The notes under the pieces were generated by a model. The model had not been told where the DNA came from and did not search any database. It saw nothing but the letters and a program-made list of their open reading frames with translations. Shown here one piece after another: positions 1-50,599 of a DNA stretch of 50,599 nucleotides. Every line of letters starts with the position of its first letter. Position 1 is the stretch's first letter. Source of the stretch: Pseudomonadota bacterium (GTDB lineage Bacteria; Pseudomonadota; Gammaproteobacteria; Burkholderiales; Rhodocyclaceae); assembly GCA_018241725.1 (NCBI GenBank), contig JAFEDI010000060.1:1-50599 (forward strand). Direction: 5' to 3'. The translations under genes and the position numbers were made by a program.

Positions 1-2
1 GG

Positions 3-89
3 GACTGGTCACCCATCACCGTGGTGACTCTCAATCCCGAGCGAGACGTAGTCCTTGCCATGGGGAATAAACAGCAAAGAGCTGCATGA
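3..89 (+). CDS. Possible 3' end of an unidentified gene (partial)
   Basis: A reading frame is open from the left edge and stops with TGA at 87-89; its tail reads DWSPITVVTLNPERDVVLAM and then eight more residues. The length is too short to be significant in GC-rich DNA and I do not recognise the sequence, so it may be the C-terminus of an upstream gene or chance. An ATG at 86 overlaps the stop as ATGA and opens a frame (MNQATTSLTRAEVVQAFLA...) with no stop until the moeA frame takes over. The rest of 90-287 contains no gene I can support. Confidence 0.25.
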   Translation, partial: DWSPITVVTLNPERDVVLAMGNKQQRAA

Positions 90-287
90 ATCAGGCGACA
101 ACTAGCTTGACGCGCGCCGAGGTCGTGCAAGCATTCCTGGCCTGTGAGAACGGCAAGTCGTCCGTACAAGGGTCGTTGTGGAAGTTCTTGCGGCGAATGA
201 ACCGGCCCCAACAGGAACTCTCATGGGTCGTCTCCGCCGCCCCCTTGCTACAATCCCGCGCCTGTCAATCCGTTGGTGGCGCGGGTC

Positions 288-782
288 ATGAAGGTATTCG
301 GTTTCGCCGGCTGGTCCGGTTCGGGCAAGACCACGCTGATCGAGAAGATCATTCCGGAGATCACCGCCCGGGGTTTCCGGGTGTCGGTGATCAAGCATGC
401 GCATCACGGCTTCGACATCGACAAGCCGGGCAAGGATTCCTGGCGCCACCGGGAGGCGGGGGCCAGCGAGATCCTGCTGGTGTCGGACGAGCGCTGGGTG
501 CTGATGCACGAATTGCGCGACGAGACGGAACCCGATCTGAGCGCCCAACTCCAACGCCTGTCGCCCTGCGACATTGTGCTGGTGGAAGGCTTCAAGGCGG
601 TGCCGATACCCAAGATCGAGGTCTATCGCCCGGCCCACGACCGCCCACTACAGTATCCCGACAATCCGTCCGTCGTCGCCATCGCCACCGACGTGGCACT
701 CGATGCCCCCATGACCTGTCTGAATCTCAACGATGCGGCCGCCGTGGCCGATTTCATCCTCCACCATCAGGGGCTCCTATGA
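288..782 (+). CDS. mobB: Molybdopterin-guanine dinucleotide biosynthesis protein B
   Basis: A 164-residue P-loop GTP-binding protein that assists attachment of the nucleotide to molybdopterin when the bis-MGD form of the molybdenum cofactor is made. The N-terminus MKVFGFAGWSGSGKTT carries the Walker A loop at residues 8-16, and IVLVEGFK is the MobB-family segment near the middle. The ATG at 288 is chosen because it puts the P-loop at the usual distance from the start; TTG 273 and GTG 276 are in-frame alternatives. The stop overlaps the moeA start as ATGA, so the two genes are translationally coupled at the head of a molybdenum cofactor operon. Confidence 0.93.
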   Translation: MKVFGFAGWSGSGKTTLIEKIIPEITARGFRVSVIKHAHHGFDIDKPGKDSWRHREAGASEILLVSDERWVLMHELRDETEPDLSAQLQRLSPCDIVLVEGFKAVPIPKIEVYRPAHDRPLQYPDNPSVVAIATDVALDAPMTCLNLNDAAAVADFILHHQGLL

Positions 783-2002
783 ATACTTCCCTGCGTCCTT
801 TCGAAGAGGTGCGCGACGCGCTCTTGGCCGCCGCCGAGCCGGTGACGGCCGTCGACACGGTGCCTACGTCGGCGGCCCTCGGCCGCGTGCTGGCCGCCGA
901 CCAGGTATCCGGCCTCAACGTGCCGCCCCTCGACAATTCCCATATGGATGGCTACGCGGTGAGCACGGCCGATCTACCGGCCGCCGGCACGCGCCTCGTC
1001 ATCGGCCAGCGCATCCCGGCCGGCAGCGTCGGCCACACGCTGGCCCGCGGCACCGCGGCGCGCATCTTCACCGGTGCGCCGATCCCGGCCGGCGCCGATG
1101 CGGTGGTGATGCAGGAGCTGTGCGAAGCGGACGGCGACGGGGTGGTGATCAACCATCTGCCCAAGCCCGGCGAGTGGGTGCGCCGCGCCGGTGAGGACAT
1201 CGCCCAGGGCAGCACCGTGCTGTCCGCCGGCGTGCGCCTCAATCCGCAGATGCTGGGCCTTGCCGCGTCGGTGGGCTGCGCGACGCTGCCGGTGCTGCGG
1301 CGCCTGCGAGTGGCGCTGTTCTCCACCGGCGACGAGCTGGTGATGCCCGGCGAGCCGCTGCCGCCCGGCGCCATCTACAACTCCAACCGCTACGTGCTGC
1401 GCGGTCTGCTGGAGGCCCTCGGCTGCGAGGTCAGCGACCTGGGCATCGTGCCCGACAAACTCGACGCGACCCGCGCTGCGCTGCGCGAGGCGGCCAGTCG
1501 CCACGACCTGATCGTCACCAGCGGTGGCGTGTCGATGGGCGAGGAGGACCACATCAAGCCGGCGGTGACGGCCGAAGGGCGGCTGGATTCCTGGCTGATC
1601 GCCATGAAACCCGGCAAGCCGGTGGCCTACGGCCATGTGAACGATCCGGCCGGCGGCGCCGGCGCGGCCTTCATCGGCCTGCCTGGCAACCCGGTGTCGA
1701 GCTTCGTCACCTTTATCCTGCTGGTGCGGCCCTTCGTGCTGCGTGCCCAGGGCGTCAAGGACTGCCTGCCCAAGGCCATTCCGCTGGAGGCGGCCTTCGA
1801 CTGGCCCAAGCCCGACCGCCGCCGGGAGTTCCTGCGCGCGCGCCTGGGGGCCGACGGCCGTGTCGAGCTGTATCCCAACCAGGGGCCCGGCGTGCTCACC
1901 TCCACCGTGTGGGCCGACGGCCTCGTGGACAATCCCTCCGGACAGGTCGTCAAGGCCGGCGACCGGGTGCGTTTCATTCCTTATTCCGAACTACTGTCAT
2001 GA
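779..2002 (+). CDS. moeA: Molybdopterin molybdenumtransferase
   Basis: A 407-residue MoeA, which inserts molybdate into adenylylated molybdopterin. The family motif DNSHMDGYAV is at residues 52-61; TSGGVSMGEEDHIK (the MPT-binding MoaB/Mog-like domain) and GLPGNPVSS follow in order, and the C-terminal beta-barrel domain is complete. Length agrees with the family (about 400). The start is the ATG overlapping the mobB stop; the same frame is open back to 86 but the added sequence does not resemble MoeA. The stop overlaps moaD in the same ATGA fashion. Confidence 0.96.
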   Translation: MNTSLRPFEEVRDALLAAAEPVTAVDTVPTSAALGRVLAADQVSGLNVPPLDNSHMDGYAVSTADLPAAGTRLVIGQRIPAGSVGHTLARGTAARIFTGAPIPAGADAVVMQELCEADGDGVVINHLPKPGEWVRRAGEDIAQGSTVLSAGVRLNPQMLGLAASVGCATLPVLRRLRVALFSTGDELVMPGEPLPPGAIYNSNRYVLRGLLEALGCEVSDLGIVPDKLDATRAALREAASRHDLIVTSGGVSMGEEDHIKPAVTAEGRLDSWLIAMKPGKPVAYGHVNDPAGGAGAAFIGLPGNPVSSFVTFILLVRPFVLRAQGVKDCLPKAIPLEAAFDWPKPDRRREFLRARLGADGRVELYPNQGPGVLTSTVWADGLVDNPSGQVVKAGDRVRFIPYSELLS

Positions 2003-2253
2003 GCGTCAAGGTCCTGTATTTCGCCAGCCTGCGGGAAACCCTGGGGTATTCCCACGAAACCCTCACGCTGTCTGCCGACATCGCCACGCTGGGCGACCTG
2101 CGTGCCCACCTGGCCCACCGCGGCGGGGTGTGGGAAGCCCTCGGCGAAGGCCGCAATGTGCGCGCGGCGATCAACCAGGAGATGGTTGGCGCCGACGTGG
2201 CGGTGGCGGACCGGGACGAGATCGCCTTTTTCCCGCCGGTCACCGGAGGCTGA
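1999..2253 (+). CDS. moaD: Molybdopterin synthase small subunit
   Basis: An 84-residue ubiquitin-fold sulfur carrier. It ends in the diagnostic Gly-Gly (VTGG), whose C-terminus is adenylated and thiocarboxylated before donating sulfur to precursor Z (cPMP) in molybdopterin synthase. The start ATG at 1999 overlaps the moeA stop, and moaE begins one base after the stop. The partner large subunit is the next gene, so the complete synthase is encoded here. Other Moa/Moe functions (moaA, moaC, moeB) are not in the window. Confidence 0.95.
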   Translation: MSVKVLYFASLRETLGYSHETLTLSADIATLGDLRAHLAHRGGVWEALGEGRNVRAAINQEMVGADVAVADRDEIAFFPPVTGG

Positions 2254-2254
2254 G

Positions 2255-2737
2255 ATGAGTGAAATCCAGCGGCAGAATGATTCCGTGTCGGTCCAGGAGG
2301 CTGACTTCGACGTCGGCGCGGAGATCGCCGCGCTGTCTGCCGGCCGTGTCGAGGTGGGCGCGGTGGCGAGCTTCGTCGGCCTGGTGCGCGCCGACAAGCT
2401 GAGCGGGGAGGGCAGCGAGGTGTCGGCGATGACCCTCGAACACTATCCCGGCATGACCGAGAAGTCTCTCGATGCCATCATCGCAGATGCCAACGGCCGC
2501 TGGAGCCTGCTCGGCACGCGGGTGATCCACCGCTTCGGGCGGCTCGTGCCCGGCGAGCGCATCGTCTTCGTCGGTGTGGCGTCCTCCCACCGGGGCGACG
2601 CCTTCGCCGCCTGCGAGTTCATCATGGACTACCTGAAGACTCGCGCGCCATTCTGGAAGAAGGAAGACACGCCGGAAGGCGGACGCTGGGTGGATGCCCG
2701 CGAGGCGGACGACGAGGCGGCGTCCCGCTGGGACTGA
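2255..2737 (+). CDS. moaE: Molybdopterin synthase catalytic (large) subunit
   Basis: A 160-residue MoaE, which converts cyclic pyranopterin monophosphate to molybdopterin using the MoaD thiocarboxylate. The conserved basic active-site segment YLKTRAPFWKKE is at residues 127-137 (Lys128, Lys135, Lys136), and HRFGRLVPGE and SSHRGDAF are family blocks. Residues 1-20 extend a little beyond shorter homologues. Last gene of the mobB-moeA-moaD-moaE operon; the following 273 bases contain a weak GC hairpin near 2811-2833 but no clear T-tract, so the end of the transcript is not defined. Confidence 0.95.
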   Translation: MSEIQRQNDSVSVQEADFDVGAEIAALSAGRVEVGAVASFVGLVRADKLSGEGSEVSAMTLEHYPGMTEKSLDAIIADANGRWSLLGTRVIHRFGRLVPGERIVFVGVASSHRGDAFAACEFIMDYLKTRAPFWKKEDTPEGGRWVDAREADDEAASRWD

Positions 2738-3010
2738 GCCCTCTGCGCACCCAGCATCAGCGGACTGTTGGTGAAGTGTTGATTTCGACGCAGTCAGTCG
2801 TCGTTTCTGCCCCGGATTCCGCGTCTGGGGCGGGTTTGCGAAGGTGGCGCAATTGCTGCTATCGAATGGTCTCCGTCCGACGTTTGTAAATCCGCTCCTG
2901 ACCATTTCTCCAGACTCCGATACTGTTGTTGTGTCGGTGCGCCGTTCATCGTCAATCTCCTCCCAACCGTCCCTGCCGCTTACCGGGCGCTGACCCAACC
3001 AGCCTAGATC

Positions 3011-6000
3011 ATGTGGATCGTCAATATCGCCCTGCGGCGCCCCTACACCTTCATCGTGATGGCGCTGCTCATCTTCCTGGCCACGCCGCTGGTGCTGCTG
3101 CGTATCGCCACCGACGTGCTGCCGGAGATCAACATCCCGGTGATCAGCATCATCTGGAGCTACAACGGCCTGTCGCCGCAGGAGATGGCCCAGCGCATCA
3201 CGACGCCCAACGAGCGCCTGCTGGCCACCACGGTCAGTGACATCGAGCATTTCGAGTCCCAGTCCTACAACGGTATCGCGATCATCAAGGTGTTCCTGCA
3301 GCCCAACGCGAGTGTCGATACCGCGATGGCGCAGATCGCTTCGACGGAGGGCGGGGCGCTGCGCCAGCTTCCACCGGGGATCAGTCCGCCGCTGGTGATC
3401 AAGTATTCCGCGTCGGCAATCCCGGTGATCCAGCTCGGCGTGTCGAGCAAATCGCTGCCTGAACAGTCGCTGTTCGACACCATGCTCAACACGCTGCGGC
3501 CCAAGCTGGTGTCCATCCCCGGCATCGCCATGCCTTACCCCTACGGCGGCAAGAGCCGGGTGGTGTCGGTGGACATCGACAGCAGCGCGCTGCAGGCCAA
3601 GGGCCTGGCGCCGTTGGACGTGGTCAATGCGATCAACGCGCAGAACCTGATCCTGCCCGGCGGCACCGCCAAGCTCGGCGCCACCGAGTTCAACGTCAAG
3701 ATGAACGGCTCGACGCGCACGGTGGAGGAGTTAAACGATCTGCCGGTGCGTGTCGGCAGCGGCCAGGCCATCTACCTGCGCGACGTGGCGGCGGTGCGCG
3801 ACGGCTTCTCGCCGCAGACCAACATCGTGCGCATGGACGGCAACCGCGGCGTCGTGCAGTCGGTGCTGAAGAGCGGCGGGGCGTCCACGCTGCAGGTCAT
3901 CGACGCGCTGCGTGTGGCCCTGGCGGACGCGCTGCCGAGCCTGCCCGACGATATCCAGGTCACGCCGCTGTTCGATCAGTCGGTGTTCGTCAAGGCGGCG
4001 ATCTCCGGTGTGGTGCATGAGGGCCTGATCGCCGCCTGTCTCACCGCGGCGATGATCCTGCTGTTCCTCGGCAATTGGCGCACCACCTGCATCATCGCGA
4101 TCTCGATTCCGCTGTCGGTGCTGTCGTCGATCATCGTGCTCTACGCGCTGGGTCAGACCATCAACATCATGACCCTCGGTGGCCTGGCGCTGGCGGTGGG
4201 TATCCTGGTGGACGATGCGACGGTGACCATCGAGAACATCGAGCGCTACCTGCACCTGGGCCACGACCTGGAAACCGCGATCCGCGAGGGCGCCGGGGAG
4301 ATCGCCGTGCCGGCGCTGGTGTCCACGCTGTGCATCTGCATCGTCTTCGTGCCGATGTTCTTCCTCACCGGCGTGGCGCGCTTCCTGTTCGTGCCGCTGG
4401 CCGAGGCGGTGATCTTCGCGATGATCGCCTCCTACATCCTGTCGCGCACGCTGGTGCCGACGCTGGCACTGCTGTTCATGAAGAACATGCAGCACGGCGC
4501 CGCGGCGCCGGACAGCCTGCTGCAACGGGTGTACCGGCGTTTCGACGCCGGCTTCGAGCGCATGCGCGGCGGCTATATCGTGCTGCTCTCCGCGCTGCTG
4601 CCGCGTCGCCGCAGCTTCATCGCGATCTTTCTGGGGGGCTGCGTGCTGTCGTCCGGGCTGTATTTCTTCCTCGGGCGGGACTTCTTCCCGGCGGCCGACG
4701 CCGGCATCATCCGCCTGCATTTCCGCGCCCCGACCGGCACCCGCATCGAGGAGACGGCGCGCCTGGCCGACCGCATCGACGCGGCGATCCGCGAGCAGAT
4801 CCCGGCGGAGGAGCTCGAAACCATATTCGACAACCTGGGCCTGCCCTACAGCGGCATCAACCTCTCCTACAGCAACGCCGGCACCATCGGTACGCTGGAC
4901 GGGGAGATCCAGATCGCGCTGAAGGAGAATCACGGTTCTTCGGCGCACTACATCGACCGCCTGCGTGAGGAACTGCCGCGGCGCTTCCCCGGTGTGGAGT
5001 TCTTCTTCCAGCCGGCCGACGTGGTGACCCAGATCCTCAACTTCGGCCTGCCGGCGGCCATCGACGTGCAGGTGGCGGGCAACAAACTGCAGGACAACTA
5101 CCGCTTCGCCGCCATGGTCGAGAAGGCGGTGCGCCAGGTGCCGGGGGCGGTGGACGTGCATATCCACCAGCGCCTCGATCAGCCGTCCCTGCGCCTCGAC
5201 ATGGACCGCAGCCGTCTGCAGCAGATGGGGCTGAGCGCAGCCAACGTGGCGCAGAACGTGCTGATCCCGCTGTCCGGCAGCTTCCAGACGGCGCCGAGCT
5301 TCTGGCTCAATCCGAAGAACGGGGTGTCCTACAGCATCTCCGTGCAGGCGCCCCAGTACCGGGTGGATTCCGTCGATTCGCTGCTGCAGATTCCGGTGGC
5401 GGGGGCCAGCGGCGTGCCCAACCAGCTGCTCAGCAACCTGGTGCAGGTGTCGTCGGCGCGGGAGCCGGCCATCGTGTCGAGCTATAACATCGAGCCGGTG
5501 ATCGACCTCTACGTGAGCGTGCGCGGGCGCGACCTGGGTTCGGTGGTGGCCGATGTGGAGCGCATCGTCGAGGAGCTCAAGCCGCAGCTGGCGAAGGGCA
5601 GCAAGGTCACGCTGCGCGGCCAGGCCCGCACGATGAACTCGTCCTTCATCGGCCTCGGCGTCGGGGTGGTGATGGCCATCGTTCTGGTCTACTTGCTGAT
5701 CGTCGTGAATTTCCAGTCGTGGGTGGACGCCTTCATCATCATCACCGCGCTGCCGGCAGCGCTGGCCGGCATCGCCTGGATGCTGCTGCTGACCGGCACT
5801 ACGCTCAGCGTGCCGGCGCTCACCGGGGCGATCATGACCATCGGCGTGGCCACCGCCAACAGCATCCTGATGGTCTCCTTCGCCCGCGAACGCCTTGCCG
5901 CCGGCGAGCCGCCGTTGTCGGCTGCGCTCGAAGCCGGGGCAACCCGCCTGCGCCCGGTGCTGATGACAGCGCTGGCGATGATCATGGGCATGCTGCCGAT

Positions 6001-6196
6001 GGCCATCGGCCTCGGCGAGGGCGGTGAGCAGAACGCGCCCCTCGGTCGCGCGGCGATCGGCGGCCTGCTGTTCGCCACGCTGTCCACACTGGTTTTCGTG
6101 CCGCTGGTGTTTGCCTCGGTGCATCAAACTCTCGCCCGCCGGGCCGCCGCCCGGCCGCAGCTGCCCCAGGGCGGCCTTGCCGAAGGACATTCCTGA
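3011..6196 (+). CDS. RND-superfamily efflux transporter permease (HAE1/AcrB type)
   Basis: A 1061-residue inner-membrane proton/drug antiporter of the AcrB/MexF class. It opens with MWIVNIALRRPYTF, typical of the first transmembrane helix, followed by the large periplasmic loop and a membrane block with GILVDDATVTIENIERYL; the adjacent aspartates correspond to the proton-relay pair of AcrB helix 4. The second half repeats this arrangement, as in all RND pumps. The membrane fusion protein is encoded immediately downstream, reversing the usual fusion-protein-first order, and no outer-membrane factor is present. Substrate cannot be read from the sequence. No good Shine-Dalgarno precedes the ATG. 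Confidence 0.93.
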   Translation: MWIVNIALRRPYTFIVMALLIFLATPLVLLRIATDVLPEINIPVISIIWSYNGLSPQEMAQRITTPNERLLATTVSDIEHFESQSYNGIAIIKVFLQPNASVDTAMAQIASTEGGALRQLPPGISPPLVIKYSASAIPVIQLGVSSKSLPEQSLFDTMLNTLRPKLVSIPGIAMPYPYGGKSRVVSVDIDSSALQAKGLAPLDVVNAINAQNLILPGGTAKLGATEFNVKMNGSTRTVEELNDLPVRVGSGQAIYLRDVAAVRDGFSPQTNIVRMDGNRGVVQSVLKSGGASTLQVIDALRVALADALPSLPDDIQVTPLFDQSVFVKAAISGVVHEGLIAACLTAAMILLFLGNWRTTCIIAISIPLSVLSSIIVLYALGQTINIMTLGGLALAVGILVDDATVTIENIERYLHLGHDLETAIREGAGEIAVPALVSTLCICIVFVPMFFLTGVARFLFVPLAEAVIFAMIASYILSRTLVPTLALLFMKNMQHGAAAPDSLLQRVYRRFDAGFERMRGGYIVLLSALLPRRRSFIAIFLGGCVLSSGLYFFLGRDFFPAADAGIIRLHFRAPTGTRIEETARLADRIDAAIREQIPAEELETIFDNLGLPYSGINLSYSNAGTIGTLDGEIQIALKENHGSSAHYIDRLREELPRRFPGVEFFFQPADVVTQILNFGLPAAIDVQVAGNKLQDNYRFAAMVEKAVRQVPGAVDVHIHQRLDQPSLRLDMDRSRLQQMGLSAANVAQNVLIPLSGSFQTAPSFWLNPKNGVSYSISVQAPQYRVDSVDSLLQIPVAGASGVPNQLLSNLVQVSSAREPAIVSSYNIEPVIDLYVSVRGRDLGSVVADVERIVEELKPQLAKGSKVTLRGQARTMNSSFIGLGVGVVMAIVLVYLLIVVNFQSWVDAFIIITALPAALAGIAWMLLLTGTTLSVPALTGAIMTIGVATANSILMVSFARERLAAGEPPLSAALEAGATRLRPVLMTALAMIMGMLPMAIGLGEGGEQNAPLGRAAIGGLLFATLSTLVFVPLVFASVHQTLARRAAARPQLPQGGLAEGHS

Positions 6197-6197
6197 C

Positions 6198-7436
6198 ATG
6201 ACTGACAACCGCCATTCCAGTATCGGCATCCATGGCCTGCACGCGCATGAGGGTGCCCAGGGCATTCACCGCCTGCGCCTGCTCAAGCGCACCCGCAATG
6301 TGGCCCTGGTGGGGCTCGCGGTGCTGGGGGCCGGCCTCGCCGGTGTTGTCGTCCACCGCGCGGCCACCGCCCGCGATCTGGCTACGGCGGCGGAGATCCA
6401 CGCCGCCCGCCACGTGAGCGTGGTGTCGCCGAAGGACAGCAGCAGCGAGAACGTGCTGAGCCTGCCCGGCACGCTGCAGGGGTATACGGAGGCGCCGATC
6501 TACGCCCGCACGAGCGGCTACCTGGCTGCCTGGTACAAGGACATTGGCGACGGCGTGAAGCAGGGCGAACTGCTGGCCCGCATCGACACGCCGGAAGTGG
6601 CCCAGCAACTGGTCGAGGCCAGGCAGGCGCACGCCCAGGCTGTTGCGGCGCTGGCGCTGGCCAAGAGTTCGGTCGAGCGCTGGGAAGGCCTGCGCAAGCT
6701 CGACTCCGTCTCTCAACAGGAAGTGGAAGAACGCCGTAATGCCTATGCCCAGGCGACCGCGGCCAATGCCTTGACCGCCGCGACGGTGCAGCGCCTGCAG
6801 AAGCAACTGGATTACAACCAGGTGGTGGCGCCCTTCGCCGGCGTGATCACCAAGCGCACTGTGGATGTGGGCAACCTCATCGACGCGGGTGGCAGCAGCA
6901 AGCAGCTCTTCGTGCTGACCCGCAGCGACCCGCTGCGCATCTACGTGCAGGTGCCCCAGGGTTTTACCCGCCGCGTGCAGCCCGGCGACAAGGCCAGCGT
7001 GAGTCTTGCCGAGTGGCCGGGCCGGGTGTTCTCCGGCAGCATCGTGCGTACCGCCAAGGCCATCGACACCGCCAGCCGTACGCTGCAGGTGGAGATCAAC
7101 CTGCCCAACCCAAAGGGTGAGCTGCTGCCCGGCGCCTATGCACGGGTCGACATCAAGGCCCCGGCAACGGCCGGCGAGCCGAGTTTCCGGATACCCAGCA
7201 ACACCTTGCTGTTCCGCCCGGAAGGGCCGCGGGTGGCGCTGGTCGGCAGCGACGGCAAGGTGCATCTGCAGCCGGTCACCATCAAGCGCGAGCTAGGGGT
7301 GGAAGTGGAGCTGGGCAGCGGCGTGAAGGCCGACGACCGGATCGTGCTGAATCCGGCCGACTCCCTCGCGGAGGGAGATGCGGTAGTGGTCGCGCCGCCG
7401 GCCGACAAGAAGCCGGAGGCGAAGAAGGCGGGCTGA
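6198..7436 (+). CDS. RND efflux periplasmic adaptor (membrane fusion protein)
   Basis: A 412-residue adaptor linking the preceding permease to an outer-membrane channel. One membrane anchor (about residues 34-54) is followed by the barrel-sandwich segment YARTSGYLAAWYKDIGDGVKQ, an alpha-helical hairpin (about 135-195) and its return strand YNQVVAPFAGVITKR, then beta-barrel and membrane-proximal domains. The C-terminus is Lys/Ala-rich (DKKPEAKKAG). The ATG lies one base after the permease stop codon, so the two genes are co-transcribed. It is not a lipoprotein: the anchor is an uncleaved helix with no lipobox. Confidence 0.92.
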   Translation: MTDNRHSSIGIHGLHAHEGAQGIHRLRLLKRTRNVALVGLAVLGAGLAGVVVHRAATARDLATAAEIHAARHVSVVSPKDSSSENVLSLPGTLQGYTEAPIYARTSGYLAAWYKDIGDGVKQGELLARIDTPEVAQQLVEARQAHAQAVAALALAKSSVERWEGLRKLDSVSQQEVEERRNAYAQATAANALTAATVQRLQKQLDYNQVVAPFAGVITKRTVDVGNLIDAGGSSKQLFVLTRSDPLRIYVQVPQGFTRRVQPGDKASVSLAEWPGRVFSGSIVRTAKAIDTASRTLQVEINLPNPKGELLPGAYARVDIKAPATAGEPSFRIPSNTLLFRPEGPRVALVGSDGKVHLQPVTIKRELGVEVELGSGVKADDRIVLNPADSLAEGDAVVVAPPADKKPEAKKAG

Positions 7437-7486
7437 GAGGTCGCCTGAGAGGCGGACCGGGGTTGGCGCGCTGCGCCGGGTTGATT

Positions 7487-7508
7487 GCGGGGCGCCCAGG
7501 CGCCCCGC
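7487..7508. terminator. GC-rich hairpin between convergent genes
   Basis: A perfect inverted repeat (GCGGGGCGCC and its complement separated by CA; realistically an 8-bp stem with a 6-nt loop) sits between the stop of the efflux adaptor and the stop of the TRAP permease on the other strand. There is no T-run, so a bidirectional terminator is inferred from position and stem strength only. Confidence 0.5.
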
Positions 7509-7515
7509 GTCACGT

Positions 7516-9333
7516 TCAGTGGCCGGCGCCGCCGACGAGGGCCGGCAGCCCGGTGGCCAGCCACGGGAGCCAGGAGATTGCCAGCGCGCCGAGGAAGATC
7601 GCCAGCAGGGCCGGCAGCACCGACACTGCGACCTCACGGATCGGTTTGGCGAACATCGCCGACGCGAAGAAGATGTTCATGCCGGCCGGCGGGCACAGGA
7701 AACCCATCTCCATCACGGCCAGGAAGATCACCCCGAAGTGCACCGGGTCGATGCCGTAGCTGGTGGCTACCGGCAGCAGCAGCGGTACAAGCACGACGAT
7801 GGCGGCGTAGATCTCCATCAGCGCGCCGGCGAGGAACAGGAACACGTTAAGTGCAACCAGGAAGGCGAACTTGTTGGGCAGCGCCTGTTGCACCCATTCC
7901 ACCGCGGCGTCCGGAATGCCGGCGTCCACCAGGTAGTTGGTGAGGCCCAGTGCCATGCCGAGGATCAGCATCACGCCGCCGATGACCTGGGCGCAGTCGC
8001 CCAGGCAGCGGCGCAGCAACGCCCAGTCCAGCTCCCGGTGGGCGACGGCCTGGGTGAGGATGGCGTAGGCGGCGGTGAGGGCGGCGCTCTCGGTAGGCGT
8101 CGCCACGCCGCTGACCAGGGAGCCGATGGCCACCAGCGGGGCGAGGATCTCCCAGCGGGCGGCCCATGCGGCGGATAGCGCGGCGCGGGCATTGGGCCGT
8201 AGCTGCATAGCGTTCGTGGCGGTGCCCTTGCTGCGGCGCAGGTAGCCGCCGACCAGCAGAAGGGAGGCGACCATCACCAGCGCCGGCACGATGCCGGCCA
8301 GGAACATGGTGTTGATCGGCACGCGGGCGATGATCGCATACATGATCAGCGGCACCGACGGCGCCAGCAGCACACCCAGTGCGCTGGCGCTGGTCACCAG
8401 GCTGATGCCCTTGCGTTCCGGAAAACCGGCGTCCCGCAAGAGCGGCAGCAGCAGCCCGCCGAGGGCCAGGATGGTGACGCCGCTGCCGCCGGTGAAGGCA
8501 GTGAAGAAGGAGCACAGCAGCGCCGCGGCGATGGCGGTGCCGGTGACGCCGCCACCGAAGCAGGCGGTGAACAGCGTGCCGAGGCGGCCCGCCGCGCCGC
8601 TACGGGCGAACACCAGGCCGGCCAGCGTGAACAGCGGCAGGGCGGGTAGGGACGGATTGACGGTGATCTGGTAATGGCTGAGGGGCACGGAAGCCAGTGG
8701 CTGACCCTCCGACCAGAACAGCGCCAGCGCCAGCCCGCCGAGGATGGCGAAGATCGGCGCGCCGGCCAGCAGCGCCAGCACCAGCCACAGGGCCAGCGGT
8801 GCCAGCGGCAGCGTGGCGTCGTCGAAATGGCGGGCGAAGGCGAAGCCGCCGGCAGTCAGCGCAAGACCGAGCAGCAGGCCGGCGATCCGGCTACGGGAGC
8901 AGCGGCTGCCCAGTTTGAGGCCCAGCAGCAGGAAGCCAGCCGGCATCAGGGCCTGCACGCCCCACACCGGAATGCCGTAGGCCAGCTCGCGGCCGGCCTC
9001 CAGTTCGCTGGCGACGAAGTTCCAGCTGGCGCTGCCGAGCATGCCGCACAGCACCGCGGCACTGCCCTTGGCGAACACCGTCGAGGCTGCGCGCACGAGC
9101 GGATTGCGCGACGTGGCGAAGCCGTTGCCGAGGCTGGTCAGGTGTCCGCCCCGTTCGGCGAGGAGCGCCCCGAACATGGCCAGCGCGAGGCCCAGGTGCT
9201 GGACCAGCAGCGGCGCATTGTCGATTCCCTTGCCGTGCAGCGGGCGCAGGGCGATCTCCACCAGCGGGATCAGGGTCATCAGCGCCAACGCGGCGGAGGC
9301 GATGGCTTCGTCGAAGGAGAGCAGGCGACGCAT
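7516..9333 (-). CDS. TRAP transporter fused small/large permease (DctQM)
   Basis: A 605-residue integral membrane protein combining both TRAP permease subunits. The first ~165 residues (start MRRLLSFDEAIASAALALMT) form the four-helix DctQ-like part; about residues 175-600 are the multi-helix DctM part, with GGSGVTILALGGLLLPLL and SVPLIMYAIIARVPINTMFLAGI as typical blocks. It imports a carboxylate-type solute using an ion gradient, with the DctP protein encoded 16 bases upstream. Such fusions are well known. The substrate is not evident. Last gene of the three-gene minus-strand operon. Confidence 0.9.
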   Translation of the reverse strand: MRRLLSFDEAIASAALALMTLIPLVEIALRPLHGKGIDNAPLLVQHLGLALAMFGALLAERGGHLTSLGNGFATSRNPLVRAASTVFAKGSAAVLCGMLGSASWNFVASELEAGRELAYGIPVWGVQALMPAGFLLLGLKLGSRCSRSRIAGLLLGLALTAGGFAFARHFDDATLPLAPLALWLVLALLAGAPIFAILGGLALALFWSEGQPLASVPLSHYQITVNPSLPALPLFTLAGLVFARSGAAGRLGTLFTACFGGGVTGTAIAAALLCSFFTAFTGGSGVTILALGGLLLPLLRDAGFPERKGISLVTSASALGVLLAPSVPLIMYAIIARVPINTMFLAGIVPALVMVASLLLVGGYLRRSKGTATNAMQLRPNARAALSAAWAARWEILAPLVAIGSLVSGVATPTESAALTAAYAILTQAVAHRELDWALLRRCLGDCAQVIGGVMLILGMALGLTNYLVDAGIPDAAVEWVQQALPNKFAFLVALNVFLFLAGALMEIYAAIVVLVPLLLPVATSYGIDPVHFGVIFLAVMEMGFLCPPAGMNIFFASAMFAKPIREVAVSVLPALLAIFLGALAISWLPWLATGLPALVGGAGH

Positions 9334-9349
9334 GGGAGGTGATCAGGGG

Positions 9350-10354
9350 TCAGCGCTTGCCGGCGCGGTAGGCTTTCAGCAGCGCGAAGACTTCGTCGAA
9401 GGTGTCTGCCGGCACCATCTTGCCGCGGATGCGCGGGTAGAGCTTGTCGGCAAGGTCGTTCCATTCCTTCATCTGCTCGGCGTTGGGCTTGTGCACCTGC
9501 AGGCCGCGCTTCTTCATGGCCTCGACGGCTTCGTCCACTTCCTGGCGGGCCTTGGTACGCATCTGCAGGCCGGCCTTGGCCCCTGCGCTGCGCAGGGCTT
9601 CCTGGGCTGCGGGGCTCATCTCGTCCCAGCTCTTCCTGGTGACCACCAGCGCGCCGACGATGGGCGCCCAGTTGATGTCGAGCATGTGCGGGGCGGTGTT
9701 GTAGACCTGGCTGGCCAGCGCGAAATAGGGTGTGGCGGGCACCGCGTTGATCATGCCGGTCTGGATCGACGGCAGGATGTCGGAGGTTTCCAGCGGCACC
9801 GGCGTGTAGCCGAGGCTCTTCATGATCTCTTGCTGCTCCGACTCACCCGCCCAGGCAAAGAACTTCATCTTCTTGTAGTCGTCGGGGCGCAGGGCCGGCT
9901 CCTTGGAGAAGAAGCGCACCCAGCCGGCATCGCCCCAGGCCAGTACGACGAAGCCCTTGTCGAGGAACTTCTTTTCCATGCCGGCACGCATCTTCTCTCG
10001 CACGTAGTCCACCTCTTCCCAGCTGCGGAACAGCAGCGGCATGTTCTGCAGCGCGGCGATGGACGGCTCGATCTCGCGCAGGCCGACCACCGACAGGAGG
10101 GCGCCCTGCAGCTGGCCGATGCGCATGCGGCGGGCCATGTCGGTCTCGCCGCCCTGGCTGCCGTCCGGGTAGATCACGTACTTGGCGCCGTCGCCCTGGG
10201 CGGTGCGCCAGGCTTCGCCGACTTCCATCAGCTGGCGGTGGTAGAGGGAGTTCTTGGGGGCCAGGGTGCCGATGCGCAGCTGGCCGGCGGCCATGGCGTT
10301 GGCGCCGAGAAGGAGTCCGACGGCGAGGGCGGCAAGGCGGCTGAACTTGAACAT
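9350..10354 (-). CDS. TRAP transporter substrate-binding protein (DctP family)
   Basis: A 334-residue periplasmic binding protein. The signal peptide MFKFSRLAALAVGLLLGANA with an AMA-A cleavage site is followed by LRIGTLAPKNSLYH, the usual DctP N-terminal strand. GGETDMARRMRIGQLQGAL and ETSDILPSIQTGMINAVPATP match the DctP fold, the latter covering the hinge region where the ligand carboxylate normally contacts an arginine. It is encoded between the T-component lipoprotein and the fused permease, which makes a complete TRAP system. The ligand cannot be assigned; TatT association has been proposed to favour lipophilic or aromatic-type ligands in other systems. Confidence 0.92.
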   Translation of the reverse strand: MFKFSRLAALAVGLLLGANAMAAGQLRIGTLAPKNSLYHRQLMEVGEAWRTAQGDGAKYVIYPDGSQGGETDMARRMRIGQLQGALLSVVGLREIEPSIAALQNMPLLFRSWEEVDYVREKMRAGMEKKFLDKGFVVLAWGDAGWVRFFSKEPALRPDDYKKMKFFAWAGESEQQEIMKSLGYTPVPLETSDILPSIQTGMINAVPATPYFALASQVYNTAPHMLDINWAPIVGALVVTRKSWDEMSPAAQEALRSAGAKAGLQMRTKARQEVDEAVEAMKKRGLQVHKPNAEQMKEWNDLADKLYPRIRGKMVPADTFDEVFALLKAYRAGKR

Positions 10355-10423
10355 GGGGCGTCTTTCTGTACGTTTTGAGGGCGAGCGGACGGCGCCGTGG
10401 GCGGCGGCCGGCCGGAGCGGGCG

Positions 10424-11332
10424 TTAGAACAGGTCGTCGGCGGAGTCGATCAGCCAGCGCGCGCGGCGGCGCATGACTTCGTTGGACAGGGCCAGCGGGC
10501 TGCCCGGTGGGTCCTGGATGGCGACGGCCTGCTGGAGCAGGTCGAGGAAGGCGGCTTTGTCGCCGGCCGGCTGGGCGATGCCCTCGGCCTTGCCGACGAA
10601 GGCGCCGGCATTGCGCCCGTTGCCCAGGCGCAGGGCCTCGTCGAAATAGGCCAGAGCTTGCTGGCGGCTGCCGCCGGGGCGGGCGACTTCGAAGGTTCCC
10701 ATCAGGCCGGCCAGGCTGCCGCCACCAAAAGTCGGGTCGGCACGCCACGCAAGCTGCGCCAGCGCGATGGCCAGCGGCAGGTCGGCGACGGTGTCGGGAT
10801 CGTCCTTGGACAGGGAGATCAGGCCGCCCCAGGAGGCTGCGCCCCAGTAGGCGAGGGCGACCTGTTCGGGGGCGAGGCGCAGAGCCGCTAGCTGGGTCGG
10901 GTCGGCCAGGCGCTGGCGGAGGCCGGGCTGGGCAGTTTCGAGGGCGGCAAGGGCGTGGTCCCGGCCGCGCCTGTACAGGCGAGCGGCGCGTTCGCGCAGG
11001 CGCTGGGCGCCCTTGGCGTCGGTGGCGTCCAGGCGGTCGGCCTCGAAGGCGACGAAGGCGTAGGCGTACTGCGTGAAGCCGCCGGCGACGGCGGCGGCCA
11101 GCGGGGCGTGTCCGGGCTGCTGGCGCAGCACCGATTCGGACAGCTTGAGGTAGAAGGCGCTGGCTTCGTGGGCCAGCTCCAGGTCATCCTCGCTGGACTG
11201 GCCCTGGGCGGCCAGCTGGTCGGCGACGCCGCGCATGACCAGTTGGGTCGGGGAGCAGGCGCTCAGGCCGGCAGCAAGCAGGATGGGGGCAGCGAAGCGC
11301 GCCAGACGGGCTGGCGTGGCGGTGATCGGCAT
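10424..11332 (-). CDS. TRAP transporter T-component (TatT-like) lipoprotein
   Basis: A 302-residue lipoprotein: signal segment ARLARFAAPILLAAG followed by the lipobox LSAC. The mature part is helical with TPR-like character (AYFDEALRLGNGRNAGAFVGKAEG near the C-terminus) and contains YWGAASWGGLISLSKD, resembling the TatT family described from Treponema, which binds DctP as a periplasmic partner. The start at ATG 11332 is chosen because it places the signal sequence at the N-terminus; a GTG at 11371 would add 13 residues of no signal character. It is the first gene of the TRAP operon, 69 bases ahead of dctP. Confidence 0.8.
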   Translation of the reverse strand: MPITATPARLARFAAPILLAAGLSACSPTQLVMRGVADQLAAQGQSSEDDLELAHEASAFYLKLSESVLRQQPGHAPLAAAVAGGFTQYAYAFVAFEADRLDATDAKGAQRLRERAARLYRRGRDHALAALETAQPGLRQRLADPTQLAALRLAPEQVALAYWGAASWGGLISLSKDDPDTVADLPLAIALAQLAWRADPTFGGGSLAGLMGTFEVARPGGSRQQALAYFDEALRLGNGRNAGAFVGKAEGIAQPAGDKAAFLDLLQQAVAIQDPPGSPLALSNEVMRRRARWLIDSADDLF

Positions 11333-11452
11333 GGGAGGGCGTGGGTCTGGTGGGCCGGCGTTTCGAGCCACATGCTTGAAACGCCGAGAAGATAGCCCGC
11401 CAATGTTGCGCGGGCGTGACCACCGGCCGCGCGCCGTCCCATGCCGACGGGA

Positions 11453-12124
11453 TCAGCGGATCAGCTCGGCGAGCTTGCCCTTGGGAACGTTGAGGAAGCT
11501 GCTGATGGCAGCGAGATGCTCGTTGTGCTCCGTGAGCTGGATGGGGCGCGGTTCGAGCACGTGCAGGTCGAAGTTCCCAGGGCAGTTGCCGTCCTGCTGC
11601 ACGGAGTAGCCCCAGGTTATGCCGGTGTTGAAGAGGCGGCCGATGGGGCCATCGAGTTCGACCACGTAGTTGGCGAACTTGGTGTTGGTGAGGCCGGTGA
11701 ATACGCCCCGTTCGAAGTTGCCGTTTATTTCCCGCGGGGTGTCGATCAGCCAGCATTCGCTCTCGCCGAACCGGCGCATCTCGTGGCCGGCGTAGGTGGC
11801 CGAGTGGGTGCCGATCTTCACGCCGTCGCTGCCGTAAAGACATTGCTCGAGGACGATGGCGGTGTCGTCGTCGGGGTATTGCTTGTCCACGTTCCAGTCG
11901 CCGACGACCGTGTGGGCGAACAGTTGGGTCTGCGGCCGGATGAGCTGGAGCAGCCCGAGCTTGTGCTCGTGGCTGCCCTGGCGGGTGAAGCGGACCTTGA
12001 AGTCGGCGCCGTACTGGACGGCCGTGCCGGCTTCATGGGGATTGAGTTCCCGGGTGACGTAAGGCGTGATGTCGAGTGCGAAGTGATCGAGCTGGTAGCT
12101 TTCGTGGTTTCCGTAATTGCTCAT
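11453..12124 (-). CDS. Conserved-looking cytoplasmic protein of unknown function
   Basis: A 223-residue soluble protein starting MSNYGNHESYQLDHFALDITPY; I do not recognise its family. It has no signal peptide or membrane helix, two cysteines only near the middle and end (EQCLYG, NCPGN), several Trp/Tyr-rich beta-like segments (GDWNVDKQYPDDD, TWGYSVQQDGN) and a charged C-terminus. The ATG at 12124 is preceded by AAAGG at a good distance; an in-frame ATG at 12139 lacks this. It stands alone between the TRAP operon and the phosphatase region, with its own AT-rich promoter and a structured leader. The coding pattern and good ribosome-binding site support a real gene. Confidence 0.7.
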   Translation of the reverse strand: MSNYGNHESYQLDHFALDITPYVTRELNPHEAGTAVQYGADFKVRFTRQGSHEHKLGLLQLIRPQTQLFAHTVVGDWNVDKQYPDDDTAIVLEQCLYGSDGVKIGTHSATYAGHEMRRFGESECWLIDTPREINGNFERGVFTGLTNTKFANYVVELDGPIGRLFNTGITWGYSVQQDGNCPGNFDLHVLEPRPIQLTEHNEHLAAISSFLNVPKGKLAELIR

Positions 12125-12170
12125 GGCCGTACCTTTCATGCTTGGGTAGAGGCAGGAATGCCCTGCGCGG

Positions 12171-12230
12171 CACCCGGGTCTTCATGCGAATGTTCTCCCT
12201 CCGCGGCCCGGGTGTCTGTTTATATAAATA
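12171..12230 (-). promoter_or_regulatory. Promoter and structured 5' leader of the unknown gene at 11453-12124
   Basis: Read on the minus strand, an AT-rich block with TATATA (12221-12226) could be a -10 element. It is followed at once by CACCCGGG (12207-12214 on the complement) and its exact complement at 12171-12178, an 8-bp inverted repeat spaced by 28 nt. A transcript starting just after the -10 would open with this stem, about 47 nt before the start codon. Function is not known; there is no match I recognise to a riboswitch class. Confidence 0.35.
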
Positions 12231-12255
12231 GCATTTTTCGGTGCGGCCGGGGGAC

Positions 12256-12921
12256 TCAGTCGAGCAGATCGGAATATTCCTTTTGAACATAACCGTCGAG
12301 ACGCGTCCATGGCAGCTTGGTGGGCATCGCCTCGCGGGTGGCGATCATCGTGCTGCGGTTGGTGCCGGCCTGGTTGGCCGATTCGATGCGGCGCGGGTAT
12401 TGCTCCTTCTCGTCCCACAGTACCTGCACGCGGGTCTGGGCGGTGCCGCCTTCGTACCAGCGGGTGCCGGCCGGTGCGCTGCGGCTGCTGGCCTTCATGC
12501 GTTTGATCTGCTCCGGGTCGAGCAACTGGTTGGCGGTGGTCCATTTGCCGTCAAAGCCGATGTTGGTGTAATCCACCGGGGCGATGTCCACGACCATCTT
12601 TTCGTGTTCATTGACGATGCGCACGCGCAGCTTGCCGTCATTGCCGCGCTGAACCCAGCGGGCAGCGGCGGAGGTGTCCATGTGCTTGTGGTTCTTGTCG
12701 CCGGCCTTGTGGTCCTCGGCTTCGTGGGCGTGGGCCGGCAGGATGCGCTCCACCCAGCTCTGGTTGTCGTGGCGGACCAGGCGCTCACCGAAGCGCACGA
12801 TGCGGGTCACGCCGTCGGCGCCAAGGGTGGTGATGTCGTGTTCGACCTTGAGGGCCAGATCGTCGGCGAGGGCCGGGGCGGCGAGGAGGGCGCCCAGTAG
12901 GGCGGGAAGCAATCGTTTCAT
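12256..12921 (-). CDS. Secreted protein of unknown function downstream of the alkaline phosphatases
   Basis: A 221-residue protein with a clear Sec signal peptide (MKRLLPALLGALLAAPALA, then DD). The mature part contains a histidine-rich stretch (LPAHAHEAEDHKAGDKNHKH, about residues 61-80), suggestive of metal binding, and a late segment TRVQVLWDEKEQYPRRIES. I do not recognise a family. The start is taken at ATG 12921 because the signal peptide begins there; an upstream ATG (12987) would extend across the terminator hairpin. It is last in line after the two phosphatases but beyond a strong terminator, so it probably depends on read-through or an unseen promoter. No Shine-Dalgarno is visible. 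Confidence 0.65.
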   Translation of the reverse strand: MKRLLPALLGALLAAPALADDLALKVEHDITTLGADGVTRIVRFGERLVRHDNQSWVERILPAHAHEAEDHKAGDKNHKHMDTSAAARWVQRGNDGKLRVRIVNEHEKMVVDIAPVDYTNIGFDGKWTTANQLLDPEQIKRMKASSRSAPAGTRWYEGGTAQTRVQVLWDEKEQYPRRIESANQAGTNRSTMIATREAMPTKLPWTRLDGYVQKEYSDLLD

Positions 12922-12943
12922 GATGTCGGGGGAAAAGAAAAAA

Positions 12944-12965
12944 GCCCGACCTGGGAAGGTCGGGC
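12944..12965 (-). terminator. Rho-independent terminator after the tandem alkaline phosphatases
   Basis: Stem GCCCGACCT / AGGTCGGGC (9 bp, 4-nt loop). On the minus strand it is followed by TTTTTTCTTTT, and A-rich sequence precedes it, so it could also act on the plus strand. It lies 57 bases after the stop of the phosphatase gene at 13022. Confidence 0.88.
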
Positions 12966-13021
12966 GAAAAAGGGGCCAGTTTTTCAAGCTAGGGCAGCCC
13001 CCCTGGATGGCTCGGTAGGGA

Positions 13022-14434
13022 TCAGAGGCCGAGGGCGGACTTCACCAGGCCGAAGACCTTGGTGTTGACCATGGTGCCCTTGAAGCCGGCATTGCCGGCG
13101 CCGGTGGAGAACAGCATCACGTCGCCGCCGCCGTGGGTTTCGTTGCCGACGGCGCCGAGGTTCACACCGACTTCCTGGATGTAGTCGTCAGCGGTGGTGT
13201 CCACGCTGGTCAGGTCGTCGCGGACGGCCTTGCGCGGGCCGCCGCCGTTGCCGAAGACCAGGGTGCCGTAGGGCTTGCCGTCGGCCGCGTTGGCCAGCAC
13301 GGGCTTGCCCTGGACGGTGGTCTGGGTGATGTCGGTGACCTTGCCGAGGATCGGGTTGCCCTTGTGGGAGTAACCGTTGATGGTCATCGTGTGGTCGTGG
13401 TCGGCGGTGACGACGATCAGCGTGTTCTTGAGATCCACCAGGCTCAGGGCGCGCTTGATGGCGTCGTCGAAGGCGATGGTGTCTTCCAGCGCGCGCTTGG
13501 CGTTGGTGCCGTGCAGGGCGTGGTCGATACGGCCGCCTTCGACCATCAGGAAATAACCCTTGCTGTTCTTCTGCAGGATCTTGATGGCTTTCTCGGTCAT
13601 GTCGGCGAGGCTGGGCTCGTCGATGTTGTTGGCCGCCTTGGCACGATCCAGCTCGTAGTTGAGGTGGTCCTTGTTGAAAAGGCCGACCAGCTTGCCGGTG
13701 GATGCCGGGTCGATGGCCTTGAAGGCGGTGCCCGTATTCACATAGGTGTAGCCGGCGGTCTTCAGCAGGGCGGTCAGGTCCTGACCGTCGGTGCGCTTGC
13801 CACCGGCGGCAGTGGGCAGGAAGAACCTGGAGCCGCCGCCGAGCAGTACATCCACGCCACTGCCGAGGGCCGCGTTGAACTTGCCGGAGCCCGGCACGAA
13901 CTGGGCGGCGATGTCGTTCTCGCCGTCGCGGTGGCAGATGTGGGAGTAGGTGACGGCCGGCGTGGCGTGGGTCACGCGGGTTGTCGTTACCGCGCCGACG
14001 GATTTGCCGGCGGCCTTGGACAGTTCCAGCAGGGTCGGCACTGCGGTGCCGTTACCGGTGGCCGGGCAGGTGCTGTCGCCGGTGGTACTGTTCACGTACG
14101 GGGTGGTGCCGTTGTAGGCCTTGGTGTCGGCGCTCATGGACACCACCTCGTTGTTCATCTTCACGCCGGTCATGTAGGCGGCCATCGACGGGGCGGAGTC
14201 GGTGGTCTGGGCGTCGTTGGAGTAGGTCTTGATGCGCGCGGTGCGCTTCAGGCTCTCCATCGTCAGCTGGCCGGCCTCGCCGTACTTGTAGATGCGGCTG
14301 GCGGTGACGGTGGTGGGGCCCATGCCGTCGCCGAGGAAGAAGATGACGTTGGTGGCTTCGCCGGCGGCGAAGGCGGAGGAGGTGGCGCCGATCAGGGCGA
14401 TGGCGGCCGCGCAGGTCTTGAAGTGGGTTTTCAT
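13022..14434 (-). CDS. Alkaline phosphatase (PhoA family), secreted
   Basis: A 470-residue periplasmic phosphomonoesterase. The signal peptide ends ...ATSSAFA; the metal-binding FLGDGMG has Asp36, and the nucleophile is Ser80 in TTDSAPSMAAYMTG. Later blocks THATPAVTYSH, MVEGGRIDHALH, VTADHDHT and ETHGGGD carry the remaining zinc and magnesium ligands expected of PF00245 enzymes. It releases phosphate from organic esters. The upstream neighbour, only 15 bases away and transcribed first, is a close paralogue; the pair looks like a tandem duplication. Probably PhoB-controlled through the site ahead of the paralogue. Confidence 0.93.
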   Translation of the reverse strand: MKTHFKTCAAAIALIGATSSAFAAGEATNVIFFLGDGMGPTTVTASRIYKYGEAGQLTMESLKRTARIKTYSNDAQTTDSAPSMAAYMTGVKMNNEVVSMSADTKAYNGTTPYVNSTTGDSTCPATGNGTAVPTLLELSKAAGKSVGAVTTTRVTHATPAVTYSHICHRDGENDIAAQFVPGSGKFNAALGSGVDVLLGGGSRFFLPTAAGGKRTDGQDLTALLKTAGYTYVNTGTAFKAIDPASTGKLVGLFNKDHLNYELDRAKAANNIDEPSLADMTEKAIKILQKNSKGYFLMVEGGRIDHALHGTNAKRALEDTIAFDDAIKRALSLVDLKNTLIVVTADHDHTMTINGYSHKGNPILGKVTDITQTTVQGKPVLANAADGKPYGTLVFGNGGGPRKAVRDDLTSVDTTADDYIQEVGVNLGAVGNETHGGGDVMLFSTGAGNAGFKGTMVNTKVFGLVKSALGL

Positions 14435-14449
14435 CGTGGTGAGCTCCGC

Positions 14450-15865
14450 TTACAGGCCGACCGACTGGCGGATCAGGTTGAAGACTTCGGTGTTGGTGAT
14501 GACGCCGGTGAACTTGTCCGCACCGCGGCCGATGGCGCCGAGGAACACGTCGGTACCGCCGTGGGTTTCGCTACCGGCGGCCATCGGGATGGCGGCTTCC
14601 TGGTGGTAGTTCTTGTCGGCGACCTGGGCATCGGTGAGGGCGGTGCGGGTAGCCGGGCGGTTTTCGCCGTTGCCGAAGCCGATGATGGTGAAGGGGTTGC
14701 CGGAGCTGTCCAGATTCAGCGCGCCGGTGACGAAGTTCTTCAGCAGGCCGAGCACGCCGGGGTTGCTGGCGGTGGTGGCGCCGGTGCGGGCGGCGTAGCC
14801 GTTGAGGACGATGGTGTGGTCGTGGTCGGCGGTGACGACGATCAGGGTGTTGGACAGGTCCGCGTCGATGGTCTTCATCTTGGCGATGGCGGTCTTGATG
14901 GCGTCATCGAAGGCCACGGTGTCCTGCAGCGCCTTCCTGGCGGTGGTTTCATGCAGGGCGTGGTCGATGCGGCCGCCTTCCACCATCAGGAAGAAGCCCT
15001 TGTTGTTCTTCGACAGGATGTCGATGGCCTTGGTGGTCATCTCGGCCAGGCTGGGCTCGACGGCCGGGTCGCGGTCGATGTCGTAGCTCATGTGGCTGCT
15101 GGTGAACAGGCCGACGAGCTTCTTGGTGGAGCTGGCCGCGGCCGCGTCGAACTCGGTCTTGTTCTTGACGTAGGTGTAGCCCTTGTTCACGAACTCGGCG
15201 GTCAGGTCACGGCCGTCGGTGCGCTTGCCGCCGGCGGCGGTGGGCAGGAAGAACTGGCGGCCGCCGCCGAGGAGGACGTCCACGCCGTCGCCGAGGGCGC
15301 TGTTGTAGCCGGTGCCGCCGGGCACGGCCTGGGCGGCGATGTTGTTTTCGGCGTCGCGGTGGCAGATGTGGGAATAGGTGACGGCCGGGGTGGCGTGGGT
15401 GATGCGGGTGGTGGTCACCGCGCCGGTGCCCCAGCCGGCGGCCTTGGCCAGTTCGAGCAGGGTGGTGACGGCTTTGCCGTTGCCGGTGGCGGGACAGGTG
15501 CTGTCGGTACCGTTGAGGTAGTTCTTGCCGGTGGCGTCGAAGGCGGAGGTCTCCGGGGTCATGGAGATGACTTCGTTATTCATCTTCACGCCGGTCATGT
15601 AGGCTGCCATCGACGGGGCCGAGTCGGTGACCTGGGCGTTGTTGGAATACGTACGGACGAAGGCGGTTTCCGGCAGGGTATCGATGGTCAGGTCGCCGTC
15701 TTCGCCCACCTTGTAGATGCGTGCCGCGGTCAGGGTGTTGATGCCCATGCCGTCGCCGAGAAAGAAGATGACGTTCTTGGGCGCGTCATGGCTGCTGCTG
15801 TTGCCGCCACAGCCGGCGAGGAGTGCCGTTGCTGCAGCGACGGCGAGGAAGACGGGTTTCAACAT
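14450..15865 (-). CDS. Alkaline phosphatase (PhoA family), predicted lipoprotein
   Basis: A 471-residue paralogue of the next gene downstream, with the same motif order: FLGDGMG (Asp38), VTDSAPSMAAYMTG (nucleophile Ser82), THATPAVTYSH, MVEGGRIDHALH, TADHDHT and ETHGG. It differs in the N-terminus: MLKPVFLAVAAATALLAGCG has a lipobox LAGC, so the mature enzyme should be anchored through Cys19, whereas the sister enzyme is soluble. One membrane-tethered and one free periplasmic phosphatase in one operon suggests division of location rather than redundancy. A Pho-box-like repeat lies about 85 bases upstream. Confidence 0.93.
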   Translation of the reverse strand: MLKPVFLAVAAATALLAGCGGNSSSHDAPKNVIFFLGDGMGINTLTAARIYKVGEDGDLTIDTLPETAFVRTYSNNAQVTDSAPSMAAYMTGVKMNNEVISMTPETSAFDATGKNYLNGTDSTCPATGNGKAVTTLLELAKAAGWGTGAVTTTRITHATPAVTYSHICHRDAENNIAAQAVPGGTGYNSALGDGVDVLLGGGRQFFLPTAAGGKRTDGRDLTAEFVNKGYTYVKNKTEFDAAAASSTKKLVGLFTSSHMSYDIDRDPAVEPSLAEMTTKAIDILSKNNKGFFLMVEGGRIDHALHETTARKALQDTVAFDDAIKTAIAKMKTIDADLSNTLIVVTADHDHTIVLNGYAARTGATTASNPGVLGLLKNFVTGALNLDSSGNPFTIIGFGNGENRPATRTALTDAQVADKNYHQEAAIPMAAGSETHGGTDVFLGAIGRGADKFTGVITNTEVFNLIRQSVGL

Positions 15866-15949
15866 GCTTCGGAAGCCTCCGGGGGAAAGGGGATTTTCAA
15901 AGGGGATTCATCAAAGACGGCAAATATGGCAGTGATGTATTGCGATTAC

Positions 15950-15967
15950 ATGAAAGCCTGGTGAAAG
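15950..15967 (-). promoter_or_regulatory. Pho-box-like PhoB site upstream of the tandem alkaline phosphatases
   Basis: On the minus strand: CTTTCAC, four bases (CAGG), CTTTCAT. This is two 7-mers with the 11-bp period of PhoB boxes (E. coli consensus CTGTCAT-N4-CTGTCAY); each repeat differs at one or two positions and the spacer is less AT-rich than usual. A weak -10 candidate (TACATC) follows about ten bases after the second repeat. The location ahead of two phosphatase genes supports it. Confidence 0.5.
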
Positions 15968-16079
15968 CTCTTGGCGGTGCCACTGCCAAAGCAGCGCTCC
16001 GTGGAGGCGAATCCACTATCCCCCACGGAGAAGCCGTGGAAAGTCTCCGGGCGGAGCCCCGTCCGCCGGGTTCAGAGCA

Positions 16080-17300
16080 TCAGCGGCCCATTTCCTTCAG
16101 GTAAGCCTTGCGGGCGGCCAGCGCGGTGTCGGCGAAGTCGGAGAACACGCCGTCCACGCCGAGGCGGTAGTAGGCGAGGTATTCATTCTGCGGGTCGCCC
16201 TTGTAGTCGCTGGCGAGGCGGCGCTGTTCGTTGCGGAAGGTGTAGGGATGAACGAACAGGCCGGCCTTGTGGGCGTCGGCGATCAGCGTGGTGGCGGGCT
16301 GGCTGACGGTGTCGGCGTCGTTGATCTTGCCGTCGCCGTTGATGTCCGTCAGGTTGCCGCTGGCGTCCAGCGTGCCCTTGACGGTGATGATGTAGCGCTT
16401 CCACGGGCCGATGCCGTCGGCGTAGGTCTTGATCTCGGCGAGGCCGGCCGGGGTGACCATGGCGCTGAACAGGCGGCTGTCGCCAGCCTTGGCCCAGTCG
16501 TAGGGCTTGTCGTAGGGCATGGCGTAGGTGAGGGCACCGGTCTTGAGGTTCACATCGTCGGCGTCGATGAGTTGCACCATCTTCGTGTTCAGGCCCTTGC
16601 TGCGCATGTACTTGAGGCTGCTCGGCTCGAAGGACTGCACAAAGATCGGGGCGGTCTTGCTGTTCCAGCCGGCCTTGTTGATCAGGTCGATGAGCTTGTC
16701 CTCCAGCGGCAGGCCGAGATCCCGGTGGTAGGTGGGGTTCTTGGTTTCCGGGTAGACGGCGATCGTGCGGCCGGTAGCGGCGCTCCTGGTCTTCACCAGG
16801 TCGATGAGTTCCTGGAAGGTGATGACCTTGTAGAGGCCGTTGTACTGCTGCGGGCGCTCGGCGTCGGTGGAGATGCCGCCAAGGGTCTTGATCTCGGCCA
16901 GGGTGAAGTCGCTGGCGAACCAGCCGGTCTGGGTTTCGCCGTCCACCTGGGTGGTCTTCTTGCGGGCCGCAAATTCGGGGTGGTTGGCCACATCGGTGTT
17001 GTAGGCCAGATTGGGGTCATGGCGGGCGATCAGCACACCGTCCTTGGTGGAGATGAGATCCGGCTCGACCACGTCGGCACCCATGTCGATGGCCATGCTG
17101 TATGCCTCAAGGGTTTCTTCCGGCAGGTAGCCCGAAGCGCCGCGGTGGGCAACGACGAGGGGAGCGTCTCCGTTCAGCGTCGGAAGGCCGTTGTCGTCGT
17201 TGGAGCCACCGCAGGCGGACAGCAGCAGGACGCTGCAACAGGCCAGCGCAACGGGCGTGAGGCCGAGGGAGGTGGACGGGGTGCGGGCGGATTTGTACAT
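16080..17300 (-). CDS. Glycerophosphodiester phosphodiesterase (GlpQ-like) lipoprotein
   Basis: A 406-residue periplasmic enzyme that hydrolyses glycerophosphodiesters to glycerol 3-phosphate and an alcohol. The lipobox LLSAC anchors Cys30. AHRGASG (51-57) carries the catalytic His, EPDL (79-82) and HD (94-95) follow, giving the GDPD active-site set; PEET replaces the more usual PENT. A loop fitting the dockerin/EF-hand calcium pattern DxNxDGxINxxD lies at residues 319-330. Transcribed toward the alkaline phosphatases but separated from them by 214 bases that include the Pho-box-like site; divergent from the PhoD gene. The family calcium requirement fits. Confidence 0.93.
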   Translation of the reverse strand: MYKSARTPSTSLGLTPVALACCSVLLLSACGGSNDDNGLPTLNGDAPLVVAHRGASGYLPEETLEAYSMAIDMGADVVEPDLISTKDGVLIARHDPNLAYNTDVANHPEFAARKKTTQVDGETQTGWFASDFTLAEIKTLGGISTDAERPQQYNGLYKVITFQELIDLVKTRSAATGRTIAVYPETKNPTYHRDLGLPLEDKLIDLINKAGWNSKTAPIFVQSFEPSSLKYMRSKGLNTKMVQLIDADDVNLKTGALTYAMPYDKPYDWAKAGDSRLFSAMVTPAGLAEIKTYADGIGPWKRYIITVKGTLDASGNLTDINGDGKINDADTVSQPATTLIADAHKAGLFVHPYTFRNEQRRLASDYKGDPQNEYLAYYRLGVDGVFSDFADTALAARKAYLKEMGR

Positions 17301-17462
17301 GGGAATCTCCTGGTAAAAGCCAGAAAAGATGTCATCTTCTTATGACGTATTCGTTATCTGTCGGTGATTTCGAAGGTTTTTCTGTTCGCTTGTTGCTGTG
17401 CAACAAGCGTGTAACTGCCACCCTCTAGGCTCGCGGGTTTTCCCCTTCCCCGGAGCATCTTC
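17301..17462. promoter_or_regulatory. Divergent promoter region with inverted repeats between the phosphodiesterase and phoD-like genes
   Basis: It holds a perfect 9-bp inverted repeat CGCTTGTTG-CTGTG-CAACAAGCG (17387-17409) and a shorter GTCAT-N6-ATGAC repeat (about 17332-17347). The position between two divergent phosphorus genes makes them candidate operators. I looked for a PhoB direct repeat here and found none convincing on either strand. Confidence 0.4.
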
Positions 17463-19958
17463 ATGGATCGCCGCAGCTTTCTCCGCAACAGTGGTTTTCT
17501 GACCATTTCGATGGCCGTTGGCGGGCTGGCCGGCTGTGGAAGCAGCGGCTCGGGCCTGCCGCCGCAGGCACTCGGCAACGACTGGAAGTTCCCGCAGAGT
17601 GTCGGTTCGGGGGATCCGTCGCCGGAAGGGGCGGTGCTGTGGACCCGTGTCGTGCCCGCCAGCCTTGACGATGTGGCCAGTGCAACGGGGGCCGCCGATG
17701 TGACGATCCGCCTGATCGTCACAGACGCCGACAATGGCGCGGCGCTCGGCAGCACTGCGGCACTGGCCGGCCGCCTGCTGGTGGACAGCCAGGTGCCGGT
17801 GTATGCGAGCTACGACGCCACGGTGCGCAACAAGGTCACCGGCCTGGCGTCGGGCGGCCTCTACTACTACCAGTTCATCGCCGGCGAGGTCCGCTCCCGC
17901 GTCGGCCGTTTCCGCACGGCGCCGGCCCGCGGCACCAGCGTGGACCAGCTGCGCCTGGCCTTCATGACCTGCCAGGACTGGAGCGTGAATCACTGGGCGG
18001 CCTTCGATTACATCGCCAGGAACGAGGACGTGGACCTGATCGTCCATCTGGGCGACTACATCTACGAGACCGTCGGCGAGGCTTTCCAGACCGGCTCGGT
18101 GGAGAGCCGCCACGACCTCCTGGTGCTGCCCGATGGCATCTCCACCAGCAGCGGTGGTGGTGCGAAGTACGCCAATACGCTGGCCGACTACCGCTACCTG
18201 TACAAGAAATACCGCACCGATCCGCGCCTGCAGGCGGTGCATGAGCGCTTCGCCTTCGTCGCCACCTGGGACGACCACGAATTCTCAGACGACTGCTGGG
18301 GGGATGCCGAAACCTACGACAACGGTACCTACGACGCGGCCACGCGACGCGGCGACAACACCCATCAGAGCGCCCGCCGCCGCGCGGCCAACCGGGCCTG
18401 GTTCGAGTTCATGCCCGCCGATGTGAAGCTGGACGAGAGCATCGCCAGCTTCGATACGGTGCACCTGTACAGGGACATTCAGTGGGGCAATCTGGCCCAC
18501 CTGGTGGTAACGGACGAGCGCATGTTCCGCTCCGACCACATCATTCCCGAAGCGCTGCCGAACCCGGCCACGGGGGCCCAGCTTGGCCAGATCGGCGCCC
18601 GCTACGTGGTGTCGCAAACGACACGGGACAGCTTCGAGACGCTCAAGATGGCGGCCGCACCGGCGGACGATCCGCTCGCCAACGTGTCCATCCTCGGCCG
18701 CACCCAGCGCGAGTGGTGGAAGAGCACGATGAGCAACTCGACGGCCACCTGGAAGCTGTGGTGCAACGAGGTGTCCCTGCTGCGCATGCAGCTCGACGGC
18801 ACCGACGCGATCGCCACGCTGTTCGCGCTGCAGGCGGTGAGCACGCTGGCGACCAGCATCCAGGGTGCGCTGTCGGCCACCGGCGGCAATGTGCCGGTGG
18901 CGTCGGCCCTGGTGGCGGCGATGACCGCCGGGGCCAGCCAGGCCGTTGCGGTTGCTGCGGCTACGGCCATTGCGACCGCGGCGGCCAGCGGCAGCGACAC
19001 CGGCACGGCGGCGACCGGCGCCGGGCTGACGGTTGTGCAGGCGGCCATCGCAGTCGCCGCCTTCGGTGCCGCCAGTGCGGCCAGCGGTACCGCACCCCAG
19101 GTGTCGGCGGCGGCGCAGGCTATCGCCTTCGGCTACATCAAACCCGACATCCAGGCCAAGGGTGTCGCCTCGTCCTTCATCCAGTCGTCCGGCAAGGCCG
19201 CGGCGCTGGGTAGTTACTTCACCCGCTTCCTGTTCAACTGCGACCAGTGGGACGGCTACAACGCCGAGCGCAAGGCGCTGATGGCCCACCTCAAGGCCGG
19301 CGGCATCCGCAACGTGGTGGCGCTGACCGGCGACTTGCACTGCTTTGACGCCGGCGTGGTGATGGACGATTTCGACGCGGCCAGCCCGCAGCCGGTGATG
19401 GTGGATTTCGTCACCGCCGGCATCAGCTCCGAGTCTCTGTTCACTTTCTACGCCGATGCGGTCGGGTCGGTCAGCCCCGATCTTGCGACGCTGATCTACT
19501 ACCCCCTGTCGGTGCCGGTCAGTGGCGTGGGGACGCTGGAGCTACGCTTCAACCTGTTCGACTTCACGATGGCGGCGGCGGCGCCGAGCCTTGACCAGCT
19601 CGCCGAACAGGCACGCGTGCGGGTGCGTTCGGCGCTGGCGGCGCAGGGCGTGCCGGAGGTGTCCCTCGATGCGACAACGACTGCGGTTCTGAATGGTCTG
19701 AAGGCCGACCCGACGTTCTCGACCCAGTTGCTGGGCCTTGCGCAGCAACTGGCCGGAATCTCGAGGAACCCCTGGATCAAGTGGGTCAGCACCGATGCCC
19801 AGGGCTACGGTGTGGTGACGGTGATGCCGGGCGGTCTCACCTGTGTCTTCAAGCAGGTCAATCGCCTGGTGGGGGCTGCTGCCCCCAGCGCGAATCCGAT
19901 CGCCCGCACGGTCACTGCCCGCGTGGCGGCGGGCAGTGCGGTGCTGAGCGTGGTCTGA
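17463..19958 (+). CDS. PhoD-like alkaline phosphatase with a long Ala-rich insertion
   Basis: An 831-residue Tat-exported phosphatase/phosphodiesterase. The twin-arginine start DRRSFLRNSGFL is followed by the lipobox LAGC (Cys25). Catalytic blocks in order: GSGDPSPEGAVLWTRV (49-63), LRLAFMTCQDW (164-173), DLIVHLGDYIYE (191-202), ATWDDHEFSDDCWG (268-280) and VVALTGDLHCF near 620-630. PhoD proteins are usually about 520-600 residues; the excess is an alanine/threonine-rich, low-complexity block at about 446-585 placed just before NCDQWDGYNAER, plus an unusual C-terminal tail. The reading frame is intact throughout. Divergent from the phosphodiesterase gene and likely induced by phosphate shortage. 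Confidence 0.88.
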   Translation: MDRRSFLRNSGFLTISMAVGGLAGCGSSGSGLPPQALGNDWKFPQSVGSGDPSPEGAVLWTRVVPASLDDVASATGAADVTIRLIVTDADNGAALGSTAALAGRLLVDSQVPVYASYDATVRNKVTGLASGGLYYYQFIAGEVRSRVGRFRTAPARGTSVDQLRLAFMTCQDWSVNHWAAFDYIARNEDVDLIVHLGDYIYETVGEAFQTGSVESRHDLLVLPDGISTSSGGGAKYANTLADYRYLYKKYRTDPRLQAVHERFAFVATWDDHEFSDDCWGDAETYDNGTYDAATRRGDNTHQSARRRAANRAWFEFMPADVKLDESIASFDTVHLYRDIQWGNLAHLVVTDERMFRSDHIIPEALPNPATGAQLGQIGARYVVSQTTRDSFETLKMAAAPADDPLANVSILGRTQREWWKSTMSNSTATWKLWCNEVSLLRMQLDGTDAIATLFALQAVSTLATSIQGALSATGGNVPVASALVAAMTAGASQAVAVAAATAIATAAASGSDTGTAATGAGLTVVQAAIAVAAFGAASAASGTAPQVSAAAQAIAFGYIKPDIQAKGVASSFIQSSGKAAALGSYFTRFLFNCDQWDGYNAERKALMAHLKAGGIRNVVALTGDLHCFDAGVVMDDFDAASPQPVMVDFVTAGISSESLFTFYADAVGSVSPDLATLIYYPLSVPVSGVGTLELRFNLFDFTMAAAAPSLDQLAEQARVRVRSALAAQGVPEVSLDATTTAVLNGLKADPTFSTQLLGLAQQLAGISRNPWIKWVSTDAQGYGVVTVMPGGLTCVFKQVNRLVGAAAPSANPIARTVTARVAAGSAVLSVV

Positions 19959-19959
19959 T

Positions 19960-21573
19960 TCAGCGGGCCTGGCCGGCCACGCAGGCCCAGGTGGCCAGCG
20001 CGTCCAGCCAGGCGTCCGGGCGCTCGCATTCGATGCGCCCGGTACCGGCGAAAACCAGCCCGTTCTCGCTGTCCACGGTCAGGGCGTCACCTTCCTGCAG
20101 GCGGTGTTCGCCGAAGCTGACGGTGCGTTGCTGCAGGTCGATGGCCAGTTCGTTGCAGCCCACGAGACAGGGCTTGCCGAGTTGCCGGGCGATCACCGCC
20201 GCGTGGGCGGTGCGGCTACCGCGAGCCGTCAGGATGCCGGCGGCGGCCTTGATGCCGGGCAAGTCGGCAGTACTGAAGTCATTGCGCACGAGGATGCAGG
20301 CCTGGCCGGCGGCGGCATACTGGACGGCGCGGGCCGCGTCGAGGGCAATCGCGCCCGCGGCGACGCCGACGCTGGTCGGGATGGCCGCGGCCAGGCGTTC
20401 GAGGGGCGGATCGGCGACGAGGCGGGTGCGTGCGATCTGGTCAATGTCTACGCCGGCCAGCCGTTCCAGGGCAATGGCCGGCGACCAGGCGCCGCTGTTC
20501 ACCTGATCGACCGCGATGCGTAGCGCCGCCCACGGCGTGCGCTTGGCGTCGCGGGTCTGCAGGAGGTAGAGCACACCGTCCTGAACCGTGAATTCGAATT
20601 CCTGCACGTCGCCGAACTGCCGCTCGAGCAGTGTGCCGAGGGCCTGCAGGTGGGCATGTACGTGGGGCAGCACGATGGCCAGGCGGGTGGCGTCGGAGGC
20701 CGAGTGCTGGCCCGATACCACGTCTTCGCCCTGGCTGTTGAAGCGGAAGTCCAGGTAGGGCGTGGGATCGCCGTTGGCCGGATTGCGGGTGAAACCGACG
20801 CCGCTGCCGGAGGTGCCGCCGGCGTTGCCGAACACCATCCGTTGCACGGTGACGGCCGTTCCCAAGCTGTCATCGATGCCGTGCAGCTGGCGGTAGGTGA
20901 CGGCGCGGGGGGACTGCCAGGAGTCGAACACCGCTTCGCTGGCGGCGAGAAGCTGCTCCAGCGGATCCTGGGGAAAGGGCCGGCCGACGATGCCTTCATA
21001 GACGTCTAGGTAGCTGCGGGCCACGCTGGCTAGAGCGCGGAAGTCCAGCCCTGTGGGGCGGCTGACGCGGGCGTGTTCGAGGGCCAGCCGCAGGGCCGCG
21101 TTGAAGGGTTCCGGCGGGGCGTGGTGCACCACCTCGGCAAACTGGTGGATCAGGCGCCGGTAGGAGTCCCAGGCCAGGCGCGGGTTGCCGGTAAGGCGCA
21201 GGAGGCCGCGCAGCGTGGCGTCGGTGAGGCCGACGTTGAGCACGGTGTCCATCATGCCGGGCATCGAGACCGGGGCGCCGGAACGGACCGAGACCAGCAG
21301 CGGCTTGCGGCCGGATCCGAGCTCCAGCCCGCAGGCCGCCTCCAGGCGCTCGACCTGACTTTCGAGCAGGGTGCGGAGTGGGGCACGGAAGCCGGCTGGG
21401 TCGGCGCGCCGTGCCTGCTGCACTGCGGTTCCGAGGATGAAGGCCTGCGGTACCGGCAGGCCGATGGAGGCCATGCGGGCCAGATTGAAGGCTTTGAAGC
21501 CCATCCCATCGACCGCGCCGTCGATGCGCGTACCGGGCAGGCCGATGGCGTAGATGTGTGCCTGGAGATCCAT
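19960..21573 (-). CDS. Pyruvate phosphate dikinase-like protein lacking the PEP/pyruvate barrel domain
   Basis: A 537-residue protein equal to the first two parts of pyruvate phosphate dikinase. The N-terminal ATP-binding region has GMGFKAFNLARM with Lys27 where dikinases have GGKG, LVSVRSGAPVSMPGMMDTVLNVG (93-115), QGEDVVSG (281-288) and EFEFTVQDGVLYLLQTRDAKRT (325-346). The swivelling phosphohistidine domain has GSRTAHAAVIARQLGKPCLVG with the catalytic His457. The ~350-residue TIM barrel that binds PEP/pyruvate is absent (full-length enzymes are about 870-900). It could phosphorylate a different acceptor through His457. It starts three bases after the stop of the gene encoding a DUF47-like protein, so the two are surely co-translated. 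Confidence 0.82.
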   Translation of the reverse strand: MDLQAHIYAIGLPGTRIDGAVDGMGFKAFNLARMASIGLPVPQAFILGTAVQQARRADPAGFRAPLRTLLESQVERLEAACGLELGSGRKPLLVSVRSGAPVSMPGMMDTVLNVGLTDATLRGLLRLTGNPRLAWDSYRRLIHQFAEVVHHAPPEPFNAALRLALEHARVSRPTGLDFRALASVARSYLDVYEGIVGRPFPQDPLEQLLAASEAVFDSWQSPRAVTYRQLHGIDDSLGTAVTVQRMVFGNAGGTSGSGVGFTRNPANGDPTPYLDFRFNSQGEDVVSGQHSASDATRLAIVLPHVHAHLQALGTLLERQFGDVQEFEFTVQDGVLYLLQTRDAKRTPWAALRIAVDQVNSGAWSPAIALERLAGVDIDQIARTRLVADPPLERLAAAIPTSVGVAAGAIALDAARAVQYAAAGQACILVRNDFSTADLPGIKAAAGILTARGSRTAHAAVIARQLGKPCLVGCNELAIDLQQRTVSFGEHRLQEGDALTVDSENGLVFAGTGRIECERPDAWLDALATWACVAGQAR

Positions 21574-21576
21574 GGT

Positions 21577-23523
21577 CTACTCGCTCAGCATGGCGGCCAG
21601 CACGTGGTCGCGGAGTTTGAGGGCGGTATGCAGGAGGGCGTCCGCCGCGGCTTCGAGGTTGCGCGCGCATTCGGTGCTGGCGAAGCGCTGGGGAAAGGCG
21701 TCGCCGGCGACGATCAGGGCGCGCTTGAAGCTGCGATGGGCGTCGTCGCTCCGCCGCTCGGCAGCCATGATCTGGTGCACCGCTTCGAGGAAGTCCTGCA
21801 GCTCTTCCCGCGGGCAACCGCGGCGCACGTTGCGGGCGCACTCCAGGGCCTTGAGGAATTCCTGCGTGCTGCCGACCACCATGCCGGCCAGGCCTTCCAG
21901 CGCGTCGAGCAGCGCGGTGCAGGGCGGGGTGCCGGGGATCAGGCTGAGGTGGAAGGCCGCTTCTTCCAGTTCGTCAGTGATGTCGTCGGCGCTTTCGAGC
22001 AGCGTGCAGTAGAAGTCGTTCTGGCCACCGCCGCTGTGCCGCAGCTCGCGGGCGAGGTTGACCAGCTCGTCGGCCCGGTGTTCCCACGCCTTGGCGCGTT
22101 CGGCGTTGAAGGCGATGCGCGAGCTGCCGTCAGCCGTGCGCAGGTCGAGGAGACTGTCGCGCACGCTGCTGGCGAGCTCGACGGCCAGTGCGGCATGTTC
22201 GGCGGCGATGTCGATGAGCTGGTGGCGGGTGCTGCGGAAGCAGCTCACCAGCTCGGCATGGATGCGGTCGCGCAGCATGTCCTCCGGCTCGCCCTGCTGC
22301 TGGCTCTCCGAACACACGCGCAGCACGAACTGCATGAAGGCAGTGGCGCGGCTGCGTTCCAGCATGTCGTCGAGGCGCGAGCCGAAGGCAGGCGGTGTCT
22401 GTGCTGCGAAGGCGAGGGCGTCGAAGACGAGTTGTTCGCCGCCGGCCCGCAGCCAGCCCATGTGGCCGAGGTTCTCGTCGGCGGCCCACTTGAGCAGGCC
22501 CAGGCTTTCCTTCTTCGGCAGCAACAGGCGCAGCCGTTTGCGGGCCCGGTTCCAGTCGATAAGAAAGACCAGCCGGGAGCCGAGGAACTGCAGGTAGTCG
22601 CACAGCCCGGCTTCATTGTTGGCGGTGAAGCGGCCGGTACCCATGTGGTAGACGCCGTCCTCCAGGTCCCGGTCGGTGCGGGAGCGGGTATCGTCCCAGC
22701 TCACCGCCCAGTGCTCGAAGAGGCTCTGGAAGAACACCAGGCGCTGCATGTGGATGTCGGTGTAGGTCAGCGTCACACAGCGCTTTTCCACGTGCACCAC
22801 GAGGACGTGGGCGTCCGTCGTGCCGATGTCGTTCTGCAGGATCAGCCGGCCGCCGTTACGGGTGGCGGTGGTACCGAGGCCGGGGTGATCGAACTTGAGG
22901 GGGCGGGTGGCGTTGACGCCGCGCATGAAGGCGGCGATCAGCGGGCGGTCGCCTGGCGCGGTGTCGTAGGTGGCCGCGCCGTCGATGTCCTCGCTGGCGA
23001 TGCGGGCCTGCAGCCGGTTGAGGACCTTGTGCATGTCCATCACCAGCAGGTGGGCGCTGTCGCCGCGGTCCCGGTCGCCGGAGGTCAGGCGGTGAATCTG
23101 GGTCGCGCTGAGTGTGTCGGCGCTGTCGCACCAGGCCTGGGCATGGAGGGCGGCCAGGCGGGCCGCCAGGGGTACCGAAACGTCCTCGCCGCTGTTGCGG
23201 ATGGGCTCGAACATGCTCTCCAGCTCGGCGGAAATACGTCCGCACAGCGCGTCGGCGGATGGAATGTGGAACAGGTCGGTATCGATCTGCCGGCTGTTGT
23301 CGGGAATGTTGTCCAGGTTCTCGTCGCCGATGCCGGCGGCGACGCGCTCCAGGCCGAGGGAGGCGGGAGGCCGTTCCGGATTGCAGGCGTGGGCCCGCGC
23401 GGTCTGGATCAGGCTGAGGTAGTACTTGGCACGGTCGTTGGCGCCCAGCGCCTCGGCCAGTAGCGCAGGCAGGAGCAGGCTGGGCTCCCCCAGCGCGTCG
23501 ATGATGCGGGTCTTTTCCGTCAT
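21577..23523 (-). CDS. Large protein with C-terminal PhoU/DUF47-like region
   Basis: A 648-residue soluble protein starting MTEKTRIIDALGEPSLLLPA. The ATG at 23523 has AGAGGA before it; the frame is open further upstream without a better start. The first ~430 residues match nothing I can name. The last ~220 residues are helical and resemble the DUF47/PhoU phosphate-transport-regulator fold (FYCTLLESADDITDELEEAA, ALEGLAGMVVGSTQEFLKAL, FLEAVHQIMAAERRSDDAHR). First gene of a two-gene operon with the truncated dikinase. By proximity to the phosphatases and by its PhoU-like part I infer a role in phosphate or phosphoryl-group signalling; this is not shown by the sequence. Confidence 0.72.
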   Translation of the reverse strand: MTEKTRIIDALGEPSLLLPALLAEALGANDRAKYYLSLIQTARAHACNPERPPASLGLERVAAGIGDENLDNIPDNSRQIDTDLFHIPSADALCGRISAELESMFEPIRNSGEDVSVPLAARLAALHAQAWCDSADTLSATQIHRLTSGDRDRGDSAHLLVMDMHKVLNRLQARIASEDIDGAATYDTAPGDRPLIAAFMRGVNATRPLKFDHPGLGTTATRNGGRLILQNDIGTTDAHVLVVHVEKRCVTLTYTDIHMQRLVFFQSLFEHWAVSWDDTRSRTDRDLEDGVYHMGTGRFTANNEAGLCDYLQFLGSRLVFLIDWNRARKRLRLLLPKKESLGLLKWAADENLGHMGWLRAGGEQLVFDALAFAAQTPPAFGSRLDDMLERSRATAFMQFVLRVCSESQQQGEPEDMLRDRIHAELVSCFRSTRHQLIDIAAEHAALAVELASSVRDSLLDLRTADGSSRIAFNAERAKAWEHRADELVNLARELRHSGGGQNDFYCTLLESADDITDELEEAAFHLSLIPGTPPCTALLDALEGLAGMVVGSTQEFLKALECARNVRRGCPREELQDFLEAVHQIMAAERRSDDAHRSFKRALIVAGDAFPQRFASTECARNLEAAADALLHTALKLRDHVLAAMLSE

Positions 23524-23606
23524 GATCCTCTTCCGCTGGGGATGGAAGGGAAAGACTGCGCTGCTAGGGTGACAGGCGTATTGCTGCGTGGAACTGTCCA
23601 AAAGAA

Positions 23607-23628
23607 AACGGCGCCCGGAGGCGCCGTT
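23607..23628 (-). terminator. Rho-independent terminator of the phasin gene
   Basis: Perfect 9-bp stem AACGGCGCC / GGCGCCGTT with a 4-nt loop, followed on the minus strand by TTTTCTTTT. It is 23 bases after the phasin stop codon and separates it from the DUF47-like gene. Confidence 0.92.
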
Positions 23629-23650
23629 CGGCATGCTTGCAGCGGACCGC

Positions 23651-24154
23651 TTACTTCTTTGGGGTCAGCTTGGTGAAGGCCTGGAAAGCTTCGGTGGAGG
23701 CCTTGGTCATCTGCTCGTAGGCGGCACGGGCGGTGTCCATGGCGCTCTGGATGGAGCCCAGGGCGTTGTGGTCGCCGATGGGCAGACCCTTGAAGAGCTT
23801 CTGGAAGGAGTCGACGACGTCCTGGCCGCCGCCGGTCAGCTGCTCGGTGACCATCTTGCCGACTTCGGCCTGGGTCTTGGCAGTGATCTCGGCGATCTCG
23901 CGCGCGCAGGTCAGCATCTTTTCGGTGGTGCTCTGGGCGTAGGCAGTACGCAGGTTCAGGGCTTCGGCCGGATCCTTGACGCTGGACAGGGCCTTGGCGT
24001 TGGCGACGCCTTCTTCGAACAGGGACTTGGCGGTGCCGACCTGCAGCTCCATGATGCGCTGGGAGTTTTCGATGGAGAGCTGGGCCAGGCGCATGGCGGC
24101 TTCCAGGTTCTTCTTCTGAATCTCGTTGAATTGCTGTTCTTGCTTTGTAGCCAT
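23651..24154 (-). CDS. phaP: Phasin (polyhydroxyalkanoate granule-associated protein)
   Basis: A 167-residue amphipathic helical protein that coats PHA granules. MATKQEQQFNEIQKKNLEAAMRLAQLSIENSQRIMELQVG is the recognisable N-terminal phasin-2 pattern (PF09361), with a Lys-rich end (LTPKK). ATG 24154 is chosen because GGAG precedes it by eight bases and phasins begin this way. Monocistronic: its own promoter region with inverted and direct repeats upstream and a strong terminator downstream. Its presence implies PHA storage; PHA synthase itself is not in the window. Confidence 0.93.
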   Translation of the reverse strand: MATKQEQQFNEIQKKNLEAAMRLAQLSIENSQRIMELQVGTAKSLFEEGVANAKALSSVKDPAEALNLRTAYAQSTTEKMLTCAREIAEITAKTQAEVGKMVTEQLTGGGQDVVDSFQKLFKGLPIGDHNALGSIQSAMDTARAAYEQMTKASTEAFQAFTKLTPKK

Positions 24155-24277
24155 AGATTTTCTCCACACGTTGTTATTGAACAGTAAGAGCCCCAGATTG
24201 AATCCCTCCCGTGGCCTCCTGTGAAAAACGATAGCACAGGCTTTTATAAGGGCGATGGCAGGAGGGCAAAAAAACGC

Positions 24278-24312
24278 TGTGCAATTGTGCATTATGTTGC
24301 ACTGCAGCAACA
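24278..24312 (-). promoter_or_regulatory. Possible PhaR-type operator region of the phasin gene
   Basis: It contains the direct repeat TGTGCA-AT-TGTGCA (24278-24291) followed by the inverted repeat TGTTGC-N6-GCAACA (24295-24312). TGCA-core repeats upstream of phasin genes are typical targets of the PHA-responsive repressor PhaR; the assignment here is inferred from position and composition only. A CATAAT that could be a -10 on the minus strand overlaps the block (24290-24295). Confidence 0.35.
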
Positions 24313-24329
24313 GCTGTGGCGCGGATCCC

Positions 24330-26333
24330 TCACTGTCCGTTCGCCAGCCCGGCCCGGGCCTCTTCGGCCGAGTCGAAAATCCCGGGCGAAAGGTGCCGGG
24401 CGCTGAGTGCGTCGCCGAGCTTCGTACGCAGGAAGGGGTTGGTGGCGTAGCGGGTGACCTGGGAATAATGGGTTTCCATCAGGCCTTTGATCATGTTCAC
24501 GTAGGGTTCGATCAACTCGTCGAGAATGTCGAAGCCGTGGTAGTTCACGACCACGGGCACCTTGTGGCCGACCGGATCGAGAATGGCGGTGACCAGGCGG
24601 CGGATCCGGACCACGTCGTCCGCGTGGCGCAGGCGCAGATTGTCGAAATCGATGAAGAACAGGTTCTGCCCGGCGTCATAGTGAAAGCGCGATTCCAGCG
24701 GCGTGGCGAGGATGGTCTGGCGCAGTTCCATCGGCGCGTCGCGGAAGATGCGCTCGTCCATCAGGCATGGCGTGCCGTGGATGATGGGCTTGAAGGCCAT
24801 GTGGGCCAGGATGTCCCGCTCCACGTCGACGCCCGGCGCGACCTCGATCAGTTCCACGCCGGCTGGGGTCAGCTCGAACACGCAGCGTTCGGTGACGTAG
24901 AGCACCGGTTGCTTGCGCCGTACGGCTTCGGCGCCACTGAAGGTGCGGTGCTCGACTTCCTTGACGAACTTGATGGCCTTGCCTTCGACGAGGATCTTCA
25001 ACTGGCCGTCCTGCAGCGCCACTTCGAGGCCACCAGCGGTGAAGGTGCCGACGAAGACGACCTTCTTCGCGTTCTGGCTGATGTTGATGAAGCCACCGGC
25101 GCCAGTCAGCTTGGGGCCAAACTTGGAGACGTTGAGGTTGCCCTGTTCGTCGGCCTGGGCAAGGCCCAGGAAGGCGAGGTCCAGGCCGCCGCCATCGTAG
25201 AAGTCGAACTGGCTCGGCTGGTCCACGATGGCGGCCGTATTGACCGCCGCGCCGAAATTGAGGCCGCCCTGGGGAATGCCGCCGATCACACCCGGTTCGG
25301 CTGTGAGGGTCAGCAGGTCGATGACCCGCTCCTCGGCAGCCACTGCGGCGACGCCCTCGGGCATGCCGATGCCGAGATTCACCACCGCGTTTGGGATCAG
25401 CTCCATCGCGGCGCGGCGGGCGATGATCTTGCGCTCGCTCATCTCCATCGGCTCGAGGGACGTGACCGGGATGCGGATCTCGCCGGAGAAGGCCGGGCTG
25501 TATTGCTCCATGAAGGTCTGCATGTGCCACTCGGGGCGCTCGGCCACCACCACGCAGTCCACCAGAATGCCGGGGATCTTCACCTGCCGCGGGTTGAGGG
25601 AGCCGGATTCGGCGATGCGCTCCACCTGGGCGATGACGATGCCGCCGCTGTTGCGCACCGCCATCGCGATGGCCTGGCCTTCCAGCGTGAGGGCTTCCTT
25701 CTCCATCGTGATGTTGCCGTCCTGGTCGGCGGTGGTGCCGCGTACGATGCCGACACTGATCGGGAAGGCCTTGTAGAACAGGTATTCCTCGCCGTCGATC
25801 TCCATGATCCGTACCAGGTCTTCGGTGGTGCAGCTGTTCACCTTGCCGCCGCCGAAGCGCGGATCGACGAAGGTGCCGAGGCCGACGCGGGTCAGCGTGC
25901 CCGGCTTGCCGGCGGCGATGTCCCGGTACAGGTGGGTGATGACGCCCTGGGGCAGGTTGTAGCCCTCGATGCGGTTGGCGACGGCCAGTTCCTGCAGGCG
26001 CGGCACCAGGCCCCAGTGGCCGCCGACGACGCGTTTGACCAGGCCTTCGTGGCCGAGGTGGTTGAGGCCGCGGTCCTTGCCGTCGCCCTGGCCTGCGCCG
26101 TAGACCAGGGTCAGCCCTTCGGGCTTGCCGCGGCCGTCGCTGCTCTGGTCGCGGGTTTCCAGGAAGCGCTGTTCGAGGGCGATGGCGATGTTCTCGGGAA
26201 AGCCGATGCCGACGAAGCCGGTGGTGGCGAGGGTGTCGCCCGAGCGGATCAGCTTGACTGCGTCGGCGGCGCTGACCACTTTGCCGGTATTGCGGCCTTG
26301 CGGAGGGGAGAGTTTCGGTTTTGTCTGGTTCAT
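24330..26333 (-). CDS. Acyl-CoA:carboxylate CoA-transferase (propionate CoA-transferase/YdiF type) with C-terminal extension
   Basis: A 667-residue protein with both CoA-transferase lobes fused: the alpha half (about 18-280) and the beta half (about 295-530). The catalytic glutamate is Glu346 in [17 protein letters not shown], where family enzymes form a glutamyl-CoA thioester. PFAM family I transferases of this type (C. propionicum Pct, E. coli YdiF) are about 520-530 residues; the extra ~135 C-terminal residues (from about [15 protein letters not shown]) are unexplained. It moves CoA between short-chain acids such as acetate, propionate, 3-hydroxybutyrate or lactate. Transcribed with the permease upstream, 31 bases away. 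Confidence 0.88.
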
Positions 26334-26364
26334 TTCGGGTCTCCTTTGGCGGTCGGGGCGTGGC

Positions 26365-27756
26365 TCAAACGATACCGAAAAGATAGTAGGCGGTAATCAC
26401 GACGAACACCGCGGAGGTCTTGATGACGGTGATCGCGAAGATGTCGCCGTAGGACTGCTTGTGGCTCAGGCCGGTGACGGCCAGCAAGGTGATCACCGCG
26501 CCGTTGTGGGGCAGGGTGTCCATGCCGCCGGAAGCCATCGAGGCGACCCTGTGGAAGACTTCCAGCGGGATGCCGGCCGCCTGGGCGTTGGCGATGAAGG
26601 TCTCCGCCATCGCCGCCAGTGCGATGCTCATGCCGCCCGAGGCCGAGCCGGTGATGCCGGCCAGCGTGGTGATGCTGATGGCTTCGTTGATCAGCGGGTT
26701 GGGGATCGCCTTGAGGGCGTCGGCGATGTAGATGAAGCCCGGCAGTGCGGCGATGATGGCGCCGAAACCATACTCGGAAGCGGTGTTCATTGAGGCCAGC
26801 AGGGCGCCGCCGACGGCGGCCTTTGAGCCTTCGGCGAATTTCTCCATCACCGGCTTGAAGGCGAACGCCAGCACGCACAGGATGCCCAGCAGCAGCGCCG
26901 CCTCCACGGCCCAGATGGCAGCGATCTTGGACACGTCAGTGGAGATTGGCTTGGCCAGGCCGGGCAGAACGAGGTCATGCATCTTGCCGTAGATGTCGGG
27001 GATGACACTGGTGAACACCTTGTTGAAGATGCCGACGACGAACAGCGGCAGGATTGCGATGACCGGGTTGGCGAGCTTCTCGTGGGTGAAGGGTTCTGGT
27101 TCGTTGAGCAACTTGTCGCCGTAGCCCTCGCCGGCGTTCTGGGCTGCGCGGCGGCGCCAGTTGAGGAAGGTCAGGCCGACGATCAGGATGAACACACCGC
27201 CGAGTACCCCGAGGCCGGGCGCCGCCCAGGTGTTGGTCTTGAAGAATGTGGTCGGGATGATGTTCTGGATCTGCGGCGTGCCGGGCAGGGAATCCATCGT
27301 GAAGGTGAAGGCGCCCAGCGCGATGGTGCCGGGGATCAGCCGTTTGGGGATGTTGCCCTGGCGGAACATCTCGGCGGCGAAGGGATAGACAGCAAAGACC
27401 ACCACGAACAGGGATACGCCACCGTAGGTGAGCAGCGCACAGACCAGCACGATGGACAGCATGGCCCGTTCGCGGCCGACCATGTTGATCACTGACGAGA
27501 CGATGGCCTTCGAGAAGCCGGACAGCTCGATGACCTTGCCGAACACTGCGCCCAGCATGAAGACCGGGAAATACAGTTTCACGAAGCCAACCATCTTGTC
27601 CATGAAGATTCCGGTGAAGGCCGGCGCCACCAGCCCCGGATCGGTGAACAGGACGGCCCCGAGGGCGGCTACCGGAGCAAACAGAATCACGCTGTAGCCC
27701 CGGTAGGCGATGAACATCAAAAATACCAGGGCTGCGATGACTATCAGGAAATCCAT
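26365..27756 (-). CDS. GntP-family permease (organic acid / hydroxyacid transporter)
   Basis: A 463-residue membrane protein with about 12 hydrophobic segments. [20 protein letters not shown] begins the first helix, and the GntP-family signatures [21 protein letters not shown] and [18 protein letters not shown] are present. ATG 27756 has AAGG just before it; upstream in-frame sequence is not membrane-like. GntP members carry gluconate, lactate or 3-hydroxybutyrate. The co-transcribed CoA-transferase points to import and activation of a short-chain hydroxy or carboxylic acid; 3-hydroxybutyrate or propionate are the likeliest guesses. Confidence 0.88.
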
Positions 27757-27785
27757 GGTCCTTACCTTTCTGTAACAACTATGAG

Positions 27786-27816
27786 ACGGAATGGAAACGG
27801 AAACGGGAACGGAAAT
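27786..27816. repeat. Short degenerate tandem repeat (ACGGAA units)
   Basis: Four to five imperfect units of ACGGAA/ACGGGAA occur within 31 bases in the leader of the GntP-permease gene, 30-60 bases before its start codon. The minus-strand transcript would carry a pyrimidine-rich UUCCGU repeat. No function can be assigned. Confidence 0.5.
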
Positions 27817-27913
27817 GCTGATGTTGCGGTACTGCGCGGCGACGGAATAAATGAAAAAAATGGTCGACAAAGATTACGCCATGTGGGTGATGCGTATGGC
27901 GTTGTTTTGTTAG

Positions 27914-27951
27914 GGGTATTCCCCTAGGCATTAGGACCTAAGGGAATACCC
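27914..27951. promoter_or_regulatory. Long inverted repeat upstream of the permease/CoA-transferase operon
   Basis: Arms of 15 bp (GGGTATTCCCCTAGG and CCTAAGGGAATACCC) pair with one mismatch around an 8-base loop. It lies 158 bases upstream of the permease start. The half GGGGTATTCCCC is itself palindromic, which favours a regulator binding site over a terminator; there is no T-tract on either side. Confidence 0.5.
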
Positions 27952-28233
27952 GGAAGGTTCTGCGGCGGGAGGAGAAAGGGAAATGGGGACTGGAGCGGTG
28001 GAGTACACTCTCGATTAGAAAGACTGATTCTCCCAGGCTGAATGGCGGAGGTCGGGCCGATGGCGGGCAGTCGCTGTAAGCCATGATTGGAGGCGCGGAT
28101 AAGCTCCTGGTGTCGGGAAACTTTACGGGCGTCGTCCAGGCTGGACTCGGAGAGGAGGTAAACGATTGAATCGATTTTTATTCTTTTGCTTGGCGTATAA
28201 ATTGCTGTTTCCAAGGTCCGGGGAAGGTTCCAT

Positions 28234-28281
28234 TACCCATTCTAATGAGATGGGTATTGCAAACAATAAAGAAATATTGTT
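28234..28281. promoter_or_regulatory. Two consecutive inverted repeats (TACCCAT and AACAATA)
   Basis: TACCCAT-N9-ATGGGTA (28234-28256) is followed by AACAATA-N6-TATTGTT (28262-28281), both perfect. TACCCAT fits the NarL/NarP heptamer TACYYMT, but the usual arrangement is heptamers spaced by two bases, so this is only a resemblance. Either may fold in RNA or bind a dimeric regulator. Confidence 0.35.
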
Positions 28282-28471
28282 GGTTCTCCGCGAAGTAGTC
28301 CGGGCACACGCAGGGCTGGCAGGCGCAGGTCAGTGCTGCGGTATCGTATGTCGCATTTTTTTGGCTTTGGGCATGTTCCGTATGCGGAGCCAGCGTGAGC
28401 TTCTAGGCGTTGCACTGGTCTATTCCGGGTTCTCTTGCGGTATCAGGCACAAGCCGGGGAGGAGCAGAATC

Positions 28472-28597
28472 ATGAGCCCGCTGAGTTGGTGGTTCGATTA
28501 CTGGGCCGGCGCTTTCGATGCGTACCTGTCGTACGTGGGCGGGGGGCGGCACTTGCGGTCGTCGGAGGAACGTCATCCGGACTGCGGCTGGAGGTGA
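28472..28597 (+). CDS. Possible small protein, 41 residues, Trp/Tyr-rich
   Basis: An ATG preceded by GGGGAGGAG at a good distance opens a 41-codon frame: MSPLSWWFDYWAGAFDAYLS, then YVGGGRHLRSSEERHPDCGWR. The N-terminal half is amphipathic and aromatic, the C-terminal half charged. A strong intrinsic terminator begins 60 bases after the stop, so a short transcript may end here. I recognise no family. A second GTG (28601) with GGAGGTGAT before it would run into the terminator and is probably not translated. Confidence 0.35.
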   Translation: MSPLSWWFDYWAGAFDAYLSYVGGGRHLRSSEERHPDCGWR

Positions 28598-28657
28598 TCC
28601 GTGAGCCTGCCGCCCAACGGCATTGCCGGGCAGGCGGTGGAATGGTGCTCATATAAG

Positions 28658-28698
28658 AGAAATGCCTTTCGTCGGTCGACGAGGGGCATTTCTTTTTT
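28658..28698 (+). terminator. Strong intrinsic terminator in the gene-poor region
   Basis: A continuous 17-bp stem (AGAAATGCC ... GGCATTTCT with inner CGTCG/CGACG and wobble pairs between) with a 2-nt apical turn is followed by TTTTTT on the plus strand. It implies a plus-strand transcript ending here, upstream of the GGDEF-EAL gene and downstream of the possible small ORF. Confidence 0.85.
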
Positions 28699-28870
28699 GA
28701 GTTCGGCAGGATTGTGTGTGGAATACGGCACGCTGGTCATTCTGCCGTGTTCAAGTCGGCGGGGTCTGGGTCGTTAAGGGCAAGTTTGTCCGGCCCGGCA
28801 AGGGGCGGGGCAAGGTCGGGACGCACATTGGCCTGCGTGCCGGCTGTGGTCTTGTCCGAGATGCATCCGA

Positions 28871-31279
28871 ATGGAAAACGAAAACCGCCGCGATCAGTTG
28901 CTACGCTGGTCCCTGATCGAAAACGCCTTCGCTCAAGGGCGAGGGGGGGCCTTGCTCAATGGCCTCGCGGTGCTCTGCGTTGCCTGGTTGCACAAGTCCA
29001 TGACGGGGGATTGGCTGGCAATCCCGTGGCTGCTGTCGATGTTGGCCGCGGTCGCCATCCGGGTTGCCACGTTGCGGCTGGGGGAGCGGACGTTCGCCGC
29101 ACGGTCGCTGCATTTCATGGAGCGCCTGTTCTGGATGCCGCTGGCGGCGGTGTCTGTCCTGTGGGCGCTGTTGCCATTCCAGTTGCGGCCGGATATCAGT
29201 ACCAGGGAAGTGCTGGTGTTGGCGCTCATCCATTTTGGTCTGGCCGGTCGGGCGGCATCGGTGCTCGCACCGGTGCTGTGGTCTGCCCGCTTCTACATCG
29301 CCTGCCTGCTGTTGCCGGGCGCCTTGCTGTTTGTTGCGCTGCCATTGCCCGGCTCCATCGTGCTCGGCGGGCTGACGATGTGCTATCTGGCGACCATGCT
29401 GTCGGCCCACTACTGGGCGCGAAAAACCTTGCTGGCGGCCCGGCGCAGCCTGATCGAGAACCAGGGGCTGTTGGGCGAGGCGCGTCGGCAGCAGGAGATC
29501 GTCGAGGCACTGAACCGGGAGCTGGTGGCAGCGCGCGATGCGCTGACCTCGCAGAACGCCGGGCTGGAGCGCATGGTGGCGGAGCGTACCGCCAAGGTCC
29601 GGTTGGCATCGGCGGCCATCGAGAACATCGCGGCGGGCGTCATCATCACCGACGCCGAAGGCCTGATCGTCGAGGCCAATCCGGCTTTTTGCGCGATGAC
29701 CGGAATGTCGCCGGTGTCCATTGTGGGGCTCCCCATCGGAGCCTTGAATCCTGCCGACCACGATCCGATGGCGGTCGAGGCCATGTGGGGCGAACTGCGC
29801 CGCCTCGGCCATTGGTCCGGCGAAGTGTGGAGCCGCAAGGCGGATGGCGGCCTGTTCCTCGAGCGCCGTTCCATCGACGCAGTGCGCGATGCGGGCGGGA
29901 AGGTCACGCACTACGTGTTTGCAGTCACCGACATCACGGAGTCCCAGGAAAAGGATGAGCGCATCCGATTCCTGGCCTTCCACGATGCGCTGACCGGCCT
30001 GCCCAACCGCTTCCTGCTGGAGGATCGCCTGCGCCATGGCATCGAGATGGCGCGCCGGGATCGGGAGCAGCTGGGTTTGATGTTCCTCGACCTGGACCAG
30101 TTCAAGAGCGTCAATGACAGCCTCGGCCATCAGGTCGGCGACATGCTGCTGGTGGAGGTTGCCCAGAGGGTGAAGGGCCTGGTCCGCCAGTCGGACACCG
30201 TGGCGCGGCTGGGCGGGGACGAGTTCGTAGTGCTGGTGCGCGGCATGCAGAACGGCCGGGTCTGCGCCACGCTGGCCCGCAAGATCATCGAGGCGATCAG
30301 CGAGCCCATCCAGGTCCTGTCCCACCGCATCAACATCGGCACATCGGTCGGCGTGGCGGTGTTTCCGGACGATGGCAGCGATGGCACCACCTTGATGAAG
30401 AACGCTGACGTGGCGATGTACGCGGCTAAGGCCGCAGGGCGGGGCGTCTATCGCTTCTTCGAGCCTGCCATGTCGGAGGCCGCACGCTTGCGGCTGGAAC
30501 TGGAGACCGCCTTGCGCCACGCGTTGGCTTATGGGGAGTTGAGTCTGCACTACCAGCCCAAGGTGGGAGCCACCAGTGGCGAGATCGTCGGCTACGAGGC
30601 GCTGCTGCGCTGGCACAACGCCGAGCGGGGCGCCATCCAACCATCCCAGTTCATTCCGGTGGCGGAGGATTGCGGACTGATCGGCGAGTTGGGGCGGTGG
30701 ACCCTGCGTGAAGCCTGCCGGCAGATCGCCGCCTGGCACCGGGCCGGTTACGGGTGGCAACGGGTGGCGGTGAATATCTCGGCGCGCCAGTTCGTCGAGG
30801 GCGATCTGGTCGGCGAGATCCTGTGCCAGGCCGAGGCCGCAGAGATCCCGCCGACCTTGCTGGAGATCGAGCTGACGGAGAGCATGGTGATGAACCGTCC
30901 CGAAGAGGCGGCTCAAACGCTGCAGGCACTCAAGGAATTGGGCGTGACGGTGGCCATCGACGACTTCGGCACGGGCTATTCGAGCCTGGCCTACCTGCGC
31001 CGTCTGCCAATCGACGTGCTGAAGATCGACCGCTCCTTCGTCGGTGAGGCCGATCTGGACGAACACGGTGTTGCGATCATCCATACCATCCTGGCGCTGG
31101 CGCGTACCCTTGGATTGGCGGTGGTTGCCGAAGGGGTCGAGACAGAAAGCCAGGCAGACCTGTTGCGGCGTGGCGGTTGCGATTTTCTGCAGGGTTACCT
31201 GTTCAGCCGGCCTGTGCCGGCTGAGGTCATCGAAGAGCGCTGGCAGGCTGCTTCCAATTGCGTACCTGTAGTGCTCTGA
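28871..31279 (+). CDS. Membrane-bound PAS-GGDEF-EAL c-di-GMP signalling protein
   Basis: An 802-residue protein with a hydrophobic N-terminus of about six helices (25-180), a coiled-coil-like linker (190-240), a PAS domain (about 245-355), GGDEF (about 365-530) and EAL (about 540-790). Both motifs are intact: GGDEF at 448-452 with the inhibitory I-site RQSD at 439-442, and EALLR at 576-580 with later DDFGTGYSSL. It could make or break cyclic di-GMP; catalytic residues do not decide which dominates. ATG 28871 gives the shortest N-terminus compatible with the first helix. It stands alone and its signal is unknown. Confidence 0.92.
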   Translation: MENENRRDQLLRWSLIENAFAQGRGGALLNGLAVLCVAWLHKSMTGDWLAIPWLLSMLAAVAIRVATLRLGERTFAARSLHFMERLFWMPLAAVSVLWALLPFQLRPDISTREVLVLALIHFGLAGRAASVLAPVLWSARFYIACLLLPGALLFVALPLPGSIVLGGLTMCYLATMLSAHYWARKTLLAARRSLIENQGLLGEARRQQEIVEALNRELVAARDALTSQNAGLERMVAERTAKVRLASAAIENIAAGVIITDAEGLIVEANPAFCAMTGMSPVSIVGLPIGALNPADHDPMAVEAMWGELRRLGHWSGEVWSRKADGGLFLERRSIDAVRDAGGKVTHYVFAVTDITESQEKDERIRFLAFHDALTGLPNRFLLEDRLRHGIEMARRDREQLGLMFLDLDQFKSVNDSLGHQVGDMLLVEVAQRVKGLVRQSDTVARLGGDEFVVLVRGMQNGRVCATLARKIIEAISEPIQVLSHRINIGTSVGVAVFPDDGSDGTTLMKNADVAMYAAKAAGRGVYRFFEPAMSEAARLRLELETALRHALAYGELSLHYQPKVGATSGEIVGYEALLRWHNAERGAIQPSQFIPVAEDCGLIGELGRWTLREACRQIAAWHRAGYGWQRVAVNISARQFVEGDLVGEILCQAEAAEIPPTLLEIELTESMVMNRPEEAAQTLQALKELGVTVAIDDFGTGYSSLAYLRRLPIDVLKIDRSFVGEADLDEHGVAIIHTILALARTLGLAVVAEGVETESQADLLRRGGCDFLQGYLFSRPVPAEVIEERWQAASNCVPVVL

Positions 31280-31325
31280 GCCCTACGCCGGTAGTTCTTG
31301 CCGAGGCCTGTCCGCAACCCCTCTT

Positions 31326-33005
<1,680 letters not shown>

Positions 33006-33083
33006 GATGTCTCCTCCAGCGTCTTCCGCCGCTTGATAGGAATAATGATGGCCGGCGCAATGCCGGGCGGCGGGAGACAGGGT

Positions 33084-33132
33084 CTTATACCACGTGGCCG
33101 ATATGGGCCTGCGGACGCTCCGCACAGCGGAG
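33084..33132 (-). promoter_or_regulatory. Candidate dmpR promoter element with palindrome
   Basis: On the minus strand TATAAG (33084-33089) could be a -10 box, without a good -35. About 30 bases upstream is the hairpin-forming palindrome CTCCGC-ACA-GCGGAG (33118-33132), a possible operator. Confidence 0.3.
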
Positions 33133-33150
33133 TGCCGATTCCTCATCAGC

Positions 33151-33194
33151 TTGCGTTATAAGATTATTGGCGATAATAATACATAATCTCGAGA
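33151..33194 (+). promoter_or_regulatory. dmpQ promoter with TCTCGAGA operator (site 1)
   Basis: TTGCGT (33151-33156), a 17-base spacer and TAATAA (33174-33179) form a plausible sigma-70 promoter toward dmpQ. TCTCGAGA (33187-33194) lies just after the -10, around the expected transcription start, inside TAATCTCGAGAAAAA. The same 15-mer occurs at the dmpK promoter, and the core occurs at dmpB and at the GntR/glcG region. A repressor bound here would block dmpQ, and might also affect dmpR. Confidence 0.55.
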
Positions 33195-33263
33195 AAAATG
33201 AAACCGGACCTATTCGCCATCCAGAGTGAGCAATCCGGATCGATGAAGTGCCAGGAGGAGACC

Positions 33264-33638
33264 ATGGCCCAGAAGTACCTGATCCATATCGGAAACAGCG
33301 GTGAGGATTACACCTGCGATGCCGAGCTGAACCTGTTGCGCGGCATGGAAGTGCTGGGGCGGCGGGGTATCCCGGTTGGCTGCCGAGGCGGCGGCTGCGG
33401 GATCTGCAAGGTGGCGATCCAGTCCGGCAGCTACGAGGCACGCAAGATGAGCCGCGACTGCGTGAGCGCCGAAGAGGAGGCCAGCGGTGTGGTGCTGGCT
33501 TGTCGTGTCTTTCCCCGCGGCGAGATGTCCCTGACAGTGGTCGGCAAGATGGTCAAGGCGCTGGAGCGGGGAATGGAAAAAAACACGGGGGCGCCCGTGG
33601 ACGCCCCCGCTGTACCCCCGGCCAGGCCGGCAAGCTAG
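33264..33638 (+). CDS. dmpQ: Plant-type [2Fe-2S] ferredoxin (DmpQ/XylT type)
   Basis: A 124-residue chloroplast-type ferredoxin with cluster ligands Cys40, Cys45, Cys48 and Cys80 (CRGGGCGIC ... LAC). XylT/DmpQ ferredoxins reduce the oxidised active-site iron of catechol 2,3-dioxygenase and so reactivate it after attack by substituted catechols. The start at ATG 33264 follows AGGAGGAGACC. The Pro/Ala-rich tail after about residue 100 is longer than in DmpQ. In Pseudomonas dmpQ sits between dmpP and dmpB; here it is 6 kb away from the dioxygenase and divergent from dmpR. Confidence 0.9.
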   Translation: MAQKYLIHIGNSGEDYTCDAELNLLRGMEVLGRRGIPVGCRGGGCGICKVAIQSGSYEARKMSRDCVSAEEEASGVVLACRVFPRGEMSLTVVGKMVKALERGMEKNTGAPVDAPAVPPARPAS

Positions 33639-33648
33639 ACCGTCGGAC

Positions 33649-34644
33649 TCAGAATGGCTGCGGCCGCGGCGTCGCGTCGACGGACGGCGGCAGCATGGGC
33701 AGCTTGAAGGACGGCTGCTGGCCGGTGAGGGTCTTCAGGAAGGCGACGATCTTTGCGTTTTCCTCGGCGCTGAACTTGCGGCCCAGCTGCAGGCGACCCA
33801 TGGTATCCACCGCTTCGCCAAGGGTTGCCGCGCCGCCGTCGTGGAAGTACGGATAGGTGAGCTCCACGTTGCGCAGCGTGGGCACCTTGAACAGGAAGCG
33901 GTCCGCGTCCTTGCCGGTTACCGCGATGCGCCCTTCGGCCGGGCTGTTCGCCTTGTAGGCCTCCACCACTCCCATCTTCTGGAAGGAATTGCCACCGACG
34001 GCCGGGCCGTTGTGGCAGGCCACGCAGCCGCTGTCCTTGAACAGCTTGTAGCCGGCTAGCTCTTCCGTATTCAGCGCTTTCTTGTTGCCCTTCAACCACT
34101 GGTCGAAGCGCGAATTGGGCGTTACCAGCGTTTCTTCGAAGGCGGCAATCGCACCGGTGATGCGGTCCACGTTGACCTCGTCCGAACCGAAGGCCTTGCG
34201 GAAGGCCGTCACGTAGCCGGGGATGGTCTTCAGCGTATCGACGGCGAGTTCGTGGCTGAAGGCCATCTCGCCGGGGTTGGCGATCGGCCCGCCGGCTTGC
34301 GCCTTGAGGTCGGCCGCGCGGCCATCCCAGAACTGGGCCAGGTTATAGCGGGCATTGAGCACCGTCGGTGAATTGATCGGCCCTTTCTGCCAGCCGTGGC
34401 CGATGGAGCTCTTGAGGTTGTCGCTGCCGCCCATGGACAGGTTGTGGCAGGAGTTGCACGAGATGAAGCCCGACTTGGACAGGCGCGGATCGAAGAACAA
34501 GGCCTTGCCCAGTTCGACTACAGCCGGGTTGGTGACCTTGGGTGGCACGATTGGCTGGATCGGTTCGGTGGTCGGTGCCGCATGGGCGCTGCCGATGGCG
34601 CAAGCCGCGAGGCCGAGGATGGAAAGACTGTGGTTCAGGTTCAC
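33649..34644 (-). CDS. Dihaem cytochrome c peroxidase-family protein
   Basis: A 331-residue periplasmic protein with a signal peptide (...AIGSAHA, then APTT) and two haem c sites: CNSCH (63-67) and CVACH (207-211). TVLNARYNLAQFWDGRA and KVPTLRNVELTYPYFHDGG are bacterial CCP/MauG-family blocks. It is expected to reduce hydrogen peroxide with electrons from a small cytochrome. The start is GTG 34644, with AAGGAG seven bases before it. It lies in opposite orientation between dmpQ and dmpK, an unusual insertion into a phenol cluster. Oxidative stress from phenol or catechol oxidation is a plausible reason, but this is inference. Confidence 0.9.
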   Translation of the reverse strand: MNLNHSLSILGLAACAIGSAHAAPTTEPIQPIVPPKVTNPAVVELGKALFFDPRLSKSGFISCNSCHNLSMGGSDNLKSSIGHGWQKGPINSPTVLNARYNLAQFWDGRAADLKAQAGGPIANPGEMAFSHELAVDTLKTIPGYVTAFRKAFGSDEVNVDRITGAIAAFEETLVTPNSRFDQWLKGNKKALNTEELAGYKLFKDSGCVACHNGPAVGGNSFQKMGVVEAYKANSPAEGRIAVTGKDADRFLFKVPTLRNVELTYPYFHDGGAATLGEAVDTMGRLQLGRKFSAEENAKIVAFLKTLTGQQPSFKLPMLPPSVDATPRPQPF

Positions 34645-34868
34645 GAAGAACTCCTTGTGGATTTGAGGATGGCCGGTGGTGCCGCTTGGAAAGCCCGTAC
34701 GGCGAGTCCCGGATATTCATCCCGGAGGTTTAAGGAATCCTTAAGGAATATGCAAATGGATATCTTGTATGTCAAATGCCTGTTTTGGGTTGTTTCCGTA
34801 TCGATGCTCCCAGACGCGAGGGAAGCACCCGAGTGACTTAACCAGATCATCAAGCTGCGCTGCAGCAT

Positions 34869-34884
34869 TTGATCAATTGATCAA
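34869..34884 (+). promoter_or_regulatory. Candidate DmpR upstream activating sequence
   Basis: TTGATCAATTGATCAA is a perfect 16-bp palindrome made of two tandem TTGATCAA units. It resembles the inverted-repeat enhancer sites of XylR/DmpR-family activators and lies about 90 bases upstream of the best -24/-12 match. It does not fit the FNR pattern TTGAT-N4-ATCAA. Confidence 0.55.
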
Positions 34885-34889
34885 TCAAT

Positions 34890-34931
34890 AAAATCCGCTT
34901 TTTCTCGTAATCTCGAGAAAAAGCGGATTTT
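34890..34931. promoter_or_regulatory. Perfect 18-bp inverted repeat containing TCTCGAGA operator (site 2)
   Basis: AAAATCCGCTTTTTCTCG and its exact complement flank a 6-base loop (TAATCT). TCTCGAGA (34911-34918) straddles the loop and the right arm, within TAATCTCGAGAAAAA as at site 1. It lies between the putative activator site and the dmpK promoter. It could be an intrinsic terminator (the right arm ends in TTTTGTCTTTT on the plus strand), a looped operator, or both; position argues for control of the hydroxylase operon. Confidence 0.6.
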
Positions 34932-34960
34932 GTCTTTTCGGATCATGGGTTTGCTGGAAC

Positions 34961-34976
34961 TGGTACGGGGCTTGAT
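34961..34976 (+). promoter_or_regulatory. Candidate sigma-54 promoter of the phenol hydroxylase operon
   Basis: TGGTACG-N4-TTGAT matches the sigma-54 consensus TGGCACG-N4-TTGCW except at two positions, one being the normally conserved C of the -12 GC. Start of transcription would be near 34987, about 25 bases before the dmpK ATG. An alternative, AGGGAAG-N4-TTGCA at 34978-34993, has the intact GC but would leave almost no leader. Confidence 0.45.
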
Positions 34977-35011
34977 TAGGGAAGCCTGTTGCAGACCAGA
35001 CCGAGAACACG

Positions 35012-35278
35012 ATGACCGATCCGACCAGCCCTCCGCCCGTGGATGTGAACCGCAAGTACGTACGCCTGGTGGAGCGGCGCCCCGACGGCCTGGTGGAGTT
35101 CGAGTTCTCCATTTCCGACCCCGCGCTCTTCGTCGAGATGCTGTTGCCAGAGGCGGCCTACGAGGAGTTCTGCAAGACCAACCGGGTGATCCTCCTGGAG
35201 GGTTCCCGGCCGGAGGCGGAGGAGGACGGCGACTTCAACTGGAGCCTCCACGAGGCCACGCATCAACGCTTCAGATAA
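35012..35278 (+). CDS. dmpK: Phenol hydroxylase subunit P0 (DmpK)
   Basis: An 88-residue small protein, first gene of the hydroxylase operon. Residues VNRKYVRLVERRPDGLVEFEFSISDPALFVEML are typical of the DmpK/PoxR family, an assembly or auxiliary component thought to help iron loading of the oxygenase and not needed for turnover in vitro. Length is normal. It is followed after 52 bases by dmpL, and the whole K-L-M-N-O-P set runs without long gaps from one promoter region. Confidence 0.9.
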   Translation: MTDPTSPPPVDVNRKYVRLVERRPDGLVEFEFSISDPALFVEMLLPEAAYEEFCKTNRVILLEGSRPEAEEDGDFNWSLHEATHQRFR

Positions 35279-35330
35279 ACCGGCCGGGCCGCACGCCCGG
35301 AATTTGAATAGAAGAAGGAGGAGAGACACC

Positions 35331-36329
35331 ATGCAGATGGATCTGCGCACCGTCACCATCAAGCCGCAGCGGCAGACGTTCGACCACATCGCCCGCCGCA
35401 TTGGCGCTGACAAGGCAGCGACCCGCTACCAGGAAGGTACGCTGGAGGTTCAGGCGACCCACAACTTCCACTACCGGCCGACCTGGGATCCGGACCACGA
35501 GATCTTCGACGCCTCCCGCAGCGCGATCAAGATGGCCGACTGGTACGCCTTCAAGGACCCGCGCCAGTTCTACTACGGTGCCTATACCCTGGCCCGCGCC
35601 AAGCAGCAGGAAACCGCCGAGTCCAACTTCGACTTCGTCGAAGGCCGTGGTCTGGCCGACACCCTGCCGGCCGAGCTGAAGGACACCGTGCTCAAGCTGC
35701 TGCTGCCGCTGCGCCACGCAGCCTGGGGCGGCAACATGAACGCTGCCTTCATCACCGCCTACGGTTACGGCACCGCACTGACCCAGCCGTGCATCTACCA
35801 CTCCATGGACATGCTGGGCATCGCCCAGTACATCACCCGCGTCGGCCTGCTGCTCGGCGACGACGTGGAGGTGCTCGACACCGCCAAGCAGAGCTGGATG
35901 GAAGACAGTGCCTGGCAGGGCCTGCGCCGCTACGTGGAAGACTGTTTCGTGCTGAAGGACCCGCTGGAGGTCTTCGTCGCCCAGATGGTGGCGCTGGACG
36001 GCCTGCTGTACCCGCTGGTGTACGAAACCATCATCGACAACGTGCTCTCGTCGAAGGGCGGCACGCCGATCGCGATGCTCACCCAGTTCATGACCGACTG
36101 GTTTGCCGAAACAAGGAAGTGGGTGGACGCCACGGTGAAGACCGCCGCCGCCGAATCCGCCGACAACAAGGCCCAGATGGAAACCTGGATCACCCACTGG
36201 CGCGACCGCGCCGCCGCCGCGCTGATGCCGATCGCCCAGATCGCCCTTGGTAGCGAAGCCGACACCATCACCAGCGAAGTGGTGGACCAGTTCAACGCGC
36301 GCATGGCCAAGGCCGGCGTCAGCCTCTGA
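35331..36329 (+). CDS. dmpL: Phenol hydroxylase beta subunit P1 (DmpL)
   Basis: A 332-residue non-catalytic beta subunit of the bacterial multicomponent monooxygenase hydroxylase, which forms the (alpha-beta-gamma)2 complex with DmpN and DmpO. FDHIARRIGADKAATRYQEGT and HNFHYRPTWDPDHEIFD are family-specific. ATG 35331 is preceded by GGAGGAGA; an in-frame ATG at 35304 would add nine Arg-rich residues with no family match. It lacks the diiron carboxylate/His motifs, as expected. Highly biased codon use, in keeping with strong expression. Confidence 0.95.
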   Translation: MQMDLRTVTIKPQRQTFDHIARRIGADKAATRYQEGTLEVQATHNFHYRPTWDPDHEIFDASRSAIKMADWYAFKDPRQFYYGAYTLARAKQQETAESNFDFVEGRGLADTLPAELKDTVLKLLLPLRHAAWGGNMNAAFITAYGYGTALTQPCIYHSMDMLGIAQYITRVGLLLGDDVEVLDTAKQSWMEDSAWQGLRRYVEDCFVLKDPLEVFVAQMVALDGLLYPLVYETIIDNVLSSKGGTPIAMLTQFMTDWFAETRKWVDATVKTAAAESADNKAQMETWITHWRDRAAAALMPIAQIALGSEADTITSEVVDQFNARMAKAGVSL

Positions 36330-36340
36330 GAGGAAGCACT

Positions 36341-36610
36341 ATGTCCAAGGTATTCATCGCGCTGCAGACCAACGACGACACCCGCCAGATCATCCAGGCC
36401 ATCCTCGCCGACAACCCCCATGCCGTCTGCAACGAGCAGCCGGCGATGGTGAAGATCGACGCCGAGGGTTCGCTGGTCGTGCGCCGCTCGACCATCGAAG
36501 AGCTGATCGGCCGCGATTTCGACCTGCAGGAACTGCACATCAACCTGATTTCCCTCACGGGCAACGTCGACGAGACCGACGACGAGCTGACCCTGAGCTG
36601 GAACGCCTGA
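36341..36610 (+). CDS. dmpM: Phenol hydroxylase coupling protein P2 (DmpM)
   Basis: An 89-residue cofactorless effector protein (MmoB/DmpM family) that binds the hydroxylase and couples electron transfer to oxygen activation. MSKVFIALQTNDDTRQIIQAI and DDELTLSWNA are the conserved ends. It has one Cys and no metal motif. GAGGAAG precedes the ATG. It sits between dmpL and dmpN as in Pseudomonas CF600. Confidence 0.95.
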   Translation: MSKVFIALQTNDDTRQIIQAILADNPHAVCNEQPAMVKIDAEGSLVVRRSTIEELIGRDFDLQELHINLISLTGNVDETDDELTLSWNA

Positions 36611-36632
36611 ACCCTTCGAGGAGACACGCAAG

Positions 36633-38186
36633 ATGGACATGAAAGTCGGCAAGAAGAAGCTGGGCCTCAAGGAGAAGTACCAGCACATGACCCGCGGCCT
36701 GGGCTGGGAAACCACCTACCAGTCGATGGACGACGTGTTCCCCTTCGTCAAGTACGAGGGCATCAAGATCCATGACTGGGACAAGTGGGAAGACCCGTTC
36801 CGCCTGACCATGGATGCCTACTGGAAGTACCAGGCCGAGAAAGAGCGCAAGCTGTACGCGATCATCGACGCCTACGCCCAGAACAACGGCCACCTCAACG
36901 TCACCGATGCGCGCTACATCAACGCAATCAAGCTGTTCCTGAACGGCATCAGCCCGCTGGAATACATGGCCCATCGTGGCTTCGCGATGACCGGCCGCCA
37001 GTTCCCCGGCGTCGGCGCGCGAGTTGCGTGCCTGATGCAGTCTCTGGACGAGATCCGTCACGCCCAGACGCAGATCCATTCCCTCTCCAACTACAACAAG
37101 TACTACAACGGCTTCCACGAATACCGGCACATGCTGGAGCGCGTGTGGTACCTGTCGGTGCCGCGCTCCTTCTTCGACGACGCCGTTACCGCCGGCCCCT
37201 TCGAGTTCATGGTGGCGATCGGCTTCAGCTTCGAGTACGTGCTGACCAACCTGCTGTTCGTGCCCTTCGTGTCCGGTGCCGCCTACAACGGCGACATGGG
37301 CACCATGACCTTCGGCTTCTCCGCCCAGTCCGACGAAGCCCGCCACATGACTCTGGGCCTCGAAGTCATCAAGTTCGTGCTGGAGCAGGATCCGGACAAC
37401 CTGCCCATCGTGCAGCAGTGGATCGACAAGTGGACTTGGCGCGGTTACCGCGTGCTGACGCTGGTCGGCATGATGATGGACTACATGCTGCCCAAGCGGA
37501 TCATGAGCTGGAAGGAGGCCTGGGAGGTCTACTTCGAGGAGAACGGCGGTGCGCTGTTCAAGGACCTGGCCCGCTACGGCATCCGTCCGCCGAAGTGGCT
37601 GGACCAGATCGAGAAGGACAAGGACCACATCTCCCACCAGGCCTGGGCGACCTTCTACAACTACGCCGCGGCGTGCAACTTCCACACCTGGATTCCCACC
37701 GACGACGAACTGGACTGGCTGTCGCAGAAATACCCGAACAGCTTCGACAAGTACTACCGGCCGCGTCTGGAGCACTGGCGCGAGGAGGCAAAGAAGGGCA
37801 ACCGCTTCTACAACAAGACGCTGCCCATGCTGTGCCAGACCTGCCAGATTCCGATGATCTTCACTGAGCCGGGCGACCCGACGCAGATCTGCTACCGGGA
37901 GGTGGACTACAAGGACAACAAGTACCACTTCTGTTCCGACGGCTGCAAAGAGATCTTTGAGCACGAGCCGGAGAAGTACATCCAGGCCTGGCTGCCGGTG
38001 CACCAGATCTACCAGGGCAACTGCTTCGAGGAAGGCGTCGATCCGACCGCCGAGGGCTTCGACCCGTTGTCTGCGGTGCTCGACTACTACCACTTGGCCC
38101 AGGGGCGCGACAACCTCGACTTCGAAGGTTCCGAGGACCAGAAGAACTTCGAGATGTGGCGCGGTATGGCGACCAAGAACGCCTGA
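36633..38186 (+). CDS. dmpN: Phenol hydroxylase alpha subunit P3 (DmpN), diiron catalytic subunit
   Basis: A 517-residue oxygenase subunit. The two carboxylate-bridged iron motifs are intact: Glu110, then DEIRH with Glu140 and His143; and Glu201, then DEARH with Glu235 and His238. The C-terminal region carries a YHS-type zinc module with CQTCQIP and FCSDGCKE. It hydroxylates phenol (and methylphenols) to catechol using O2 and electrons from DmpP. Full length compared with DmpN. GAGGAG precedes the start. Confidence 0.97.
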   Translation: MDMKVGKKKLGLKEKYQHMTRGLGWETTYQSMDDVFPFVKYEGIKIHDWDKWEDPFRLTMDAYWKYQAEKERKLYAIIDAYAQNNGHLNVTDARYINAIKLFLNGISPLEYMAHRGFAMTGRQFPGVGARVACLMQSLDEIRHAQTQIHSLSNYNKYYNGFHEYRHMLERVWYLSVPRSFFDDAVTAGPFEFMVAIGFSFEYVLTNLLFVPFVSGAAYNGDMGTMTFGFSAQSDEARHMTLGLEVIKFVLEQDPDNLPIVQQWIDKWTWRGYRVLTLVGMMMDYMLPKRIMSWKEAWEVYFEENGGALFKDLARYGIRPPKWLDQIEKDKDHISHQAWATFYNYAAACNFHTWIPTDDELDWLSQKYPNSFDKYYRPRLEHWREEAKKGNRFYNKTLPMLCQTCQIPMIFTEPGDPTQICYREVDYKDNKYHFCSDGCKEIFEHEPEKYIQAWLPVHQIYQGNCFEEGVDPTAEGFDPLSAVLDYYHLAQGRDNLDFEGSEDQKNFEMWRGMATKNA

Positions 38187-38260
38187 CAGACAGGGGGCAC
38201 ATCCGGCCGGCGCAGGTCGCCGGCTGGCTCCCGATATAGGAAAAATACAAGGAGACAACC

Positions 38261-38620
38261 ATGGGCGTAGCCGCCATCAAGGAATATTCCTTCGAGTCCG
38301 CCGACCGGCTCGAGAACTTTCACGGCAACCAGCTGCTGTACATAGGCTGGGACCAGCATCTGCTGTTCTGTGCGCCGTTCTGCCTGCCGTTTCCGCCGAG
38401 CATGCGTTTCGGCGACATCATCGACAAGGTGCTGCCGGGCGTGTTCGGTTATCACCCGGACTTCGCGAAGGTCGACTGGAGCAAGGTCGAATGGCTGAAG
38501 TCCAGCCAGCCCTGGCAGCCGGACTTCAACAAGACGCTGGCCGAACTGGGGCTCAAGCACAAGGACGTTCTGCGCTTCCGCACCCCCGGCCTTACCGGCA
38601 TCAAGGGTTCTGCGAGCTGA
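38261..38620 (+). CDS. dmpO: Phenol hydroxylase gamma subunit P4 (DmpO)
   Basis: A 119-residue gamma subunit completing the hydroxylase hexamer. MGVAAIKEYSFESADRLENFHGNQLLYIGWDQHLLFC and FCLPFPPSMRFGDIIDKVLPGVFGYHPDF are family-typical. AAGGAGA precedes the ATG. It is separated from dmpN by 74 bases (38187-38260) in which I see no terminator, and from dmpP by three bases. Confidence 0.95.
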   Translation: MGVAAIKEYSFESADRLENFHGNQLLYIGWDQHLLFCAPFCLPFPPSMRFGDIIDKVLPGVFGYHPDFAKVDWSKVEWLKSSQPWQPDFNKTLAELGLKHKDVLRFRTPGLTGIKGSAS

Positions 38621-38623
38621 ATC

Positions 38624-39679
38624 ATGTCCTACGAGCTGACCATCGAACCCCTCGGCCAGACCATTGAGGTCGAGGAGGGGCAGACCATTCTCGATGCCTC
38701 CCTGCGTGCCGGTATCTGGCTGCCCCACGCGTGCTGCCACGGTCTGTGTGCCACCTGCAAGGTGCAGGTGCTGGATGGGGAAGTGGACCACGGTGAAGCG
38801 TCGAGCTTCGCGTTGATGGATTTCGAGCGCACCGAGGGTAAGACGCTGGCCTGTTGCGCACGCCTCGAAAGCGACGTGACCATCGAAGCCGAGATCGAGG
38901 AAGAGCCGGACGCAGAATCCATCCCGGTGAAGGACTTCCCCGGCACCGTGAAGCGCATCGAGCAGCTCACGCCGACCATCAAGGGCATCTTCATCGAGCT
39001 CGACGAGGCCATCCATTTCCAGGCCGGCCAGTACATCAACCTGGACATTCCCGGCCTTGGCATCAGCCGCGCCTTCTCGCTGGCCAACGTGCCATCGACA
39101 GGGCGGGAGATCGAGCTCAACGTGCGCATCGTGCCCGGCGGCACCGGCACTGGCTACCTCCACGAGAAGCTCGCCGAAGGCGACCGGATGAAGCTGTCCG
39201 GCCCCTACGGCCGCTTCTTCGTGCGCAAATCGGCCAATGTCCCGTTGCTGTTCATGGCAGGCGGCTCGGGGCTGTCGAGCCCACGCAGCATGATCCTCGA
39301 CCTGCTGGCCGAAGGCAGCACGCTGCCGATCACGCTGGTGTACGGTCAGCGCAGCCGCGCCGAGCTGTACTACCACGACGAGTTCCTGGCGCTGGCGGAG
39401 AAGCACCCCAACTTCACCTACGTGCCGGCCTTGTCGGACGAGCCGGTGGACTCCGCTTGGCAAGGCTTCCGGGGTTATGTGCACGAAGCGGCCAAGGCCC
39501 ATTTCGACAACGACTTCCGTGGCCGCAAGGCCTACCTGTGCGGCCCGCCGATGATGATCGACGCTTGCATCTCGACCCTGATGCAGGGGCGCTTGTTCGA
39601 GAACGACATCTATACGGAGAAGTTCTTCTCGGCGGCGGATGCGCAGCAGGTGCGCAGCCCGTTGTTCAAGCGGGTTTGA
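38624..39679 (+). CDS. dmpP: Phenol hydroxylase reductase P5 (DmpP)
   Basis: A 351-residue NADH:acceptor reductase. The N-terminal ferredoxin domain binds [2Fe-2S] through Cys37, Cys42, Cys45 and Cys77 (CCHGLCATC ... LACC). The FAD domain has RAFSLAN and GPYGRFF, and the NAD domain has MAGGSGLSSPRSMILDL and CGPPMMID. It moves electrons from NADH to the DmpN diiron centre. It starts three bases after dmpO and is the last gene of the hydroxylase set; dmpB follows after 154 bases that carry a separate promoter. Confidence 0.96.
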   Translation: MSYELTIEPLGQTIEVEEGQTILDASLRAGIWLPHACCHGLCATCKVQVLDGEVDHGEASSFALMDFERTEGKTLACCARLESDVTIEAEIEEEPDAESIPVKDFPGTVKRIEQLTPTIKGIFIELDEAIHFQAGQYINLDIPGLGISRAFSLANVPSTGREIELNVRIVPGGTGTGYLHEKLAEGDRMKLSGPYGRFFVRKSANVPLLFMAGGSGLSSPRSMILDLLAEGSTLPITLVYGQRSRAELYYHDEFLALAEKHPNFTYVPALSDEPVDSAWQGFRGYVHEAAKAHFDNDFRGRKAYLCGPPMMIDACISTLMQGRLFENDIYTEKFFSAADAQQVRSPLFKRV

Positions 39680-39704
39680 TCAGTAAATCGATATAAAAAT
39701 AAAA

Positions 39705-39745
39705 TCTCGAGAATAAATTGACTTATCGAGATGAGCGTTTAAGAT
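39705..39745 (+). promoter_or_regulatory. dmpB promoter with paired TCTCGAGA-type operators (site 3)
   Basis: TTGACT (39718-39723), 16 bases, TAAGAT (39740-39745) form a sigma-70-like promoter. TCTCGAGA (39705-39712) is upstream of the -35 and a second half-site CGAGAT starts at 39727, between -35 and -10. The two CGAGA elements are exactly 19 bp apart, the same as at site 4. The placement around the -35 box suits repression. Confidence 0.6.
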
Positions 39746-39833
39746 AAACACAGTGCTCGCCGGATCGGGAAACCCGCCGTAAGGAGGCTTCCCGGGCGAT
39801 GCCGGCATCCACAAGGACAAGAGGAGATTACGA

Positions 39834-40763
39834 ATGGCAATGACCGGAGTTCTGCGTCCCGGCCACATGCAGCTGCGCGTGCTGGATCTGGAAGAGGGCG
39901 TCAATCACTACAAGAATGTGCTGGGCCTCATCGAAACTGGCCGCGACGCCCAAGGCCGCGTGTACTTCAAGGCCTGGGACGAGCGCGATCACAACAGCCT
40001 GATCCTGCGCGAAGCGGAATCCGCCGGCATGGACTTCTTCGCCTTCAAGGTGGCGGACAAGGCCACGCTGGAAAAGCTCAATAGCGATCTGCGGGCCTAC
40101 GGCGTCCAGACCGAGCGCATCCCCGCCGGCGAACTGCTGGAAACCGGCGAGCGCGTGCGCTTCGAGATTCCGTCCGGCCACCAGATCGAGCTCTACGCCG
40201 AGAAGACCGACGTCGGCAACGGCATGAAGTATGTGAACCCGGACCCGTGGACACCTGACGCCGAGCGCGGCATCGCGCCGGTGCGCCTGGACCACTGTCT
40301 GCTCTACGGCCCGGACATCGAGAAGGTGCAGAAGCTGTTCGAGGACGTGCTGGGCTTCTACCTCGTCGAGCGCGTGCTGATGGAAGACGGCGAGACCAAT
40401 CTGGCGATCTGGCTGTCCTGCTCCCACAAGGCCCACGACATTGCCTTCGTGCGCCACCCGGAGCCGGGCAAGCTGCACCACGTGTCCTTCCTGCTCGATA
40501 CCTGGGAGAAGGTTCTGCGCGCCGCCGACATCATGTCCATGAACAAGGTGTCCATCGACATCGGCCCGACCCGCCACGGCGTGACCCGCGGCACCACGAT
40601 CTACGCCTTCGACCCGTCCGGCAACCGCTTCGAAACCTTCTGTGGCGGCTACCAGCCTTACCCCGACTACGCGCCGATCACCTGGACCTGGGAAGAGGTC
40701 GGCACCGGCGTGTTCTATCACGACCGCAAGCTGAACGAGCGTTTCCTGACGGTCGTTTCCTGA
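39834..40763 (+). CDS. dmpB: Catechol 2,3-dioxygenase
   Basis: A 309-residue type I extradiol dioxygenase that opens catechol to 2-hydroxymuconic semialdehyde. Fe(II) ligands by comparison with XylE are His154 (RLDHCLLYG), His216 (KLHHVSFLL) and Glu267 (FETFCGGY). His201, His248 and Tyr273 correspond to second-sphere catalytic residues. Two vicinal-oxygen-chelate modules are visible, MRPGHMQLRVLD-type at the start and RLDHCLLYGPD. The start follows AGAGGAGATTACGA. Here it is separated from the lower pathway by about 5 kb of regulatory genes. Confidence 0.96.
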   Translation: MAMTGVLRPGHMQLRVLDLEEGVNHYKNVLGLIETGRDAQGRVYFKAWDERDHNSLILREAESAGMDFFAFKVADKATLEKLNSDLRAYGVQTERIPAGELLETGERVRFEIPSGHQIELYAEKTDVGNGMKYVNPDPWTPDAERGIAPVRLDHCLLYGPDIEKVQKLFEDVLGFYLVERVLMEDGETNLAIWLSCSHKAHDIAFVRHPEPGKLHHVSFLLDTWEKVLRAADIMSMNKVSIDIGPTRHGVTRGTTIYAFDPSGNRFETFCGGYQPYPDYAPITWTWEEVGTGVFYHDRKLNERFLTVVS

Positions 40764-40771
40764 CGCCTGAA

Positions 40772-40796
40772 GGCGGCCGGGCTGCACCCGGCCGCC
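40772..40796. terminator. Bidirectional hairpin after dmpB
   Basis: Perfect 10-bp stem GGCGGCCGGG / CCCGGCCGCC with 5-nt loop, between the convergent ends of dmpB and the PAS-GGDEF-EAL gene. No T-run; termination is inferred from stem strength and place. Confidence 0.65.
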
Positions 40797-40838
40797 CCTC
40801 CGATGGGACAAGGAAATCCGCAGTTTCCTGGCTGTCCT

Positions 40839-43800
40839 TCAATGACGCCGGCCGGCCGCGGTGCCCGCGGTCAGGCCAGCACCCAGCGCGGCCGCCTCGA
40901 CAGGGCGGCCCAGCAGGTAGCCCTGCACCTCGTGGCAGCCGATGCCCGCCAGGAAATCCAGCTGTTCGCGGGTTTCCACTCCTTCGGCAATCACCCTCAG
41001 CTTCAGCGACTGGCCCATGCGCACGATGGCTTCGGCGATGGCCCGGTCTTCCTCGTCGTCGGGGATGTCCTTGACGAAGGAGCGGTCCACCTTCAGCTTG
41101 CTGACCTGGAAGCGTTTCAGGTAGGCCAGGCTCGAATAGCCGGTGCCGAAATCGTCAATGGCCACCGACATGCCCAGATTGCGCACATAGGCGATCAGCT
41201 CGATGAAACGGGCGGCGTCGCTCATCAGCGCCGATTCGGTCAGCTCCAGTTCGATCAATTGCGGCGCCACGCCGGTGTCCCGCAGTACGGCGGCCAGCGT
41301 GGCGGAGAAGTCATCCCGGTGCAGTTGCACCGCCGACACATTGACGGCGATCTTGATGGGCTGGCCGCTGTCGGCCCATTCCCGGGCCTGCCGGCAGGAT
41401 TCGTGCAGCGCCCATTCGCCTATCGGCAGGATCAGGCCGGTGTCCTCGGCCAGAGGAATGAAGCGTGCCGGGCTGATTTCACCGTATTGGGGGGAGCGCC
41501 AGCGCATCAGGGCTTCGGCGCCGATCATGTGGCTGTCGCCGATGGCGAACTGGGGCTGGTAGACCAGGCGAAGCTCGCCGGTCCCGAGGGCACGGCGCAG
41601 ATGCGTGGTGAGGGACAGGCGCTCGGCCGAGTCCTGGTTCATGCGTTCGTCGAAGAAGCTGAAGGTGGCGCGGCCGCGGGCCTTGGCATGGTACATGGCC
41701 ATGTCGGCCTTCTTCAGCAGGGTGTCGAAGTCCTGGCCATCGCCTGGCGCCACGGCGACGCCCAGTGTTCCGGTGGCGGTCAGCGCGTGGCCGCCGAGGT
41801 CGAAGGGCTTTTCCAGGGCCCGGCAGATCTTCTCTGCTACAGCGGCGTAGAAGCGCGTCGACTCGTCCCCTTCGACGAGAATGATGAACTCATCGCCGCC
41901 GAGGCGGCTGATCGTATCGCTGTGCCGCAGGCTGCCGGCCAGGCGGTTGGTTACGGCCATCAGCAGGTCGTCGCCGATGGCATGGCCGAGGGTATCGTTG
42001 ATGTGCTTGAACTGATCCAGGTCGAGGAAGAACATTCCCAGCGTGCCATTGTTGCGGACGCTGCGCTGGAAGGACTGTTCGAACCGGTCACGCAGCAGGA
42101 TGCGGTTGGGGAGGCCGGTCAGCGCGTCATGGTGGGCCATGTACTGGATCTGCGCCTCGGCAGCTTTGCGGGCGCTGATGTCACTGAACGCGGCCACGTA
42201 ATGGGCGACGCTGCCGTCGGGGTTGCGCACGACGCGGATGGTCAGCCACTTGGGGTAGTGGCGGCCGCTCTTGTGGCGGTCCACGATCTCGCCTTCCCAG
42301 CGGTCGTCCTGCTCCAGGGCGTCCCACAGGGCCCTGTAGAAGCCGGCGTCGTGCTGGCCGGACTTGAGCATGGACGGAGTCTTGCCCAGCACTTCGGCGG
42401 CGCCGTAGCCCGTGATGGTGGTGAAGGCCGAATTGACGCTTTCGATGCGGTTGTCCGCATCGGTGACCATCAGTGCCTCGTTGCTGTGGTTGAAGACCAG
42501 CTGTGCCAGTTCCAACTGGGCATGCTGCTCGCGCTGGCGGGTGATGTCGCTGAAGACCCAGATCGAGCCTTCGCCGCCACTGCGGGCATCCAGCGGGCGG
42601 CCGGACAGGCGGATCCACAAGGGGCTGCCGTCCTTGCGAACCATGCGGATGTCGCCTTCACTGTAACCCCGGCTGGCCAGATCGCGGTAGATGCGTCCGC
42701 CCACCTCCAGATAGTCGGCGTGGCTCGGATAGAGGATCTCGGTACGCTGGCCGATCAGGTCGGACGGGGAATGGAAGCCGAAGATCGCCGCCATGTGCTG
42801 GTTGGCATCGAGGATCAGGCGGTCCCGGCAGAAGATGATGCCGACGTGGGCGTTGTCGAAGATCGCCCGTTGCTGGACCAGCAGCCGGCCGATGCGGGCT
42901 TCGCCTTCCTTAAGGGACGTGACGTCGCTGACGGTGAGCACGAAGCCTTCGTCGGGCATCGGGAAGCGCCCCAACTCCAGTTCCGCGCCGTCGTCGGCGT
43001 GCTGCTCAAAGCGTGTGGCGCGGGTCTGCGGGCTGAGGCCGGGCGGGCACAGGCGGGCGACCACGGCGCTGTGGCGACGCATGGTCGCAAGGGGGCTGCC
43101 CGTTTCGGCCAGGTGGGTTGGCAGGGCGAGCAGCGTGAAGAAGCGCCGGTTGCAGGCCACCAGATGTTCGTCCTGACCGAATACCGCGATGCCCTGGTCG
43201 ATGCTGTCCAGCGTGGACTGCAGCAACTGGGACTTGCGGGCCAGGGCTTGCTGGCGCAGCAGGGCCTCCTCCGCCTTCAGGTCGGTCACGTCTGAATAGA
43301 TGCCCACCAGGCCGCCGTCGTCCATGCGTCGTTCGCGGATCTGAAGGATCTGTCCCGACGGCAGCTTCAGCTCGCTGCGCTCGCGCCTGTTCCGGCAGGC
43401 CTGCAGGCGGTGGGGGAGGGTGGGGTCGGTGGCGCAGGCGGCGAGCAGCTCGCGAAAAGGACGCCCGCCGAGGTGGCCGCCAAGCCCCCACAGGCGGCGG
43501 AAAGCCTCGTTGCACAGCAGGATGCGGTCGTCGGCATCGAACAGCGCGAAGCCGTCGGACATGTTGTCCATCGCCGCCTCCAGCTGGTGGCGGGCTGCGC
43601 TGGCTTCGGAGGACATCTCGCGCAGGGCCTTCAGTGTGGCAACCAGCTCCTCGGTGCGCTGGCGGATCTGCTCCTCCAGCATGAAGGTGGTCTGCAGCAG
43701 GCCGTAGTCCTGTCCGGGGGCGGAGGGGTTGCTTTCGGCCTGGTAAACCAGGGCCTCGATGATGCGGTCCCGGCGCGCTATCTCCGCGCGCAGGCCGGCC

Positions 43801-43841
43801 GCATCGTCCGGGGCGCAGCGCAGGTCTTCGGTACGGCTCAT
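40839..43841 (-). CDS. Multi-PAS GGDEF-EAL c-di-GMP signalling protein
   Basis: A 1000-residue soluble protein: coiled-coil-like start (about 15-90), four PAS-like domains (about 92-190, 210-310, 325-435, 445-558), GGDEF (648-652, with I-site RHSD at 639-642) and EALMR (776-780) with DDFGTGYSSL later. The fourth PAS reads FNHSNEALMVTDADNRIESVN, typical of bacterial hybrid cyclases. Its ATG overlaps the stop of the FIST-domain gene (ATGA), so the two are translationally coupled. It is placed inside the phenol cluster and may link aromatic or redox sensing to motility or biofilm state, which is inference from position. Confidence 0.92.
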   Translation of the reverse strand: MSRTEDLRCAPDDAAGLRAEIARRDRIIEALVYQAESNPSAPGQDYGLLQTTFMLEEQIRQRTEELVATLKALREMSSEASAARHQLEAAMDNMSDGFALFDADDRILLCNEAFRRLWGLGGHLGGRPFRELLAACATDPTLPHRLQACRNRRERSELKLPSGQILQIRERRMDDGGLVGIYSDVTDLKAEEALLRQQALARKSQLLQSTLDSIDQGIAVFGQDEHLVACNRRFFTLLALPTHLAETGSPLATMRRHSAVVARLCPPGLSPQTRATRFEQHADDGAELELGRFPMPDEGFVLTVSDVTSLKEGEARIGRLLVQQRAIFDNAHVGIIFCRDRLILDANQHMAAIFGFHSPSDLIGQRTEILYPSHADYLEVGGRIYRDLASRGYSEGDIRMVRKDGSPLWIRLSGRPLDARSGGEGSIWVFSDITRQREQHAQLELAQLVFNHSNEALMVTDADNRIESVNSAFTTITGYGAAEVLGKTPSMLKSGQHDAGFYRALWDALEQDDRWEGEIVDRHKSGRHYPKWLTIRVVRNPDGSVAHYVAAFSDISARKAAEAQIQYMAHHDALTGLPNRILLRDRFEQSFQRSVRNNGTLGMFFLDLDQFKHINDTLGHAIGDDLLMAVTNRLAGSLRHSDTISRLGGDEFIILVEGDESTRFYAAVAEKICRALEKPFDLGGHALTATGTLGVAVAPGDGQDFDTLLKKADMAMYHAKARGRATFSFFDERMNQDSAERLSLTTHLRRALGTGELRLVYQPQFAIGDSHMIGAEALMRWRSPQYGEISPARFIPLAEDTGLILPIGEWALHESCRQAREWADSGQPIKIAVNVSAVQLHRDDFSATLAAVLRDTGVAPQLIELELTESALMSDAARFIELIAYVRNLGMSVAIDDFGTGYSSLAYLKRFQVSKLKVDRSFVKDIPDDEEDRAIAEAIVRMGQSLKLRVIAEGVETREQLDFLAGIGCHEVQGYLLGRPVEAAALGAGLTAGTAAGRRH

Positions 43842-45007
43842 CGTCCGGGCCCCTTGCCAAAGGCGATGCCGGTGAAGGTCTGGTTGAGGTGCAGGCCGCG
43901 GAATTGCTCGCCAAACGTGTTGAAGCCGATGACGCGGCCCTTGGCGAAACAGCGTCCCACCGCGTCGGCAAGGCCCGTTTCGGTGGCCGCCAGGCGCCGC
44001 AGGATGCAGTCACAGCCGAGGATCAGCTCCGTCTCGCCGACTGCTTTGGAGGCGCTGTCGAGGGCCTTGTCCAGATTGCTCAGAAGGTCTTCGCCGTGGG
44101 CAATCTTGAAGACAATGCCGCGGTCGATGGCACAGAAGAAGTCCAGGCTGCCGTCCGGGTTGGCGCGCTGGATGGAACGCACGAAATCGGCGCCGCCGAT
44201 GCGTACGAGCAACGGGTTGGCGGCGAAGACAGCCGGCGTCAGCTGCGCGACGCCGACGCCGAGGGCGCGGGCGTATTCATCCGCGGCGGGGCAGCCGTTC
44301 AGTTCGGTGACCCGGCGCTCGGCGGGACTTGCGCCAGTGACGATCAGCCGTTCGTCAGTGGGAGTGAAGTGCTGAGTCTGGAACACATCCAGCCGGCGGT
44401 GGCTGACGCCTACCAGCAGCACGGCCGCGTTATCCACCAGGCGCCCCTTGTAGATCACCCGCGTATCGACGAAGTGCAGGTCATCCCCGGCCGAGCCGCC
44501 GGACAGGGGAATGCCGCCAAGGCCGTCGTGGAAGGCGCGGGCGACGCTTTCCTCGCGGCCGCACAGGCCGTCCACCAGCATGAAGGCGAAGCAGGACAGG
44601 CCGTCGAGGCGGCTGTGGCGGGTCTGCAGGGCGTTGCGCAGGTCGCGGGCGAAGGCCGCCATGCGGTGCGGATCGAGGCGGTCGAGGCCGTCGAGCAGAC
44701 CGATCTCGAAATCGATCACATCGTCGCTGAGGGAGGCACCGGCCAGGCTGGCCTGCTGGTAGCCGCGCGGTCCGATCTCTCCGGCCGTGGTACAGCCGAT
44801 CAGCGGCGTCTGCCCGAAGGCGTCGGCAAGGCCGGCCTCCAGTTGTTCCGGCGCGAAATTGCTGGAGGCGAACACCACCGACAGGCGATCCGGGGCGGGG
44901 GCCAGCTTTTCGGCGAGTTGGCGAGCGGCCGCAGTCGCGTCCGCATGATGGCTTTCGCCGACGCGGATGCCCTTTGCCGGGACTCCGTTGGCAGGGTGGG
45001 GCGTCAT
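43838..45007 (-). CDS. FIST N/C-domain sensory protein
   Basis: A 389-residue protein with the FIST_N pattern early (LSVVFASSNFAPEQLEAGLADAFGQTPLIGCTTAGEIG) and a FIST_C domain at the end (CDCILRRL, GFNTFGEQFRGLHLNQT). FIST proteins are small-molecule sensors, proposed to bind amino acids or similar ligands, and commonly pair with c-di-GMP or chemotaxis proteins. The ATG at 45007 follows GAGGAGA; upstream in-frame residues are not family-like. It is coupled to the multi-PAS GGDEF-EAL gene and probably supplies its input. The ligand is unknown. Confidence 0.88.
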   Translation of the reverse strand: MTPHPANGVPAKGIRVGESHHADATAAARQLAEKLAPAPDRLSVVFASSNFAPEQLEAGLADAFGQTPLIGCTTAGEIGPRGYQQASLAGASLSDDVIDFEIGLLDGLDRLDPHRMAAFARDLRNALQTRHSRLDGLSCFAFMLVDGLCGREESVARAFHDGLGGIPLSGGSAGDDLHFVDTRVIYKGRLVDNAAVLLVGVSHRRLDVFQTQHFTPTDERLIVTGASPAERRVTELNGCPAADEYARALGVGVAQLTPAVFAANPLLVRIGGADFVRSIQRANPDGSLDFFCAIDRGIVFKIAHGEDLLSNLDKALDSASKAVGETELILGCDCILRRLAATETGLADAVGRCFAKGRVIGFNTFGEQFRGLHLNQTFTGIAFGKGPGR

Positions 45008-45147
45008 TGTAGTTTTGTCTCCTCGGCGTGGCACGTCTTCGCGGCCACTACGCGCCTGCGTGGGCGCGTTACAGGGAGATTAACGGAGCCGCTGGTGTAT
45101 GTCTTTAGTGATATCTCACGAAAGTGGGTGAATAGCCCGGCTTTGCG

Positions 45148-45858
45148 CTAGTTGATGAAGTCCGCCGGCAACTGACGCACAGCGTCCAGTGTGCGCAGGA
45201 TGTGATCGGACAGGATGCGCGTCGCCTCGGCACTGTTGCGGGCGAGGGCTGCATCGACGATGGCCTGGTGCTCGGCGTGGACATCCCGCGGGATCGGCTG
45301 GCGGAACAGGGACAGGCGGCGGTAGCGCTCGGACTGGTGGTACAGGATGTTCTGGAAGTGGCGGATCCAGCGCGATGGGCAGGCCGAGATGAGCACCTCG
45401 TGGAAGGCCCGGTTGCGCAGCTCCCATTCCTCGCGGGTGCCCTTGGCGCCTTCGACGAGCTTTTCCTCGGCGCGGGACAGCATGTGGAAAGCGGCCACCA
45501 CGTTGGCTTCCCAGGTGTCGTCGCCGAGCTCGATGGACTGCTGCAGTGCGGAGGTTTCGAGCAGCACGCGGGTGCGGGTGATGTCCTCGAAGTCGTCCAG
45601 GGAAATCGGCGCCACGCGGAAGCCGCGTTGCCCCTGGGCCACCACCAGCGCGTCGGTGACGAGCAACTGCAACGCTTCGCGCAGCGTGCCGGCACCCACT
45701 TCATATTGATCCTTCAGGTGCTCGACCCGCAGTTTTTCGCCTGGGCGATGCAGGCCTTCGATGATGTCCCGGCGCAGCTGGCGGTACGCCGCCTCGGCCA
45801 GGGTCTTGGGTTCGTCGGCCTCGCTGGCGAGGTCGGTGCTGCTGACTAGGTCGTTCAT
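45148..45858 (-). CDS. GntR-family (FCD) transcriptional regulator, AphS/BphS-like
   Basis: A 236-residue regulator: winged helix-turn-helix at about 20-85 (TLAEAAYRQLRRDIIEGLHRPG, GAGTLREALQLLVTDALV, GQRGFRVAPIS) and the all-helical FCD ligand domain at about 90-225. FCD members bind small acids. AphS of Comamonas testosteroni and BphS are GntR repressors of phenol and biphenyl genes, and the location between dmpB and the lower pathway fits that role. Divergent from the glcG-dmpCDE operon across a region carrying the TCTCGAGA operator, so it probably controls both itself and that operon. Confidence 0.88.
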   Translation of the reverse strand: MNDLVSSTDLASEADEPKTLAEAAYRQLRRDIIEGLHRPGEKLRVEHLKDQYEVGAGTLREALQLLVTDALVVAQGQRGFRVAPISLDDFEDITRTRVLLETSALQQSIELGDDTWEANVVAAFHMLSRAEEKLVEGAKGTREEWELRNRAFHEVLISACPSRWIRHFQNILYHQSERYRRLSLFRQPIPRDVHAEHQAIVDAALARNSAEATRILSDHILRTLDAVRQLPADFIN

Positions 45859-45954
45859 GGTGTGGAGTTCCGGTGTTTCTGGCGGTGCCTCGCGGGCGCC
45901 CGTCGCTTGTTATGAATTCTAGCCGAACCGGCTTGAAGCGATCATAATCAAAAA

Positions 45955-45998
45955 TCTCGAGAAAAACTGTTGACGTCGAGATAAGAAGGAAATATCGT
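45955..45998 (+). promoter_or_regulatory. Lower-pathway promoter with paired TCTCGAGA-type operators (site 4)
   Basis: TCTCGAGA (45955-45962) and CGAGAT (from 45977) have CGAGA elements 19 bp apart, as at site 3. TTGACG (45970-45975) with TATCGT (45993-45998, 17-base spacer) makes a plausible promoter toward the glcG-like gene, with the second half-site between -35 and -10. The region also serves the divergent GntR gene, so autoregulation is likely. Confidence 0.6.
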
Positions 45999-46031
45999 TC
46001 CATCAACGTCACTGATTCAGGACTGCCCACG

Positions 46032-46475
46032 ATGAGCCAGCCTTCCGCCACCCCGCTTTCCGTTCCCCAGGCCGTGATCTCCGCCGAGGCGGCCGCCCTT
46101 GCGCTGCAGGCGGCGGTGGCGCACGCCAACAAGATCGGCGTGCGCATCAACGTGGCGGTGGCCGACAGCGGCGGCAACCTGGCCGGCTTCCTGCGCATGC
46201 CGGGCGCCTTCGTGCAGTCCATCGACATCGCCATCGACAAGGCCTACACGGCCGCGGGATTCGGTTTCTCGACCAAGGACTGGATGTCCGTCATCGGCCA
46301 TGACGAAGGGATGAAGCTGGGCTTCTCCGCGCGGCCGCGCCTGGTGGTTTTCGGTGGTGGCCTGCCGATCCGCAGCGCGGACGGCTTGATCGGCGGCATC
46401 GGTGTCTCCGGTGCATCCGAAGCCCAGGACGAGGAATGCGCGCGGGCGGCCCTCAAGGCCATCGGCGCCGAGTGA
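46032..46475 (+). CDS. GlcG/HbpS (DUF336) family protein
   Basis: A 147-residue protein of the GlcG/HbpS-like fold: VAHANKIGVRINVAVADSGGNLAGFLRM, then AIDKAYTAAGFG and the end LPIRSADGLIGGIGVSGASEAQDEECARAAL are family-typical. Members bind haem or small cofactors, and are common next to aromatic and glycolate catabolic genes; their role there is unknown. It is the first gene of the lower-pathway operon, 37 bases ahead of dmpC. Confidence 0.9.
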   Translation: MSQPSATPLSVPQAVISAEAAALALQAAVAHANKIGVRINVAVADSGGNLAGFLRMPGAFVQSIDIAIDKAYTAAGFGFSTKDWMSVIGHDEGMKLGFSARPRLVVFGGGLPIRSADGLIGGIGVSGASEAQDEECARAALKAIGAE

Positions 46476-46512
46476 ACAAGACAAGCTCTTCACCTAGAAG
46501 GACGAACAGCAG

Positions 46513-47973
46513 ATGAAACTGATCAAGAACTTCATCAACGGAGAATTCGTCGAGGCCGCCGGCGGCCGCCTCTTCGAGAAGCGTTCCCCGCTGGACAACA
46601 GCGTCATCGCCCAGGTCAGCGAAGCCGGCCTGCCCGAGGTGAACGCGGCGGTCGCCGCCGGCCACGCGGCGCTGGAAGGCGAGTGGGGCCGCATCACCGT
46701 CGCCGACCGTGTCGAGCTGCTGTATGGCGTGGCCAACGAGATCAACCGCCGCTTCGAGGACTTCCTGGCGGCTGAAGTGGCCGACACGGGCAAGCCGCGC
46801 AGCCTGGCCAGCCACCTGGACATCCCCCGCGGCGCGGCCAACTTCAAGATCTTCGCCGACGTGGTGAAGAACGTCCCCACCGAGTTCTTCGAGATGGCCA
46901 CGCCGGATGGCCGTGGCGCGATCAACTACGCGGTGCGCCGCCCGGTCGGCGTGGTTGGCGTGGTGTGCCCGTGGAACCTGCCGCTGCTGTTGATGACCTG
47001 GAAGGTCGGCCCAGCGCTGGCCTGCGGCAATGCGGTGGTGGTCAAGCCCTCCGAGGAAACCCCGCAGACCGCTACGCTGCTCGGCGAGGTGATGAACGCG
47101 GTCGGTATCCCGAAGGGTGTCTACAACGTCGTGCATGGTTTCGGCCCGAACTCCGCCGGCGAATTCCTGACCCGCCACCAGGGCGTCAATGCGATCACCT
47201 TCACCGGCGAAACCCGTACCGGCGCTGCAATCATGAAGGCGGCCTCCGACGGTGCCCGTCCGGTTTCCCTGGAAATGGGCGGTAAGAACCCGGCCATCGT
47301 GTTCGCCGATGCCGACCTGGATGCGGCGATCGAAGGCACGCTGCGATCCTGCTTTGCCAACTGCGGTCAGGTCTGCCTCGGCACCGAGCGCGTGTATGTG
47401 GAGCGCCCGCTGTTCGACACCTTCGTCGCCCGTCTGAAGGAAGGCGCCGAGAAGCTGGTCGTCGGCCTGCCCGACAACCCGGAAACCGGCATGGGCCCGC
47501 TGATCTCCCAGGAGCACAAGCAGAAGGTGCTGTCCTACTACCGCAAGGCGGTGGAAGAGGGCGCCACCGTCGTCACCGGCGGCGGCGTGCCCGACATGCC
47601 TGGCAGCCTGAGCGAAGGCGCCTGGGTCCAGCCGACCATCTGGACCGGCCTCGGCGACGAAGCCGCCATTGCCCGCGAAGAAATCTTCGGACCCTGCACG
47701 CTGGTGATGCCCTTCGACAGCGAAGAGGAAGTCGTCCGCCGCGCCAACAACACCACCTACGGCCTCGCCGCTTCGGTGTGGACCAAGGATGTGACCCGCG
47801 CCCACCGCGTCGCCGGCCGTCTGGAAGTGGGCCTGGTGTGGGTCAACTCCTGGTTCCTGCGCGACCTGCGCACGCCCTTCGGTGGTGCCAAGCAGTCCGG
47901 AATCGGCCGCGAAGGTGGTGTGCATTCCCTCGAGTTCTACACCGAACTCAAGAACGTCTGCGTCAAGCTCTGA
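46513..47973 (+). CDS. dmpC: 2-hydroxymuconic semialdehyde dehydrogenase
   Basis: A 486-residue NAD-dependent aldehyde dehydrogenase that oxidises 2-hydroxymuconic semialdehyde to 4-oxalocrotonate (the oxidative branch of meta-cleavage). Catalytic Cys288 (NCGQVCLG), general base Glu254 (SLEMGGKNP), Asn155 (CPWN) and NAD-contact Lys178 (VKPSEE) are in place, and TFTGETRTG is the nucleotide-binding turn. Length equals DmpC/XylG. The start follows AGAAGGA. Confidence 0.96.
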   Translation: MKLIKNFINGEFVEAAGGRLFEKRSPLDNSVIAQVSEAGLPEVNAAVAAGHAALEGEWGRITVADRVELLYGVANEINRRFEDFLAAEVADTGKPRSLASHLDIPRGAANFKIFADVVKNVPTEFFEMATPDGRGAINYAVRRPVGVVGVVCPWNLPLLLMTWKVGPALACGNAVVVKPSEETPQTATLLGEVMNAVGIPKGVYNVVHGFGPNSAGEFLTRHQGVNAITFTGETRTGAAIMKAASDGARPVSLEMGGKNPAIVFADADLDAAIEGTLRSCFANCGQVCLGTERVYVERPLFDTFVARLKEGAEKLVVGLPDNPETGMGPLISQEHKQKVLSYYRKAVEEGATVVTGGGVPDMPGSLSEGAWVQPTIWTGLGDEAAIAREEIFGPCTLVMPFDSEEEVVRRANNTTYGLAASVWTKDVTRAHRVAGRLEVGLVWVNSWFLRDLRTPFGGAKQSGIGREGGVHSLEFYTELKNVCVKL

Positions 47974-47989
47974 AAGGGATTTGAAGATC

Positions 47990-48850
47990 ATGAGCAGCAG
48001 TCCGTCCTCCCCGGAAATCGGCCGCTTCCTCCCGGCGGCCGGCCGGCAGACCAATGTCCATGACCTGGGCTCTGGCGAGCCGGTGCTGCTCATCCACGGT
48101 TCGGGGCCGGGCGTCACCGCCTGGGCCAACTGGCGGCTGGTGATGCCGGCCCTGGCCGCGGACCGTCGTGTCATCGCGCCGGACATGGCCGGCTTCGGCT
48201 ACACCGAGCGCCTGCCCGGCGACGTGTATTCGATGGAAGACTGGGTCGCCCACGCAGTCGGCGTGCTCGACGCCCTCGGCATCGAGCGCACCGACCTGGT
48301 CGGTAACTCTTTCGGCGGTGCCATCGCACTTGCCCTGGCCATCCGCCACCCGCAGCGGGTCCGCCGGCTGGTGCTGATGGGCAGCGTCGGCGTGCCCTTC
48401 GAGATCACCCCGGCGCTGGATGCCGTGTGGGGCTACCAGCCGTCCTTCGAGGCCATGCGCGGTCTGCTCGACCTGTTCGCCCACGACCGCAATCTGGTTA
48501 ACGATGAACTCGCCCAGTTGCGTTACGAGGCCAGCATCCGCCCCGGCTTCCAGGAGTCCTTCGGTGCCATGTTCCCGGCCCCGCGCCAGCGCTGGGTGGA
48601 TGCGATGGCCAGCCGCGAGGCCGACATCCGCGCGCTGCCCAATCAGACCCTGGTGATCCACGGCCGCGAGGACAAGGTGATCCCGCTGCAGACCTCCCTG
48701 ACCCTGGCCCGCTGGATTCCCCGCGCCCAACTCCACGTGTTCGGCCAGTGCGGCCACTGGACCCAGATCGAACACGCGGCCCGTTTCGCCCGTCTCGTCG
48801 CCGACTTCCTCGCCGAAGCCACCGACGCCGAACCCCAACCGCTTTCCTGA
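47990..48850 (+). CDS. dmpD: 2-hydroxymuconic semialdehyde hydrolase
   Basis: A 286-residue alpha/beta hydrolase that cleaves 2-hydroxymuconic semialdehyde to 2-oxopent-4-enoate and formate (the hydrolytic branch, also for methylated substrates). The triad is Ser107 (GNSFGG), Asp228 (HGREDKVIP) and His256 (CGHWTQIEH), with oxyanion motif IHGSGPG near residue 35. ATG 47990 follows AAAGGGA. Encoded 17 bases after dmpC. Confidence 0.95.
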   Translation: MSSSPSSPEIGRFLPAAGRQTNVHDLGSGEPVLLIHGSGPGVTAWANWRLVMPALAADRRVIAPDMAGFGYTERLPGDVYSMEDWVAHAVGVLDALGIERTDLVGNSFGGAIALALAIRHPQRVRRLVLMGSVGVPFEITPALDAVWGYQPSFEAMRGLLDLFAHDRNLVNDELAQLRYEASIRPGFQESFGAMFPAPRQRWVDAMASREADIRALPNQTLVIHGREDKVIPLQTSLTLARWIPRAQLHVFGQCGHWTQIEHAARFARLVADFLAEATDAEPQPLS

Positions 48851-48859
48851 GAGAAATCC

Positions 48860-49642
48860 ATGGACAAGGCCCTGATCACCCAGCTTGGCGATGAGCTCTA
48901 CAACGCCCTCGTCAATCGCGAAACCCTGACACCGCTCACCGAGCGCCATCCCGAGATCACCATCGAGGATGCCTATCAGATCCAGCAGCAGATGATCGCC
49001 CGCCGTCTGGCGGCCGGTGAGCGCGTGGTCGGCAAGAAGATCGGCGTGACCTCCAAGGTCGTCATGAACATGCTCGGCGTGCATCAGCCCGACTTCGGCT
49101 GGCTGCTCGACGGTATGGTGTACAACGAGGGTGAAGCGATCCCCGCCAACACCCTGATCCAGCCCCGTGCCGAAGGCGAGATCGCCTTCCTGATGAAGAA
49201 GGACCTGATGGGCCCCGGCCTCACCGCCGCCGACGTACTCGCCGCCACCGAGGGCGTGATGGCCTGTTTCGAGATCGTCGACAGCCGCATCAAGGACTGG
49301 AAGATCAAGATCCAGGACACCGTCGCCGACAACGCCTCCTGTGGCGTGCTGGTGCTGGGCGACCGTATGGTCGACCCGCGCAAGGTGGACCTCGCCACCT
49401 GTGGCATGGTCCTCGAGAAGAACGGCGAGATCGTCGGTACCGGCTCCGGTGCGGCGGCCCTCGGCCACCCGTGCAATGCCGTGGCCTGGCTGGCCAACAC
49501 CCTCGGTCGCCTGGGCATCGGCCTGAAGGCTGGCGACATCGTGCTGTCCGGTTCCCTGGCCGCGCTGATTCCGGTGCAGGCCGGCGACAGCCTGCGCGTC
49601 ACCATCGGCGGCATCGGCGGCTGTTCCGTCCGTTTCAGCTGA
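48860..49642 (+). CDS. dmpE: 2-oxopent-4-enoate hydratase
   Basis: A 260-residue member of the fumarylacetoacetase-fold hydratase family that adds water to 2-oxopent-4-enoate, forming 4-hydroxy-2-oxovalerate. Metal-binding blocks RAEGEIAFLMKKDL and FEIVDSRIKDWKIKIQD, and the end VLSGSLAALIPVQAGDSLRVTI, are as in DmpE/XylJ. Ten bases after dmpD. The next step (aldolase) lies beyond the window. Confidence 0.95.
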   Translation: MDKALITQLGDELYNALVNRETLTPLTERHPEITIEDAYQIQQQMIARRLAAGERVVGKKIGVTSKVVMNMLGVHQPDFGWLLDGMVYNEGEAIPANTLIQPRAEGEIAFLMKKDLMGPGLTAADVLAATEGVMACFEIVDSRIKDWKIKIQDTVADNASCGVLVLGDRMVDPRKVDLATCGMVLEKNGEIVGTGSGAAALGHPCNAVAWLANTLGRLGIGLKAGDIVLSGSLAALIPVQAGDSLRVTIGGIGGCSVRFS

Positions 49643-49649
49643 GGTCGCC

Positions 49650-50444
49650 ATGGATCTGCAACTGACCGGCAAGCGTGCCCTCGTCACCGGCTCCACCTCG
49701 GGCATCGGCTTCGCCATCGCCCGCCAGCTGGCCGCCGAAGGCGCCGAAGTGATCATCAACGGGCGCAGCCGCTCCGGCGTGTCGGCCACCATCGCGCGCC
49801 TGCTCGGAGCTGTGCCGGAAGCCAAGGTCAGCGGTATCGCCGCCGATCTGGGAACCGCCACCGGCTGCGAAGCGCTGGTCGCCACCTGTCCGGACGTGGA
49901 CATCCTGGTGAACAACCTTGGCATCTTCGATCCGCGCCCCTTCGAGGAGATCGATGACACCGAGTGGTTTCACTTCTTTGAAACCAACGTGATGAGCGGC
50001 GTGCGCCTGTCCCGCCATTACCTGCCGGCCATGAAGGCCCGTAACTGGGGGCGCATCGTGTTCATCTCCAGTGAGTCCGGCATCTGCCCGCCGGCCGAGA
50101 TGGTGCATTACGGCATGAGCAAGTCGGCCCAGCTGTCGGTAGCCCGCGGCATTGCCGAAACCTGCATCGGCTCCGGCGTGACGGTCAATTCCGTGCTGCC
50201 CGGCCCGACCCGCACCGAAGGCGTCGCCACCTTCTTCAGCCGCCTGGCGGATGAGCAGGGCGTGTCATTGGAGCAGGCGGAGAAGGACTTCTTCGCCAAC
50301 GCCCGGCCGACCTCGCTGATCAAACGCTTCATCGACCCGGCGGAGGTGGCGAATCTCGTCGCCTACGTCTGCAGTCCCCTTTCGTCTGCCACCCACGGCG
50401 CGGCCCTGCGGGTCGAAGGCGGTGTGGTGCGCAGCATGGTTTAA
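49650..50444 (+). CDS. Short-chain dehydrogenase/reductase inserted between dmpE and dmpF
   Basis: A 264-residue classical SDR: TGSTSGIG (13-20, nucleotide binding), NNLG (88-91), catalytic Ser140 or Ser141, Tyr154 and Lys158 (YGMSK). NGRSRSG after the second strand suggests NADP. It is closely packed (eight bases after dmpE, about 30 before dmpF), so it belongs to the operon. The canonical dmp order is E-F, so this gene is an addition. The substrate is unknown; a hydroxylated or methylated ring-cleavage intermediate is possible. Confidence 0.88.
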   Translation: MDLQLTGKRALVTGSTSGIGFAIARQLAAEGAEVIINGRSRSGVSATIARLLGAVPEAKVSGIAADLGTATGCEALVATCPDVDILVNNLGIFDPRPFEEIDDTEWFHFFETNVMSGVRLSRHYLPAMKARNWGRIVFISSESGICPPAEMVHYGMSKSAQLSVARGIAETCIGSGVTVNSVLPGPTRTEGVATFFSRLADEQGVSLEQAEKDFFANARPTSLIKRFIDPAEVANLVAYVCSPLSSATHGAALRVEGGVVRSMV

Positions 50445-50474
50445 CCCTTCGCGACCCCAAAAGGAAACACAGCG

Positions 50475-50599
50475 ATGACCAAGAAAATCAAATGCGCCCT
50501 GATCGGCCCGGGCAACATCGGCACGGACCTGCTGGCCAAGCTGCAGCGTAGCCCGGTGCTGGAGCCGGTGTGGATGGTCGGCATCGACCCGGAATCGGA
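50475..50599 (+). CDS. dmpF: Acetaldehyde dehydrogenase (acylating), partial
   Basis: The first 41 residues only: [20 protein letters not shown], then [21 protein letters not shown]. This is the Rossmann start (GPGNIGTDL) of the CoA-acylating acetaldehyde dehydrogenase that converts the aldolase product to acetyl-CoA. AAGGAAA precedes the ATG. The gene continues past the right edge, presumably followed by the 4-hydroxy-2-oxovalerate aldolase gene. Confidence 0.9.

Follow-up and report, generated by a model that had tools for sequence, protein, structure and literature searches.

Predicted operators of an AphS/BphS-type repressor at four promoters of a Zoogloea phenol cluster

The phenol cluster in the window analysed here (the whole 50,599-nucleotide stretch of Rhodocyclaceae contig JAFEDI010000060.1) contains a dmpR-type activator gene and phenol hydroxylase genes, and a short sequence recurs at its promoters. 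This raises the question of which regulator recognises that sequence, and whether the promoters marked by it form a regulon that has not been described before. A preliminary description had reported four intergenic copies of the 8-mer TCTCGAGA, at most one being expected by chance, and a 15-mer common to sites 1 and 2, all of which we could reproduce. Exact matches in the whole window are located at 33187, 34911, 39705, and 45955, all intergenic, on the same strand and with an A-rich right flank, and the sequence shared by sites 1 and 2 is TAATCTCGAGAAAAA. Shuffled windows contained 0.75 copies on average and 3 at most, with at least four copies in 0 of 100 shuffles.

The genome-wide count gave a mixed result. 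The whole genome (5.93 Mb) contains 47 copies of TCTCGAGA, a rate of ~0.4 per 50.6 kb vs. four inside 12.8 kb of the window, and thus the four sites represent a local excess. The bare 8-mer is nevertheless not specific, since 43 copies sit elsewhere in the genome (27 inside and 16 outside ORFs according to a crude composition-based ORF script; a looser ORF rule places some of the 16 into ORFs). The extended form AATCTCGAGAA, searched on both strands, is retained in six of the 47 copies, comprising the four window sites, C95:38943, and C9:163783, and the composite form ATCTCGA-N15-TCGAGAT has exact matches only at sites 3 and 4 (39704-39732 and 45954-45982), the next-best genome match having two mismatches. 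Among the copies elsewhere, C9:163783 adjoins a DmpR-type gene, C95:38943 is near a hemerythrin gene, and C12:70419 is near IclR and SBF genes; we do not count these copies as regulon members.

Judged by its letters, TCTCGAGA is the core of an operator that has already been published. The motif AAATmTCGAkATTT has been reported for AphS/BphS in Betaproteobacteria including Azoarcus and Thauera (Suvorova & Gelfand 2019, PMC6449761, in the passages available), and the core mTCGAk is present in all four window sites. The match to the full motif varies: with up to three mismatches it is found only at sites 3 and 4, which does not exceed chance (1.06 matches expected; two reached in 29 of 100 shuffles), and sites 1 and 2 have four mismatches, with a right flank of AAAA rather than ATTT. 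The proposal of an undescribed local regulon therefore has to be revised in two respects, as the AphS/BphS motif was already known from the available part of PMC6449761, and as a fifth site on another contig shows that the regulon is not purely local. What remains is a real regulon that is mostly a new example of the described AphS type.

The candidate binder is encoded beside site 4. The aphS-type gene (45148..45858, minus strand) encodes a GntR/FCD regulator with PF00392 and PF07729 above cut-off and is the only match in its own genome at E<=1e-40; membership in CsiR (NF008576) was ruled out (170.9 bits vs. a cut-off of 218). By tree position, the protein groups with AphS/BphS and not with other FCD regulators: one branch (100/99) holds 27 of the 35 rows, namely the window protein, 10 aphRS-ordered proteins, BphS of Polaromonas naphthalenivorans CJ2, and 15 others, with seven distant rows and L269 falling outside it, although long branches are uncertainly placed in this tree. 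The stretch RVEHLKDQYEVGAGTLREAL is identical in the window protein, L066, and L074. The usual, though not strict, adjacency of aphR and aphS is absent in the window, where the dmpR and aphS-type genes are 12 kb apart, but in L048 and L049 a protein with 76% identity to that of the window is encoded directly after DmpR.

The 8-mer marks the promoters but is not the whole unit: three of the four, those of glcG, dmpB, and dmpQ, have cores arrayed with a 19-bp step, an arrangement absent from the preliminary description. Site 1 (33184..33197, plus strand; AphS-like 14-mer TAATCTCGAGAAAA) lies in the dmpQ promoter and is paired with another CG (33171-33172), 19 bp upstream. It is located between the XylR_N + sigma-54 activator gene of the dmpR/aphR type (31326..33146, minus strand, start probably further in) and the ferredoxin gene dmpQ, whose start we revised (33264..33638, plus strand); the ATG directly 3' of site 1 is probably not the true start, and the alignment with relatives begins at the ATG in position 33264 (read by eye). 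Site 3 (39683..39734, plus strand) consists of three AphS-like cores with CG steps of 19 bp in the promoter of dmpB, the catechol 2,3-dioxygenase gene (39834..40763, plus strand; TIGR03211 above cut-off). It overlaps the sigma-70-like promoter TTGACT-16-TAAGAT (39718..39745, plus strand) and a second sigma-70-like candidate (39676-39705). Site 4 (45933..46003, plus strand), between aphS and glcG, has two strong and two weak cores with CGs at -19, 0, +19, and +38, and overlaps the sigma-70-like promoter TTGACG-17-TATCGT (45970..45998, plus strand) of the glcG/HbpS-like gene (46032..46475, plus strand). This gene heads the lower-pathway genes, including dmpC for 2-hydroxymuconic semialdehyde dehydrogenase (46513..47973, plus strand; TIGR03216 above cut-off). 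The 19-bp spacing exceeds the maximum of 500 shuffles in the three promoter classes. A 19-bp pair like the window arrays, also missed earlier, precedes a second gene for 2-hydroxymuconic semialdehyde dehydrogenase, located on a different contig. A 19-bp rule for every AphS promoter was ruled out, as the spacing is absent at dmpK in both Rhodocyclales- and Burkholderiales-type loci. The available passages of PMC6449761 do not state this spacing, which may have been published elsewhere.

Site 2 (34908..34921, plus strand) is different. This AphS-like 14-mer, for which no 19-bp partner was found, lies between upstream activating sequences of the DmpR/AphR type (GATCATCAAG ... TTGATCAATTGATCAA, 34845..34884, plus strand, assigned from sequence) and the -24/-12-like element TGGTACGGGGCTTGAT (34961..34976, plus strand), assigned by eye from the consensus, upstream of dmpK, which opens the phenol hydroxylase operon (35012..35278, plus strand). 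A sigma-54 regular expression returned zero matches over the dmpK regions and was uninformative. Site 2 also forms the loop and 3' arm of an inverted repeat that the preliminary description had overlooked (34888..34933, plus strand), located in the stretch that separates the DmpR sites from the sigma-54 promoter and predicted by RNA folding to form a hairpin with a perfect 20-bp stem and a 6-nt loop (-29.1 kcal/mol, z -8.6). Site 2 might belong to an intrinsic terminator or a cruciform that shields the dmpK promoter, the 8-mer match being a by-product and not an operator. Besides the stability of the stem, a T-rich stretch 3' of the hairpin would fit such a function, as would the three other loci that share the long stem (L111, L112, L114), in which, by eye, a same-strand ORF seems to end upstream of the hairpin. 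We nevertheless regard this as unlikely, because 14 of 19 loci of the genus, the window locus among them, keep the site 2 core in the same position (the other five lack a core at dmpK), whereas the long stem folds in only four of the 19, and because a terminator scan did not list the hairpin.

Related clusters with the GntR gene also conserve the sites, which the preliminary description had set as a test. In Rhodocyclales-type loci, the upstream regions with a TCGA core number 34 of 35 for glcG, 26 of 30 for dmpB, 14 of 18 for dmpK, and 11 of 13 for dmpQ, vs. 2.3, 2.1, 1.2, and 0.7, respectively, expected by chance. At dmpK, the core is also present in 13 of 13 Burkholderiales loci of the aphRS type. 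Upstream regions of distant FCD genes, used as a control, contained it in only one of 28 loci, and none of the 11 paralogous dmp loci searched contained it. The composite pattern with one mismatch also occurs in L101, L102, and L108, which are loci of distant FCD genes, and L159 and L160, whose GntR paralogue is 42% identical, have a AATCGATT-type core. We surveyed 395 genomes of the family, 87 with and 308 without the GntR gene, counting composite operators as strong at E<=1e-6. Such operators were found in 70 genomes, all of which encode this GntR (on a different contig in three of them), and in 0 of the 308 genomes lacking the gene; 17 of the 87 GntR genomes had none at this threshold. As most composite operators lie beside gntR and the profile was trained in the same family, common descent explains part of this co-occurrence. 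With a profile built from 17 non-Zoogloea sites, sites 4, 3, and 1 rank first, second, and fourth in their own genome, only sites 4 and 3 having E values below 0.01. The genome G009 carries site 1 (L193), although its assembly, which is 80% complete, yielded no GntR.

Tree grouping, site conservation, and genome co-occurrence make the neighbouring AphS/BphS-type GntR/FCD protein the best candidate binder, as originally suggested, and we consider it very probable that the four sites are operators of this predicted repressor. The motif could instead be bound by another regulator, such as a different FCD protein or a nucleoid protein preferring A-tracts. The A-rich, same-strand right flank of all four sites would suit the latter, and the GntR protein is a predicted binder; but the sites co-occur with this GntR across the 395 genomes, their own genome has a single such gene at E<=1e-40, they fit the published AphS core, and that core is absent from paralogous dmp loci, which makes another binder quite improbable. 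Chance clustering of the 8-mer, for which its 47 genome copies and the 27 of 43 other copies in ORFs might be cited, is hardly credible given that 0 of 100 shuffles reached four copies, that the sites are conserved across genera, and that, counting the window locus, 17 of the 18 close dmpR loci in the genus have site 1 (the remaining one is cut at that end).

For the AphS-type protein as binder, a mechanism can be proposed. In the absence of inducer, AphS dimers would occupy AAATCTCGAGAAAA-like palindromes. The promoters of dmpB and glcG-dmpC would carry them on adjacent palindromes 19 bp apart, covering the -35 element, and the dmpQ promoter on a site pair beside an AT-rich promoter element, so that sigma-70 RNA polymerase would be kept off. 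At the sigma-54 promoter of dmpK, a single AphS site, flanked by the DmpR sites and the -24/-12 element, may hinder DNA looping or IHF. Scanned with an IHF consensus, 14 of 37 dmpK regions matched vs. 0.3 expected; this is no strong argument, since the dmpK region of the window is not among them. By analogy with HOPDA and BphS, AphS might be released by a ring-cleavage product, e.g. 2-hydroxymuconic semialdehyde. With arrays at sigma-70 and a single site at sigma-54 promoters, one repressor would use two blocking mechanisms in one pathway. As a general scheme for AphS of Zoogloea, Thauera, and Azoarcus, with fixed 19-bp arrays of two to four sites, this is tentative, and we rate its chances at slightly below even.

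Comparison with known systems, as far as they are covered by the available parts of the sources, reveals both likenesses and differences. AphS of Comamonas testosteroni TA441 (PhcS in strain R5) is a GntR-family repressor of aphKLMNOP acting alongside an activator of the AphR/DmpR type. One AphS site of TA441 lies around a putative IHF site rather than within the UAS, and window site 2 is likewise outside the UAS. In the window, however, sites are also found at dmpB, dmpQ, and glcG, and whereas aphS of TA441 is just downstream of aphR, the aphS-type gene is divergent from glcG of the lower pathway. The refined AphS motif has the same TCGA-centred core (PMC6449761), although PMC3063778 quotes the TA441 motif with different letters, as TATCGTAT. 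In Acidovorax sp. KKS102, the operators through which BphS represses lie across the promoter start, and HOPDA releases the repressor. BphS of strain CJ2 shares 48.9% identity with the window protein and belongs to the same clade, but KKS102/CJ2 BphS controls biphenyl genes and the window cluster comprises phenol genes; a pattern search did not find the core beside CJ2 bphS (L209).

The available text of PMC6449761 predicts AphS control of most aph genes in Azoarcus sp. BH72, Thauera sp. MZ1T, and Dechloromonas aromatica RCB, with dual control of BH72 aphKLMN by AphS and AphR, quotes an AphR motif similar to the dmpK upstream activating sequences, and links ben genes to AphS; Zoogloea is not mentioned in it. 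Our comparison suggests that the AphS regulon differs by lineage, with operators at dmpR/dmpK in the Burkholderiales type and additional lower-pathway operators in the Rhodocyclales type. Thus, a described repressor regulon of aromatic degradation would be extended to Zoogloea with its predicted operators named base by base, and it would gain an unlinked target in the second semialdehyde dehydrogenase gene. The 19-bp step offers a precise, testable spacing rule for cooperative binding.

The 8-mer TCTCGAGA occurs in the window at 33187 (dmpQ), 34911 (dmpK), 39705 (dmpB) and 45955 (glcG), hereafter sites 1–4, as the preliminary description reported; 0.75 copies are expected, and at least four were reached in 0 of 100 shuffles. 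A crude composition-based ORF script agreed that all four are intergenic. The genome-wide count that had been proposed as a check yielded 47 copies in 5.93 Mb, all of which were classed with the same script: of the 43 non-window copies, retrieved with their flanks, 27 lie inside called ORFs and 16 outside. Counting both strands, six of the 47 copies carry the flank AATCTCGAGAA: the four window sites, C95:38943 and C9:163783 (contig:position). Two loci, L217 (G000:C31:3133) and L247 (G000:C130:2597), have near-alike contexts GAATCTCGAGATGTT around the 8-mer, a sequence likeness that suggests a repeated element carrying it.

The proposal that this regulon is undescribed could not be upheld, since motif, repression and operators of the AphS/BphS kind have been published. 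Suvorova and Gelfand 2019 (PMC6449761) give the motif as a 14-nt palindrome, AAATmTCGAkATTT, read cooperative binding from multiple sites, and predict that AphS controls most aph genes of Azoarcus BH72; their text does not mention Zoogloea. In strain TA441, aphKLMNOP is reported to be repressed by AphS, which binds near the IHF site rather than in the upstream activating sequences (UAS) (PMC3063778). BphS of KKS102 is reported to occupy operators that overlie the promoter, with HOPDA releasing it (PMC10282184 and PMC11448139). The portion of PMC7012976 describing the phenol hydroxylase cluster of Zoogloea oleivorans mentions no operator for it. The fit to the published consensus is not a simple one: with up to three mismatches allowed, it matches sites 3 and 4 alone in the window, which does not exceed chance, because the right end of the Zoogloea sites reads AAAA or AATA in place of ATTT; at up to two mismatches, it matches 21 places in the genome vs. 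2 for the reversed control.

The GntR/FCD regulator of the window (45148..45858, minus strand) is the only match to itself in its own genome at E ≤ 1e-40. In a 35-row tree, it shares a 100/99 branch with AphS-like proteins of aphRS-ordered loci and CJ2 BphS (48.9% identity), and seven distant FCD proteins and the L269 protein fall outside; several rows are long-branched and of uncertain placement. The stretch RVEHLKDQYEVGAGTLREAL is identical in the window GntR and its counterparts at loci L066 and L074. The closest named relative of this GntR, found in Zoogloea sp. LCSB751, places the window in a genome of Zoogloea type.

Profile searches bore out the gene names given earlier: XylR/DmpR-type sigma-54 activator, ferredoxin DmpQ, DmpK, DmpM, DmpO, DmpP, catechol 2,3-dioxygenase, GntR/FCD regulator, HbpS-like GlcG, 2-hydroxymuconic semialdehyde dehydrogenase, and DmpE. 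The dmpR ORF (31326-33146, minus strand) probably starts too far upstream as called, as its long N-terminus contains stops in the matches from four genomes (G007, G011, G016, and G019) and, for several others, the alignment begins only near residue 37-41. Between dmpQ and dmpK, the profile search placed a di-haem cytochrome c peroxidase (CCP_MauG) gene (33649-34644, minus strand), which adjoins dmpQ in L178-L180 and is absent within 1.5 kb upstream of dmpK in L111, L112, and L114. A 1000-aa PAS/GGDEF/EAL protein and a NosP-type FIST protein, the latter scoring below the NosP cut-off, are encoded between dmpB and gntR (40839-45034, minus strand); because dmpB directly adjoins gntR in L039, L041, and L042, these two signalling genes appear to be an insertion specific to the lineage.

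We mapped genes in 82 loci (79 found by GntR and 3 plasmid loci). Scoring covered 380 bp around mapped gene starts in 52 of these loci (36 Rhodocyclales-type, 15 Burkholderiales-type, 1 plasmid), provided that the region reached 200 bp; near-identical loci were kept. The sites are conserved in Rhodocyclales-type clusters that keep the GntR gene, the comparison proposed in the preliminary description: the TCGA-centred core lies upstream of glcG in 34/35 (2.3 expected), dmpB in 26/30 (2.1), dmpK in 14/18 (1.2), dmpQ in 11/13 (0.7), dmpR in 4/4 (0.2), and gntR in 33/36 (2.1), the last being mostly glcG sites viewed from the opposite side. Burkholderiales-type loci have it at dmpK in 13/13, but at dmpQ in 1/9, gntR in 1/16, glcG in 0/5, and dmpB in 0/9; it precedes 1 of 28 distant FCD genes. 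Among the close dmpR loci of the genus, 17 of 18 carry site 1, and the remaining one is truncated on that side (12 paralogue loci were set aside); the dmpK core occurs in 14/19 loci of the genus, twice as an ATCGAT form. None of 11 paralogous dmp loci has a core, and neither do three additional regions of the window's genome.

At glcG, dmpB, and dmpQ, the cores follow a 19-bp spacing. In the window, CG falls at -19, 0, +19, and +38 for site 4, at -19, 0, and +19 for site 3, and at -19 and 0 for site 1. Measured from the main core, in promoters where one stands out clearly, CG recurs exactly 19 bp downstream in 32/34 unique glcG and 24/27 dmpB flanks, and exactly 19 bp upstream in 21/26 dmpQ flanks. 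With each class reduced to 18 representatives and a good core required, 12 (glcG), 8 (dmpB), and 9 (dmpQ) of 18 remain vs. maxima over all offsets of 4, 5, and 4 in 500 shuffles; dmpK gave 3, inside its maximum of 4, and none of 13 Burkholderiales-type dmpK promoters has CG at either offset. This rule may be new compared to literature other than the original BphS and AphS papers.

Sites 3 and 4 lie in the only two perfect genomic matches to ATCTCGA-N15-TCGAGAT, for which no one-mismatch match exists in the genome, and a promoter scan (6 found vs. 1.9 expected) placed them over sigma-70-like promoters (TTGACT-16-TAAGAT and TTGACG-17-TATCGT, respectively). Ahead of dmpQ, an AT-rich element (GATAATAATAC) precedes site 1. 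Site 2, which reads as lying between a DmpR-type UAS and a -24/-12-like element, forms the loop and 3' arm of a 46-nt hairpin (34888-34933), an inverted repeat with a 20-bp stem around the AphS core. This long hairpin folds in 4/19 dmpK loci of the genus, the 20-bp stem being restricted to the window and the three closest loci, with a shorter form in L113.

A sequence profile built from 17 non-Zoogloea glcG sites gave its best score in the own genome to site 4 (E 2.4e-9), followed by site 3 (E 0.003); site 1 came fourth with a non-significant E of 0.29, and site 2 was not among the five matches. Across 395 family genomes, the profile matches 94 at E ≤ 0.05 and GntR matches 87 at E ≤ 1e-70, with both in 83, GntR only in 4, and operator only in 11. 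At E ≤ 1e-6, the operator occurs in 70/395 genomes, all with GntR, and in 0/308 without it; 17 GntR genomes lack it. Much of this co-occurrence reflects linkage and shared descent, because most operators adjoin gntR and the profile was trained on sites of that same family. In 3/70 genomes (G030, G059, and G086), the best operator and GntR match are on different contigs, and these operators precede glcG or dmpC; that of G059 adjoins a 46%-identical GntR. A fifth, unlinked candidate target is an exact consensus site, also a 19-bp pair, at C9:157207 of the own genome. It precedes a second gene for 2-hydroxymuconic semialdehyde dehydrogenase, with benABC and another DmpR-type gene nearby. The surrounding locus L210 (G000:C9:155200-167000) groups benABC, an MFS transporter, this dehydrogenase, and the DmpR-type regulator, and carries two AphS-like sites, L210:2010 and L210:8583. 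A pattern made from C9:157207 matches 17/23 genus genomes (reversed control, none). These 17 all belong to the 19 genomes that have a close GntR, and none of the 4 that lack it (G002, G003, G009, and G020) matches; the same dehydrogenase gene adjoins the matched place in 8/8 relatives retrieved (of 25 matched places). G009 speaks against strict coupling of site and GntR, having site 1 although its 80%-complete assembly yielded no GntR.

Repression of the four promoters by AphS is the best reading of these data, which show sites, spacing, and co-occurrence and from which we infer binding, repression, and an inducer. AphS would block RNA polymerase at the three sigma-70-like promoters; at the sigma-54 promoter, it would disturb looping or IHF.
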